NCBI GenBank assembly: GCA_001821295.1
Contig: MHSK01000002.1
Coordinates: forward strand, 1 to 41,434
DNA from: Candidatus Taylorbacteria bacterium RIFCSPLOWO2_12_FULL_43_20
GTDB taxonomy: Bacteria > Patescibacteriota > Minisyncoccia > Phycocordibacterales > HO2-43-120
DNA: 41,434 bases
Direction: 5' to 3'
This document shows, in pieces, positions 1 through 41,434 of the stretch. The position numbers were made by a program, and so were the translations under genes. Each line of letters starts with the position of its first letter. The first letter of the stretch is position 1. The notes beneath the pieces are model-generated. The model had not been told where the DNA came from. It saw nothing but the letters and a program-made list of their open reading frames with translations, and ran no database searches.

Positions 1-177
1 AAATTCTGCTGCAAATTGCGTATTTCTCGTCAGCGTACCTCGGTATGCTTCCTCAAAATCCGCAATTTTCGCAAAGAATTTTGAACATTTCAGCCAGTCA
101 TTAGATCGTGGATGGGCTCTTAGAGCCAGCACGCATGACTTTAGTGGACATTCCTGTGGCAGGTTTTAGAAAATGTA
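1..177. other. Non-coding window edge with repeat segment
   Basis: No convincing gene is visible. The stretch around 101-127 contains a 22-base segment that recurs exactly in the hairpin near 12727-12748, so it is part of a dispersed host repeat. A short hairpin is also possible around 34-50. Nothing else is supported. Confidence 0.4.
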
Positions 178-438
178 CTAAATATTTTGCGGAATGTCAC
201 CGGCTCGAAGCGCGTCATATCTCATAGTTTCTCCCTCGTACGTTCCGTATAGCAAACCTCGTTCTTCTATTGCTCTTACGTTACCCGCTTTGTTGTTCGC
301 GGCTTTATTCATAATGCCGACCATAAGTATCCCCGCGGTTATAAGAGAAATGCACACTATCGCCAATTTTTTTATCGCGATATTATGCTCGACTCTTTCA
401 AAATTGCCGCGCTCAATTATGCTTTCAAAATTTTGCAT
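178..438 (-). CDS. Small single-pass membrane protein, unknown function
   Basis: This is an 86-residue reading frame on the minus strand. It has a charged N-terminal part (residues 1-24), one clear hydrophobic segment (about 25-43, beginning LAIVCISLITAG) and a polar tail, the pattern of a single-pass membrane protein. No family is recognised. The opposite strand also has an 86-residue open frame, but its composition looks like an antisense shadow. No Shine-Dalgarno site precedes the ATG. The gene stands alone among repeats, so context says nothing about its role. It could be spurious. Confidence 0.35.
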   Translation of the reverse strand: MQNFESIIERGNFERVEHNIAIKKLAIVCISLITAGILMVGIMNKAANNKAGNVRAIEERGLLYGTYEGETMRYDALRAGDIPQNI

Positions 439-519
439 ATATTTATTATGTTAGCTTCATTGGCGGTAGTGTCGCTGTTGTTATTAATGACCATAGTGTA
501 AGCCAGTGAGATTAAACAA

Positions 520-667
520 AAATGAAATTCGTGGATACCACATGACGAAAAGCGCACACGAATGGGGAAGGGGAGTGGATACCTCATAACGACTCCGACG
601 CTTTGGTCGGGGCTCCGACCGAAGCGTCGGGGATAGATACGAATAACGCACAGCGATGCTGATCTTA
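520..667. repeat. Mosaic palindromic repeat, copy 1
   Basis: The segment starts with a module reading GATACCACATGACGAAAAG, shared with 1865-1893 and, inverted, with about 19650-19685. It then carries a near-perfect 16-bp inverted repeat (595-610 with 615-630; arms CCGACGCTTTGGTCGG and CCGACCGAAGCGTCGG). The same palindrome recurs near 1959, 25141 and 26224. No gene is present; it looks like a dispersed host repeat able to fold as a hairpin. Confidence 0.65.
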
Positions 668-727
668 AAATTCGCGACACAAATACAGGATGAGGTTGAC
701 CCACAAATATAAAGGAATATATTTATA

Positions 728-853
728 TAGGATTTACACAATCGGCGCATTTCTTCTCCGCAAGCTCCGTTTGCACCCGCAATGTATAAATCCATACATT
801 TTGGTCGCAATCCTCGCTTGCACCTCGAACTGCATCCGACTGCGAAAGTCCTA
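728..853. repeat. MITE-like element, family 2, copy a
   Basis: This 126-bp element is repeated with high identity at 17544-17668. Its ends (TAGGATTTACACA and GAAAGTCCTA) are imperfect inverted repeats and match the ends of the family-1 elements, although the interior differs. TA at both edges suggests a TA target duplication, as for IS630/Tc1-type transposition. No transposase is encoded here. Confidence 0.75.
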
Positions 854-996
854 TATATATGAATGACAGATAGAATGTGATTTGAATCTCGTTATCCACG
901 ACCATAACATAATTTCAGCTTCATGAAATCTTAATGATGAAGATGTAGAGTATTAAACACAAGGCATAATTGCATTATTTACAAATTTAACTCGTT

Positions 997-1166
997 TAGG
1001 ACTTACGCGCTCGGTGTCATTCCCGCGAAGGCGGGAATCCAGAATTTGCGGATAAGACTCTTGATTCCAGCCTTCCCCCCTTCGCTCTAAGAAGAGCTAC
1101 GAGAGGGCGCAGCGCGGGAATGACAAATAGAGAATGGTTGGAAAAAGCTAAAATGCGTAAATCCTA
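997..1166. repeat. MITE-like element, family 1, copy a
   Basis: The terminal inverted repeats are TAGGACTTACGCG and TGCGTAAATCCTA. Inside is a second inverted pair, TCATTCCCGCGAAGGCGG and CGCGGGAATGAC. The right end lies 16 bp before the response-regulator ATG and creates a false 21-residue extension of that reading frame. Related copies lie at 11010, 20800, 22584 and 28193. Confidence 0.8.
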
Positions 1167-1182
1167 TCGTTATCAAAATTTT

Positions 1183-1857
1183 ATGAAAATATTACTAATA
1201 GAAGACGACGAGTTGCTTGCTAAAGCTCTCAAAAACGGATTAGAGGAAAAAGGATATGCCGTTGATGCTATTAATGACGGCGCCAAAGGACAGAGAAGGT
1301 TCGAGATACATCATGATTCCTACGATTTGGCTATACTGGATTTAATGTTACCGAACGTTCCCGGCTTTGAAATATGTAAAAACATCAGAGATAGAAAAAT
1401 TTCCACTCCGATTTTAATACTTACGGGTAAGGACGATGTCAAAGATAAAGTGCACGCTCTTAATTACGGAGCCGACGATTATCTGACGAAACCTTTTTCC
1501 ACCGAGGAGCTTCTTGCGCGTATAGGGGCGATTATGCGGAGACCTGTACAGGTTATAGCGGGTGAGCTTGCTGTTGGAGAGGTTGTATTGAATCCTGTGA
1601 CGCGTAAAGTTTATAAAAACGGGAAAGAAATCCCCTTGACTTTGAAAGAATTCGGTGTGCTGGAATACATGATGCGCCATCCGAATCAGGTGGTGTTGAG
1701 AGATCAAATTCTTGATCACGTTTGGGATTTTGAATTTTCCTCGTTCAGCAATATTATAGATGTGCATGTCAATCGGCTTAGAAAAAAGATGAGTATCGGC
1801 AAGAAGGGAAACATTTTGGAAACGGTAAGAGGGGTAGGGTATCGATTAAGGACGTGA
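1183..1857 (+). CDS. OmpR/PhoB-family response regulator
   Basis: A 224-residue two-component regulator. The N-terminal receiver (about 1-118) shows the acidic pair D8/D9, phospho-acceptor D53 in AILDLMLPN, T81 and K103 (LTKPF). The C-terminal winged-helix DNA-binding domain (about 128-224) ends in the typical VRGVGYRL. It should bind DNA as a dimer after phosphorylation. The frame is open from 1120, but the first 21 codons lie in and just after a MITE-like repeat, so the ATG at 1183 (MKILLIEDDE) is preferred. The triple-PAS kinase 200 bp downstream is a plausible partner, although a repeat separates them and the kinase has its own receiver gene. Confidence 0.93.
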   Translation: MKILLIEDDELLAKALKNGLEEKGYAVDAINDGAKGQRRFEIHHDSYDLAILDLMLPNVPGFEICKNIRDRKISTPILILTGKDDVKDKVHALNYGADDYLTKPFSTEELLARIGAIMRRPVQVIAGELAVGEVVLNPVTRKVYKNGKEIPLTLKEFGVLEYMMRHPNQVVLRDQILDHVWDFEFSSFSNIIDVHVNRLRKKMSIGKKGNILETVRGVGYRLRT

Positions 1858-1863
1858 CTTAAT

Positions 1864-2032
1864 TAATAGTGGATACCACATGACGAAAAGTGCACACATT
1901 AGATAAGCACCAAACACTAAATGACAAATTCCAAAAAAATAATACTAATTATACGACTCCGACGCTTCGGTCGGGGCTCCGACCGAGGCGTCGGAGATGA
2001 AGAATACCCTGCGGTGCCATTCTTAAAATCAA
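1864..2032. repeat. Mosaic palindromic repeat, copy 2
   Basis: This fills the gap between the regulator and the kinase. It begins with the GTGGATACCACATGACG module also seen near 523, then has the palindrome pairing about 1959-1974 with 1979-1994 around a GGCT loop. No promoter for the kinase is obvious inside it. Confidence 0.65.
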
Positions 2033-2062
2033 GTTAATCGGTCGTGTAGACAACAATATGTA

Positions 2063-4084
2063 ATGTATAGCATCAAACGTTCAAAAAAAACAGAAAGTGA
2101 AGCAAGGGCGGAGACCGACCGCTTGATTGATTTGGTGAAGCTAAGCATTAAAGATATTTGTTTTTTTGTAATTGACAGGAAGGGCTACATAACTAACTGG
2201 GACGATTCAGCTGCCAAGATTATCGGTTACGCGAGATCCGATATAATTGGAAAACATTTCAGTGTTTTATTCACCAGCGACGACTTGCGTAAAAAAGTTC
2301 CGGAAAAAGAAATAAAAGAAGCATTTGCGAATGTATTGTCCACGAGAGAAAGACAGTGCGTGCGTATGGACAGCAGTCATTTCATGGCGCTATGCATTAC
2401 GCATGTTATTAAGGATGAAAATGGAAAAGTTACGGGTTTTATGAAGGTGGTGCGCGATATCAACGAACAGAAATTAACATTTGACGCTCTGCATAAAAGT
2501 GAAGAACAGTTTAGAATGCTCGTGGAGGATATTAGAGATTATGCCGTCATAATGCTTGATGTCAGGGGTTACATTACGACATGGAACAAAGGAGTGGAGT
2601 ATATTTTCGGCTATAGCCAAGCAGACATTTTAGGGAAATCATTTAAAATGCTGCACCCCAAGGAGTATGTAGACAAAGGGGAATCAGATAGGGAACTTAA
2701 GGAAGCTCTGGTTAACAGCAGAGCGGAGAGAGAGGGGTGGAGACTGCGCGCTGACGGGTCGTTGTTTTGGGCCAATGAAATTGTGAATGCGGTAAGGAAC
2801 AAACAGAAGCGGCTTATCGGTTTCGTTAAAATCATCAAGGATACCACGGAGGCTAAGAAAAGCAGGGAAATGCTCAAGAAATACACACGGGATTTGGAGC
2901 TGACTCAAAAAACTCTTGAAATGGAAAACGCGGAGGATGAAGCTCTGCTTGAAAGCATAGGAGAAGGTGTCGTAGCTACGAACGCAGATGCTATAGTGGT
3001 GCTTATCAATAAACAAGCGCAAATGATGCTCGGCGTTACGGAAGAGGAGGCGCTTGGCAAAACATGCACGGATATTTGGACTGTGTATGACAATAAAGGC
3101 GACAGGATACCGTCTCATTCCTGTCTTGTTCCGACCGTGCTAAGGTCTGGCAAGCGTCTTGTCAATTCCAATTATTATTTTGCCAGCGGTAGAAAATATT
3201 TTCCCGCTGCAGCCACCACTACGCCGATAATATTAGACGGAGCTACGATTGGGACGGTAACGGTGATCAGGGATGTTACGAAGGAAAAGGAGATAGAGCG
3301 GGCCAAGAGTGAATTTGTGTCGTTGGCTTCTCATCAGCTGCGCACCCCTTTGACAGCGATAAAACTATTCGTGGAAATGCTGATGTCGGGGAGTATGGGC
3401 AATCTTGGAGGCGAACAGATGGATGTTTTGAATAACATTGAGCAATCAAACGAAAAAATGATACAGCTTGTGGATAATCTTCTGAATGTGTCCAGAATTG
3501 AGACAGGAAAAATGAAAATTAAACTGTCAACCACGAACCTCCATGAATTTATAAAAAATTGCATCAAGGAGGCGATCCCGCTTGCTGCCGCCTCAAAGGG
3601 CAAGATATTGTTCAAATATAAAAAAAGCGATCACCTGACAATAGAGACTGATCCGAATCTCATGAGGCAGGTTATGAACAATCTGCTCATGAACGCGATA
3701 CAGTATTCGCCAAAACATGCAAAAGTTTGGGTCACATTAGATACAAACAAAGACGGAGAAATTATAATAAATGTCACTGATAACGGCATAGGAATTCCCA
3801 GGGAGTCTAGGGAAAAGATATTTGAACGTTTCTATAGAGCGGACAACGCGCTGAAAACCAAAACTGATGGCACAGGGCTAGGTCTTTATATGTGCAAGTT
3901 ATTTCTGGAAGCATTGGGGGGCAAGATATGGTGTGAGCCGAGAAAAGGAGGGCACGGCGCTTCTTTTTACGTAGCTCTTAACTCAAAAGGAAGGGAATCA
4001 AGAGATGATAATAAAACAACCGCCAAAAAGAATAACATAACTTCATTGCAAGCCAATAAATACAATTATGCCCCAAAAATATAA
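2063..4084 (+). CDS. Soluble sensor histidine kinase with three PAS domains
   Basis: A 673-residue kinase with no membrane segment, so it should sense a cytoplasmic signal. PAS domains occupy about 30-135, 148-265 and 295-410. The HisKA dimerisation helix follows, with phospho-acceptor His424 in ASHQLRTPL, then a HATPase domain (N-box NNLLMNAIQYSP near 538, G1 DNGIGIP near 573, G2 GTGLGLYM near 604). The last 17 bases overlap the downstream receiver gene, which suggests translational coupling and a kinase-receiver pair. The ligand of the PAS domains cannot be told from the sequence; no haem or flavin motif is obvious. Confidence 0.93.
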   Translation: MYSIKRSKKTESEARAETDRLIDLVKLSIKDICFFVIDRKGYITNWDDSAAKIIGYARSDIIGKHFSVLFTSDDLRKKVPEKEIKEAFANVLSTRERQCVRMDSSHFMALCITHVIKDENGKVTGFMKVVRDINEQKLTFDALHKSEEQFRMLVEDIRDYAVIMLDVRGYITTWNKGVEYIFGYSQADILGKSFKMLHPKEYVDKGESDRELKEALVNSRAEREGWRLRADGSLFWANEIVNAVRNKQKRLIGFVKIIKDTTEAKKSREMLKKYTRDLELTQKTLEMENAEDEALLESIGEGVVATNADAIVVLINKQAQMMLGVTEEEALGKTCTDIWTVYDNKGDRIPSHSCLVPTVLRSGKRLVNSNYYFASGRKYFPAAATTTPIILDGATIGTVTVIRDVTKEKEIERAKSEFVSLASHQLRTPLTAIKLFVEMLMSGSMGNLGGEQMDVLNNIEQSNEKMIQLVDNLLNVSRIETGKMKIKLSTTNLHEFIKNCIKEAIPLAAASKGKILFKYKKSDHLTIETDPNLMRQVMNNLLMNAIQYSPKHAKVWVTLDTNKDGEIIINVTDNGIGIPRESREKIFERFYRADNALKTKTDGTGLGLYMCKLFLEALGGKIWCEPRKGGHGASFYVALNSKGRESRDDNKTTAKKNNITSLQANKYNYAPKI

Positions 4085-4469
4085 AATACTATTAGTTGAA
4101 GACGATGAGTTTGTATCCAAGGCATACCGCTATTTCTTGATGCAAGCAGGATACAAAGTTTTTATGGCCAGAAACGTGCGTGAGGCCAGAGAATTTATGC
4201 GGAAAGAATCACCGGATATCGTATTACTTGATCTTATTATGCCCGGATGCAATGGATTTGAATTTTTAGAGGAGCTTCACGACAATGGGATTACGGAAAA
4301 AATTCCAATCATGATTATTTCAAACCTTGGTCAGGAGGCAGACATTGCCGAGTGTACCCGTTTGGGAGCGGCTGACTATCTCGTGAAATCAAATTTCTTT
4401 ATGAAGGAAATTATTGAAAAAGTCAGATTCCACCTTGAACGAAAGCAATCAACCGCTCCGGTACATTGA
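4068..4469 (+). CDS. Single-domain response regulator (receiver only)
   Basis: This 133-residue protein is just a CheY-like receiver: acidic D12/D13, phospho-acceptor D55 in VLLDLIMPG, S85 and K107 (YLVKSNF). It has no output domain, so it probably acts through protein contacts or as a phosphate shuttle. Its start lies 17 bases inside the upstream kinase gene in another frame, so the two are almost certainly co-translated and cognate. It may relay phosphate to another regulator such as the OmpR-type protein at 1183. Confidence 0.9.
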   Translation: MPQKYKILLVEDDEFVSKAYRYFLMQAGYKVFMARNVREAREFMRKESPDIVLLDLIMPGCNGFEFLEELHDNGITEKIPIMIISNLGQEADIAECTRLGAADYLVKSNFFMKEIIEKVRFHLERKQSTAPVH

Positions 4470-4487
4470 AAGGATTTTTTTCTAGCA

Positions 4488-5210
4488 TTAAGCTGGAGTG
4501 TTGCGTTTGTACATTTTCGCCCTGATCTTTATCAGTTCAAAAAGCATGTTAATCATACCTTTGAGACTCATTTTACTGTCCGCGTCATTTGTCCATTCAA
4601 TGCCAACTTCCTTTATTTTGTATTTATGTTTAACAGCCATCGCCAAAATTTCTATATCAAAAGCCCAGCCGTTTGTTGACTGTCTTGAGAAGAGCGAATC
4701 AGCGGCAGATTTTGTGAAAAGTTTAAAACCGTTCTGGGTATCCTTAATTCCGCGAAGCGGAATAATGATTGCCACAATCGTTCTGAAAACAGCTCCGAGA
4801 ATTCTTCTGTTTAAGGGTTGCTTCAACACAAACGTGGAATCAGGCATTTGTCTTGAGCTTATTACAATATCATAGCCATTTTTGGCGTACTCCAGAAAAC
4901 GCTTAATGTTGTCTATAGACGTGGAATTGTCCGCGTCCATGAACAATCTATATTGACCACGAGCCTCGAGCATTCCGGCTTTCACGGCACCTCCTTTGCC
5001 GATATTAGCGCCTAGGTCAATTAATTTGATTTGAGGTATTTGCGTTTTAAAAGAATCAATGATTTTAGCGGTGTTGTCGGTAGAGCCGTCATTAACGACA
5101 ATAATCTCATACTCGCGTTTAAAAGTACTAAAATGTTCGGCAATGCGAGACAGTGTTATATTTATTCTGCTTTCTTCATTGAAGCACGGGATTATTATGG
5201 ACAAAAACAT
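4488..5210 (-). CDS. GT2 glycosyltransferase, dolichyl/polyprenyl-phosphate glucosyltransferase-like (ALG5 type)
   Basis: A 240-residue GT-A fold enzyme. It opens with FLSIIIPCFNEE, has the nucleotide-binding NDGSTDNT near 41, the GKGGAVKAGM segment near 71 and the metal-binding DADNSTS near 93. This combination is typical of the ALG5/DPM1-like group that moves a hexose from UDP- or GDP-sugar to a polyprenyl phosphate at the membrane. No transmembrane helix is present, so it is a peripheral cytoplasmic enzyme. It lies on the same strand as galU, which could supply UDP-glucose, but a MITE lies between them. Donor and acceptor are inferred. Confidence 0.82.
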   Translation of the reverse strand: MFLSIIIPCFNEESRINITLSRIAEHFSTFKREYEIIVVNDGSTDNTAKIIDSFKTQIPQIKLIDLGANIGKGGAVKAGMLEARGQYRLFMDADNSTSIDNIKRFLEYAKNGYDIVISSRQMPDSTFVLKQPLNRRILGAVFRTIVAIIIPLRGIKDTQNGFKLFTKSAADSLFSRQSTNGWAFDIEILAMAVKHKYKIKEVGIEWTNDADSKMSLKGMINMLFELIKIRAKMYKRNTPA

Positions 5211-5249
5211 ATTATAAAACGAATTGATAGAGAGGACATTGAAACCGTT

Positions 5250-5360
5250 CTAGTGCCGTTACAAGTTAATATTTACTATGAGCATGTTGTGAATTTATGG
5301 CTTGCAGATTGATGAAAATCCATGGTGTATGCAGAGGAAATTAACTTGTAACGGTACTAG
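5250..5360. repeat. MITE-like element, family 3, copy a
   Basis: A 111-bp element with ends CTAGTGCCGTTACAAGTTAA and TTAACTTGTAACGGTACTAG. An inverted copy lies at 6423-6533, so the two bracket galU, and a half copy lies near 29942. CTAG at both ends suggests a CTAG target duplication. Its right edge supplies the last base pairs of the galU reading frame, including the TAG stop. Confidence 0.85.
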
Positions 5361-6250
5361 AGCTTCATATTTTTAAGAAAACTTGAAAAACCCTCGCTGA
5401 TATCTTCATGCTTCAAACCGAATTCCACAACTGTTTTTAAATATTCCAACTTGTTGCCGCAGTCGTGATATTTGCCCCCTTTTATCTCTTTCGCGTAGCA
5501 TTTTTTGCCTTGTTCTAGAAGAATATTAACCGCATCAACATAAATTACTTCTCTAGGCGTATTAGAGTTTTGTATGCGTTTTGTAGCTTCTTCAATGGCA
5601 GGAAATATTTCTGGGCCATATACCGTGCCAGACACGCACGCGTAGTTCGTCGCTACTCCATTCATACCGGGCTTCTCAATTATGCTTTCGATTTCTAGTA
5701 TCCCACTTTGAATTTCTACACCAGTCGCGTATGCATATCTTTTATAATCCTCCGGTCGGCTTGTGCGGATGCTTCCCAGCATAGCTGCGCCGCCGTACGA
5801 ATTGTAAGCTTCGATCAACTGAGACGCTCTAGATGGCGATGCGTCGATAAAATCATCACCCCACAAAACCAAAAAAGGTTCATCTCCAATAATTTCTCTG
5901 GCATTAAGTATAGGTGTCGCGTTGCCAACGGGTCCTTTCTGACGTACGTAAAAAAAGTTAGCCATGTTGGCTATACTTCGGATTTGTTCTATCTCCTCAT
6001 GTTTCCCGGCTTCCTCAAGACGTTTTTCCAGTTCATAAGGATAGTCAAAATGATCTTCAATGCTTCTTTTCAGCCACCCCGTCACTATGACAATATCTTC
6101 TATACCGGCTGACACGGCGTCTTCCACCACGTACTGAATGATGGGCTTATCAACTATGGGAAGCATTTCCTTCGGCTGGGCTTTTGTAGCGGGTAAGAAA
6201 CGCGTGCCGTATCCTGCGGCGGGAATGACTGCTTTTCGTATTTTTTTCAT
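5357..6250 (-). CDS. galU: UTP--glucose-1-phosphate uridylyltransferase
   Basis: A 297-residue nucleotidyltransferase, the usual GalU length. It makes UDP-glucose from UTP and glucose 1-phosphate. The signature GTRFLPATKAQPKEMLP lies at about 15-31, LWGDD near 127 carries the metal-binding Asp, IEKPG near 190 and KGGKYHDCG near 258 complete the family pattern. A -10 box TATAAT (6258-6263) ends 7 nt before the ATG, so the mRNA is probably leaderless. The stop codon TAG is formed by the end of a MITE at 5357-5360, so a few C-terminal residues may have been lost. UDP-glucose could feed the glycosyltransferases and glycogen synthase nearby. Confidence 0.96.
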   Translation of the reverse strand: MKKIRKAVIPAAGYGTRFLPATKAQPKEMLPIVDKPIIQYVVEDAVSAGIEDIVIVTGWLKRSIEDHFDYPYELEKRLEEAGKHEEIEQIRSIANMANFFYVRQKGPVGNATPILNAREIIGDEPFLVLWGDDFIDASPSRASQLIEAYNSYGGAAMLGSIRTSRPEDYKRYAYATGVEIQSGILEIESIIEKPGMNGVATNYACVSGTVYGPEIFPAIEEATKRIQNSNTPREVIYVDAVNILLEQGKKCYAKEIKGGKYHDCGNKLEYLKTVVEFGLKHEDISEGFSSFLKNMKL

Positions 6251-6257
6251 ATATCTA

Positions 6258-6263
6258 ATTATA
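6258..6263 (-). promoter_or_regulatory. -10 box of galU, leaderless arrangement
   Basis: TATAAT on the minus strand is followed by TAGATAT and then the galU ATG. A start of transcription 7 nt after the box would fall on the A of ATG. Confidence 0.6.
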
Positions 6264-6422
6264 CAATAATCACACTATAAATTAAAGGACCAGCGCCTGT
6301 AACTGCTCACACCCGGATAGGTGTAAGTTGCTACTCGAATACGGGCAATTGCGGAAGCAGAAAAAAATCCGATAAGTATTTCTTTCTTAAAAAGCTGATA
6401 GCTATTAGCCAAAAGCTAACAG
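6264..6422. other. Intergenic segment between galU and phosphorylase
   Basis: No gene is seen. A small stem (CACACC with GGTGTA, about 6310-6330) and a short AGCT-rich inverted repeat (about 6400-6423) are present, but no known riboswitch or RNA is recognised. Confidence 0.3.
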
Positions 6423-6533
6423 CTAGTACCGTTACAAGTTAATTTCCTCTGCATACACCATGGATTTTCATCAATTTGAAAGCCACAAATTCATAACATG
6501 CTCATAGTACATTTTAACTTGTAACGGCACTAG
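6423..6533. repeat. MITE-like element, family 3, copy b (inverted)
   Basis: This is the inverted partner of 5250-5360, with the same CTAG-flanked ends and a shared interior (TTTCCTCTGCATACACCATG). The two copies form large inverted repeats around galU. It ends about 10 bp before the phosphorylase promoter. Confidence 0.85.
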
Positions 6534-6542
6534 TCAAAACTG

Positions 6543-6572
6543 TTTATCAAATTTATTCAGATATGCTATACT
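6543..6572 (+). promoter_or_regulatory. Promoter of the glycogen gene cluster
   Basis: An extended -10 (TGCTATACT, 6564-6572) ends 7 nt before the ATG at 6580, with a weak -35 (TTTATC) 18 nt upstream. The transcript should start at or next to the A of the ATG, so the message is probably leaderless. Confidence 0.6.
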
Positions 6573-6579
6573 TGCTCTA

Positions 6580-8310
6580 ATGTTGACAGCAGATAAAAAG
6601 ATCAGAGGTAAGAGCGAGGGTCAAGAGGAAGGAAATAGCGACGCATACAGCATAGATGGTCAAAAGCGCGGCACAATAGCGTTTTTTTGCGCTGAATACG
6701 GTATTGATGATCGTTTACCTATATATGCGGGAGGGCTTGGCATATTGGCCGGGGATTTTATTATTGAAGCGTCTAGAAATGGTACGCCTTTTGTGGCTCT
6801 CGGTTTGTTTTATAAACTAGGATTTTCCACCTATCCTAAACAGCCAAGCGATGATATTGAGAAAGATCCGACAACTGCCGGCTTCAATTTGCTCAGAAAC
6901 GAAAAAGGTGAGAGGGTGGAAGTTTCTCTTAAAATAAAGGACCGAATCGTGTGTTTGAAAGTGTGGGAAAATAATTATGAAGGATCGCGAGTTTTTCTCT
7001 TGGACTCGGATGTTGAAACAAACAGCGTTGAAGATAGAAGAATAACGGAACATCTCTATCCGGAAAATTTTGATCAACGGATGGTTCAACAAATCGTGCT
7101 CGGCATAGGGGGGGTAAAATTGCTTGCAATCATCGGTATAAAACCCGGAGTCTATCATCTGAACGAGGGTCACACCAGCTTCGCGGCGCTGGGCCTAGCG
7201 CTGGACTACATGCGCTTACACAATGAAACAGTCTTGTTGAATGCAATAAAAAAAGTTTCTCCTTATGTCGTGGGAACGAAACATACCATATTGGCGGGGG
7301 CCGGTATTTTTTTTACGAAGGATCAATGCGAGAAATACCTTGCGGGCTTTCTTTCCCAATATGGCGTGGCATTTGAAGAATTTTTTAAACTCGGAGTAGA
7401 GGACATTGATCTTCAGATATTTTCAACGACTCGTTTTCTTATTAGAGTTTCTTCATTATCCAATGGGGTAAGTAAAATTCATTCCGTCTACGAAAAAGAA
7501 ACTTATCCGGAAAATAAAAACATGATTGCCATTACGAACGGGGTGAGCCAATCCCGCTGGAGCGCGAAAGGATTAGACGGCGAGGTTGATTCCAAACTCC
7601 TGTGGGATATCCACAAGAGCTGTAAGAATGAGCTTATTGATTGGGTTGCGGAAGAGACAGGAAAGCGTTTAAATAAAGACGCTTTAACCATCGTGTGGGC
7701 TAGACGTATGGCCGTGTATAAACAGCCGCTGTCTCTTTTTGATGATACCGAACGGCTGGCTGCTATTTTGTCTGACGCCAAAAGGCCAATGCAAATAATA
7801 ATTGCCGGAGAGGCATATACCGGTGATTCCGAGGGAGTTTCTGTTCTTGAGCAGATGTCGGTATTTATAAAGGAGAAGCGATTTAATAATATTGCGTATA
7901 TTTCGGATTATAATATATCCGTGGCTAAACGGCTCGTAAGGGGTGCGGATGTATGGCTCAACACTCCCATTAAGGGAAAAGAGGCGTCGGGCACAAGCGG
8001 CATGAAGTCCGCCTTAAATGGAGTGATACAATGCTCGGTGGAGGACGGATGGATTGAGGAGGTAAGAGATAACGCGGCCATCTTTGTGTTGGATCAACAC
8101 AAAACAAGCGCCGATTTTTATAATATTTTGGAAAACAAAATCAGCTCTGAATATTACGAGAGGGACGGAGATAATTTTCCCGTTTTATGGGCCGAGAGAA
8201 TGAAGTCCACGCGGGATATCGTACTTAAATCATTTTTGGCGGAGCGCATGTTTGGGGAATACATGGACTTGATGTATTTTCCAACAACCGCTACGAAGAT
8301 GAAATTATAA
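6580..8310 (+). CDS. Alpha-glucan (glycogen/maltodextrin) phosphorylase, GT35, short form
   Basis: A 576-residue PLP enzyme that releases glucose 1-phosphate from alpha-1,4-glucan. It is far shorter than the roughly 800-residue E. coli MalP/GlgP and resembles the compact archaeal/thermophile type, with FFCAEYGI and LPIYAGGLGILAGD near the N-terminus (about 28-50). NEGHTSFAALG near 195 and KHTILAGAG near 233 are family motifs. The PLP lysine is K476 in SGTSGMKSALNG. It is the first gene of a tight cluster with glgA (8-bp gap) and a GH57 glucanase, so synthesis and degradation of an alpha-glucan reserve are encoded together. Confidence 0.92.
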   Translation: MLTADKKIRGKSEGQEEGNSDAYSIDGQKRGTIAFFCAEYGIDDRLPIYAGGLGILAGDFIIEASRNGTPFVALGLFYKLGFSTYPKQPSDDIEKDPTTAGFNLLRNEKGERVEVSLKIKDRIVCLKVWENNYEGSRVFLLDSDVETNSVEDRRITEHLYPENFDQRMVQQIVLGIGGVKLLAIIGIKPGVYHLNEGHTSFAALGLALDYMRLHNETVLLNAIKKVSPYVVGTKHTILAGAGIFFTKDQCEKYLAGFLSQYGVAFEEFFKLGVEDIDLQIFSTTRFLIRVSSLSNGVSKIHSVYEKETYPENKNMIAITNGVSQSRWSAKGLDGEVDSKLLWDIHKSCKNELIDWVAEETGKRLNKDALTIVWARRMAVYKQPLSLFDDTERLAAILSDAKRPMQIIIAGEAYTGDSEGVSVLEQMSVFIKEKRFNNIAYISDYNISVAKRLVRGADVWLNTPIKGKEASGTSGMKSALNGVIQCSVEDGWIEEVRDNAAIFVLDQHKTSADFYNILENKISSEYYERDGDNFPVLWAERMKSTRDIVLKSFLAERMFGEYMDLMYFPTTATKMKL

Positions 8311-8318
8311 TTTATCAT

Positions 8319-9857
8319 ATGAAAATATTTACAAAAAAAAGCAGACAAAAGATTCTCTTTGTGGCGACAGAAGCTAAGCCGTTCGCTAGAGCCGGCGGAC
8401 TTGGATCAGTGATGTATTCCTTGCCGAGGGCAATGGCAAAACTTGGTTATGACGCGCGTGTCATGATGCCGAGGTATTTGAGCATTGAAGACTCTGAAAA
8501 AATAACGATGGAGTATGAGGGACTGGAAGTTCCCACTGATAATGAGGATGGCGATCCCGTGTTTATTTGCAATGTCAAGAAATACCAAGGCAACGGGGAT
8601 AAGAATGCTCCGGTAACGACTTACTTTCTGGAAAATATGGAATATTATGAACAGCGCGCCAATGTGTACGGCTACGCCGATGATCCCATACGTTGGGCAT
8701 TGTTGTCGCGAGGCGTGCTGGAATTTATCAAGGTATCCAGCTGGGTGCCTGACGTTATAATCTCCGCAGATTGGCAGACAGGTTTTCTGCCGAATTATCT
8801 CAAAACCACATACAAAGACGATCCGAAATTATCAACGATCGCTACTGTATTTTCCATTCATAACCTCGGTTACCAAGGAAGCTTCAACCATAGGTACTTG
8901 TCGGAATCTGACTACGACGACGGACATTCCAGCATACCAAGTTTCAATAATCCTCGGCTGTTGAAATTAAACGGAATAAGGCGAGGCATTATGTATGCTG
9001 ATGCTATTAATACCGTATCCATGACGTACGCGAAGGAAATTATGACTCCTGAGTACGGCGAAGGTATGGATGCCATACTTAGCGAGAGAAGGGGAGTGGT
9101 ACACGGCATACTAAATGGCATTGACTATGAATCTTGGGATCCGTCCAACGATCCATTGATAGAGCATCAGTTTAGCATTGAGGATATCTCATCGCGAAAA
9201 GCGAATAAGGAAGCTCTTCAGAACAGATTCGGACTGAAAGGGGATGCGTCTGCGTTTCTCGTTGGCATCGCTTCTCGTTTTAAACAGCAGAAGGGATTTG
9301 ATCTTCTGCAGGAAGTGCTACCGTCACTTGTCAATGAGCTGAATATTCAAATAGTGGCCGTCGGAGAAGGAGATGAGAAATATATGAAATTTTTTCAAGA
9401 CCTTCATAACCAATACCCGGAAAGAGTGGGCATTGAGCTAAAGTTTGATGAAGTCATTCCTCATTTGATTTTCGCGGGAGCCGATTCCACTTTGATACCT
9501 TCGTTGTTTGAACCGTCGGGATTGACACAGATGGAGGCCATGAGATTTGGCACTGTGCCCATAGTCCGTAAAACAGGCGGCTTGGCTGATACCGTGATTG
9601 ATTATTCTCCTACCAGAAAGGACGGAGATGGTTTTGTTTTTGAAAAATTTGACGCTTCGTCACTGCTAATTTCCATTGTGCGAGCCTATGAGAACTTCCA
9701 AAATATTAAAATTTGGAAAGGTATTCAAAAAAACTCCATGAAAAAAGATTTTTCTTGGGAAAGCTCGGCCATGAAATACCAAAAACTGGTGCATAAGGCC
9801 ATAAAAATTAACGATGATGCCTTGGCCAAAAAGGCGGGTAAGAGTTTAAAACCATAA
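8319..9857 (+). CDS. glgA: Glycogen/starch synthase, GT5
   Basis: A 512-residue GT-B enzyme that extends alpha-1,4-glucan from a nucleotide glucose. The N-terminal donor loop reads RAGGLG (residues 24-29), with arginine where E. coli has the lysine of KTGGL. SIHNLGYQG near 183, GILNGIDYESWDP near 265 and FEPSGLTQMEAM near 393 are GlgA hallmarks. ADP-glucose is the usual bacterial donor, but no glgC is in the window while galU is, so UDP-glucose use is possible (inference). A TATAAT (8306-8311) overlapping the phosphorylase stop ends 7 nt before the ATG, so it may also be made from its own leaderless transcript. Confidence 0.93.
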   Translation: MKIFTKKSRQKILFVATEAKPFARAGGLGSVMYSLPRAMAKLGYDARVMMPRYLSIEDSEKITMEYEGLEVPTDNEDGDPVFICNVKKYQGNGDKNAPVTTYFLENMEYYEQRANVYGYADDPIRWALLSRGVLEFIKVSSWVPDVIISADWQTGFLPNYLKTTYKDDPKLSTIATVFSIHNLGYQGSFNHRYLSESDYDDGHSSIPSFNNPRLLKLNGIRRGIMYADAINTVSMTYAKEIMTPEYGEGMDAILSERRGVVHGILNGIDYESWDPSNDPLIEHQFSIEDISSRKANKEALQNRFGLKGDASAFLVGIASRFKQQKGFDLLQEVLPSLVNELNIQIVAVGEGDEKYMKFFQDLHNQYPERVGIELKFDEVIPHLIFAGADSTLIPSLFEPSGLTQMEAMRFGTVPIVRKTGGLADTVIDYSPTRKDGDGFVFEKFDASSLLISIVRAYENFQNIKIWKGIQKNSMKKDFSWESSAMKYQKLVHKAIKINDDALAKKAGKSLKP

Positions 9858-9860
9858 TGT

Positions 9861-11012
9861 ATGTTGTACTGGGTGAATTTCCTGCATATTTATCAGCCTC
9901 CAAACCAAGATCCTTTCATTCTTCAGAAAGTGTCCGCGGAAAGCTATGAATTGATTCTGGAATTACTGAAGACCTATCCGCGAATGAAACTTACGCTGAA
10001 TGTTTCGGGGGCTCTCATAAGCCAATTAAATAATGAAAAATATCTCCACATCTTACAGGGCATAAAAATGTTCGCGGAAAAGGGCAGGGTGGAGCTGGTT
10101 GGCAGCGCTATGTATCATCCGATACTTTCTCTACTGCCCGAGGAGGAAATAGAAAGACAGATCGCGCTTAACAACGAGATCAGCGGGAAGGTCTTTGGCG
10201 AAGCGTACAAGCCCAAGGGTTTTTTCATACCGGAGATGGCGTACAGCGATAAGGTCGGCCGGGCAATACGCGAAGCTGGCTTCAGCTGGGTGCTCTTGGA
10301 TGAGGCGCATTTTGGAAAGCAAGCGCCGCATCCCGCGATAAAATATAAAATAAAAGAGAACGGACTTATCGCGCTGTTTAGAAACAGGAGATTTTCCAAA
10401 ACTTTTCCACCGGAGTATATCGTTGAAAACATAAACTCAATAAAAGAAAATTATCTTATCACCGCTCATGACGGGGAATTGTACGGTCATTGGCATAAGG
10501 ACTTCAAGGGCTATTATGACAAAGCGTTCAACCATAAAAGCATCAGATCGGTTACTGTAAGCGAATATTTGGAGATGATAGGCGAGGGAGCAGAAGATGT
10601 GACTCCGAAGAAGACAAACTGGGAAGCCACGACGGAAGATATGGTAAAGAGAATTCATTTCGCCTTGTGGAATCATCCGAACAACACCATTCACGAATTG
10701 CTTTGGAAGCTGGCGCGCCTGGCCATGCATGCTGTCGCGTCTCATAAGACCGATCCCAATTATTCTTTCGCGCGCGAACATTTGGACAAAGGTTTGTCCA
10801 GCTGTGCTTGGTGGTGGGCGGCTGGTACTCGGCCGATTATCACCGCTCCCATTACTTGGAACCCGGACGTTATTGAAAAAGGATTAAGGGAGCTTATTAA
10901 GAGCATGAGATCGTTGAAGAATATGGATAAGGTAAAAAAAATACAGGCCGAAAAAATCTACGCGCGGTTGATTGTCGCCATCTGGTCCAATCATTGGAAT
11001 AAATTTGATTAG
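9861..11012 (+). CDS. GH57 family alpha-glucan hydrolase/transferase
   Basis: A 383-residue glycoside hydrolase family 57 protein. The N-terminal motif includes His9 (NFLHIYQPP). The nucleophile is E125 in FFIPEMAYS, and the acid/base is D204 in TAHDGELYGHW. The family contains alpha-amylases, 4-alpha-glucanotransferases and branching enzymes; the length fits the amylase-like group, and there is no separate glgB here. It starts 3 bp after glgA, so it is in the same operon. The TAG stop is made by the TA-G edge of a MITE inserted at 11010, so the C-terminus may be slightly altered. The exact reaction is not decided by sequence. Confidence 0.87.
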   Translation: MLYWVNFLHIYQPPNQDPFILQKVSAESYELILELLKTYPRMKLTLNVSGALISQLNNEKYLHILQGIKMFAEKGRVELVGSAMYHPILSLLPEEEIERQIALNNEISGKVFGEAYKPKGFFIPEMAYSDKVGRAIREAGFSWVLLDEAHFGKQAPHPAIKYKIKENGLIALFRNRRFSKTFPPEYIVENINSIKENYLITAHDGELYGHWHKDFKGYYDKAFNHKSIRSVTVSEYLEMIGEGAEDVTPKKTNWEATTEDMVKRIHFALWNHPNNTIHELLWKLARLAMHAVASHKTDPNYSFAREHLDKGLSSCAWWWAAGTRPIITAPITWNPDVIEKGLRELIKSMRSLKNMDKVKKIQAEKIYARLIVAIWSNHWNKFD

Positions 11013-11175
11013 GACTTACGCATTTTCTGTCATTCCCGTGAAAACGGGAATCCAGCGTGCGTAGTGCGAATAAATGCCTTGGATTCCCGCCTCCCCCCCT
11101 TCGCTCTAAGAAGAGCTACGAGAGGGCGCAGCGCGAGAATGACATTGACCAGAACAAACTTTTTCGTAAGTCCTA
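11010..11175. repeat. MITE-like element, family 1, copy b
   Basis: Ends are TAGGACTTACGCA and TCGTAAGTCCTA, with an inner TCATTCCCGTGAAAACGGG/GAGAATGAC inverted pair. The left edge supplies the GH57 stop codon and the right edge lies 16 bp before the next gene. Confidence 0.85.
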
Positions 11176-11191
11176 TTAATGATAAATCGTC

Positions 11192-11905
11192 ATGATGATA
11201 TCAATAGTCACCGCTACCAAAAACCGCAAGCTTTTACTCGGTGAAAACATGGAGAGTGTCAGACGCAGTGTTCTCGCGCCTCGTCGGGATGTTTCTTTTG
11301 AGCATGTGATATACGATGACGGTTCCACTGACGGCACGGAACTATTGTTCGAGGAAGGTTACGCAAAGAGCTCGTGCAAATACATTAAAGGTGATAAAAG
11401 CCGCGGCGTCTCCTATGCGAAAAATCAAGCTGTCGCTCATAGCTCGGGGGAATATGTCTTTGTACTGGATGATGATGACGTGATATTGCAGAGAACTATT
11501 TATAACTTTGCCGAATGCCTTGAGAGCGGCGCGTCATGGTATTTGGCGGACTTTCTCCGCGCGGATAATGATCTCAAGTACATGATGGGAGAAGATTACT
11601 ATTCTTGGAAGTTTTCAACCACGTCAGAAATGCTTGAGTCAATATACAAAGGGGAGCATTTTCTACAGGGAAACGTCATGTTTAGTAGGAAAATATTTGA
11701 TAAAGTTGGTGGATTTGATGAGAAGATGGGCATGGCGGAAGACTTGGATTTATACGTCAGATTTTTAAGGGAAGGGGAGATGCCGGATGCAGTTTGCTTT
11801 ATTTCGCATATACACAGGATGCATACGTTCAACTTATCAGCTCAAACAAGCAAAGAAGATCATGTCAAAATCGCCCAGGAATTGAGAAAAAAATACAAAA
11901 ATTAG
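11192..11905 (+). CDS. GT2 family glycosyltransferase
   Basis: A 237-residue GT-A glycosyltransferase. MISIVTATKNR opens the nucleotide-binding fold, YDDGSTDGTE lies near 44, VLDDDD (metal-binding DxD) near 92, and GGFDEKMGMAEDLDLYVR near 172 holds the catalytic ED pair. No transmembrane helix is present. Two ATGs lie in tandem; the second (11195) also gives a normal GT2 N-terminus. It lies just after a MITE, so it may be expressed separately from the glycogen operon. The sugar and acceptor are unknown. Confidence 0.85.
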   Translation: MMISIVTATKNRKLLLGENMESVRRSVLAPRRDVSFEHVIYDDGSTDGTELLFEEGYAKSSCKYIKGDKSRGVSYAKNQAVAHSSGEYVFVLDDDDVILQRTIYNFAECLESGASWYLADFLRADNDLKYMMGEDYYSWKFSTTSEMLESIYKGEHFLQGNVMFSRKIFDKVGGFDEKMGMAEDLDLYVRFLREGEMPDAVCFISHIHRMHTFNLSAQTSKEDHVKIAQELRKKYKN

Positions 11906-11990
11906 CCCTCGCAGTCAATCTTTTTCCTCTCCCCCATCTTCCCCTATTTTACTCTGCCGTAGCTCGCCAATTTTCCTCCAGGCGTTATGA

Positions 11991-12019
11991 TTGACAGTAT
12001 TTTGAGTTTCGCTTATATT
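11991..12019 (+). promoter_or_regulatory. Consensus sigma-70-type promoter without a gene
   Basis: TTGACA (11991-11996), a 17-nt spacer and TATATT (12014-12019) form one of the best promoters in the window. No credible protein gene follows; see the candidate ncRNA at 12026. Confidence 0.6.
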
Positions 12020-12025
12020 CATGAT

Positions 12026-12273
12026 GGAGGTAAGATAAACAACAAAATAAGACGAAAACATGATAAACAAGAACACCAATGTATAACGGCGCGTTGCGGC
12101 ATCCGGCTTTTACGTACGTCGGAAGAAAAGAGGGAGCAAAAGGCGAGAAAATACCTAGCGTTGCTACTCCTTTGGCTGTGAGCGCGCGTGTCAGCCGCCG
12201 GTTTTTGTGGTAGTTTTGTTGGACTCATGGCTCGCCATTACCTCTGAAATATTGTGGTTCGGCGGGTTTTTTT
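12026..12273 (+). ncRNA. Candidate non-coding RNA of about 250 nt
   Basis: A transcript from the promoter at 11991-12019 would begin near 12026. A terminator-like hairpin (CTCGCC at 12231 with GGCGGG at 12261) followed by seven T ends at 12273. Open frames in between are tiny or include the promoter itself. It does not match the signatures of RNase P, tmRNA or SRP RNA that I can recognise. The existence of the RNA is an inference from promoter plus terminator. Confidence 0.35.
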
Positions 12274-12337
12274 GGTATAAAAATGCCTAACTCTCTGTAA
12301 TTTAGAAACGATCGTGGCATATTACAATGCGGTTGAA

Positions 12338-12378
12338 ATAAAAAGCCGCCTATAAGAGCTCGACTTCTTACCAGCGGC
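12338..12378 (-). terminator. Rho-independent terminator of the small gene at 12391
   Basis: On the minus strand the arms GCCGC and GCGGC (with an inner AAGA/TCTT pairing) are followed by TTTTTATTT. Confidence 0.65.
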
Positions 12379-12390
12379 GGTACATCATTC

Positions 12391-12600
12391 TCATGATTGT
12401 TCCTGAGGAATTTTTTCTAGAGTGATTCCGGTGAACTCTTCTAATTTCTTGATATCTTCTTCATTCCAATAATTTGGGAGGTACAATATACCGTTCTCTG
12501 GATCATTGACGGTAATTCCTTTCCTGATTTGGGCAACACTCACTTGGATTATTCCGTTAAGATCCAAACTTTTTGGCGCACTTACAATTTTTACTAGCAT
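12391..12600 (-). CDS. Small hypothetical protein (69 aa)
   Basis: A 69-residue soluble protein with no recognised family. It has a beta-rich first half and a charged helical C-terminus (NEEDIKKLEEFTGI). A good Shine-Dalgarno-like AGAAAGGA lies 8 nt before the ATG, and a terminator follows directly downstream, so it looks like a real monocistronic gene. The Shine-Dalgarno start differs from the leaderless starts of neighbouring housekeeping genes. Function unknown. Confidence 0.6.
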   Translation of the reverse strand: MLVKIVSAPKSLDLNGIIQVSVAQIRKGITVNDPENGILYLPNYWNEEDIKKLEEFTGITLEKIPQEQS

Positions 12601-12860
12601 ACTGAGCTTCCTTTCTGCTGAAAAAGTAGCACAGATTAACTGTCATCGCAAGGTCGTTGCATGATGTAAGCTCACTCCCTGAGAGAAGTATTCCCACGCT
12701 CCTTAGAGCCCATCCACTCTGGCTGTTAGATCGTGGATGGGCTCTTATCTTTCCAGCGAAGTCGGGAATACGGCGGCACGCTAGCAGAAGCTGTGGTTAA
12801 GCCATTGTGCGCGCCAACCCCTCCCTTTGGATTGCTTTGAAAGAGTGATAAAATAAGTAC
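12601..12860. repeat. Intergenic region with 13-bp perfect hairpin repeat
   Basis: AGAGCCCATCCAC (12705-12717) and GTGGATGGGCTCT (12733-12745) form a perfect stem. The right arm and its flank recur at the start of the window (about 106-127). No gene is seen. The last bases hold the exonuclease promoter. Confidence 0.55.
12846..12854 (+). promoter_or_regulatory. Extended -10 box of the exonuclease gene
   Basis: TGATAAAAT ends 6 nt before the ATG at 12861. This spacing predicts a leaderless transcript. Confidence 0.55.
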
Positions 12861-13460
12861 ATGATTGTAGTAGATATGGAATCAACGGGAGTGGATCCGA
12901 TCAAGCACTCGCTACTCAGTGTTGGGGCGGTGGAATACGGAAGCCCTGAAAATTTCTTTTATGAAGAATGCGTGGTTTGGGACGGCGCGCATGTTGACGA
13001 TGAAGCATTGGCAATAAATGGTTTTAAAAGAGAAGATATTTTTGAAGGAAAACAAACAGACAAAGAGCTTCTTATTAAGTTTTTGGCTTGGGCTGACACT
13101 TGTAATGAGAAGACCATAGCGGGACAAAATCCGGCGACCGATAGGGATTTTTTGAAATACACGGCTATGCGATATCATGTTGACTGGCCTTTTGCTCAAA
13201 GAGTCGTGGATCTTCATTCCATAGCGTATTACCACATGCTGAAAAGGGGAGTCAGCCCTCCTGTAAAGAATAATCACTCGGCTCTTAATCTTGAAGCAAT
13301 ATTGGATTATGTGGGATTGCCGTCGCTTCCCGAGCCGCATAATGGGCTAACTGACGCAAAGTTTGAGGCGGAAGCTCTGTCTCGGCTGATAAGCGGAAAG
13401 CCATTGATTTCTTCATTCTCTGGATTTGCCATACCTGACTTTTTACTTTCCAATTGCTGA
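12861..13460 (+). CDS. DEDDh-type 3'-5' exonuclease (DnaQ/RNase T superfamily)
   Basis: A 199-residue nuclease. Exo I is VVDMEST (D5, E7), Exo II is the GQNPATDRDFL segment with its Asp near 95, and Exo III has H160 and D165 in PHNGLTDAKFEAEA, giving the full DEDDh set for two-metal catalysis. Such proteins proofread for DNA polymerase III or trim RNA; there is no polymerase-binding extension that I recognise, so the substrate is open. It is preceded by an extended -10 box and is probably transcribed alone. Confidence 0.88.
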   Translation: MIVVDMESTGVDPIKHSLLSVGAVEYGSPENFFYEECVVWDGAHVDDEALAINGFKREDIFEGKQTDKELLIKFLAWADTCNEKTIAGQNPATDRDFLKYTAMRYHVDWPFAQRVVDLHSIAYYHMLKRGVSPPVKNNHSALNLEAILDYVGLPSLPEPHNGLTDAKFEAEALSRLISGKPLISSFSGFAIPDFLLSNC

Positions 13461-13536
13461 GCATTAGAAGCACGATTATATGCCTATAAATAAGGTTATT
13501 TTGCGCTTGACAGGCCGTATAAAATGGGTTTAGCTA

Positions 13537-13603
13537 TTGACAACCGGTCCATATAATGCTAGTATATCAATACTCGGATGCAAGTCTGAGTTTTCTGTTT
13601 TTT
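13537..13603 (+). promoter_or_regulatory. Promoter followed at once by an attenuator-like hairpin
   Basis: TTGACA (13537-13542), a 17-nt spacer and TAGTAT (13560-13565) form a strong promoter. About 7 nt later an ACTCGGA/TCTGAGT stem (13573-13591) is followed by TTTTCTGTTTTTT. A transcript would meet an intrinsic terminator within about 35 nt, before the next gene. Confidence 0.5.
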
Positions 13604-14117
13604 GGGCCGTACGGTCCGAATTTCCGATTATAATCTAAACCAAAGGCTTATCGTAAACATACCAGTTACCGTCATCATGCTTATCGGCGCGTTTTACTCA
13701 AACTCCGCAACGGGAGACATTGGAAATAAAATTGAAGCTTCTGTCCTTTCCGCCATTAGTTCAGAAAAAGAAATCGTTATAACAGCAGTAGAGGCGGAAA
13801 AAATGAAGACTGAAAGCGAAATGACGGTCAAGGAGAGAGTGTCGGTATACTTCGAGGACGATCCTGTTCTCGTTCGTATAGCGGGCTGTGAGTCATCCTA
13901 CAGGCACCTGGATAAGAATGGATACATCGTCCGCGGCAAGGTCAACAGAAGAGATATAGGTGTGATGCAGATAAACGAGTATTATCACTTAAGCGCGTCA
14001 AAAAAGCTCGGCTATGACATATATACATTAGAGGGCAATATGGCGTACGCAAAATATTTATACGAAAAGAAAGGAAGTCAGCCGTGGAATTCGTCCCGAG
14101 CATGCTGGAATTCATAA
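13602..14117 (+). CDS. Secreted lytic transglycosylase-like (SLT fold) protein
   Basis: About 171 residues from a TTG start. An N-terminal hydrophobic stretch (about 16-34) looks like a signal peptide or anchor. The C-terminal half resembles small SLT/lysozyme-like domains: AGCESSYRH with candidate catalytic E97, GVMQINEYYH near 124, and GNMAYAKYLYEKKG near 146 with a final SRACW. It should cut or bind peptidoglycan outside the membrane. The start is uncertain: the TTG sits in the T-run of the upstream hairpin; an ATG at 13677 would shorten the signal segment. No Shine-Dalgarno site is visible. Confidence 0.75.
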   Translation: MGRTVRISDYNLNQRLIVNIPVTVIMLIGAFYSNSATGDIGNKIEASVLSAISSEKEIVITAVEAEKMKTESEMTVKERVSVYFEDDPVLVRIAGCESSYRHLDKNGYIVRGKVNRRDIGVMQINEYYHLSASKKLGYDIYTLEGNMAYAKYLYEKKGSQPWNSSRACWNS

Positions 14118-14151
14118 AAAACAGACCCTTTTTTAAAGGATCTGTTTTTTT
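14116..14151 (+). terminator. Rho-independent terminator after the transglycosylase gene
   Basis: ACAGACCC (14121-14128) pairs with GGATCTGT (14138-14145), with one mismatch, and is followed by a run of T. Confidence 0.75.
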
Positions 14152-14283
14152 GACTACAATAGCGGGGGATAGGAACCGAATTCATTTATCCCGTATTCCT
14201 GGTTATATACTGCACGTCGCACAATATGCCTTTTCCGACATTGATAATGATTTTACGACCGTATCCGGTAGACTCTGGTTTTT

Positions 14284-14736
14284 TTACTGACGAATTTCAG
14301 AGATGTATCCAAGCGCTCCTTTGATTATCACTCCCCATAAGATTCCCACCACCAATTTATCCCATAGAAAGGTCGCGGGCACTTTGACATAACCGTCCCA
14401 AATGGTAAAAATAATATTTAAAATTTGGGCAATGAAATTTTTAACATCGTCTCTGTAAAAAAAATCTCTTACGTCACTGCTGAAATACACGAGTAAAGTG
14501 ACTGCAATGATAACCACCACTGCTGTTTTAACCAATCCCCTTCCGCGATCATTTTTATTTCGGCTAGCGAGGACGTGTGAATGATTCTTATCATTCACAA
14601 CGTTCGATCGAAGACGAAACAAAGGTTCAATACCTCGCGGCTCTGCCGCGAGACTGTGCGAGTCCGCGGCGGATGAGTTCCGATAATACCTCGGAGCTTG
14701 CCCCGAGGAAACTTTATTTTGACTTTGTGTATGCAT
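14284..14736 (-). CDS. Small membrane protein, N-terminal part probably false
   Basis: The frame gives 150 residues. The last 85 look real: a basic stretch (RNKNDRGRG), one clear transmembrane segment (KTAVVVIIAVTLLVYF), and a C-terminal hydrophobic segment (LVVGILWGVIIKGALGYI). The first 50 or so are encoded by palindromic repeat DNA (about 14630-14710) and contain the low-value PRGIEPLF motif, so the true start is probably downstream, for example a GTG at about codon 47. It ends 4 bp from the peptidase start. No family is recognised; a role with the neighbouring cell-wall peptidase is only suggested by position. Confidence 0.5.
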   Translation of the reverse strand: MHTQSQNKVSSGQAPRYYRNSSAADSHSLAAEPRGIEPLFRLRSNVVNDKNHSHVLASRNKNDRGRGLVKTAVVVIIAVTLLVYFSSDVRDFFYRDDVKNFIAQILNIIFTIWDGYVKVPATFLWDKLVVGILWGVIIKGALGYISEIRQ

Positions 14737-14740
14737 AGCT

Positions 14741-16030
14741 TTATAGATATGACATCGGATTTAAATATGCCTTCAAGTCGGCAATTGGCATTATATAAGT
14801 TCCGCCGCAAACAGCGCTCTTCTTCTCTAAAACTCTTACGCCTTGCGTGGCATAAACAGTAAAGTGTAAATGTGGACCGGTGGAGTAGCCGGTGTTGCCT
14901 GAGAAGCCGATAGTCTCGCCCAGCAAAAGCTTCTGGCCTTTCGTCGCCTTTATCAAGGATAGGTGCGCGTATAGGGTGGATAATCCGTTCGGATGCTCCA
15001 CAAGTATCCATTTACCGTATGAAGCTCCAGGGCAGACGAGATCAGTATCGCCGGTTCCTACCACGAATCCTGAAGCCGCAGATTTGACCACGGTACCCGT
15101 CGGAGTTCCGAAATCAACCCCATTATGGCCTTTGCCGTTATAAGCTCCCGCTTTGGCAAAGGCGGTGTCTCCAAAGTACTGAGTGATTTTAATATTATCC
15201 AACGGCCAAGATAGCACACCTTGACCAGCCTTTGCGTAGCTTTGTGGATCAATTGCCAGCTTCAGTTGCGACTCAAACTCCAGGAGCTCTTTTTCAAAAG
15301 CATTTTTTAAAGCGATTTTTTCGTTCAGAATGCGTCTGTAATTGGCCTCCTTGCTTTGAGTGGTTGAAAGAAGCGTATCCTTTTCTTTTTTTGATATTGA
15401 AACAAGCTTCTTTTTATCGCCCAAATCGCCCTTGAGTTCCACAAGTTCATTTTTTTTCTCATCTTGTTCATCGCGTCGTTTTGCCAGCTCTTCTTTTAAT
15501 ACTCTAAGTTCGGCCATTTTCGTCTTAATGTTTTTCTGTAGAGTCTCCATGACCTCCAAATCATTCCAAAAATCGGAGATATTTTCGTTCGTGAGTAAAA
15601 TTTCAATTAATGACGAGTTATCGCTCTCATTGACGCCTCTGATTATATCGGCGAGAGCCGAGAGACTTCTATCAGCCGATTGCTCGGCTTTATTTATCTC
15701 TATGTTTAATTTTTCAATCGTATAATTTGCCGCTCCTATTTTGTTTTCCGCCAATTTAATGTCAGTATTCAGCTTCTGCTCGGTGATATCCAGAGTTTTT
15801 ACGGCCTTTTGGAGTGTTTGTTTCTCCTTTCCAACAACTTCAACTTCGGTTTTGTAGATATTTATCTCATTTTCCAGCTGAATAATAGTCTTATTTTTTT
15901 CGTCAATCTTTTTTTTAATTTCCTCAATATTTTGCCCGTTTACAATACCGCTTTGCTGATAATTAGCGGTCAAAAGTAAAACCAAGCACATTAAAAATAT
16001 GGATTTTTTAAACGTTGTCCATTTTTTCAT
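14741..16030 (-). CDS. EnvC-like murein hydrolase activator/M23 peptidase with coiled coil
   Basis: A 429-residue secreted protein. An N-terminal signal or anchor (about 8-24) is followed by a long coiled coil (about 34-270) and a C-terminal LytM/M23 domain (about 280-429). The zinc ligands look intact: H302 and D306 in GHNGVDFG, and H387/H389 in GPHLHF, so it may be an active endopeptidase rather than only an activator. The architecture is that of EnvC/NlpD-like division proteins, which fits with ftsW and murG nearby. The -10 TATAAT (16039-16044) ends 8 nt before the ATG, a leaderless arrangement. Confidence 0.92.
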   Translation of the reverse strand: MKKWTTFKKSIFLMCLVLLLTANYQQSGIVNGQNIEEIKKKIDEKNKTIIQLENEINIYKTEVEVVGKEKQTLQKAVKTLDITEQKLNTDIKLAENKIGAANYTIEKLNIEINKAEQSADRSLSALADIIRGVNESDNSSLIEILLTNENISDFWNDLEVMETLQKNIKTKMAELRVLKEELAKRRDEQDEKKNELVELKGDLGDKKKLVSISKKEKDTLLSTTQSKEANYRRILNEKIALKNAFEKELLEFESQLKLAIDPQSYAKAGQGVLSWPLDNIKITQYFGDTAFAKAGAYNGKGHNGVDFGTPTGTVVKSAASGFVVGTGDTDLVCPGASYGKWILVEHPNGLSTLYAHLSLIKATKGQKLLLGETIGFSGNTGYSTGPHLHFTVYATQGVRVLEKKSAVCGGTYIMPIADLKAYLNPMSYL

Positions 16031-16038
16031 ACATAGCC

Positions 16039-16047
16039 ATTATAACA
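16039..16047 (-). promoter_or_regulatory. Extended -10 box of the M23 peptidase gene
   Basis: TGTTATAAT on the minus strand ends 8 nt before the ATG, predicting a leaderless or nearly leaderless mRNA. Confidence 0.55.
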
Positions 16048-16175
16048 TAGTGGAGAACGCATTGTGGTGTCATTCGGAAATATACGCAGGAATTACGCAT
16101 TTGATAGAGAGTGGTTTGAAAATGCCATAATGCGTAAGAGTCCATCCGCTTTTTCGCTAAGGAATTAAGTGAGAG

Positions 16176-17525
16176 TCAGTGGGTCAATATTTTTATGGCG
16201 CTGTCAATCCTTTCCAGGCAAGTTTTTTTCCCCAGAATACCGGCTAGTACGAAAGGGTCGGGTGATTTTTCTTTCCCCGAAAGAGCATAGCGTACGGGCC
16301 AAAGCACACTCCCCTTCCCCGCTTTTTCAGCATATTGCCATAAAGAATCTTTTATGGCGCTTGCATTGAAATTAGTTTCGTCTACGCGGGATAATATTTC
16401 TCTCGACTCTTTTAGATTTTTTCGAGCAATTTCCGGCGCGTCGTTTTTCCATGCAATCTTATTTTTTTCCAGAGCGGGATCAGAAATAAAATATTCAAAT
16501 TCTCCGTTTTCATTCATTTTGTTTATATCTCCAAAGATGCAGATTTTATCAAGAACCGTTTCTGACATCGCCTCGGCTATTCTGGGATTGATCTCGGGAA
16601 GAACACGTGCAATTTCATTGATTATCCTGTTTTGAATATTAGGCAATCTTCTCATGTGCTCTTTGTTGAACCATAATAATTTATCTTCATCAAATATTGC
16701 GCCGGCTTTCTGGACTTTGCTTAAGCTGAATTGAGCAATGATTTCATCGAGTGTCATTATCTCTTGATCTGTTCCGGGGTTCCATCCGAGGAGAGCCAGA
16801 TAGTTAATGACGGCCTCCGGCAAATAGCCGGCGTTTCTGTATTCAGTGAGAGAGACGGCTCCGTGCCGGCCGGAAAGTTTTGCGCGGTCCTCGGACAGTA
16901 TGAGAGGTATGTGAGCGTATGTGGGCATTGGCGCTCCGATGGCTTCCTGGATAAGAATTTGTCTCGGTGTATTGGATATGCCGTCATCGCCACGAATTAC
17001 ATGCGTAATTCCCATCTCAAAATCATCAACGACAACCGCTAGATGGTATAACGGCTCATCGGAGCTCTTTGCGATTACAAAATCTCCTAGGTCGGACGTG
17101 TCAAAACTTATTTCTCCTCTGACGGCGTCATTAAACGTTATTTTTTTGTTAGGATTTTTAAATCTGATCACCTCCGCCCTTTTCGTCTCGCTTTCCAACT
17201 CTTCTTCTTTGGATATGTAGGCATGTTTGTCATGGATAAGCTGTTTGAGATATTTCTTATATATATCTGTTCTTTCGCTCTGGCGAAACGGACCTTCGTC
17301 ATATTCTACGCCGAGCCATCTGAGATTTTCAATTATGTCATTTTCGTATTCCTTTTTTGATCTGGTCTTGTCAGTGTCTTCAAGTCGAAAAATCATTTTG
17401 CCATTATTTTGCTTGGTGAAAAAATAATTGAATAATAAGGTTCTAACACGTCCTATATGGAGAAAACCCGTCGGGCTCGGAGGAAACCTCGTAACGACCT
17501 TTTTTTCGTGTTGATTAGATAGCAT
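16176..17525 (-). CDS. gltX: Glutamyl-tRNA synthetase
   Basis: A 449-residue class I synthetase that charges tRNA-Glu (and often tRNA-Gln in bacteria lacking GlnRS). The HIGH motif is LHIGR in PSPTGFLHIGRVRT, LEDTDKTRS follows, and the C-terminal helical anticodon domain is complete. The KMSKS-type loop reads KLSGRHGAVS: the usual second lysine is glycine, which is odd because this lysine normally helps activate the amino acid. The extended -10 TGATATAAT (17535-17543) ends 9 nt before the ATG and directly abuts a MITE. It is transcribed alone. Confidence 0.95.
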   Translation of the reverse strand: MLSNQHEKKVVTRFPPSPTGFLHIGRVRTLLFNYFFTKQNNGKMIFRLEDTDKTRSKKEYENDIIENLRWLGVEYDEGPFRQSERTDIYKKYLKQLIHDKHAYISKEEELESETKRAEVIRFKNPNKKITFNDAVRGEISFDTSDLGDFVIAKSSDEPLYHLAVVVDDFEMGITHVIRGDDGISNTPRQILIQEAIGAPMPTYAHIPLILSEDRAKLSGRHGAVSLTEYRNAGYLPEAVINYLALLGWNPGTDQEIMTLDEIIAQFSLSKVQKAGAIFDEDKLLWFNKEHMRRLPNIQNRIINEIARVLPEINPRIAEAMSETVLDKICIFGDINKMNENGEFEYFISDPALEKNKIAWKNDAPEIARKNLKESREILSRVDETNFNASAIKDSLWQYAEKAGKGSVLWPVRYALSGKEKSPDPFVLAGILGKKTCLERIDSAIKILTH

Positions 17526-17534
17526 AATAACTGT

Positions 17535-17543
17535 ATTATATCA
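17535..17543 (-). promoter_or_regulatory. Extended -10 box of gltX, abutting a MITE
   Basis: TGATATAAT on the minus strand ends 9 nt before the ATG. The next base upstream is the edge of the family-2 MITE, so any -35 contact lies inside the element. Confidence 0.55.
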
Positions 17544-17668
17544 TAGGATTTGCACAGTTGGTGTATTTCTTCGTTGCATGCTCCGTTTGCTCCCGCAATG
17601 TATAAGCCATACATTTTGGTCGCAATCCTCGCTTGCGCCTCGAACTGCATCCGACTGCGCAAGTCCTA
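17544..17668. repeat. MITE-like element, family 2, copy b
   Basis: Near-identical to 728-853. Ends are TAGGATTTGCACA and TGCGCAAGTCCTA. It separates gltX from the divergent secreted-protein gene. Confidence 0.8.
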
Positions 17669-17800
17669 TATGAGTATAATCAACTGTTATGAAGTCGGCA
17701 TTGAAAATAGGTTTCTAGTTGCGAGAATGCTAGTATTTGACATAATGGATAAGGTAATATATAATATAAAATAATTAACACAAAATAATACCAAATAATT

Positions 17801-18277
17801 ATGAAAAAAATCTATTTAATTTTCACCGTGGCAATTCTATTCGCTGGAAGTGGTAATACGCTAGCGTACAATCCGAATGAGGTATCATCACTGGACCTGA
17901 CCTCAATGAATGATGGGGGTTCCGTGAAGGTTAGAAAAACACAGATAATTACATGGAACACTAAGAATTTTCCAAGTGGCGCGAAAGTGAGAATTAATCT
18001 GATAAAAAAAACCGGAGACTCCCCTTTTAGTTATGATTTGGTAAAAGTTATCGCAGATAGAACTGAGAACGACGGACGCGAAGAATGGAAGCCGAGCCGA
18101 GGTGAGCAAGGAGAAAATATGATGATTCAAATCGGCTGTAGTGACGCATCCCTATTTTCCGGAGGTTGTGAGTCTGATGTTAGTGTGTCTCATTTTGCCA
18201 TAGAGGGCTCGTTTGGAGCAAACTTAGCATCTGCTTTTGAAGCTTTTTTTTCGTTCTTCAAAAATCTTTTTTCTTAG
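17801..18277 (+). CDS. Secreted protein, possible Kre9/KNH-like Ig-fold domain
   Basis: A 158-residue exported protein with a clear signal peptide (MKKIYLIFTVAILFAGSG, cleavage near residue 22). The middle resembles bacterial Kre9/KNH-like beta-sandwich domains: a GGSVKVRKTQIITWNTKNFPSG pattern split as strand-turn-strand, followed by VRINLIKK. Two cysteines (IGCSDAS and GGCESD) may form a disulfide. The C-terminal tail is hydrophobic and Phe-rich (AFFSFFKNLFS) and may hold it at the membrane. It is convergent with murG. Specific function is unknown. Confidence 0.65.
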   Translation: MKKIYLIFTVAILFAGSGNTLAYNPNEVSSLDLTSMNDGGSVKVRKTQIITWNTKNFPSGAKVRINLIKKTGDSPFSYDLVKVIADRTENDGREEWKPSRGEQGENMMIQIGCSDASLFSGGCESDVSVSHFAIEGSFGANLASAFEAFFSFFKNLFS

Positions 18278-18297
18278 ATCCGATTAGTCAATGACCT

Positions 18298-19425
18298 CTA
18301 CCGCTCATGAGGTAGAGCAAGGTGCATAATCTCCTCAGCTATTTTTCTTGCCGCGTCTTGCTTACTGAACTGTTTTGCGGACGAGCTCATTTTTTGCAAT
18401 AAATTCTTATCATTTATCATCCTGTCAACTTCAGAGATCAATACGTGGGTCGTGAGATTATTGTCATCAATAACGGAGCAGGCGCCCGTTCTGGCGTAAT
18501 GAAAAGCGTTTTTATGCTGATCGTGACTTACCTCGGGAGATATGGGTATTATTATGGAAGGTAATCCCCAGCTAGCTATTTCAAATATTTGCGAGCCGGC
18601 GCGAGACACGACGAGCATAGCGGCTCCGGCTGCCATGCTTAAGGCGAGATCGTTTAGGTATGCGAAGGGTTTGTATCTTTTTTTGAACATTGATTCCGCG
18701 AGTACCACATCGGCTGTCTGTCTCATCTCATCAAAATGTTTTCTGCCGGTCTGATGTATAATCTGATATTTGGTCAAAAGGTCGGGCAGAGCGTCTACCA
18801 GTACCTCATTTATTTTTTTTGCTCCAAGTGATCCTCCTAATACGACTATTACAGGGGCGTTTTCTTCAAGCTCTAAAAATTCTCGGGCGCCACTATGGAG
18901 AGCGCGCAGAACTCCTTTCCTTATAGGGTTTCCCGTAAGCGCCACTTTATCTTTGGGAAAATATTGCGCGGAAGTCGGGTATGAAATTGCAATTTTTTTT
19001 GCGAATTTACCAGCCCAAAGATTGACTCTTCCGGGCTCACTGTCAGATTCGTGTATTATTACAGGAATGCCAAGCAATCTCGCGGCAAACAGCGCGGGAA
19101 AACTGCCGTATCCCCCTTTACCAAAAACAACATCCGGATAAATTTTGAAAACCTGTCTCAACGCAGACAATACACCGCGTGTTGTCTTGAACAGATCAAA
19201 GAAATTCAACAATGACACATACCTCCTTATTTTACCTGTTCTAACTTTTACAAATTTTATCTTGTTGTCATAAAGCGCTCTCTCATCGTATGGCGCGTCA
19301 GACATAAAATACAGCTCTGATTCAACAAGCTTGTATTCTTTGATGAGCCGATTCATTTCCTCGGCTATCGCTATAATTGGATAAAAATGCCCTCCGGAAC
19401 CGCCGCCGGTAAATAAAATCTTCAT
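18298..19425 (-). CDS. murG: UDP-GlcNAc:undecaprenyl-PP-MurNAc-pentapeptide GlcNAc transferase
   Basis: A 375-residue GT28 enzyme that makes lipid II on the inner face of the membrane. The N-terminal glycine-rich loop GGGSGGHFYP (about 8-17), FGKGGYGSFPALFAA near 105, HESDSEPG near 127 and the donor-site GGSLGAKKIN near 203 are all present, with SRAGSQIFEIASWGLPSI near 285. It follows ftsW on the same strand after a 256-bp gap containing a mosaic repeat, so the two may share a transcript. Together with ftsW and the carboxypeptidase it shows that the cell builds peptidoglycan. Confidence 0.96.
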   Translation of the reverse strand: MKILFTGGGSGGHFYPIIAIAEEMNRLIKEYKLVESELYFMSDAPYDERALYDNKIKFVKVRTGKIRRYVSLLNFFDLFKTTRGVLSALRQVFKIYPDVVFGKGGYGSFPALFAARLLGIPVIIHESDSEPGRVNLWAGKFAKKIAISYPTSAQYFPKDKVALTGNPIRKGVLRALHSGAREFLELEENAPVIVVLGGSLGAKKINEVLVDALPDLLTKYQIIHQTGRKHFDEMRQTADVVLAESMFKKRYKPFAYLNDLALSMAAGAAMLVVSRAGSQIFEIASWGLPSIIIPISPEVSHDQHKNAFHYARTGACSVIDDNNLTTHVLISEVDRMINDKNLLQKMSSSAKQFSKQDAARKIAEEIMHLALPHER

Positions 19426-19559
19426 GAGATAAGTTAAAGTGATATGAATAATGTTACGGAATCGTAAAGATCAATCTGTCTGTTTGTAAATTTTGATAGT
19501 GGCACCGTGGGGTATTATTCATTCATAGCGGCATCTACTTCTTCTTCCTTCTTTCATAA

Positions 19560-19681
19560 ACGAGGTAGTTCATTCCCATGAACCTGAGGATTTCTTCCTC
19601 TTCCCCTCTTTAGAGGGGAAGTGCCTCGTCTCGAGGCGATGGGGTGTTCCCCATTCGTGTGCACTATTCGTTATGTGGTAT
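19560..19681. repeat. Mosaic palindromic repeat, copy 3
   Basis: It contains a perfect 10-bp hairpin (CTTCCCCTCT with AGAGGGGAAG), then a GCCTCG/CGAGGC hairpin, then GATGGGGTGTTCCCCAT. The outer part matches, inverted, the module near 523. Related copies lie at 25076 and 27890. Confidence 0.7.
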
Positions 19682-20782
19682 CTACGAATTACGCTGATAT
19701 TTTGAAATGTTGAGCACAATACCGACCGCAAACAAAGTGACCAACATCGCTGTGCCCCCATGGCTTACAAAAAGAAGAGGTAATCCGGAAAGCGGCAGCA
19801 CTCCGAGCATTGCGGAAATATTTAAAAATGACTGCGATATTATTAGTATAACAATTCCGGTAACCAGAAGTCCACTAAACCGGTCCGGCGCCCTCGAGGC
19901 GATTTTGAACCCGCGTACGGCGAAAGCGGTGTAGAGCATTATCAATAATACACTGCCAACAAACCCGAATTCTTCAGCCGCAACTGCAAATATTGAGTCT
20001 CCTATGGGCTCAGGCAAAAAATCAAATTTTTGAATACTTTGGCCGAATCCTCGTCCGAAAATCTCGCCGGATCCAATCGCGATAAGAGATTGTCTGATCT
20101 GGTATCCTGATCCTTGCGGGTTGGCTGCGGGGTTTATGAATATTTTTATCCTTTCCATTACATATGGCCTGGTAAAAGCGAGAGCTCCCACAAGGACAAC
20201 ACAGATCGCGCCAAGTGTGAGGATGTGCCGTATCTTTGCTCCGGCGATGAGAAACATTCCGAGTCCCGCGGCAAAAATAATTAAAAACGTATCAGTGTCC
20301 GGTTGGGGTAAAAGGGCAGCTGCCGCGGTGGCAAGTAATATTAAAAAAGGCAAAAAACCGAACTTGACGGTGGAAACCTTTTCTCTCATTGCTGCCAGCC
20401 AAGCGGCAAGATAAATCACAAACGCAAGTTTCAAAAATTCAGACGGTTGGAAAGTCACTCCGGCTATATCAATCCATCTTTTCGCCCCTCCGTGTTCAAA
20501 ATTAAGTCCAGGTACAAACACCAAAAAAGTCAGCGCGAGAGCGGAGATGTATAGATAAAATGAATATTTTCTCAAATGCTTGTAATCAAATCTCGAGGAA
20601 AAAACCATCGCAATGAGACCGAGGCCAATGCCGAATACAATGTGGCTTACTGCCACGTCGGAATATTTGGCACCGCTCCCCGCCAATAATCCCAGAGCGG
20701 CGGAAGTAAAAATAAGTGCGCCAAACAGCACGAGACACAGTGTAATGATTAAAAAAATTTTATCAATTTTGACTTTTTTCAC
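19682..20782 (-). CDS. ftsW: SEDS-family peptidoglycan polymerase FtsW (RodA/FtsW/SpoVE)
   Basis: A polytopic membrane glycosyltransferase of about 366 residues with roughly ten hydrophobic segments. FQPSEFLKLAFV carries the conserved PSE segment, QSLIAIGSGEIFGRGFGQS and FLPEPIGDSIFAVAAEEFGF form the large-loop signature, and LPLLFVSHGGTAM corresponds to the usual FVSYGG motif with His for Tyr. An ATG at 20845 lies inside a MITE, so I prefer the GTG at 20782 (VKKVKIDKIF). The MITE edge CCTATAAT places a TATAAT 13 nt before this GTG, which may serve as its promoter. The presence of murG next suggests FtsW rather than RodA. Confidence 0.9.
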   Translation of the reverse strand: MKKVKIDKIFLIITLCLVLFGALIFTSAALGLLAGSGAKYSDVAVSHIVFGIGLGLIAMVFSSRFDYKHLRKYSFYLYISALALTFLVFVPGLNFEHGGAKRWIDIAGVTFQPSEFLKLAFVIYLAAWLAAMREKVSTVKFGFLPFLILLATAAAALLPQPDTDTFLIIFAAGLGMFLIAGAKIRHILTLGAICVVLVGALAFTRPYVMERIKIFINPAANPQGSGYQIRQSLIAIGSGEIFGRGFGQSIQKFDFLPEPIGDSIFAVAAEEFGFVGSVLLIMLYTAFAVRGFKIASRAPDRFSGLLVTGIVILIISQSFLNISAMLGVLPLSGLPLLFVSHGGTAMLVTLFAVGIVLNISKYQRNS

Positions 20783-20799
20783 TGCGCTTTTGTTTATTA

Positions 20800-20912
20800 T
20801 AGGACTTACACAATTCGGTTTATTTAAACTATTCCCATCTGTCATTCCCGCGAAAGCGGGAATCTAGGGTCTATCTTCATACTCTGGATTCCCGCCTTCG
20901 CGGGAATGACAC
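20800..20912. repeat. MITE-like element, family 1, copy c (right end lost)
   Basis: Left end TAGGACTTACACA is followed by AATTCGGTTTATTTAAAC as in the copy at 28193 (inverted). The inner pair TCATTCCCGCGAAAGCGGG/TTCGCGGGAATGAC is intact, but no matching right terminus is seen before the carboxypeptidase gene. Confidence 0.75.
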
Positions 20913-20931
20913 TAAATACCCAGCTCATATA

Positions 20932-22017
20932 TTATATCTTTAGTTGCTTCGGTTCCCTCGTTAGAAATTCAAGAGTAGCTTTTGTAAGGTTTGCTACATC
21001 AGTAAATCTTTCATCATATCCTGAACCTAAAACCGAAATAATTATCGGATTGCCAAATCCGGCGTCAAAAGCTACCACTACATTGCCTTCCGCCAGCTCC
21101 GTATATCCTGTTTTAGAAGCCACTACCGACGGTATATCCATTAAAGAACGATTGGTATTTCTCGCAGTATGGTTAATACCGTCCAGTGAATGAAAATCTT
21201 TTTTAGAGTGAATCGTGCCTTCAAGTACTGATCCTCGGTGGTTAATTATATAAGCAAAAAGCGCGGCCATATCCTTCGCTGTTCCGTACGCGCCGGCTTT
21301 TGATTCATCCTCGTCAAGTCCTGTTACGTTGTAAAAATCCGTATTATACATACCTATTCTGCGAGAGGTGTCATTCATGTTATTAATGAACAGTTCAAGC
21401 GGTAGAAGGTCGCGCGAGTTGGTTTCCGTCCTCATAACTTCTCCCGCGGCTGTAGCCAGAGCATGCGCTCCATCATTTGATGAGACCAACAGAGTGAAAT
21501 CCAAAAGATCGTTTACACGCCACCTCTCACCCACGAATAGCCCGCTGTCTCCTTCCACGCGAAGGGAGTTGGCGTCGATGGATATCACGGCGCTGTCTTG
21601 AATATTTTCCATGGCGACCAACGCCGTCATTACTTTTACCAACGAGGCCAAGGGTAGAGGTTTATTTTCATTTTTAGCAAAGAGCACCCTGTCATTTTTG
21701 AGATCGTAAACATAAGCCGCTTTTGCGCTCAGTACCAAACGGTCAAACGGATCAACAAAGATCTCTGTATCACTTGATATAAGCGACTGTACGGCCGCCG
21801 CTTCGCCGTCTATAGGTGTTTTATTCCACGGTTGGCTAAGTAGCAGTACACCGGCTGTTATAATTAATGCAGCAATAAAAGCTATAAACTCAGGCCTTGA
21901 TCTAGCCATTGCTGTTGTTGGTGTAATTTTTTTTTTGTTAAATAATCCGTGTAAGGCTCGCCTCGCACTATCTTTCAGTTGGAGTAATTTGCCTCGGATT
22001 TTCATTGATATTTGCAT
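20932..22017 (-). CDS. D-alanyl-D-alanine carboxypeptidase (PBP5-like, family S11)
   Basis: A 361-residue penicillin-binding protein that trims the terminal D-Ala of peptidoglycan stem peptides. A basic cytoplasmic N-terminus is followed by one transmembrane anchor (about 44-62). The active-site set is complete: S125-L-V-K128 in PLASLVKVMTA, SSND (SxN) near 180, and SKTGYTELAEGN (KTG) near 315. It lacks an obvious C-terminal amphipathic anchor, so the N-terminal helix holds it. It starts 9 bp after scpB on the same strand, hence the same operon. Confidence 0.94.
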   Translation of the reverse strand: MQISMKIRGKLLQLKDSARRALHGLFNKKKITPTTAMARSRPEFIAFIAALIITAGVLLLSQPWNKTPIDGEAAAVQSLISSDTEIFVDPFDRLVLSAKAAYVYDLKNDRVLFAKNENKPLPLASLVKVMTALVAMENIQDSAVISIDANSLRVEGDSGLFVGERWRVNDLLDFTLLVSSNDGAHALATAAGEVMRTETNSRDLLPLELFINNMNDTSRRIGMYNTDFYNVTGLDEDESKAGAYGTAKDMAALFAYIINHRGSVLEGTIHSKKDFHSLDGINHTARNTNRSLMDIPSVVASKTGYTELAEGNVVVAFDAGFGNPIIISVLGSGYDERFTDVANLTKATLEFLTREPKQLKI

Positions 22018-22026
22018 TTAAATTTT

Positions 22027-22572
22027 TCAAAGCACATCCTTATTATCTTCGGGTTTTTTAATATTATCCACGCTGTTGTTAATGTCAAAGTATTCAGGCA
22101 AATCCTTGACGTTTTTCAGCCCCATGTATTGGAGTAATTCAAATGTTGGTTTGTAAAGATGAACACGTTCGTCATTTTTTGAAACAGTTTTTTCCACCAG
22201 ACCTCTTATTTGCAAATTTCTCAGAATAAAGTTGGAATTTACGCCTCGTATGTAGTCAATATCCTTTCTTGCCACAGGACCTCTGTATAGGATAATAGCC
22301 AAGGTTTCCAAGCCGGCTTTGCCTAGGTCACGAGTCAATTCCTCTTTGGTAATTTCTTCCATGAATGATGAAAGTTCAGGCGCCGTGCCGAGCATAAATT
22401 CGTCTTCTTTTCGCACAAGCGTCAATCCCCTTCCTTGTAGCGATTTGGCCAGCTCTTTGACTGCATTTTCCAGTTCGCTAATATCGCATTTCAGAGTTTT
22501 TGCGAGATAGTTTAAAGACACAGGTTCTCCCTTAAAAAACAGCACTGCTTCAATTTTGGCTTCTAAATTCAT
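22027..22572 (-). CDS. scpB: Segregation and condensation protein B
   Basis: A 181-residue kleisin partner made of two winged-helix domains. It opens with NLEAKIEAVLFFKGEP and has LGKAGLETLAIILYRGPVAR near 88 and IRGVNSNFILRNL near 110, both typical. It works with ScpA and SMC in chromosome condensation. A MITE lies between it and scpA. Minus-strand sequence TAGGAT, made by the MITE edge, ends 7 nt before the ATG and could act as a leaderless promoter. It forms an operon with the downstream carboxypeptidase. Confidence 0.93.
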   Translation of the reverse strand: MNLEAKIEAVLFFKGEPVSLNYLAKTLKCDISELENAVKELAKSLQGRGLTLVRKEDEFMLGTAPELSSFMEEITKEELTRDLGKAGLETLAIILYRGPVARKDIDYIRGVNSNFILRNLQIRGLVEKTVSKNDERVHLYKPTFELLQYMGLKNVKDLPEYFDINNSVDNIKKPEDNKDVL

Positions 22573-22583
22573 TTTGTTTATCC

Positions 22584-22715
22584 TAGGACTTACGCATTTT
22601 AGTCTTTTTCAACCATGCTCTATCTGTCATTCCCGCGAAGGCGGGAATCTAGGGGTCTATCTGCATACTCTGGATTCCCGCTTTCGCGGGAATGACATCA
22701 AACGCGCAAGTCCTA
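22584..22715. repeat. MITE-like element, family 1, copy d
   Basis: Ends are TAGGACTTACGCA and GCGCAAGTCCTA; the inner pair is TCATTCCCGCGAAGGCGGG/CTTTCGCGGGAATGAC. It splits scpA from scpB and abuts the scpB start. Between it and scpA (22716-22885) only repeat-like GC-rich sequence is seen. Confidence 0.85.
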
Positions 22716-22885
22716 TTGCAATCACGATTTCCCCCCTCCCCTTCCCCTCTTCCCCTCTCTTGCTCCGCCGCCCGCCTGCTCCCTTCGGAGGGTGGGCAGG
22801 AAGCTCGCTTCAAGCGCAGGAGTACGAGGGATGGGGTTTATCTTTACTGCCAACTTTAATCTTAAATCTTTAATCTGTATTGTTT

Positions 22886-23629
22886 CTATCCATATCTTGG
22901 CACCTCAACACGATCTGTCTCCATTTGAATATCAGCTGAGTGTGTATCCTGGATAACATCAATTATTCCGCGTTTAACAAGCTCAAGCATTGCCAAGAAG
23001 CTGACTATCACATTAACTTTTTCGGCTTTACCGTAATTTGAAAACTCACGAAAACTTACTTTCATACTTGATCTGATTCTTACGGACAGATTTTCTATCA
23101 TTTCTTCCAAGCTCACTATTTTTTTTACAGCCGCTCTTGGCAATTCTTCCAAACTCGGTATTTCCGCTATTAGGTCCGCGATTGCAATTCTTACCGCCGC
23201 GGCAGTCACGTTTCTGTCAGGAGCGAACACGGAATGCGTAATACGCCCGAGATTTCTTCCAAAAATCATATCTGCTCCGAAACGATTTTTTACATGCGAG
23301 CCGAGTCTGACAATTTCCTTATATATTTTAAGACGCCTTTCCAAGTCTTCTATATTACCCTGTTCCTCTTCAGTCAGCTCCAGCTCTGGCAGTAAAGATT
23401 TTGATTTGATAAGCAGAAGAGTTGAGGCGACAAGAATAAAATCCGCGCTGTCGGCTATCGGAAATCCGCCATGGTTTTCCACGTGATGGATAAAATCATC
23501 TGTAACCTTAGCCAGAGAAATGTCGTTGATTAAAAGCTTACGCTTTTCAATTAAATTCAATAGTAAGGGAAGCGGTCCCTCAAAAACTTCTGTTTTGACT
23601 TTGTAACCATTTTCCTTGTCTGTTGTCAT
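22886..23629 (-). CDS. scpA: Segregation and condensation protein A
   Basis: A 247-residue kleisin that bridges SMC heads. The N-terminal part reads YKVKTEVFEGPLPLLLNLIEKRKL and continues with DISLAKVTDDFI, both standard; SADFILVASTLLLIKSKSLLP near 60 is the family signature. The C-terminal winged helix (about 190-240, VIVSFLAMLELVKRGII) binds the other SMC head. Its ATG overlaps the aspS stop by 4 bases (ATGA), showing translational coupling. Confidence 0.94.
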   Translation of the reverse strand: MTTDKENGYKVKTEVFEGPLPLLLNLIEKRKLLINDISLAKVTDDFIHHVENHGGFPIADSADFILVASTLLLIKSKSLLPELELTEEEQGNIEDLERRLKIYKEIVRLGSHVKNRFGADMIFGRNLGRITHSVFAPDRNVTAAAVRIAIADLIAEIPSLEELPRAAVKKIVSLEEMIENLSVRIRSSMKVSFREFSNYGKAEKVNVIVSFLAMLELVKRGIIDVIQDTHSADIQMETDRVEVPRYG

Positions 23630-25020
23630 TTTCTTTTTTGAATTTCAATACCAAGTTCTTTCAATTGGTCCTTGGAGATTTCACCGGGCGCATCCATGAC
23701 TGACGTTCTACCTGAAGATGTCTGAGGGAATGTTTGGACTTCCCTGAGCTCGCTTTCATTGGTTAAAATCATGATCAATCTCTCTATACCATGCGCTATG
23801 CCGCCATGCGGAGGAGCTCCGTAACTAAAAGCTTCCATCATGTGACTGAAATCTTTATTGATCTGCTCTTCTGTATAGCCCATGATTTTAAACGTTTGTC
23901 TTAATATTTCCGGTTTATGTGCCCTGACACTTCCTCCACCGACCTCAAAACCGTTGCAAACCAAATCGTATTGCTGAGTAGCGATTTTATCAATATTTAC
24001 CCCTTCCATATGCCATTCTAAATGTTCCGGAGCGGGCATTGAAAAGGGATTGTGGGTGAAAGTCCACTTTCCTTCCTTATCTTTTTCAAAAAAAGGAAAA
24101 TCTATCACCCACGCGAAAGCCAAAATTCCGTTTTTTTTGTCATCTTCATCGCGAAGATCAAATTTGTCCGCGCCAAATTTATCAATCGCTTCCTTGCAAC
24201 TGAATACCGGAAAGGGCTTTTGTTTTATTTTATAGCCCATACTTTCAGCGGTGAGAGTAATGAGCTCTTCGTCCAAGGCCATGATGTCATTTCTTGTCGC
24301 GAAGCTCATCTCTATGTCAATCTGTGTGTGCTCAAATCCCCTGTCGGCTCTTAGGTCTTCATCTCTAAAACATCTCGCGATTTGAAAGTACCTCTCAAAT
24401 CCCGCCACCATTAGTAGTTGCTTGTATTGCTGTGGACTTTGCGGCAAAGCGAAAAATTTACCAGGATACATTCTGCTTGGCACAACAAAATCCCTGGATC
24501 CTTCCGGTGTCGTGCTGGTAAAATATGGGGTTTCAATTTCCTTGAATCCCCTACTAAAAAGGAATTGCCTTGCTTTATCCACAAACTCAGAACGGATTTT
24601 GATATTCCTTTGCAGTCGCGGTCTCCGTAAGTCCAAATAACGATATTTCAACCTCACTTCCTCGCCAATATCTCTGCCGTCACTATTTATATCAAAAGGA
24701 GGTGTCTCGGCGGTATTCAATACGTTAATGCTCAAAACCTCCATCTCAATAGAGCCGTTGTCATCGTCTTTATTAACCATCTTTTCGGGTCTTTTGTTGA
24801 CTTTACCTTTTATCTCCACTACCCATTCCGTGCGTAGTTTTACGGCTGTTTCGTGTGCTTCCTTATGGTTTGGTAAAATGACAGTTTGCACCCTGCCGCT
24901 AGCGTCGCGTATATCAATGAATATAAGCTTTCCGTGGTCGCGTCTAATATCCACCCACCCTTTTATAAGCATTTCCTCGCCTACGTGCCCGCCTAAATCT
25001 TTAATATAAGTCCTTTCCAT
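23626..25020 (-). CDS. aspS: Aspartyl-tRNA synthetase, without the bacterial insertion domain
   Basis: A 464-residue class IIb synthetase. The N-terminal OB fold (about 1-105) binds the anticodon. Motif 2 is FRDEDLRADRGFEHTQ near 224-239, and motif 3 is GIAHGIERL near 415. Typical bacterial AspRS is about 590 residues with a GAD insertion between motifs 2 and 3; here FDLRDEDDKKNG runs almost directly into LAFAWVIDFPFFE, so the insertion is nearly absent. This compact form is known from reduced genomes. The extended -10 box TGATAGAAT (25030-25038) ends 9 nt before the ATG. It heads the aspS-scpA operon. Confidence 0.95.
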   Translation of the reverse strand: MERTYIKDLGGHVGEEMLIKGWVDIRRDHGKLIFIDIRDASGRVQTVILPNHKEAHETAVKLRTEWVVEIKGKVNKRPEKMVNKDDDNGSIEMEVLSINVLNTAETPPFDINSDGRDIGEEVRLKYRYLDLRRPRLQRNIKIRSEFVDKARQFLFSRGFKEIETPYFTSTTPEGSRDFVVPSRMYPGKFFALPQSPQQYKQLLMVAGFERYFQIARCFRDEDLRADRGFEHTQIDIEMSFATRNDIMALDEELITLTAESMGYKIKQKPFPVFSCKEAIDKFGADKFDLRDEDDKKNGILAFAWVIDFPFFEKDKEGKWTFTHNPFSMPAPEHLEWHMEGVNIDKIATQQYDLVCNGFEVGGGSVRAHKPEILRQTFKIMGYTEEQINKDFSHMMEAFSYGAPPHGGIAHGIERLIMILTNESELREVQTFPQTSSGRTSVMDAPGEISKDQLKELGIEIQKRK

Positions 25021-25029
25021 ATACGGACA

Positions 25030-25038
25030 ATTCTATCA
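25030..25038 (-). promoter_or_regulatory. Extended -10 box of aspS
   Basis: TGATAGAAT on the minus strand ends 9 nt before the ATG, giving a leader of at most a few bases. Confidence 0.5.
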
Positions 25039-25075
25039 GAATACGCTAAAATTGAGAAACCGACTGAAACATGTT

Positions 25076-25180
25076 CCTCTTCCCCTCTTTAGAGGGGAAG
25101 TGCCTCGCCCCGAGGCGATGGGGTGATTCGTATTCATCCCTCCGCTTCGGTCGGGGCTCCGACCGAAGCGTCGGAGTAGT
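25076..25180. repeat. Mosaic palindromic repeat, copy 4
   Basis: It joins the CTTCCCCTCT/AGAGGGGAAG hairpin, the GCCTCG/CGAGGC hairpin and the TCCGCTTCGGTCGG/CCGACCGAAGCGTCGG palindrome (25141-25174) in one block. Confidence 0.7.
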
Positions 25181-25263
25181 ATTATTAGTACCATTCGTAC
25201 CGTGTCCCGCCGGAGTTTCTTCAATGGTTAATTGTTTATGTAAGGTGTTCTCGTCTCCCACTG

Positions 25264-26079
25264 CTAAAGCTTTAAATCAACCGGTACCTGAACATCTTCG
25301 TCTATGTTAAATTTAATCATTATTGGACCGCTTAACGAGCTAGCTACCGCTGGGTCGTCTGACGCGTTAAACTCCTTATCGCCGTTATCAACGTGTATCA
25401 TGGCGAATATCTGCTCTCCATCTGTTACGTCTCTAGATAGCGTAATTTTTACATCACTGTGTTCTCCCGCGTCAAGATATTCCGTATTCCCGATAATTGG
25501 TCCGGGTGCCATTTCGCTGTTTGATTCATGGATTACAACATAACCGCCGTTTTCAAGCACCGCCACATTCAAACTCACCACATTGCCCGGCTTTTGATCG
25601 GAAACATATATTGCGTTTGGTTCTGTAAACAATCCGGTTGTTTCCTCGGTGTTTATTTCAAAAAGGAAGGAGTATTGTCCGGGGTCTATTTGTATACCGC
25701 TCATTTGCTCAGGCTGAACCTCTTTCAGTGTAATTTGCCTGCCCACAATACTATTGGTCTTATCCAGTTCAAATATTTCCTCGGTTTCGCCATTGGGCGA
25801 CGTTACCATGGCACGCACTCTTACGGTGCCTTTTTGAATGCATGTGACATCCTCAGGGCAGCGGCTGTCTTCAATCACCTGAACAGGAGTAATATTTAAG
25901 GTTGCGATACCCCTACTTTCATTGATTTTCACATTAAACTCTCTAGCATCTGCCTGTTCCGCGTTTTCTTGTCCAGACAGTATTGGGACATCACTTTGGT
26001 TTTTTTTCTGTTCGTTATACCAAATAAAAATTAATGCTATTACAACAACAGCCAACAGTGCGATAATTGTTTTTTTCAT
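25264..26079 (-). CDS. Membrane-anchored extracellular protein with DUF7282-like C-terminal domain
   Basis: A 271-residue protein with one N-terminal transmembrane helix (MKKTIIALLAVVVIALIF) and an outside body. Residues about 48-150 form a beta-rich domain with the SRCPEDVTCIQKGTVRVRA pattern often seen in small exported bacterial proteins; its two cysteines may pair. Residues about 165-271 (VVIHESNSEMAPGPIIG, then LDAGEHSDVKITL) resemble the DUF7282 beta-sandwich. No catalytic motif is evident. A role in the cell envelope is likely but unproven. It stands alone between repeats. Confidence 0.7.
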   Translation of the reverse strand: MKKTIIALLAVVVIALIFIWYNEQKKNQSDVPILSGQENAEQADAREFNVKINESRGIATLNITPVQVIEDSRCPEDVTCIQKGTVRVRAMVTSPNGETEEIFELDKTNSIVGRQITLKEVQPEQMSGIQIDPGQYSFLFEINTEETTGLFTEPNAIYVSDQKPGNVVSLNVAVLENGGYVVIHESNSEMAPGPIIGNTEYLDAGEHSDVKITLSRDVTDGEQIFAMIHVDNGDKEFNASDDPAVASSLSGPIMIKFNIDEDVQVPVDLKL

Positions 26080-26374
26080 ATTACAACATTAAATAATAAT
26101 TATTTTAAAAGTCTGAGCATTTCCTCTTCCCCTCTCTTGCTCCGCCGAAGCTCGCTTCGAGCGAGCGGAGTTAGAGGTTTTTTCCTCCCATTTTCTTATT
26201 TGTATCCATCCCCAACGTTACAGTCGGGGCTCCGACTGAAGCGTCGGAGTTGTATATTCGTAATAATTCGTATATTGGTATTTCTAACAACTATTGACTA
26301 ACATCTTCCTTCCTTCAATACTTCAATATTTGAACAATAATATTAAGTATAGATGAATTTCCGTCAAAAATTTA
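26080..26374. other. Intergenic region with repeat fragments
   Basis: No gene is seen. It holds a GCCGAAGCTCGCTTCGAGC-type hairpin (about 26142-26165) and a partial copy of the GTCGGGGCTCCGAC palindrome (about 26224-26250), both from the mosaic repeat family. Confidence 0.45.
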
Positions 26375-26402
26375 CGCCCCGATCGAGTCGGGGCGTTTTT
26401 TT
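26375..26402 (+). terminator. Rho-independent terminator without an obvious upstream gene
   Basis: CGCCCCGA (26375-26382) pairs with TCGGGGCG (26388-26395), followed by seven T. It points rightward, but no plus-strand gene lies in the preceding kilobase. Confidence 0.7.
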
Positions 26403-26409
26403 GGGAGTA

Positions 26410-26500
26410 GGGTGCCTGTTGTATTTTTACTAATCGATCTGGGTAAATGTGCCGCGAAAGCACGTCTTTTAGCAACCAATTTTTACTGAAACAGGCACCC
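26410..26500. repeat. 11-bp inverted repeat enclosing a hairpin
   Basis: GGGTGCCTGTT (26410-26420) and AACAGGCACCC (26490-26500) are perfect inverted repeats around about 70 bases with an inner stem-loop (GTGC/GCAC). It could be a small element or a structured RNA. Confidence 0.45.
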
Positions 26501-26584
26501 GTCAATCTCCAATGTTAACACCATGGTGTTCCTTTCATTAGGGGTGGCGTTACGTGACCTTAATCATAATATCTAACTCAACTG

Positions 26585-26614
26585 AACTGTCAACTATGTT
26601 CCATAGCTTGAACA
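26585..26614. repeat. 30-bp repeat shared with the truncated HAD gene at 41340
   Basis: The inverted copy of these 30 bases occurs exactly at 41340-41369. It includes the small palindrome CTATGTTCCATAG. Confidence 0.75.
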
Positions 26615-26650
26615 TGTATATCTGATTTCTTGGTTAAACCCAATTTTATG

Positions 26651-26732
26651 TGCCGTGGGAGAGATTTGAACTCTCAACTCTTGCGAGATACGCTTCTGAG
26701 GCGTACGCGTATACCATTTCCGCCACCACGGC
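26651..26732 (-). tRNA. tRNA-Leu (anticodon CAG)
   Basis: The acceptor stem GCCGTGG/CCACGGC is perfect, the anticodon loop reads CTCAGAA, the T loop is GTTCAAATC, and there is a long variable arm, as expected for a class II leucine tRNA. The discriminator base is A. CCA is not encoded. It reads leucine CTG codons. It lies just downstream of the housekeeping trpS on the same strand. Confidence 0.95.
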
Positions 26733-26811
26733 AAAATAATGCAGTCATCGCAGCTGCTAATGCAGATGTGATTGCGGCAGCCACGAATGCCGCTCATGCG
26801 AATACTCTAAT

Positions 26812-27765
26812 TTATGAGTAAATAGAAAGACCAACTAATTTTCTAACGGACTCCATCTTTCTGGCCGCTCTTTCTCTCGCTTTTGACCCTCCAATTTTTA
26901 ACACCTCTAGTAACTTTTCCGGCTTAGCGGCGAGCTCGGCTCGTCTCGCGCCGAGCGGAGAGACAAAATCCACAATATCATTAAACAGGGCTTCTTTAAG
27001 AATTTTATATTTACCCCTATTTTCCTCGTACAAAGCAGTCAATGATTTCTCGTCTTTGAATAATCTGTGGATGGCATAAACATTTTTAGGTATATCTGAG
27101 ACAGAATCCGTAACTATACTCATAACAATTTTCTGGATTTTATCCGGGTCTGCGAATAGAGGAATTGTGTTGTCGTGGCTTTTGGACATTTTTTCGCCAT
27201 CTGTACCTGGTACCACTGCAACATTCTTTTCTATCAACACTTCCGGTAATTTGAATATTTTTCCGTATGTTCTATTGAACTTCTCTGCTGTGTCTCTGGC
27301 GTATTCTACATGCTGTTTCTGATCTTGCCCGACCGGTACCATATCCGCGTCTTGGATCAAAATATCAGCGGCCATGAGGATCGGGTAATCAAAAGTGCCA
27401 ACATTGACCTCTCTGCCCTTGGCCATCGCGTCTTTATAGGCATGAGCTCTTTCCAGATACGGCATTGTGGTAAGGGTGTTGAATATCCAAGAGAGCTCCG
27501 TCACTTCGGGTACGTCAGACTGTTTGAATAAAATAACTTTCTCAGGATCAAGTCCGATGGCAAGATAGTCTGTCGCTACGTCTATGACGTTTGAAGCGAG
27601 TTCTTTTGGATCATGCAGAGTCGTCAGAGCGTGGAGATCCGCGATGAAAATATAACATTCATACTCATCCTGTAAATCCACGAATTGCTTCATAGCCCCG
27701 AAATAATTGCCGATATGAGGTCGTCCTGTCGGCTTGACTCCGGAAAGTAATATTTTCTTAGACAT
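26812..27765 (-). CDS. trpS: Tryptophanyl-tRNA synthetase, housekeeping type
   Basis: A 317-residue class I synthetase of normal bacterial length. SGVKPTGRPHIGN holds the HIGH-type motif, and GEKMSKSHDN is the canonical KMSKS loop. The Cys set of the iron-sulfur subtype is absent. FIADLHALTTLHDP near 40 and PVGQDQKQHVEYARD near 145 are TrpRS hallmarks. The extended -10 box TGATATAAT (27772-27780) ends 6 nt before the ATG, a leaderless arrangement like other host genes. Two further TrpRS genes lie 8-11 kb away and are of a different subtype, so this one is probably the resident enzyme. Confidence 0.96.
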   Translation of the reverse strand: MSKKILLSGVKPTGRPHIGNYFGAMKQFVDLQDEYECYIFIADLHALTTLHDPKELASNVIDVATDYLAIGLDPEKVILFKQSDVPEVTELSWIFNTLTTMPYLERAHAYKDAMAKGREVNVGTFDYPILMAADILIQDADMVPVGQDQKQHVEYARDTAEKFNRTYGKIFKLPEVLIEKNVAVVPGTDGEKMSKSHDNTIPLFADPDKIQKIVMSIVTDSVSDIPKNVYAIHRLFKDEKSLTALYEENRGKYKILKEALFNDIVDFVSPLGARRAELAAKPEKLLEVLKIGGSKARERAARKMESVRKLVGLSIYS

Positions 27766-27771
27766 AAAAGC

Positions 27772-27780
27772 ATTATATCA
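27772..27780 (-). promoter_or_regulatory. Extended -10 box of the housekeeping trpS
   Basis: TGATATAAT on the minus strand ends 6 nt before the ATG, so the transcript should begin at the start codon. Confidence 0.6.
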
Positions 27781-27835
27781 ATAATTAGCGCAAATTGAAG
27801 TATCAGTATTCTCTTCCCCAAACAAGCTATTGAAG

Positions 27836-28017
27836 CTGACGAAGCTCCCGCTCCCCCTCTTCCTCTTCCTATCTTTTACTCCGCCGATCGCTTCGAGCGA
27901 AGTGGAGTTAGAGGGGAAGTGCCTCGCCCCGAGGCAATGGGGTGTCTTAGTTTATACCCCTTTTTTAAAGGGAAGTCCCCAGCACCTATTTTTATCTGAT
28001 AAAAATAGGTGCTGGGG
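27836..28017. repeat. Mosaic repeat copy 5 and a 19-bp perfect hairpin
   Basis: The first part carries the AGAGGGGAAGTGCCTCG module and a TCGCTTCGAGCGA hairpin. At 27977-27995 and 27999-28017 a perfect 19-bp stem with a 3-base loop is formed (arms begin CCCCAGCACCTATTT). No T-run follows, so it is not a standard terminator. Confidence 0.65.
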
Positions 28018-28192
28018 GATGGTGTGTCTTTCTTCACACCGTCTTTTTTGAATTTACAATTTTTTTGGAATTTGTTATTTGGTGCTTCGTGCTTATCTAA
28101 GATGAGGTATTGTCTTCTTGCATTCCTCCTCCAAACTTACCTACTGATATAATTCGCTATAGCGTAAAATAGCGGTATGTGAATTATTGTTA

Positions 28193-28324
28193 TAGGACTT
28201 ATGCGTTAGATGTCATTCCCGCGAAAACGGGAATCCAGAGTATGCAGATAAGACATGGATTCCCGCTTTCGCGGGAATGACAGATGGAGAATAAGTTTAA
28301 ATAAACCGAATTGCGTAAGTCTTA
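28193..28324. repeat. MITE-like element, family 1, copy e
   Basis: Ends are TAGGACTTATGCG and TTGCGTAAGTCTTA; the inner inverted pair TCATTCCCGCGAAAACGGG/CTTTCGCGGGAATGAC is intact. It lies 22 bp after the end of the GHKL ATPase gene. Confidence 0.85.
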
Positions 28325-28346
28325 TGTTAAAAGACTGCGGTCATGT

Positions 28347-29900
28347 TTACAAAAGATGAGATTGGCCTGATGTTTCGTCGCCTGTCTTACTCCACGACGA
28401 TAATAATTTGGCTAAAAATTCCTGCGGGTGCTTGTCTGGAGCGACAAAGTCGGCGAGCACAAGGCCGACAACAACAAGTATATGATACTCCTCCTGCTTA
28501 GTGGCCAGCGACTTTTTCCAAACGGGATGAAGAGTATTGATTGACACCGTGTCATCTATCATTCGTCCGAGCGCTTCTGGCATATCAGACAGTTCTTCCA
28601 GAGCCAATATTAGCCCTTTTTTACTCTTTGCCGGCGAATTTTGGGATTTTTGCTTTTTGTCAAAACTATCGGAGGTTTGGGGTTCGTTTGGATCTTTTTT
28701 TGATATCTTTGGCTCGTTGTCAGAGACTGATAGTGATTCTCCGCGTGAGTTCTTTAATCCGCCCTCTCCTGCTTTCCCTCGGCGAGCTCCAAACAAACTT
28801 TCAAGCTCGGGAAATTCGGTTGACATTGTTTCCAGCGCTGTTTCAATCTGGCGTTCGAGAGGCCTGATGCTTTTAGCTGTATCTCGTTCCTTATCCGCGT
28901 ATTCACCCAGAGATCTAAGTACCGGCAACACGCCCTGTTGGACGGCTTTACGAAGGCGGTAGAATTTTTTCAAGTGAGACGCGTCAGTCAGGAAATCACT
29001 CTTATTGGTAGTTAGTAATTCTGAAAGCATCGGGATTTCTACAACTCCGCACAATGCTTCAGCGCTCTTTGGCATAATGCCCAGCCATTCCCAGCCAGTC
29101 TTTATGACCTTGCCGTAAGTAGAAACAGAAAGTCCGGAAGCGATAGCGTGTTCATTGGGCGAACGCCCTGCCAAGCGTGCCAGAAAACCCTGCTCAAGTA
29201 CTTTCTTTGTGAGGAAACCCGCGCCTATCGGTCTATGGCCCTTTCCCAAGTAAATATGAAAACCGTTGTCTACTCGCTGTTCAGTATGTGGCAGTTCAAG
29301 CAACTTGCCGTTTATAAAAAATTCAATGCCCTTCTTATAGACGAATTTCAGAATTTCCTTAGTTAGAAATTCATTCAGCAGAGGATAATAATGTTTAATG
29401 ATAGTATCGCGAACGAAATCCTCCCTCATGAGATGAGATTCAGCGTCGGTAAAATACATAGAAACACTTGTACCTCTCGGATACGGCACAGCTCCCACTG
29501 CAGGCACGAATTTCCAAGGAGCTCTGTACTGATTTGTCAACCTCCACTCTGTCGCGGCTCGCGACCCTCTGCCTCCCTTGCTTTCGGTGACCACTTTATC
29601 CGCGAGAAGTAGCGAAAGTTTTGCCCCCACACCGGCAAAACCGATGCCTTCCCCCCTCACCTTTTTGGATGCCGCGATATTGTGATAATCTCTGAGAGCA
29701 GTCCTCTTCATTCCAACTCCATTGTCTACGCAACGCATGAAATACTCAGCACTATTGACAGTAAATTCAATGCGTGTTGCTCTCGAATCCAAGGCGTTGG
29801 CTATGAGCTCCGTAAGAATGACCTCTTCAAGAGGCGAGCTATAGCTATCACGCATATCCTCCAAAAGATGCTTTAAATTGACACGCGTCTCATTTTGCAT
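28347..29900 (-). CDS. GHKL (Hsp90/MutL-type) ATPase domain protein, unknown role
   Basis: A 517-residue cytoplasmic protein. The N-terminal Bergerat fold is clear: ELIANALDS (N-box, about 31), DNGVGM (G1, about 59) and GEGIGFAGVGAK (G2, about 84). There is no HisKA helix or receiver, so it is not a two-component kinase. The middle (about 180-340) resembles the transducer part of Hsp90/MORC-like ATPases; a Lys/Ser-rich linker (about 385-440) is probably disordered, and a helical C-terminal domain follows. Proteins of this layout occur in DNA-repair and defence contexts, but nothing here fixes the function. It appears monocistronic. Confidence 0.8.
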   Translation of the reverse strand: MQNETRVNLKHLLEDMRDSYSSPLEEVILTELIANALDSRATRIEFTVNSAEYFMRCVDNGVGMKRTALRDYHNIAASKKVRGEGIGFAGVGAKLSLLLADKVVTESKGGRGSRAATEWRLTNQYRAPWKFVPAVGAVPYPRGTSVSMYFTDAESHLMREDFVRDTIIKHYYPLLNEFLTKEILKFVYKKGIEFFINGKLLELPHTEQRVDNGFHIYLGKGHRPIGAGFLTKKVLEQGFLARLAGRSPNEHAIASGLSVSTYGKVIKTGWEWLGIMPKSAEALCGVVEIPMLSELLTTNKSDFLTDASHLKKFYRLRKAVQQGVLPVLRSLGEYADKERDTAKSIRPLERQIETALETMSTEFPELESLFGARRGKAGEGGLKNSRGESLSVSDNEPKISKKDPNEPQTSDSFDKKQKSQNSPAKSKKGLILALEELSDMPEALGRMIDDTVSINTLHPVWKKSLATKQEEYHILVVVGLVLADFVAPDKHPQEFLAKLLSSWSKTGDETSGQSHLL

Positions 29901-29941
29901 GGTATTTTGCGATTTGACACCATCATAGCACCGAATATCCT

Positions 29942-29987
29942 AAATCCACAACATGCTATAGTACATATTAACTTGTAACGGCACTAG
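29942..29987. repeat. Family-3 MITE fragment
   Basis: The right half of the family-3 element (ACATGCTATAGTACAT, then TTAACTTGTAACGGCACTAG) is present without a left end. Confidence 0.7.
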
Positions 29988-30097
29988 TCTACTGAATAAC
30001 GCCACCCAAAGTTATCCCCTCTTCCTCTTCTCACTTTACTCCTCTGTAATTATTTACGAAAAGGCTTAACTCATGTGGCCTTTTTATACTATAATAC

Positions 30098-30229
30098 GAA
30101 TTACGAAACTCTTTTCTCGGCAGGGCTTTTGCGGAACACGGGTATTTTTTTGCTAAAAAATCCCTATGCTCGCCCGTCGGCTTGCGCAATGTTCCGCAAA
30201 AGCCCTGCCTTCGACGAGTTTCGTAATTC
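30098..30229. repeat. MITE-like element, family 4, copy a
   Basis: The outer ends GAATTACGAAACTC and GAGTTTCGTAATTC are perfect inverted repeats. Inside, a 19-bp arm (GCAGGGCTTTTGCGGAACA) and its complement, and an inner GGGTATTTTTTT/AAAAAATCCC stem, give a nested hairpin. A direct copy lies at 37337-37470. Confidence 0.85.
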
Positions 30230-30269
30230 AAGGTATAATACTGATACAATGCGTATAATATAAAAAATA

Positions 30270-30833
30270 ATGAATATTGAAATAGAAATAAAAGTGAAAA
30301 TTGATGACATTGAAGGAGTTAGAAAGAAGGTCAATAATTTAGGCAAATTGATAAAATCTATAGATCAGATTGATGACTATTATATTCCATGCCATAGAGA
30401 TTTTTTTGCTGAAAAACCCCATCCAGTGGAATGGTTGAGAATAAGATCAAATCCGGATAAAACCATTTTTGAATATGATAGGTCTATAAACAAAAATGAG
30501 AATGGAATACAAGAATACGCGGAAGAGTATGAAAGTGAAATATCAAACCCCAACGAGTTTAAACAAATTTTAAAATTTCTAAACTTTAGACACGTTATCA
30601 CCGTTAATAAGCAAAGAGAATACTGGATGTGCGGCAATGTAGAAGTCGCGCTTGATCAAATTAAAGGACTCGGTAATTTTATTGAAGTGGAAGCAAAGGG
30701 AGATTTCAACACTGCGACAGAAGCAAGAAATACTTGTGTTCGCTTTTTAGAAAATCTGGGAATAAAAGACGTTGATAATATTCAAATCAATAATGGTTAC
30801 CCGCAATTAATTTTGAAAAATCTGGGAAAATAA
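30270..30833 (+). CDS. CYTH-domain protein (CyaB/ThTPase-like triphosphate-binding fold)
   Basis: A 187-residue protein of the CYTH family. The N-terminal ExExK signature is E4-I-E6-I-K8, and the alternating charged strands that line the triphosphate tunnel follow (WLRIRSN near 52, EYDRS near 65, EYESEI near 87, KQREYW near 112, DQIKGLGNFIEVEAKG near 127). Members hydrolyse or cyclise triphosphorylated substrates such as ATP, thiamine triphosphate or inorganic triphosphate; the substrate here is unknown. TATAAT lies 10 nt before the ATG, directly after a family-4 MITE. Confidence 0.88.
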   Translation: MNIEIEIKVKIDDIEGVRKKVNNLGKLIKSIDQIDDYYIPCHRDFFAEKPHPVEWLRIRSNPDKTIFEYDRSINKNENGIQEYAEEYESEISNPNEFKQILKFLNFRHVITVNKQREYWMCGNVEVALDQIKGLGNFIEVEAKGDFNTATEARNTCVRFLENLGIKDVDNIQINNGYPQLILKNLGK

Positions 30834-30985
30834 TGTTCCTCCAGATAGGGCTTTAGTCCCTATCCGAATGATGGAAGATGTTGATAACTTCCGTGCGTTC
30901 ACTGCGTGCATTTGATAAAATATCCCTATGAAATATTGGAAATCATGGATATCGGGTTTATGTAGTAAAAAGTAATTTAAATATC

Positions 30986-31546
30986 GTGGACATAGAAAAG
31001 TGGGTTGATGACCAGATAAATCAGCCCGAAAAACATCGAGCTAAAATGCCAAAAGAAATGAAAGTGAGAATTAGCTCGATTATATTTTCGGTATGCCTTT
31101 ATTTATCTTTTCATTTTCTACTCATTTTGGACAATGATTTAGAATTATTTTTCAAAATTCCATTTGTAATACTTGGCGCGGCTGTTTCAATTCTAATTGG
31201 TATTTTAATTAACAATTTATGGAACCGATATCCCTACTTTATTAAAGGCGGAGTCTATGGTGGTTACCTAGCTATAATGTTTATTCTTTTTGCATATTTA
31301 TGCATTTTTTTCTCTTATTTTAGTTACGACCAATATGCGGGGCTTGGATGTATTGCATTCTTTGCCTTTGGTCCCGCGTTTATTTCTGCCACGTTAATGG
31401 ATTTTATTCAGCCAATGTTCAATTATGATTGGATATATATAGAAGTTTATTCCGTAATTTATAGTATTCCACTATTTATTGTTATTGGAATAATAATAGG
31501 CCAAATAATAAAGATCTCTAATCATAAAAAAGAGCCCACAGTGTGA
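30986..31546 (+). CDS. Multi-pass membrane protein, unknown function
   Basis: A 186-residue protein from a GTG start. A charged cytoplasmic N-terminus (about 1-28) precedes four or five hydrophobic segments (about 32-48, 57-77, 90-110, 118-135, 155-178). No conserved polar motif suggests transport or catalysis. No Shine-Dalgarno site is visible. It is AT-rich like the neighbouring genes. The gap upstream (30834-30985) contains nothing recognisable. Confidence 0.6.
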   Translation: MDIEKWVDDQINQPEKHRAKMPKEMKVRISSIIFSVCLYLSFHFLLILDNDLELFFKIPFVILGAAVSILIGILINNLWNRYPYFIKGGVYGGYLAIMFILFAYLCIFFSYFSYDQYAGLGCIAFFAFGPAFISATLMDFIQPMFNYDWIYIEVYSVIYSIPLFIVIGIIIGQIIKISNHKKEPTV

Positions 31547-31618
31547 GCTCTGAAATGCTGCTGGTTTAAATATCAGAGCATTGTAGTCTTAGAAAGAACT
31601 AATTCACCGAAGGTGATG

Positions 31619-31759
31619 TCACTGACCCATAACACGGTAGAACATGTAAGCATCGGTGTTGTGATCCATGTATTGCACTGTACCGTTGGTATTGACGAGA
31701 ATCGCTTGAACCTGCCAATCAGTGAGATTGGGAGAGTTTTCAATGATGAGGAAATCGGC
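31619..31759 (-). pseudogene. C-terminal remnant of an exported beta-domain protein
   Basis: On the minus strand a 46-codon frame without a start codon reads FLIIENSPNLTDWQ, then AILVNTNGTVQYMDHN, then FYRVMGQ and a stop. The pattern NLTDW...MDHN...FYRV resembles the last strands of secreted beta-sandwich repeats common in large surface proteins. An in-frame stop sits just before it, so the 5' part is gone. It is most likely a gene remnant. Confidence 0.45.
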
Positions 31760-31787
31760 TTATCAAGGTTAAACCTTGATATAAAAC

Positions 31788-31827
31788 AAACACCCGAACG
31801 GCTTAGCCGTTCGGGTGTTTAAGTGTT
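31788..31827. terminator. Strong 15-bp hairpin, bidirectional terminator candidate
   Basis: AAACACCCGAACGGC and GCCGTTCGGGTGTTT form a perfect stem with a TTA loop. The A/T tails are short, so it may act in either direction or as a structural repeat. An 8-bp palindrome lies just before it (TCAAGGTT/AACCTTGA). Confidence 0.55.
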
Positions 31828-31916
31828 CAATGATTCTACAATGATCCGGTCCATTCCCTTATTCGTGAGAATTAGACAATGAGATGAGAACAACTGCTCG
31901 GAAAAAATATTCACAC

Positions 31917-32432
31917 TCACCTTACTTTAGCGTATACATAGACATCTTTATATTTACCGAACCTTTTTGCGTGTTTCTTCAGTACCCCCTCACGTTTGAA
32001 TCCCGCTCTTTCAATTACACGTTTTGAGCCGGGGTTATCAGTGTGAATATTTGCTGAAATTCGTATAATTTTTTTATCCTTAAACGCATGCTGAACAATA
32101 GCACGTACAACTTCCGTCATAATTCCCCTTCCCCAATATTTTTCGCCAAGCCAATATCCTATAACTCCACTATGTTCATTGTTACGTGTGATGCTAATAG
32201 CTCCAACGGCCAGATCATCAATCACAACTGCAAACGTCCTTTCGTCCATCTTTTTTGACAGATTTTTCTTGATCCACTTTTTTGCGTCAGCTATTTTATA
32301 TGGATAAGGAAATCTATCCGTAAGATTCCACGCGATATTCTTATTGTTTGCGTTTCTTGTTATGGATTCAGCATCTGTCAGTTTCAATGGCCTTAATAGA
32401 GCACGCTTCAACTTAATTACAGGTATTTTCAT
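31917..32432 (-). CDS. GNAT-family N-acetyltransferase (RimJ/RimL-like)
   Basis: A 171-residue acetyltransferase. LRPLKLTDAESITR opens the fold, IGYWLGEKYWGRGIMTEVVRA (about 92-112) contains the acetyl-CoA loop (RGI..E), and the later IHTDNPGSKRVIERAGFKREGVL carries the conserved Asn-Ser/Arg region. This is the RimJ/RimL-like branch, which acetylates protein N-termini or small amines. It lies 50 bp after the membrane kinase on the same strand and could share its transcript. The substrate is unknown. Confidence 0.88.
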   Translation of the reverse strand: MKIPVIKLKRALLRPLKLTDAESITRNANNKNIAWNLTDRFPYPYKIADAKKWIKKNLSKKMDERTFAVVIDDLAVGAISITRNNEHSGVIGYWLGEKYWGRGIMTEVVRAIVQHAFKDKKIIRISANIHTDNPGSKRVIERAGFKREGVLKKHAKRFGKYKDVYVYAKVR

Positions 32433-32482
32433 ATCAATGGCACGGTTGCAACACTCCGAATAACATTAAAAGTGTTGACTAA

Positions 32483-34096
32483 TTAAATTATCTTCGTCGG
32501 CAGCTCAACGTAGAATGTTGAACCGTGGCCGGGGCCTTCAGACTCGGCCCAAATACGGCCTTTGTGAGCTTCCACAATTTCGCGGGCGAAATAGAGTCCG
32601 TAACCAGTAGAGGAGACGTTCACTTTGACTGAATTCGTGCCTCTGCCGCCTTCTGTAAAGAGTCTCGGTTTATCTTCTTCAGAAATACCAACACCGGTGT
32701 CTTTTATTGTCAATAGAATGTTATCATTCTTTCTGCTGAGTCTTACCGTCAACCCGCCTGTTTGGGTATATTTGATTGAATTGTCAATAATGTTTCTGAT
32801 TGCATGTTTAGCAACCTGCTCCTTATCTCCTATCATCATGTAATCCGCACCCTCTTCCATATTCGTCTCAATTGTTAGATTTTTTTGCTCAGCACTGGGT
32901 CTAAGTTCGTTTACGACATCTACAAGCGCATCCTTAAAATTAAACTGCCTGGCAATAAATTTCAACGTTCCCTTCTTTATATTTGCTGAATTCAGAATAT
33001 TCATAACGGTCTCCACACCCTCCCTGTTATCAATAAGCGCTTTTTTTGCGATCCGTTTCAGATCAGGGTTGACCTCACCATAATCACCATCAACGATCAC
33101 GGAGAATACGCTTTGGCTCTTTGTCAAATAGCCCTTAACCTGATGGCTTATGAAGTGCACCAACCCCTCCAACCTCTCATTCAATTGCTGAATTTCTTCT
33201 TTTTGTTTGACCTCTCTGGTGACTGAACGGACAAGCAATATTCCAAACAACACTAGGAATATAAACGTAATACTTATTATGATTCTCAAAACACTAAAAT
33301 TTGTTATGAAGAGCAGAGAGAACACCATCATCCATAATGCAAACACAAGCGCATTTGCTCCGATGATTCGGAAATGAAATACGCCAAATCTTACAATAAG
33401 ATAAGTCAAAAGTCCTAAGAAAATCACCATTCCAATCGGTCCCACAAGGTTGATTTCGTATACTTTGGTCAGCTCCCCCCAAAAATTTGATAGGAAGAAA
33501 ATTCCAAGAAAACAAAACATTCCTAAACCAACCAAAAATTCTTTTAATTTAATCTTCCTATGGATTAGTTTTTTGGTTATATAGTATACAACGAAGAAAA
33601 GAGTTATGACTTCAAAAGTATATATGAAATACCACAAATAACCTATAATGCCACCACAATCATACTCGGTCAGATAAAATTGCGAAATGTTAAATTTTGT
33701 GGATGAAAAAATTACGACAGTGAGAGCTATTCCACTTAAGATTACTTTATAAATAAACTGCAAATCACTATTCTCAACGAAAACATATAGAAAATATATT
33801 GAAAAAAGAAAAATAGCTATTTCAAAAATGCCTGTAATTTGCCATGAGAACATTTGTATGAGTGGATCAACTGAAGCCCATTCAACTATTATATTTAGAA
33901 TCCATAAAGAAAAAAAGAGAGAGATAAAAAATAGTAATCTACCTAACAATGAAAACTTGTCTTTGAATAATACAAAAAGTCCAAATATTATTGATAAGAC
34001 GGCAATGGGTATATATGCATAATACAATAATGCTGGGGCATCAGGTGAATAGAAAAAATATAAAGGTGAACTCCAAGGACAAAGTAATTGTGTCAT
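32483..34096 (-). CDS. Membrane histidine kinase with multi-span N-terminal sensor
   Basis: A 537-residue sensor kinase. The first 290 residues hold about nine hydrophobic segments (7TM-type input domain plus two more), then a short coiled coil (REVKQKEEIQQLNERL). The HisKA helix has phospho-acceptor His318 in FISHQVKGYL, and the HATPase domain shows the N-box NIIDNSIKYT, DTGVGIS and GYGLYFARE. No receiver or regulator gene is adjacent. Its start overlaps the SET-domain gene by 4 bases (ATGA), so the two are translationally coupled; a kinase coupled to a SET protein is unusual. Confidence 0.92.
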   Translation of the reverse strand: MTQLLCPWSSPLYFFYSPDAPALLYYAYIPIAVLSIIFGLFVLFKDKFSLLGRLLFFISLFFSLWILNIIVEWASVDPLIQMFSWQITGIFEIAIFLFSIYFLYVFVENSDLQFIYKVILSGIALTVVIFSSTKFNISQFYLTEYDCGGIIGYLWYFIYTFEVITLFFVVYYITKKLIHRKIKLKEFLVGLGMFCFLGIFFLSNFWGELTKVYEINLVGPIGMVIFLGLLTYLIVRFGVFHFRIIGANALVFALWMMVFSLLFITNFSVLRIIISITFIFLVLFGILLVRSVTREVKQKEEIQQLNERLEGLVHFISHQVKGYLTKSQSVFSVIVDGDYGEVNPDLKRIAKKALIDNREGVETVMNILNSANIKKGTLKFIARQFNFKDALVDVVNELRPSAEQKNLTIETNMEEGADYMMIGDKEQVAKHAIRNIIDNSIKYTQTGGLTVRLSRKNDNILLTIKDTGVGISEEDKPRLFTEGGRGTNSVKVNVSSTGYGLYFAREIVEAHKGRIWAESEGPGHGSTFYVELPTKII

Positions 34097-34620
34097 TTTC
34101 GCAAAGCGTTAAGCATATAATCTATATTTTTTTTTCTAAACTCAGAATTTTTCCAATCATTACCAGTAATAATTTTTCTACATATTGGGCTTCTGCATTT
34201 ACACATCATTTTAAATTTTGGATTAGTTTCTGCTAAGCCATAATCCCATAATAATTCCTCTCCTTTTCTAATATTTCTTTTTGCTATAAAATCATCATGC
34301 TCACCGAATCCTACATTATAATCACATCCATGGTTCATATTCCATGGTATAGATAAATAATTTAAATTATCAATGATAGTAACCCCATTAATTTCTCCTA
34401 AACCATAATCCATTATTTTTTTTCGTGTAATATCGTCAAATTGGTTAACTTGGTTCCAATTAAATTTGACTACTTTGGTTTCAAAGATTTCAGCCTTAGC
34501 AATGACCGAATTTTTAGAGATATCACACACAGCAAAAACCCCAATTTCTTCTTTAATAATAGTAGAGGGTTTAATTTCAATAGTGACTTTGGGAAAATTT
34601 TGAATATCTCTGGCAAACAT
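34093..34620 (-). CDS. SET-domain protein (putative lysine methyltransferase)
   Basis: A 175-residue SET protein from the ATG at 34620; a longer TTG-started frame (to 34680) overlaps the upstream microprotein and is less likely. The signature segments are NMNHGCDYNVGF (the NHxC motif), GEELLWDYG and a post-SET cysteine cluster (CKCRSPIC) that may bind zinc. SET enzymes use S-adenosylmethionine to methylate lysines; the bacterial target is unknown. It sits between a 46-residue membrane protein and a membrane histidine kinase in one operon. Confidence 0.85.
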   Translation of the reverse strand: MFARDIQNFPKVTIEIKPSTIIKEEIGVFAVCDISKNSVIAKAEIFETKVVKFNWNQVNQFDDITRKKIMDYGLGEINGVTIIDNLNYLSIPWNMNHGCDYNVGFGEHDDFIAKRNIRKGEELLWDYGLAETNPKFKMMCKCRSPICRKIITGNDWKNSEFRKKNIDYMLNALRK

Positions 34621-34636
34621 AATTCTAACTTTAATA

Positions 34637-34777
34637 TTATTCTGTAACGTCTCCCCCGGGATCTTTATCTGTAATTTCAAAATCCTGAAGTATAACAGTT
34701 TTGTAAAATGTATAACCGACTGACACCACTGTGAGAATGATAATTATCCAAAGTAGAATTGTAGATTTCTTGTCCAT
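34637..34777 (-). CDS. 46-residue single-pass membrane microprotein
   Basis: A short gene starting MDKKSTILLWIIIIL and ending DPGGDVTE. One transmembrane helix (about 7-24) is followed by an acidic tail. The extended -10 TGGTATAAT (34792-34800) lies 14 nt before the ATG, and its stop is 16 nt before the SET start, so it is the first gene of the microprotein-SET-kinase operon. No family is known to me. The clear start, promoter and placement support it as a real gene. Confidence 0.65.
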   Translation of the reverse strand: MDKKSTILLWIIIILTVVSVGYTFYKTVILQDFEITDKDPGGDVTE

Positions 34778-34791
34778 ATTATATTAATAAG

Positions 34792-34800
34792 ATTATACCA
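34792..34800 (-). promoter_or_regulatory. Extended -10 box of the microprotein-SET-kinase operon
   Basis: TGGTATAAT on the minus strand, 14 nt before the ATG at 34777; the leader would be about 7 nt. Confidence 0.5.
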
Positions 34801-34973
34801 CTTTGTGGCATAAGTAAAGATAAAATCAGTCTTGTTTTTATTAAATTGTGGATAACATTTTTAGCTATTTTGAAATGATTTATTTCTTTCTCAAATAAGG
34901 CAAAAAACATTGTTTTAAAAAATTTACAGTTAAACTGTTTTCAGTAATTGATGTTTCGCAATATATAAGGCCT

Positions 34974-35174
34974 ATGAACTTTTTTTTGCCAGAAGACTTC
35001 GAGAAACTGAACCAAGAAATTACAGGTCTCTGCGATCGAATAAAGCAAATCGGAAAAGAAATGGGTGAAAGTTGTCGAGAAGGCGCGGAAACTTTTCATG
35101 ACAATTTCGCTTATGAGGATGGTGAACGACAACAGGCAATGCTTTCTACCAGACTGCGTAAATTTATTGAATAA
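34974..35174 (+). CDS. GreA-like coiled-coil mini-protein (66 aa)
   Basis: A 66-residue helical protein. EKLNQEITGLCDRIKQIG and the later HDNFAYEDGERQQAMLSTRL resemble the two helices of the GreA/GreB N-terminal coiled coil, with acidic residues at the tip (AETFHDNFAYED). GreA uses this hairpin to reach through the RNA polymerase channel; here the C-terminal polymerase-binding domain is missing. TATATA (34962-34967) ends 6 nt before the ATG (leaderless), and a terminator follows, so it is a complete gene. The GreA link is inferred from pattern only. Confidence 0.6.
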   Translation: MNFFLPEDFEKLNQEITGLCDRIKQIGKEMGESCREGAETFHDNFAYEDGERQQAMLSTRLRKFIE

Positions 35175-35181
35175 ACCCTCA

Positions 35182-35206
35182 AACAAGGCTATCCGCCTTG
35201 TTTTTT
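35182..35206 (+). terminator. Rho-independent terminator of the mini-protein gene
   Basis: AACAAGGC (35182-35189) pairs with GCCTTGTT (35195-35202), followed by T-rich sequence. The convergent Nudix gene ends inside this hairpin. Confidence 0.8.
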
Positions 35207-35646
35207 ATTTCTTATTAATGAATAAATTGCAAAAGCTTTTAATATAGCTTTTGCAGTAGAATCATAAATATTATATTTCTCAATTTGCGACATGTTTATC
35301 CACTTGAAGTCTTTATGCTCTTTGCTTATCTTAATTTCAGTATTTGCATCCATGGTTTCCACTATAAAATTAATCTGGGTTGAGTCTCGAATTTCATCTG
35401 TCTTATTAATTTGATAATCAAAAACAGAAATTGGAACAAGTACCTTGACTCTCAATCCGACTTCTTCTAAAAACTCGCGTTTTAAAGCTTCTTTAGTAGT
35501 TTCCAGAGGTTCTCTTTTGCCACTTGGAAGCTCCCACATACCCGAGAAAACATCCTCATCATCATTTCGTTGTATAATTAAAGCCTTGTCATTGTTAATT
35601 AAAACTCCTCCAACAATGATTTTTTGAACGATTTTTTTTCAGGCAT
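35189..35646 (-). pseudogene. Nudix hydrolase, reading frame broken at an A8 tract
   Basis: The intact part (35189-35539) has the full Nudix box GKREPLETTKEALKREFLEEVG for Mg-dependent hydrolysis of nucleoside diphosphate derivatives (the box is split here over about 23 residues: G, E, then REFLEEVG). In the same frame, codons upstream still read as a Nudix N-terminus (IIVGGVLINNDKALIIQ) but have no start codon. An ATG at 35646 (MPEKK) would join this frame perfectly if the run of eight A at 35632-35639 had one more base. It is either a pseudogene, a sequencing error or a slippage-dependent gene. Confidence 0.7.
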
Positions 35647-35813
35647 ATTTTCTTTCTTTAATATTGTCAGCAATTTTTAATGTTCCTCGGGGCTTTTTCT
35701 TATGCATTACTCTAACACGATTTATAGATAAATTGTATTATCTGAATACCACCATAACGCAGTTATGTGGGAGCGGACAGGAGGACACTACACAAAGCTA
35801 ATTGTTTTAAGGA
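35647..35813. other. Boundary between resident genes and the Trp island
   Basis: About 170 bp without a gene or a repeat that I recognise. It marks the left edge of the cluster of GC-richer genes. Confidence 0.3.
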
Positions 35814-35848
35814 GTAATAAAAATCCCCATGCAAATTTGCGCATGGGG
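35814..35848 (-). terminator. Rho-independent terminator of the zinc-ribbon TrpRS gene
   Basis: On the minus strand CCCCATGC and GCATGGGG form an 8-bp stem followed by ATTTTTATT, directly after the TAA stop. Confidence 0.75.
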
Positions 35849-35852
35849 TGCC

Positions 35853-37217
35853 TTAATGCGAGAGAATGCCAAGTCTTTCTCTGACCTCCCACAAGGTATG
35901 CTGGATGATTTCTCGAGCCTTCAGGCCGCCATAGTGCAGAACTTCCTCAACATACTTTTGCTTTTCCGAAAGTTCAGCTCTTCGTTCACGAAACGGCTGA
36001 AGCAGGGCATCGATCTCTCGAGAAAGTTGCAACTTGCATTCCCTGCAGCCGCGTGATCCCTCTCTGCACTCGGTCTCCACTATCTTGATCTCCTCAGGCC
36101 GCTTTTCCAGCAGAGCTTCGTACATAGGATATACTGATACGCACTGACTAGGATTGCCAGGCGCACTCCTAGTTGATCTACGCTTGTCAGTAATTCCGTA
36201 TCTCAGATATTTTTCAGAGATCTGGTCGAGCGTATCGCTAAGCAATACGCTGGAATCCTCATTTGATTTGCCCATTTTCCCACCGGCTAACCCGGGGACG
36301 ACCTTGTTCAAGCTCATTTTAGGAGTAACAAAGGTAGTGCCGAACTGCCGGTTGAACTTATCCGCTAAGGACATGGCTAATTCTACATTTGGCGCCTGAT
36401 CGTAGCCAACCGGGACCAAAGTCGCTTTCGGACCGAGGATATCTGCAGCCATTAATAGAGGATAGTGCAGGTGGCCCATATACATGGTGCTATGTTTATC
36501 TTTTGCCAGATCTTTAACAGTTGGCAGGTGCTCTAACTGAAGTTTGGGTTGCACCATTGACAGATATAAAGCCAGTTCAGCAATTTCTGGAACGCTGGAT
36601 TGGCTGTAGATTACAGACCTCTCTGGATTTAATCCGGCAGCTAGATAATCGGTCGCGATTGCCAAGCTGTTCAGAGCCACTTTTCGAGGATCTCGAAGTG
36701 TCGTGAGTGTGTGCCAATCTGCTATGAAGTACATGCAAAAATTATCGCCATGCTCATACTCCACGAACTGTTGAACAGCTCCAAACAAATTTCCCAAATG
36801 CAGTTCTCCAATTGCGCGTATTCCAGAAAGGACGATTTCCCGAGATGCTCTGTCTCTTGAAGCGAGATATTCAACTGTCGTGTTTGTCACGAAATCGGCC
36901 GAACATCTATCGCAAGATATTACACTGAACTTTTCTGTCGCAGAGGCGCAGCTTTTGCAAGCCGGACAGTACATCAGAAGAGAACGGCACGCGGGACATC
37001 TTCTTATTACATCAGCGACCTCGTAGATGCCAGATGTGTTATTGTTGCATTTTGTGCAATGCAATACCAGGGATTCATTTGATATTGCATTTGGCTTCAA
37101 TGGAGCGGCATAGCTACTCCATCCAATAGGGCGATATGCCCCGACAGATTTCTCATGAGCAATCAGAGCTCGTATTTGGTCGGGATTTGTAACTGGTTGT
37201 ATGTTTTGTGTTCTCAT
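35853..37217 (-). CDS. Tryptophanyl-tRNA synthetase paralog with two zinc ribbons and a [4Fe-4S]-type Cys motif
   Basis: About 454 residues. The N-terminal 125 carry two zinc-ribbon-like sets: C54/C57 with C74/C77, and C84/C87 with C102/C105. The TrpRS core starts near 128: ELHLGN (HIGH type), FIADWHTLTTL, and GGKMGKSNED (KMSKS type with Gly). C359-x24-C384-x6-C391-x2-C394 matches the pattern of the [4Fe-4S] TrpRS known from Thermotoga (C-x22-C-x6-C-x2-C). The frame is open from a TTG at 37256, but the ATG at 37217 has an AAGGTG Shine-Dalgarno site. It is divergent from the second iron-sulfur TrpRS. Charging of tRNA-Trp is likely; the ribbon function is unknown. Confidence 0.88.
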   Translation of the reverse strand: MRTQNIQPVTNPDQIRALIAHEKSVGAYRPIGWSSYAAPLKPNAISNESLVLHCTKCNNNTSGIYEVADVIRRCPACRSLLMYCPACKSCASATEKFSVISCDRCSADFVTNTTVEYLASRDRASREIVLSGIRAIGELHLGNLFGAVQQFVEYEHGDNFCMYFIADWHTLTTLRDPRKVALNSLAIATDYLAAGLNPERSVIYSQSSVPEIAELALYLSMVQPKLQLEHLPTVKDLAKDKHSTMYMGHLHYPLLMAADILGPKATLVPVGYDQAPNVELAMSLADKFNRQFGTTFVTPKMSLNKVVPGLAGGKMGKSNEDSSVLLSDTLDQISEKYLRYGITDKRRSTRSAPGNPSQCVSVYPMYEALLEKRPEEIKIVETECREGSRGCRECKLQLSREIDALLQPFRERRAELSEKQKYVEEVLHYGGLKAREIIQHTLWEVRERLGILSH

Positions 37218-37336
37218 CTTTTCAAACACCTTTCTAAGATAAACCTTGTCATACAATATAATTTAAATCAAGTCACTAGTGTCCGATTAAAATCGTAAAC
37301 ACAACCTTGGTTCATCATAACGACTGTAAAACACTA

Positions 37337-37470
37337 TGAATTACGAAACTCTTTTCTCGGCAGGGCTTTTGCGGAACACGGGTATTTTTTTGCTAAAAAA
37401 TCCCTATGCTCAGCCCGTCGGCTTGCGCAATGTTCCGCAAAAGCCCTGCCTTCGACGAGTTTTGTAATTC
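37337..37470. repeat. MITE-like element, family 4, copy b
   Basis: A near-identical direct copy of 30098-30229, with one extra base in the centre. It lies between the two divergent iron-sulfur TrpRS genes. Confidence 0.85.
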
Positions 37471-37498
37471 AAGGTAAAACAAGCTTATTCTTAGCCGG

Positions 37499-37654
37499 AT
37501 TTATCCGGACAGCATCCTAATCCGTAAGAAAAGGGCGATTTTGAGACTTGGTTTCCAACTCTCAAATTTGTGGTAGAGCAATCAATCTGAAACAAAAGAC
37601 CTCAATGGCTCAAAAAAGACGCAATTAAGCCACATTTATACTGTCCGGATTAAT
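37499..37654. repeat. MITE-like element with TCCGGACAG ends
   Basis: ATTTATCCGGACAGCAT on the left and ATACTGTCCGGATTAAT on the right are imperfect inverted repeats 155 bp apart. A third ACCGGACAGCA end lies at 37690. An inner TTGAGA/TCTCAA hairpin is present. No transposase is encoded. Confidence 0.55.
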
Positions 37655-37722
37655 CATCGCCGAGTTTTTCTCAAGTGGTCAAAAGTTTTACCGGACAGCA
37701 ATGGGGTTACATGCGGGCGGGC

Positions 37723-37751
37723 TTGCATAGAAATCAAAGTTGTGGTATGAA
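37723..37751 (+). promoter_or_regulatory. Promoter of the TrpRS/tRNA-Trp operon
   Basis: TTGCAT (37723-37728), a 17-nt spacer and an extended -10 TGGTATGAA (to 37751). The leader would be about 60 nt and carries an AAGGAG Shine-Dalgarno site (37806-37811), unlike the leaderless resident genes. Confidence 0.5.
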
Positions 37752-37817
37752 TCAAGGCAGAAGAAGACTAGAGTAGGTTGCTCGAAATAGTTCATTCACA
37801 AACAAAAGGAGATAAAT

Positions 37818-38810
37818 ATGGAGACAGTCTTATCAGGAATCCGTGCAACCGGTCGGTTGCACTTCGGCAACTTTCTGGGCGCGGTGCAGAACTTCGTGAA
37901 GTTCCAACAGCCAGGCAATACCTGCCTCTACTTCATCGCCGATTGGCACACACTCACGACGCTCGACGATCCCGAAGAGCTTCGTGGCAATTTGGTTGAG
38001 ATCGTAAAGGATTACATTGCCGCGGGTCTCGACCCTGAGCAATCAATCATTTACGCTCAATCAAGCGTCCCGGAAATCTCCGAGCTGTGCTTGTATCTTT
38101 CCATGATACAGCCCCTCGGTGAGCTGGAACGAGTCCCGACCTTCAAGGACCTGGTTCGCAAGAATCCGGACAACGTGAATCTCGGACTCGTGACTTACCC
38201 AGTGCTTATGGCGGCCGACATTCTTGGCCCTAAAGCGACACTCGTGCCGGTTGGCGAAGATCAGGTGCCGAATGTTGAAATGGCGCGCAATATCGCGGGC
38301 AAGTTCAACAAACGTTTCGGGAACACATTTGTCGTTCCCGAGATGATGGCGCAGATGATCAAAGTACCGGGCCTAGACGGCGCAAAGATGGGAAAGTCGG
38401 AGGCGGATAACGCCATTGACATCAATGCACCCATTGAAGCAATCCGTGAACGGTATCTGAAAAAAGGAATCACGGACCGAGAGCGTCTGCGAGTTACCGA
38501 CCCGGGCGATCCCTACAATCGTTGCCAATCTGTGTACCCGGTACATGAATTGGTAACGGACGGCGAGATAGAAACTCGCGAGATTGCCAACCTGTGCATC
38601 TCTGCCCAGATTGGCTGTGCCGCCTGCAAACACCGTCTAGTAGACGGTATCGCCAAGATTCTGGAGCCCTTTCAAGAAAGGCGAGCTCGGCTTGCTAATC
38701 AAAATGAGTACGTTAAAGACGTACTACATGAGGGCGGCAAAAAGGCTCGCACCAGAATCAAGGAAACCACCGAACAGGTTAGAGACAGAGTGGGTATCGT
38801 TATCTATTAA
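37818..38810 (+). CDS. Tryptophanyl-tRNA synthetase paralog of the [4Fe-4S] subtype
   Basis: A 330-residue TrpRS. SGIRATGRLHFGN holds the HIGH-type motif, FIADWHTLTTL is conserved, and GAKMGKSEAD is the KMSKS loop with Gly at the second position. C236-x23-C260-x6-C267-x2-C270 fits the [4Fe-4S] TrpRS pattern, where the cluster lies near the anticodon-binding surface. The DNA is visibly GC-richer than resident genes, and the gene has a strong Shine-Dalgarno site. A tRNA-Trp gene follows 23 bp after the stop with a shared terminator, so the enzyme and its substrate tRNA appear co-transcribed. This suggests acquisition as a unit. Confidence 0.94.
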   Translation: METVLSGIRATGRLHFGNFLGAVQNFVKFQQPGNTCLYFIADWHTLTTLDDPEELRGNLVEIVKDYIAAGLDPEQSIIYAQSSVPEISELCLYLSMIQPLGELERVPTFKDLVRKNPDNVNLGLVTYPVLMAADILGPKATLVPVGEDQVPNVEMARNIAGKFNKRFGNTFVVPEMMAQMIKVPGLDGAKMGKSEADNAIDINAPIEAIRERYLKKGITDRERLRVTDPGDPYNRCQSVYPVHELVTDGEIETREIANLCISAQIGCAACKHRLVDGIAKILEPFQERRARLANQNEYVKDVLHEGGKKARTRIKETTEQVRDRVGIVIY

Positions 38811-38833
38811 GTCTGTCTCTCAAACAAGAATGG

Positions 38834-38909
38834 ACCGGTGTAGCTCAACTGGTAGAGCAGCGGTCTCCAAAACCGATGGTTGCAGGTTCGAATCCTGTCA
38901 CCGGTGCCA
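38834..38909 (+). tRNA. tRNA-Trp (anticodon CCA)
   Basis: A complete cloverleaf: acceptor ACCGGTG/CACCGGT, anticodon loop CTCCAAA, T loop TTCGAAT, discriminator G73 and an encoded CCA end. A1-U72 and G73 are normal for bacterial tRNA-Trp. The first anticodon-stem pair is a G-A mismatch. It lies between the iron-sulfur TrpRS gene and a terminator, so it is probably processed from the trpS message. Confidence 0.96.
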
Positions 38910-38916
38910 ACCTTGT

Positions 38917-38948
38917 GGACGTGTTGCCAAGCAACACGTCCTTTTTTT
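38917..38948 (+). terminator. Rho-independent terminator of the TrpRS/tRNA-Trp operon
   Basis: GGACGTGTTG (38917-38926) pairs perfectly with CAACACGTCC (38932-38941), followed by seven T. Confidence 0.88.
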
Positions 38949-38956
38949 ATAAAAAT

Positions 38957-38986
38957 TTGACAGTATATATATGTCCATGATAGTAT
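38957..38986 (+). promoter_or_regulatory. Promoter of the T-box-controlled operon
   Basis: TTGACA (38957-38962), an 18-nt spacer and TAGTAT (38981-38986). Transcription should begin near 38993, giving a leader of about 350 nt. TATGAGTTT/AAACTCATA inverted repeats (38984-38992 and 39024-39032) overlap the -10. Confidence 0.65.
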
Positions 38987-38992
38987 GAGTTT

Positions 38993-39287
38993 ACTCTCAC
39001 GAGAGTGTTCATTTCAGATTATAAAACTCATATCTAGTTCCTTTGATTACTCAAAGGGTTGGGGCTGGATCGTTTCGTCATATTATATATATGGCAAAAC
39101 AGAGTGGTTTCTGCGTTAGTGGAAACTCGGCATTCCTCCGTAATCATAGGAAAACCGAAATCGGTCGAAAGGCATAGAGTCGGTATGAGTCCTGCGATTT
39201 AATAATTACAGGAAAAATAAGGTGGTACCGCGGAAATCCGCCCTTACGAGACAAACTTTTTGTTTGTATCGCAAGGGCGGTTTTTTG
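38993..39287 (+). promoter_or_regulatory. T-box riboswitch (tRNA-sensing transcription attenuator)
   Basis: The T-box core AATAAGGTGGTACCGCGG lies at 39217-39234. The antiterminator folds exactly: TAAGG (39218-39222) with CCTTA (39242-39246), a 7-base TGGTACC bulge that would bind the tRNA acceptor end, and GCGG with CCGC. The competing terminator pairs 39238-39256 with 39262-39280 (17 of 19) before TTTTTT. A stem III (CCTG...CAGG, 39191-39212) precedes it. A long stem I is likely: 39068-39077 pairs with 39156-39166, with a terminal hairpin at about 39107-39126. The specifier is not resolved: GGC at 39171 sits in a GAAAGGCA context, while UGG triplets occur elsewhere. The bulge base U would fit A73 or wobble with G73, the base in tRNA-Trp. 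Confidence 0.9.
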
Positions 39288-39345
39288 TTTATTGTGAACA
39301 AAAAAATGCGCATAGTTCTTTTACAACATAAAATAGGAGGTAATC

Positions 39346-39894
39346 ATGTCGCATCTAATTCTTACAGTCTGTAAGGGTAATATTCATCGTTCTGTTCTTG
39401 CCGAGGCTTGTATTAGTAAGTACTTGCAAGAGCTTGGCTTAGAAGGCAGCTTTAAAGTTGCCTCTCGTGGCTTACAAGGTACTTGCGGAACCGCAATGCC
39501 GAAGTTTCCAAACATGAGGTGCTATTCTCTCGAATATGGATATACGGAGCCGATTTTACAGGAATTGGAAATTGAAATTCCTGAAACCAAAATCGCGACA
39601 CCCATCGATGAAGGTATTGTCCAGAAGGCATCCTTAATTCTTGCCATGAATAGCGAGGTATTGTGTGGATTTGCCAACTGCCTCGTAAATCAATTTCCGA
39701 AATTCGGTTTCAAGATGAGACTGTTTTCGGAAATGGCAGGTGATATTCGCGATGTACCAGACTGTGCAGGAAAGACCGATACTGAAATGTATCGGCAAGT
39801 CAATCTAACCATTCACGCAACCGCAAAAAATGGAATTCAGAAAATGTGCCAACTGGCAGAGCTTCTGAATCCTCAAACCTCAAAAGGAGAATGA
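39346..39894 (+). CDS. Low-molecular-weight protein tyrosine phosphatase-like protein
   Basis: A 182-residue cytoplasmic protein. The P-loop C9-K-G-N-I-H-R15-S matches CX5R(S/T) of the LMW-PTP/arsenate-reductase fold, LILAMNSEVL near 103 matches the LILAMD segment, and RDVPDCAGKTD near 145 holds the candidate general-acid Asp in the DVPDP position. It should be able to hydrolyse or bind phosphate esters. Several extra cysteines are present. It is the first gene after the T-box, has a strong AGGAGG Shine-Dalgarno site, and ends 1 bp before the TrpD-like gene, so the two work together. The substrate may be a small metabolite rather than a protein. Confidence 0.85.
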   Translation: MSHLILTVCKGNIHRSVLAEACISKYLQELGLEGSFKVASRGLQGTCGTAMPKFPNMRCYSLEYGYTEPILQELEIEIPETKIATPIDEGIVQKASLILAMNSEVLCGFANCLVNQFPKFGFKMRLFSEMAGDIRDVPDCAGKTDTEMYRQVNLTIHATAKNGIQKMCQLAELLNPQTSKGE

Positions 39895-39895
39895 A

Positions 39896-41032
39896 ATGGA
39901 CATCAAATCTGTACTCAAACTGAACGCCTATCGGAACATTCCGCTGTGGTATGAACAAGCCTATGAGTTTGGTCTTTACACGCTTGCGGGATGTAAAGGC
40001 GATCAAACTGCAATGATGGAAAGTGTGATTGCTTTGTCGGCACTTCACAACAATGCCCTCTATCATCATCAAGGTGATGGCAAGGCAACTCCACATTCTG
40101 CCGCTGAGCAGATTGCTGGGATTTGTGCTGCCGTCTTTAACGAAGATATCGCCAAATCTCAATTTGGATTCGTCCGACCTGATGTTCCAGTCGCGATGGA
40201 TAATTGCGGCATGGGTGGCGATATGATTACCACCGCCAATGTGTCTACTTTGTCTGCCTTCATTGCGGCGACGGCTGGTATTCCAATGTGCAAACATGGG
40301 TCACCAGCCAATGCTGACAAAGGCAAACACGGTAGCTCGGACTTCGTGGGGCTGTGCGGGATTAATTGTTTTGCTCACAAGCTAACGATTGAGACTTCAG
40401 TGGAGCGGTTCAATTTTGGCTACACTGAGGCGCTGGATACCCGCTATAAGCATATCCATATGCAGACGCACAAGTTCGTGAAGCTTCCACACATGAACGA
40501 CATTATCGGACCAATCACTAATCCGGTTGATCCAAAAATAATGTCACGCCGGGTGTTGGGGGTGAATCACCTTGTGCCCACTCGAGTGGTGGCTGAGGTC
40601 TACCATATTCTTAATCAGATAGGAGTGACGCAAATGGACCACTTGCTGGTGGTTCGTGGCTTTATCTCCGATGAATCTGATGAGGGTATGGATGAGCTAT
40701 CCATCTGCTCTGGCGGAACGGAAGTGTCGGAACTTTGTGATGGTGAAATCACAACTTACCGTCTCTATGCCAAAGACTTTGGTGTAAGCGAAGTTTCGGC
40801 GACAGACGTCTCGCCTCCGATGGGTGTTTCCAAGGGCGACTTCTCCATGCAGATCTTGCGTGGAGAACGAAATGGGTCAGTGTTGGACATGATCTTCGCC
40901 AATGCGGCCCTGTTGTTCTACCTGAATGACCCCGCCCTTTCTTGGATGAAAGCTCATCAGGCTGCTCGCGATACTTTCGCTACTGGTAAAGTACCAAAAA
41001 CGAAAGACAATTTGGCTGGGTTTTGTCGATAG
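39896..41032 (+). CDS. TrpD-fold (anthranilate phosphoribosyltransferase-like) enzyme with altered acceptor site
   Basis: A 378-residue protein of the TrpD/nucleoside phosphorylase II fold. The PRPP site is intact: G105-M-G-G-D109, NVST (115-118), KHG (133-135), GSSD (146-149), GPITNP (205-210) and the Mg-binding D266/E267 in GMDEL. Residues that hold anthranilate in TrpD differ: the Asn after KHG is Ser136, and the Arg before the GPxxNP segment is absent (L-P-H instead). So it probably moves a phosphoribosyl group to or from another acceptor. An AGGAG site precedes the ATG, 1 bp after the phosphatase-like gene. No other trp biosynthesis gene is in the window. Confidence 0.82.
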   Translation: MDIKSVLKLNAYRNIPLWYEQAYEFGLYTLAGCKGDQTAMMESVIALSALHNNALYHHQGDGKATPHSAAEQIAGICAAVFNEDIAKSQFGFVRPDVPVAMDNCGMGGDMITTANVSTLSAFIAATAGIPMCKHGSPANADKGKHGSSDFVGLCGINCFAHKLTIETSVERFNFGYTEALDTRYKHIHMQTHKFVKLPHMNDIIGPITNPVDPKIMSRRVLGVNHLVPTRVVAEVYHILNQIGVTQMDHLLVVRGFISDESDEGMDELSICSGGTEVSELCDGEITTYRLYAKDFGVSEVSATDVSPPMGVSKGDFSMQILRGERNGSVLDMIFANAALLFYLNDPALSWMKAHQAARDTFATGKVPKTKDNLAGFCR

Positions 41033-41048
41033 GTTGGTTGCAATCTCT

Positions 41049-41086
41049 GTGCGGGGCGTTCAAGGTGAACGTCCCGCACTTTTTAT
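41049..41086 (+). terminator. Rho-independent terminator of the T-box operon
   Basis: GTGCGGGGCGTTCA (41049-41062) pairs with TGAACGTCCCGCAC (41066-41079), with one G-U pair, followed by TTTTT. Confidence 0.9.
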
Positions 41087-41135
41087 TAAAATGATAGATT
41101 AAAGCTAATAACCTAAGATAGTATTTTTTATTTTT

Positions 41136-41360
41136 ATGAAATTATTTATTTTTGACTTAGATGGAACTCTCATAGACGATATGGAGTTTTACAAAAAAGC
41201 TTATTCAGAAAATTTAGATATGTTGGTGCGTAAACGCGCTGGAAACAAAGGAACAAAGATGTTAAATTTTCTCAGAAATTCTGATAAATACAGAGGTGAA
41301 TTAGCCTTGGTTGCTCTTGGAATTCCATTTTCTGATTGGTGTTCAAGCTATGGAACATAG
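41136..41360 (+). pseudogene. HAD-superfamily hydrolase, N-terminal fragment cut by a repeat
   Basis: The 74-residue frame begins KLFIFDLDGTLIDD, the classic HAD motif I with nucleophile Asp and DxDGT, and continues as a cap helix region to SDWC. At 41340 the sequence switches into a 30-bp repeat also found at 26585-26614, which brings the TAG stop. HAD enzymes are usually above 200 residues, and motifs II-IV are missing, so this is a truncated gene. Confidence 0.75.
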
Positions 41361-41369
41361 TTGACAGTT
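41340..41369. repeat. 30-bp repeat ending the HAD fragment
   Basis: An exact inverted copy of 26585-26614, starting inside the HAD frame. The rest of the window to 41434 shows nothing recognisable. Confidence 0.75.
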
Positions 41370-41434
41370 AATTAGTTGTAATTTCGACCTTTGAATTGTG
41401 GATTTTTTGTCTTTTAATTTGGCGTCAATGAACT

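Follow-up and report, generated by a model that had tools for sequence, protein, structure and literature searches.

A tRNA-Trp-linked gene island with two additional Fe-S-type tryptophanyl-tRNA synthetase genes in a Candidatus Taylorbacteria genome

Genomic organization of the island

The window, i.e., the whole stretch of DNA analyzed here (41,434 nt), is one entire contig (C2) which ends shortly past the island. A preliminary description of this DNA had claimed an ordinary tryptophanyl-tRNA synthetase (TrpRS) gene and two further, divergent TrpRS genes adjoined by a tRNA-Trp, a T-box and two enzymes. All of these were found at the positions claimed, each TrpRS as an open reading frame, and the two enzymes correspond to an LMWPc protein and a TrpD/Glycos_transf_3 protein. 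The annotated features are the following:

26812..27765, minus strand: housekeeping TrpRS, 317 aa, with KMSKS and without the Fe-S Cys residues (ORF, domain match, alignment)
35853..37256, minus strand: "long" island TrpRS, 467 aa, TTG start; its catalytic part is of the Fe-S/KMGKS type and is preceded by a Cys-rich extension
36852..37256, minus strand: extension of ~135 aa at the N-terminus of the long TrpRS, rich in Cys and resembling a zinc ribbon (boundary approximate)
37359..37450, no strand: inverted repeat, 20-nt perfect, between the divergent TrpRS genes
37818..38810, plus strand: "short" island TrpRS, 330 aa, Fe-S/KMGKS clade
38834..38909, plus strand: tRNA-Trp(CCA) with A1-U72, G73 and encoded CCA
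38917..38941, plus strand: terminator-like stem 3' of the tRNA-Trp
38957..38986, plus strand: promoter-like site for the T-box transcript (10/12 matches)
39031..39286, plus strand: leader of the Trp T-box type, comprising a short Stem I, an F-box, an antiterminator and a terminator
39060..39062, plus strand: Trp specifier UGG, located in the predicted 3' bulge of Stem I
39221..39232, plus strand: T-box sequence GGTGGTACCGCG with UGGU bulge; G:U wobble pairing with G73 possible
39346..39894, plus strand: LMW phosphatase-like protein, 182 aa, CX5R (LMWPc domain match)
39896..41032, plus strand: TrpD-like phosphoribosyltransferase, 378 aa; retains the PRPP motifs but has substitutions at the anthranilate residues
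41049..41079, plus strand: terminator-like stem 3' of the TrpD-like gene
41136..41360, plus strand: truncated HAD gene (74 aa) sharing 50% identity with the N-terminal part of HAD1 from contig C38

Promoter-like sites were no more numerous in this region than in shuffled sequences. The GC content of the island is 46.6% versus 41.5% for the rest of the contig, and the island was probably acquired. A contig chimera or a bin error, toward which the position of the island at the contig end and the tie of C38 to C2 by the bin alone (no overlap between the ends of the two contigs) might point, is a highly improbable explanation. In the window the TrpRS, tRNA, T-box and TrpD-like genes lie on one uninterrupted stretch, the bin is 100% complete and 0.3% contaminated, and the misassembly or binning error contemplated in the preliminary description was not borne out, as the same neighborhood recurs in independent assemblies.

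tRNA-Trp and T-box leader

Apart from the tRNA-Trp of the window, a second and different tRNA-Trp is located on contig C14 of the same genome; locus-encoded tRNA-Trp genes also occur in L018, L020, L024, L031, L032, L091 and L101. The leader of the window matched Rfam family RF00230 with 36.7 bits (E-value 1.4e-5), which does not reach the gathering score of 93, and RF00230 gave no match in L018, L020, L021 and L024. Comparison among 15 leaders confirmed the T-box of the window: the UGG specifier is invariant in all 15, the F-box, the T-box sequence and the terminator were found in the compared leaders, and 28 of the 41 consensus pairs show compensatory changes. Its identity as a Trp T-box is thus well supported by sequence and covariation, and it would presumably function like others. 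It shares with the Trp T-boxes of RF00230 the UGG specifier, F-box, T-box sequence, antiterminator, terminator and the UGGU/G73 wobble, which has been reported for Trp T-boxes (TBDB, PMC7778990), but differs from them in its short Stem I and its score under the Rfam cut-off. Furthermore, known Trp T-boxes precede tryptophan biosynthesis or transport genes, whereas the island type precedes a TrpD-like or GCS2-type operon; a Trp T-box lies upstream of the TrpD-like operon in 13/20 loci. None of the TrpRS genes in the window has a T-box of its own.

Island tryptophanyl-tRNA synthetases

The Cys pattern of the Fe-S subtype, which had been claimed for the two extra enzymes, is present in both as C-x(22-24)-C-x6-C-x2-C and absent from the normal TrpRS. 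The motif C-x(21-24)-C-x6-C-x2-C lies in the anticodon-binding domain of 12/12 island TrpRSs (both window copies included) and in 0/21 others, so the conservation of the four Cys among close homologs, set beforehand as a test, held throughout. Likewise, KMGKS replaces KMSKS in all 12 island TrpRSs and in none of the 21 other TrpRSs. The island TrpRSs form one clade in the tree (93/86), while the housekeeping TrpRS clusters with TrpRSs of the same genus; a non-housekeeping origin of the extra copies is supported. The short TrpRS is 71–74% identical to homologs in L027, L090 and L101. The N-terminal extension of the long one had no Pfam match, and its homolog in L091 is a separate 119-aa ORF directly upstream of the Fe-S TrpRS (40% identity, E-value 1e-5). 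A changed active-site His is a mark of indolmycin-resistant auxiliary TrpRSs. This His is present in 12/12 island TrpRSs, and further residues of the tryptophan pocket are likewise retained.

The best solved relative of the island TrpRS is TM0492 of Thermotoga maritima (PDB 2g36, E-value 3e-73), which has the four-Cys pattern in the same alignment columns and the same catalytic residues. However, it carries KMSKS and appears to fall outside the island clade, its place in the tree being beside a Chlamydia-like group (93/87). KMGKS is a difference from this type enzyme that need not bear on membership of the [4Fe-4S] subfamily. The Cys motif is the one feature that could hint at a redox-response role. 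The preliminary description regarded the TrpRS surplus as unusual, which agrees with the presence of an island-type TrpRS in 2/98 relatives and with the number of genomes bearing at least two TrpRS genes (10/19 genomes with a TrpD-like gene versus 3/98 relatives; Fisher p = 2e-7, uncorrected for relatedness).

A recurrent cluster around the TrpD-like gene

A search of other genomes for the same neighborhood, proposed in the preliminary description, revealed the TrpD-like gene in 19 further genomes, mostly Patescibacteria (20 loci with the window), and recurrent associations with TrpRS, which lies within ~10 kb of it in 13/20 loci. In a phylum sample it was detected in 1/380 genomes, namely the present one. 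The interpretation first given to the island stood as regards the extra Fe-S-type TrpRS pair, the link to tryptophan and the non-housekeeping origin; it had missed the larger cluster, more of which lies on C38. The TrpRSs near TrpD-like genes come from different lineages, namely Fe-S, Chlamydia-like, CPR and archaeal-like ones. This diversity, the patchy distribution and the raised GC could suggest that auxiliary TrpRS and tRNA-Trp genes spread as redundant insurance, whether selfishly or because they protect from stress (tRNA-cleaving toxins or redox damage, for example), with the enzymes only loosely linked. We consider this very unlikely given the repeated linkage with the T-box, TrpD-like, BtpA and CM_MT genes across distant genomes. 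Phage or plasmid cargo was rejected, as no relative was found in viral contigs and the phage and plasmid matches are ordinary TrpD-type genes (27–31% identity).

The TrpD-like protein resembles TrpD (anthranilate phosphoribosyltransferase) in family and in its PRPP/Mg motifs: G-x-GGD, NxST and K are kept in 20/20 sequences and DE in 19/19 readable rows. The residues that bind anthranilate in TrpD are the Asn of KHGN and the Arg of RT-F-N; unlike in TrpD, these positions are replaced in 20/20 sequences, by Ser and by Leu/Val/Met-Pro-His, respectively. The window protein scored 155.4 bits against NCBIfam trpD, below the cut-off of 199.05, and no trp operon accompanies it. Homologs of the LMW phosphatase-like protein occur in L017, L019, L020 and L028, and in L033 one is in a single frame with the TrpD-like protein.

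Contig C38 bears a chorismate-mutase/methyltransferase fusion (CM_MT), a BtpA barrel, PfkB-like and APH-like kinases, HAD phosphatases, a deacylase, an EamA transporter (fused to LMWP in L028) and a YbaK-type tRNA-editing protein. The CM_2 domain of CM_MT scored 52.5 bits (Pfam cut-off 27), and R28, K39, E52, S84 and Q88, which are the active-site residues of E. coli-type chorismate mutase, are invariant in 7 sequences. The MT domain has the natural-product methyltransferases RebM, AtmM and TleD among its near folds; a carboxy-SAM (CmoA-like) role was considered but found no support, no CmoA family or structure being among the matches listed. BtpA adopts a TIM-barrel fold of the phosphate type, whose structural neighbors include KDPG aldolase, TrpA, TrpF and MfnB. 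Two unrelated deacylase families are represented, AstE/AspA with its zinc residues kept (L036, L090, L101, L102) and M20 (L016, L017, L020, L028). Open-access papers yielded nothing relevant concerning BtpA/SgcQ, the cluster or the T-boxes of CPR.

The preliminary description had also raised a side reaction of Trp-tRNA. In such a reaction the Fe-S TrpRS and the extra tRNA-Trp would feed Trp-tRNA to a cluster enzyme for non-ribosomal chemistry. A dedicated TrpRS, a tRNA-Trp and a YbaK-type protein among metabolic genes would suit it, as would the GCS2-type carboxylate-amine ligase of L090 and L101 and the GNAT-like proteins of some loci. Nevertheless, GCS2 and GNAT are present in few loci, and no conserved aminoacyl-tRNA transferase or cyclodipeptide synthase match was obtained in the proteins scanned; with no candidate enzyme conserved across loci, we regard such a reaction as improbable.

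Discussion

Chorismate synthase was detected in 0/20 genomes and trpB in none above the cut-off, control genomes being positive, and canonical tryptophan synthesis was rejected on these grounds. Of the earlier ideas the best fit is tryptophan stress, given the UGG specifier of all 15 leaders and the absence of trpB from the genomes. We tentatively propose, at somewhat short of an even chance, that the island belongs to a mobile regulon for tryptophan scarcity in Trp-auxotrophic Patescibacteria whose enzymes provide tryptophan or a tryptophan-like compound. How the pathway runs, what it consumes and yields, and what the two island TrpRSs contribute are inferred as follows. When tryptophan runs out, uncharged tRNA-Trp would build up and bind the short-Stem-I T-box via the UGG specifier and the UGGN bulge; binding would favor the antiterminator and turn on the TrpD-like operon (here the LMW phosphatase-like and TrpD-like genes). 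This operon and the C38 genes would most likely convert an aromatic precursor or conjugate, taken up from outside, into tryptophan or a compound like it through phosphoribosyl and deacylation steps, while the auxiliary Fe-S/KMGKS TrpRSs and the extra tRNA-Trp would sustain tRNA charging during scarcity.

We count in favor of this regulon the T-box recurrence, the TrpRS linkage and surplus, the locus tRNA-Trps, the missing trpB and chorismate synthase, both deacylase families, the EamA transporter and the BtpA fold. Against it, no cluster enzyme is known to end in tryptophan and trpB is missing; the chorismate-mutase active site is conserved, yet the genomes are unable to make chorismate; simple salvage should need no phosphoribosyltransferase, two kinases and several phosphatases; and the window TrpRS genes have no T-box of their own. 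Tryptophan content is 0.37% in TrpD-like proteins and 0.3% in TrpRS versus a background of ~1%. Such thrift is not uniform evidence, because CM_MT and BtpA are not low and the housekeeping TrpRS is equally low.

Alternatively, the cluster may make a TrpRS inhibitor (a nucleoside- or amino-acid-like tryptophan analog), the divergent Fe-S/KMGKS TrpRSs with their own tRNA-Trp being the resistant target and the T-box sensing blocked charging. The indolmycin producer keeps a second, resistant TrpRS (PMC6804068). Genes for phosphoribosyl transfer, methyl transfer and tRNA editing as well as kinases, phosphatases and a transporter are found in the cluster, its MT domain is near RebM, AtmM and TleD in fold, and the KMSKS to KMGKS change is exclusive to the island clade. 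On the other hand, the active-site His and further tryptophan-pocket residues are retained, no recognizable natural-product core (NRPS, PKS) was noticed in the loci read, and in the window the T-box drives the enzyme operon, not a TrpRS; we consider self-protection less likely than the regulon, yet a serious alternative. The Streptomyces system resembles the island in having a second TrpRS beside the housekeeping one, but the island enzymes are of the Fe-S type, accompany a tRNA-Trp and a metabolic cluster, and are at most putatively resistant.

In a wider sense, the chances seem to us evenly balanced that the cluster represents an undescribed patescibacterial pathway tied to tRNA-Trp at three points (a dedicated Fe-S/KMGKS TrpRS, a dedicated tRNA-Trp and a Trp T-box). 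In this pathway a phosphoribosyltransferase derived from TrpD but acting on a new acceptor would, along with the BtpA barrel and CM_MT, make a new tryptophan-related metabolite or a TrpRS inhibitor. Patescibacteria are thought to be metabolically minimal, yet distant members share this patchy cluster. It appears to monitor the charging of tRNA-Trp, contains duplicate TrpRS and tRNA-Trp genes, and encodes aromatic and phosphoribosyl enzymes whose feeder pathways are missing. The product of the cluster could account for how epibionts auxotrophic for Trp cope with, or exploit, the tryptophan of a host.

Extra TrpRS and tRNA-Trp genes of CPR genomes have been thought to be tied to tryptophan availability (Mukai 2017, PMC5370408). 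The TrpRS-A/ORF1/tRNA-Trp(A73) operons of CPR and DPANN described therein resemble the island in pairing an extra TrpRS with a tRNA-Trp, and TrpRS-A2 is predicted to bind [4Fe-4S]. However, their TrpRS is archaeal-type, whereas the island TrpRS is bacterial-type (best matches bacterial) and its tRNA has G73, not A73. In organisms with several TrpRSs only one copy was reported in 2010 to carry the [4Fe-4S] motif (PMC2954223), unlike the present genome with two Fe-S-type copies, as judged by the Cys motif. A cell with two kinds of TrpRS and two of tRNA-Trp offers a setting to test the role of the iron-sulfur cluster in TrpRS.

Organization of the TrpRS island

The genome is 1.008 Mb in size (completeness 100%, contamination 0.3%) and the window, its entire contig C2, carries three TrpRS genes, the two of the island being divergent:

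26812-27765, - strand: housekeeping TrpRS
35853-37256, - strand: island TrpRS, long copy
37818-38810, + strand: island TrpRS, short copy
38834-38909, 3' of the short TrpRS: tRNA-Trp(CCA)
39346-39894: LMW phosphatase-like gene
39896-41032: TrpD-like gene

A T-box leader follows the tRNA and precedes the last two genes. The island is best read as a putative tryptophan-scarcity regulon, because a Trp T-box stands before the operon, extra TrpRS and tRNA-Trp genes accompany it and the organism is apparently auxotrophic for tryptophan. The GC content of the island is 46.6% vs 41.5% for the first 35.5 kb of the window, and the nearest genome compared (same genus) has a single TrpRS of the housekeeping type. 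A second tRNA-Trp, different from the island copy and without an encoded CCA, is located on contig C14. The region between the divergent TrpRS genes contains a perfect 20-nt inverted repeat (37359-37450) and an imperfect one of the ATCCGGACAG type (37498-37655). Upstream of the island, at 28347-35539, lies a partly AT-rich accessory stretch whose genes encode HATPase, CYTH, SET-domain and NUDIX proteins.

Island-type TrpRSs

The [4Fe-4S] TrpRS of Thermotoga maritima (PMC2954223), the best match of the short copy among solved structures, has a four-Cys pattern that recurs in both island enzymes. Twelve island-type TrpRSs were compared (two from the window, those of loci L017, L020, L021, L024, L027, L031, L032, L090 and L091, and one from the L018 genome, encoded on a contig other than that of the locus). 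All 12 carry the Cys pattern and KMGKS, whereas T. maritima has KMSKS, and both features are absent from all 21 other TrpRSs of the same and neighbouring genomes. The island-type enzymes look active, as the tryptophan- and ATP-binding residues are kept. In the TrpRS tree they form one clade (support 93/86). Within it the short copy of the window clusters with L027 and L090, with L091 as their neighbour; the long copy falls in this subclade too, as a diverged sequence. The latter has an additional Cys-rich N-terminal stretch, which in L091 is a separate ORF adjoining the TrpRS. A lone HisI-like phosphoribosyl-AMP cyclohydrolase (10807-11211) also adjoins the Fe-S TrpRS of L091.

TrpD-like loci and T-box leaders

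A single search of the TrpD-like protein against 84,980 genomes yielded 19 loci, mostly of Patescibacteria, with one labelled Micavibrio and one Nanohalarchaeota. TrpRS lies near the TrpD-like gene in 12 of them and in the window, and at least two TrpRS genes occur in 10/19 of these genomes vs 3/98 relatives. Some neighbouring TrpRSs are not of the Fe-S type, namely Chlamydia-like (L016, L019, L028), CPR type (L022) or, judging from low identity, archaeal-like (L034); since these belong to other lineages, the association seems to be with TrpRS irrespective of its type. BtpA is found in 15 loci as a full gene, in L020 as a cut gene and on contig C38 of the window's genome. Other recurrent neighbours are a chorismate-mutase/methyltransferase fusion (CM_MT), PfkB, HAD, an APH-like kinase, the LMW phosphatase-like protein, M20 or AstE deacylase, PLP decarboxylase, EamA and tRNA-Trp. 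An MfnA-like PLP decarboxylase replaces CM_MT beside TrpRS or tRNA-Trp in L017, L018, L021 and L024. In the Nanohalarchaeota MAG (L034, 7320-11880) about 2 kb separate the TrpD-like and TrpRS genes. The Micavibrio-labelled MAG (L030) has a T-box together with a TrpD-like and a BtpA gene, reflecting either lateral transfer or misbinning.

The window T-box matches Rfam only below the Rfam cut-off. Searching for T-box and F-box sequences located a leader 5' of the TrpD-like operon in 13/20 loci, window included, and beside CM_MT/TrpRS in L090, L091 and L101. UGGG is invariant among 15 aligned leaders, and in a 6-sequence fold it occupies a bulge on the 3' side of a short Stem I. The 15-sequence fold did not recover Stem I, owing to its variable length and to truncated 5' ends in several leaders. 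Compensatory changes occur in Stem II, the F-box hairpin and the terminator (28/41 pairs in the 15-sequence fold, 30/57 in the 6-sequence fold). With tRNA G73, the UGGU bulge of the window gives the wobble pair that has been described for Trp T-boxes (PMC7778990).

Enzyme chemistry

In the TrpD-like family the PRPP motifs are kept in all readable rows and the anthranilate Asn and Arg are replaced, so these proteins probably transfer phosphoribose to another acceptor or run the reverse reaction. BtpA has a TIM-barrel fold of the phosphate type, close to those of KDPG aldolase, TrpA, TrpF and MfnB; trpB gave no match above its cut-off. The active-site residues of E. coli-type chorismate mutase are conserved in the mutase domain of CM_MT, although chorismate synthase is absent from the 20 genomes searched. 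A structure model, of low confidence in the mutase part, gives the methyltransferase domain a general resemblance to small-molecule methyltransferases. Under the scarcity reading the cluster enzymes may supply tryptophan or a Trp-like compound. The main rival is self-protection, where the cluster would make a TrpRS inhibitor and guard against its own product; sequence alone does not separate the two.

CM_MT is present in 6/397 genomes of the order and adjoins an island-type TrpRS in four of them (G060, G082, G696, G755); G036 has it without an adjacent TrpRS, and in the window's genome the two are on separate contigs. There, CM_MT (L036, 3863-5008, on C38; homologues in other genomes) is accompanied by EamA, a tRNA-editing protein, an uncharacterized 318-aa protein, AstE-like, BtpA, PfkB, APH-like and two HAD proteins. 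The editing protein (L036, 2215-2703) is of the YbaK/ProX type. Finally, within the stretch read, L090 and L101 showed no TrpD-like gene and carry a T-box, a GCS2-type ligase and an AstE-type deacylase in its place.
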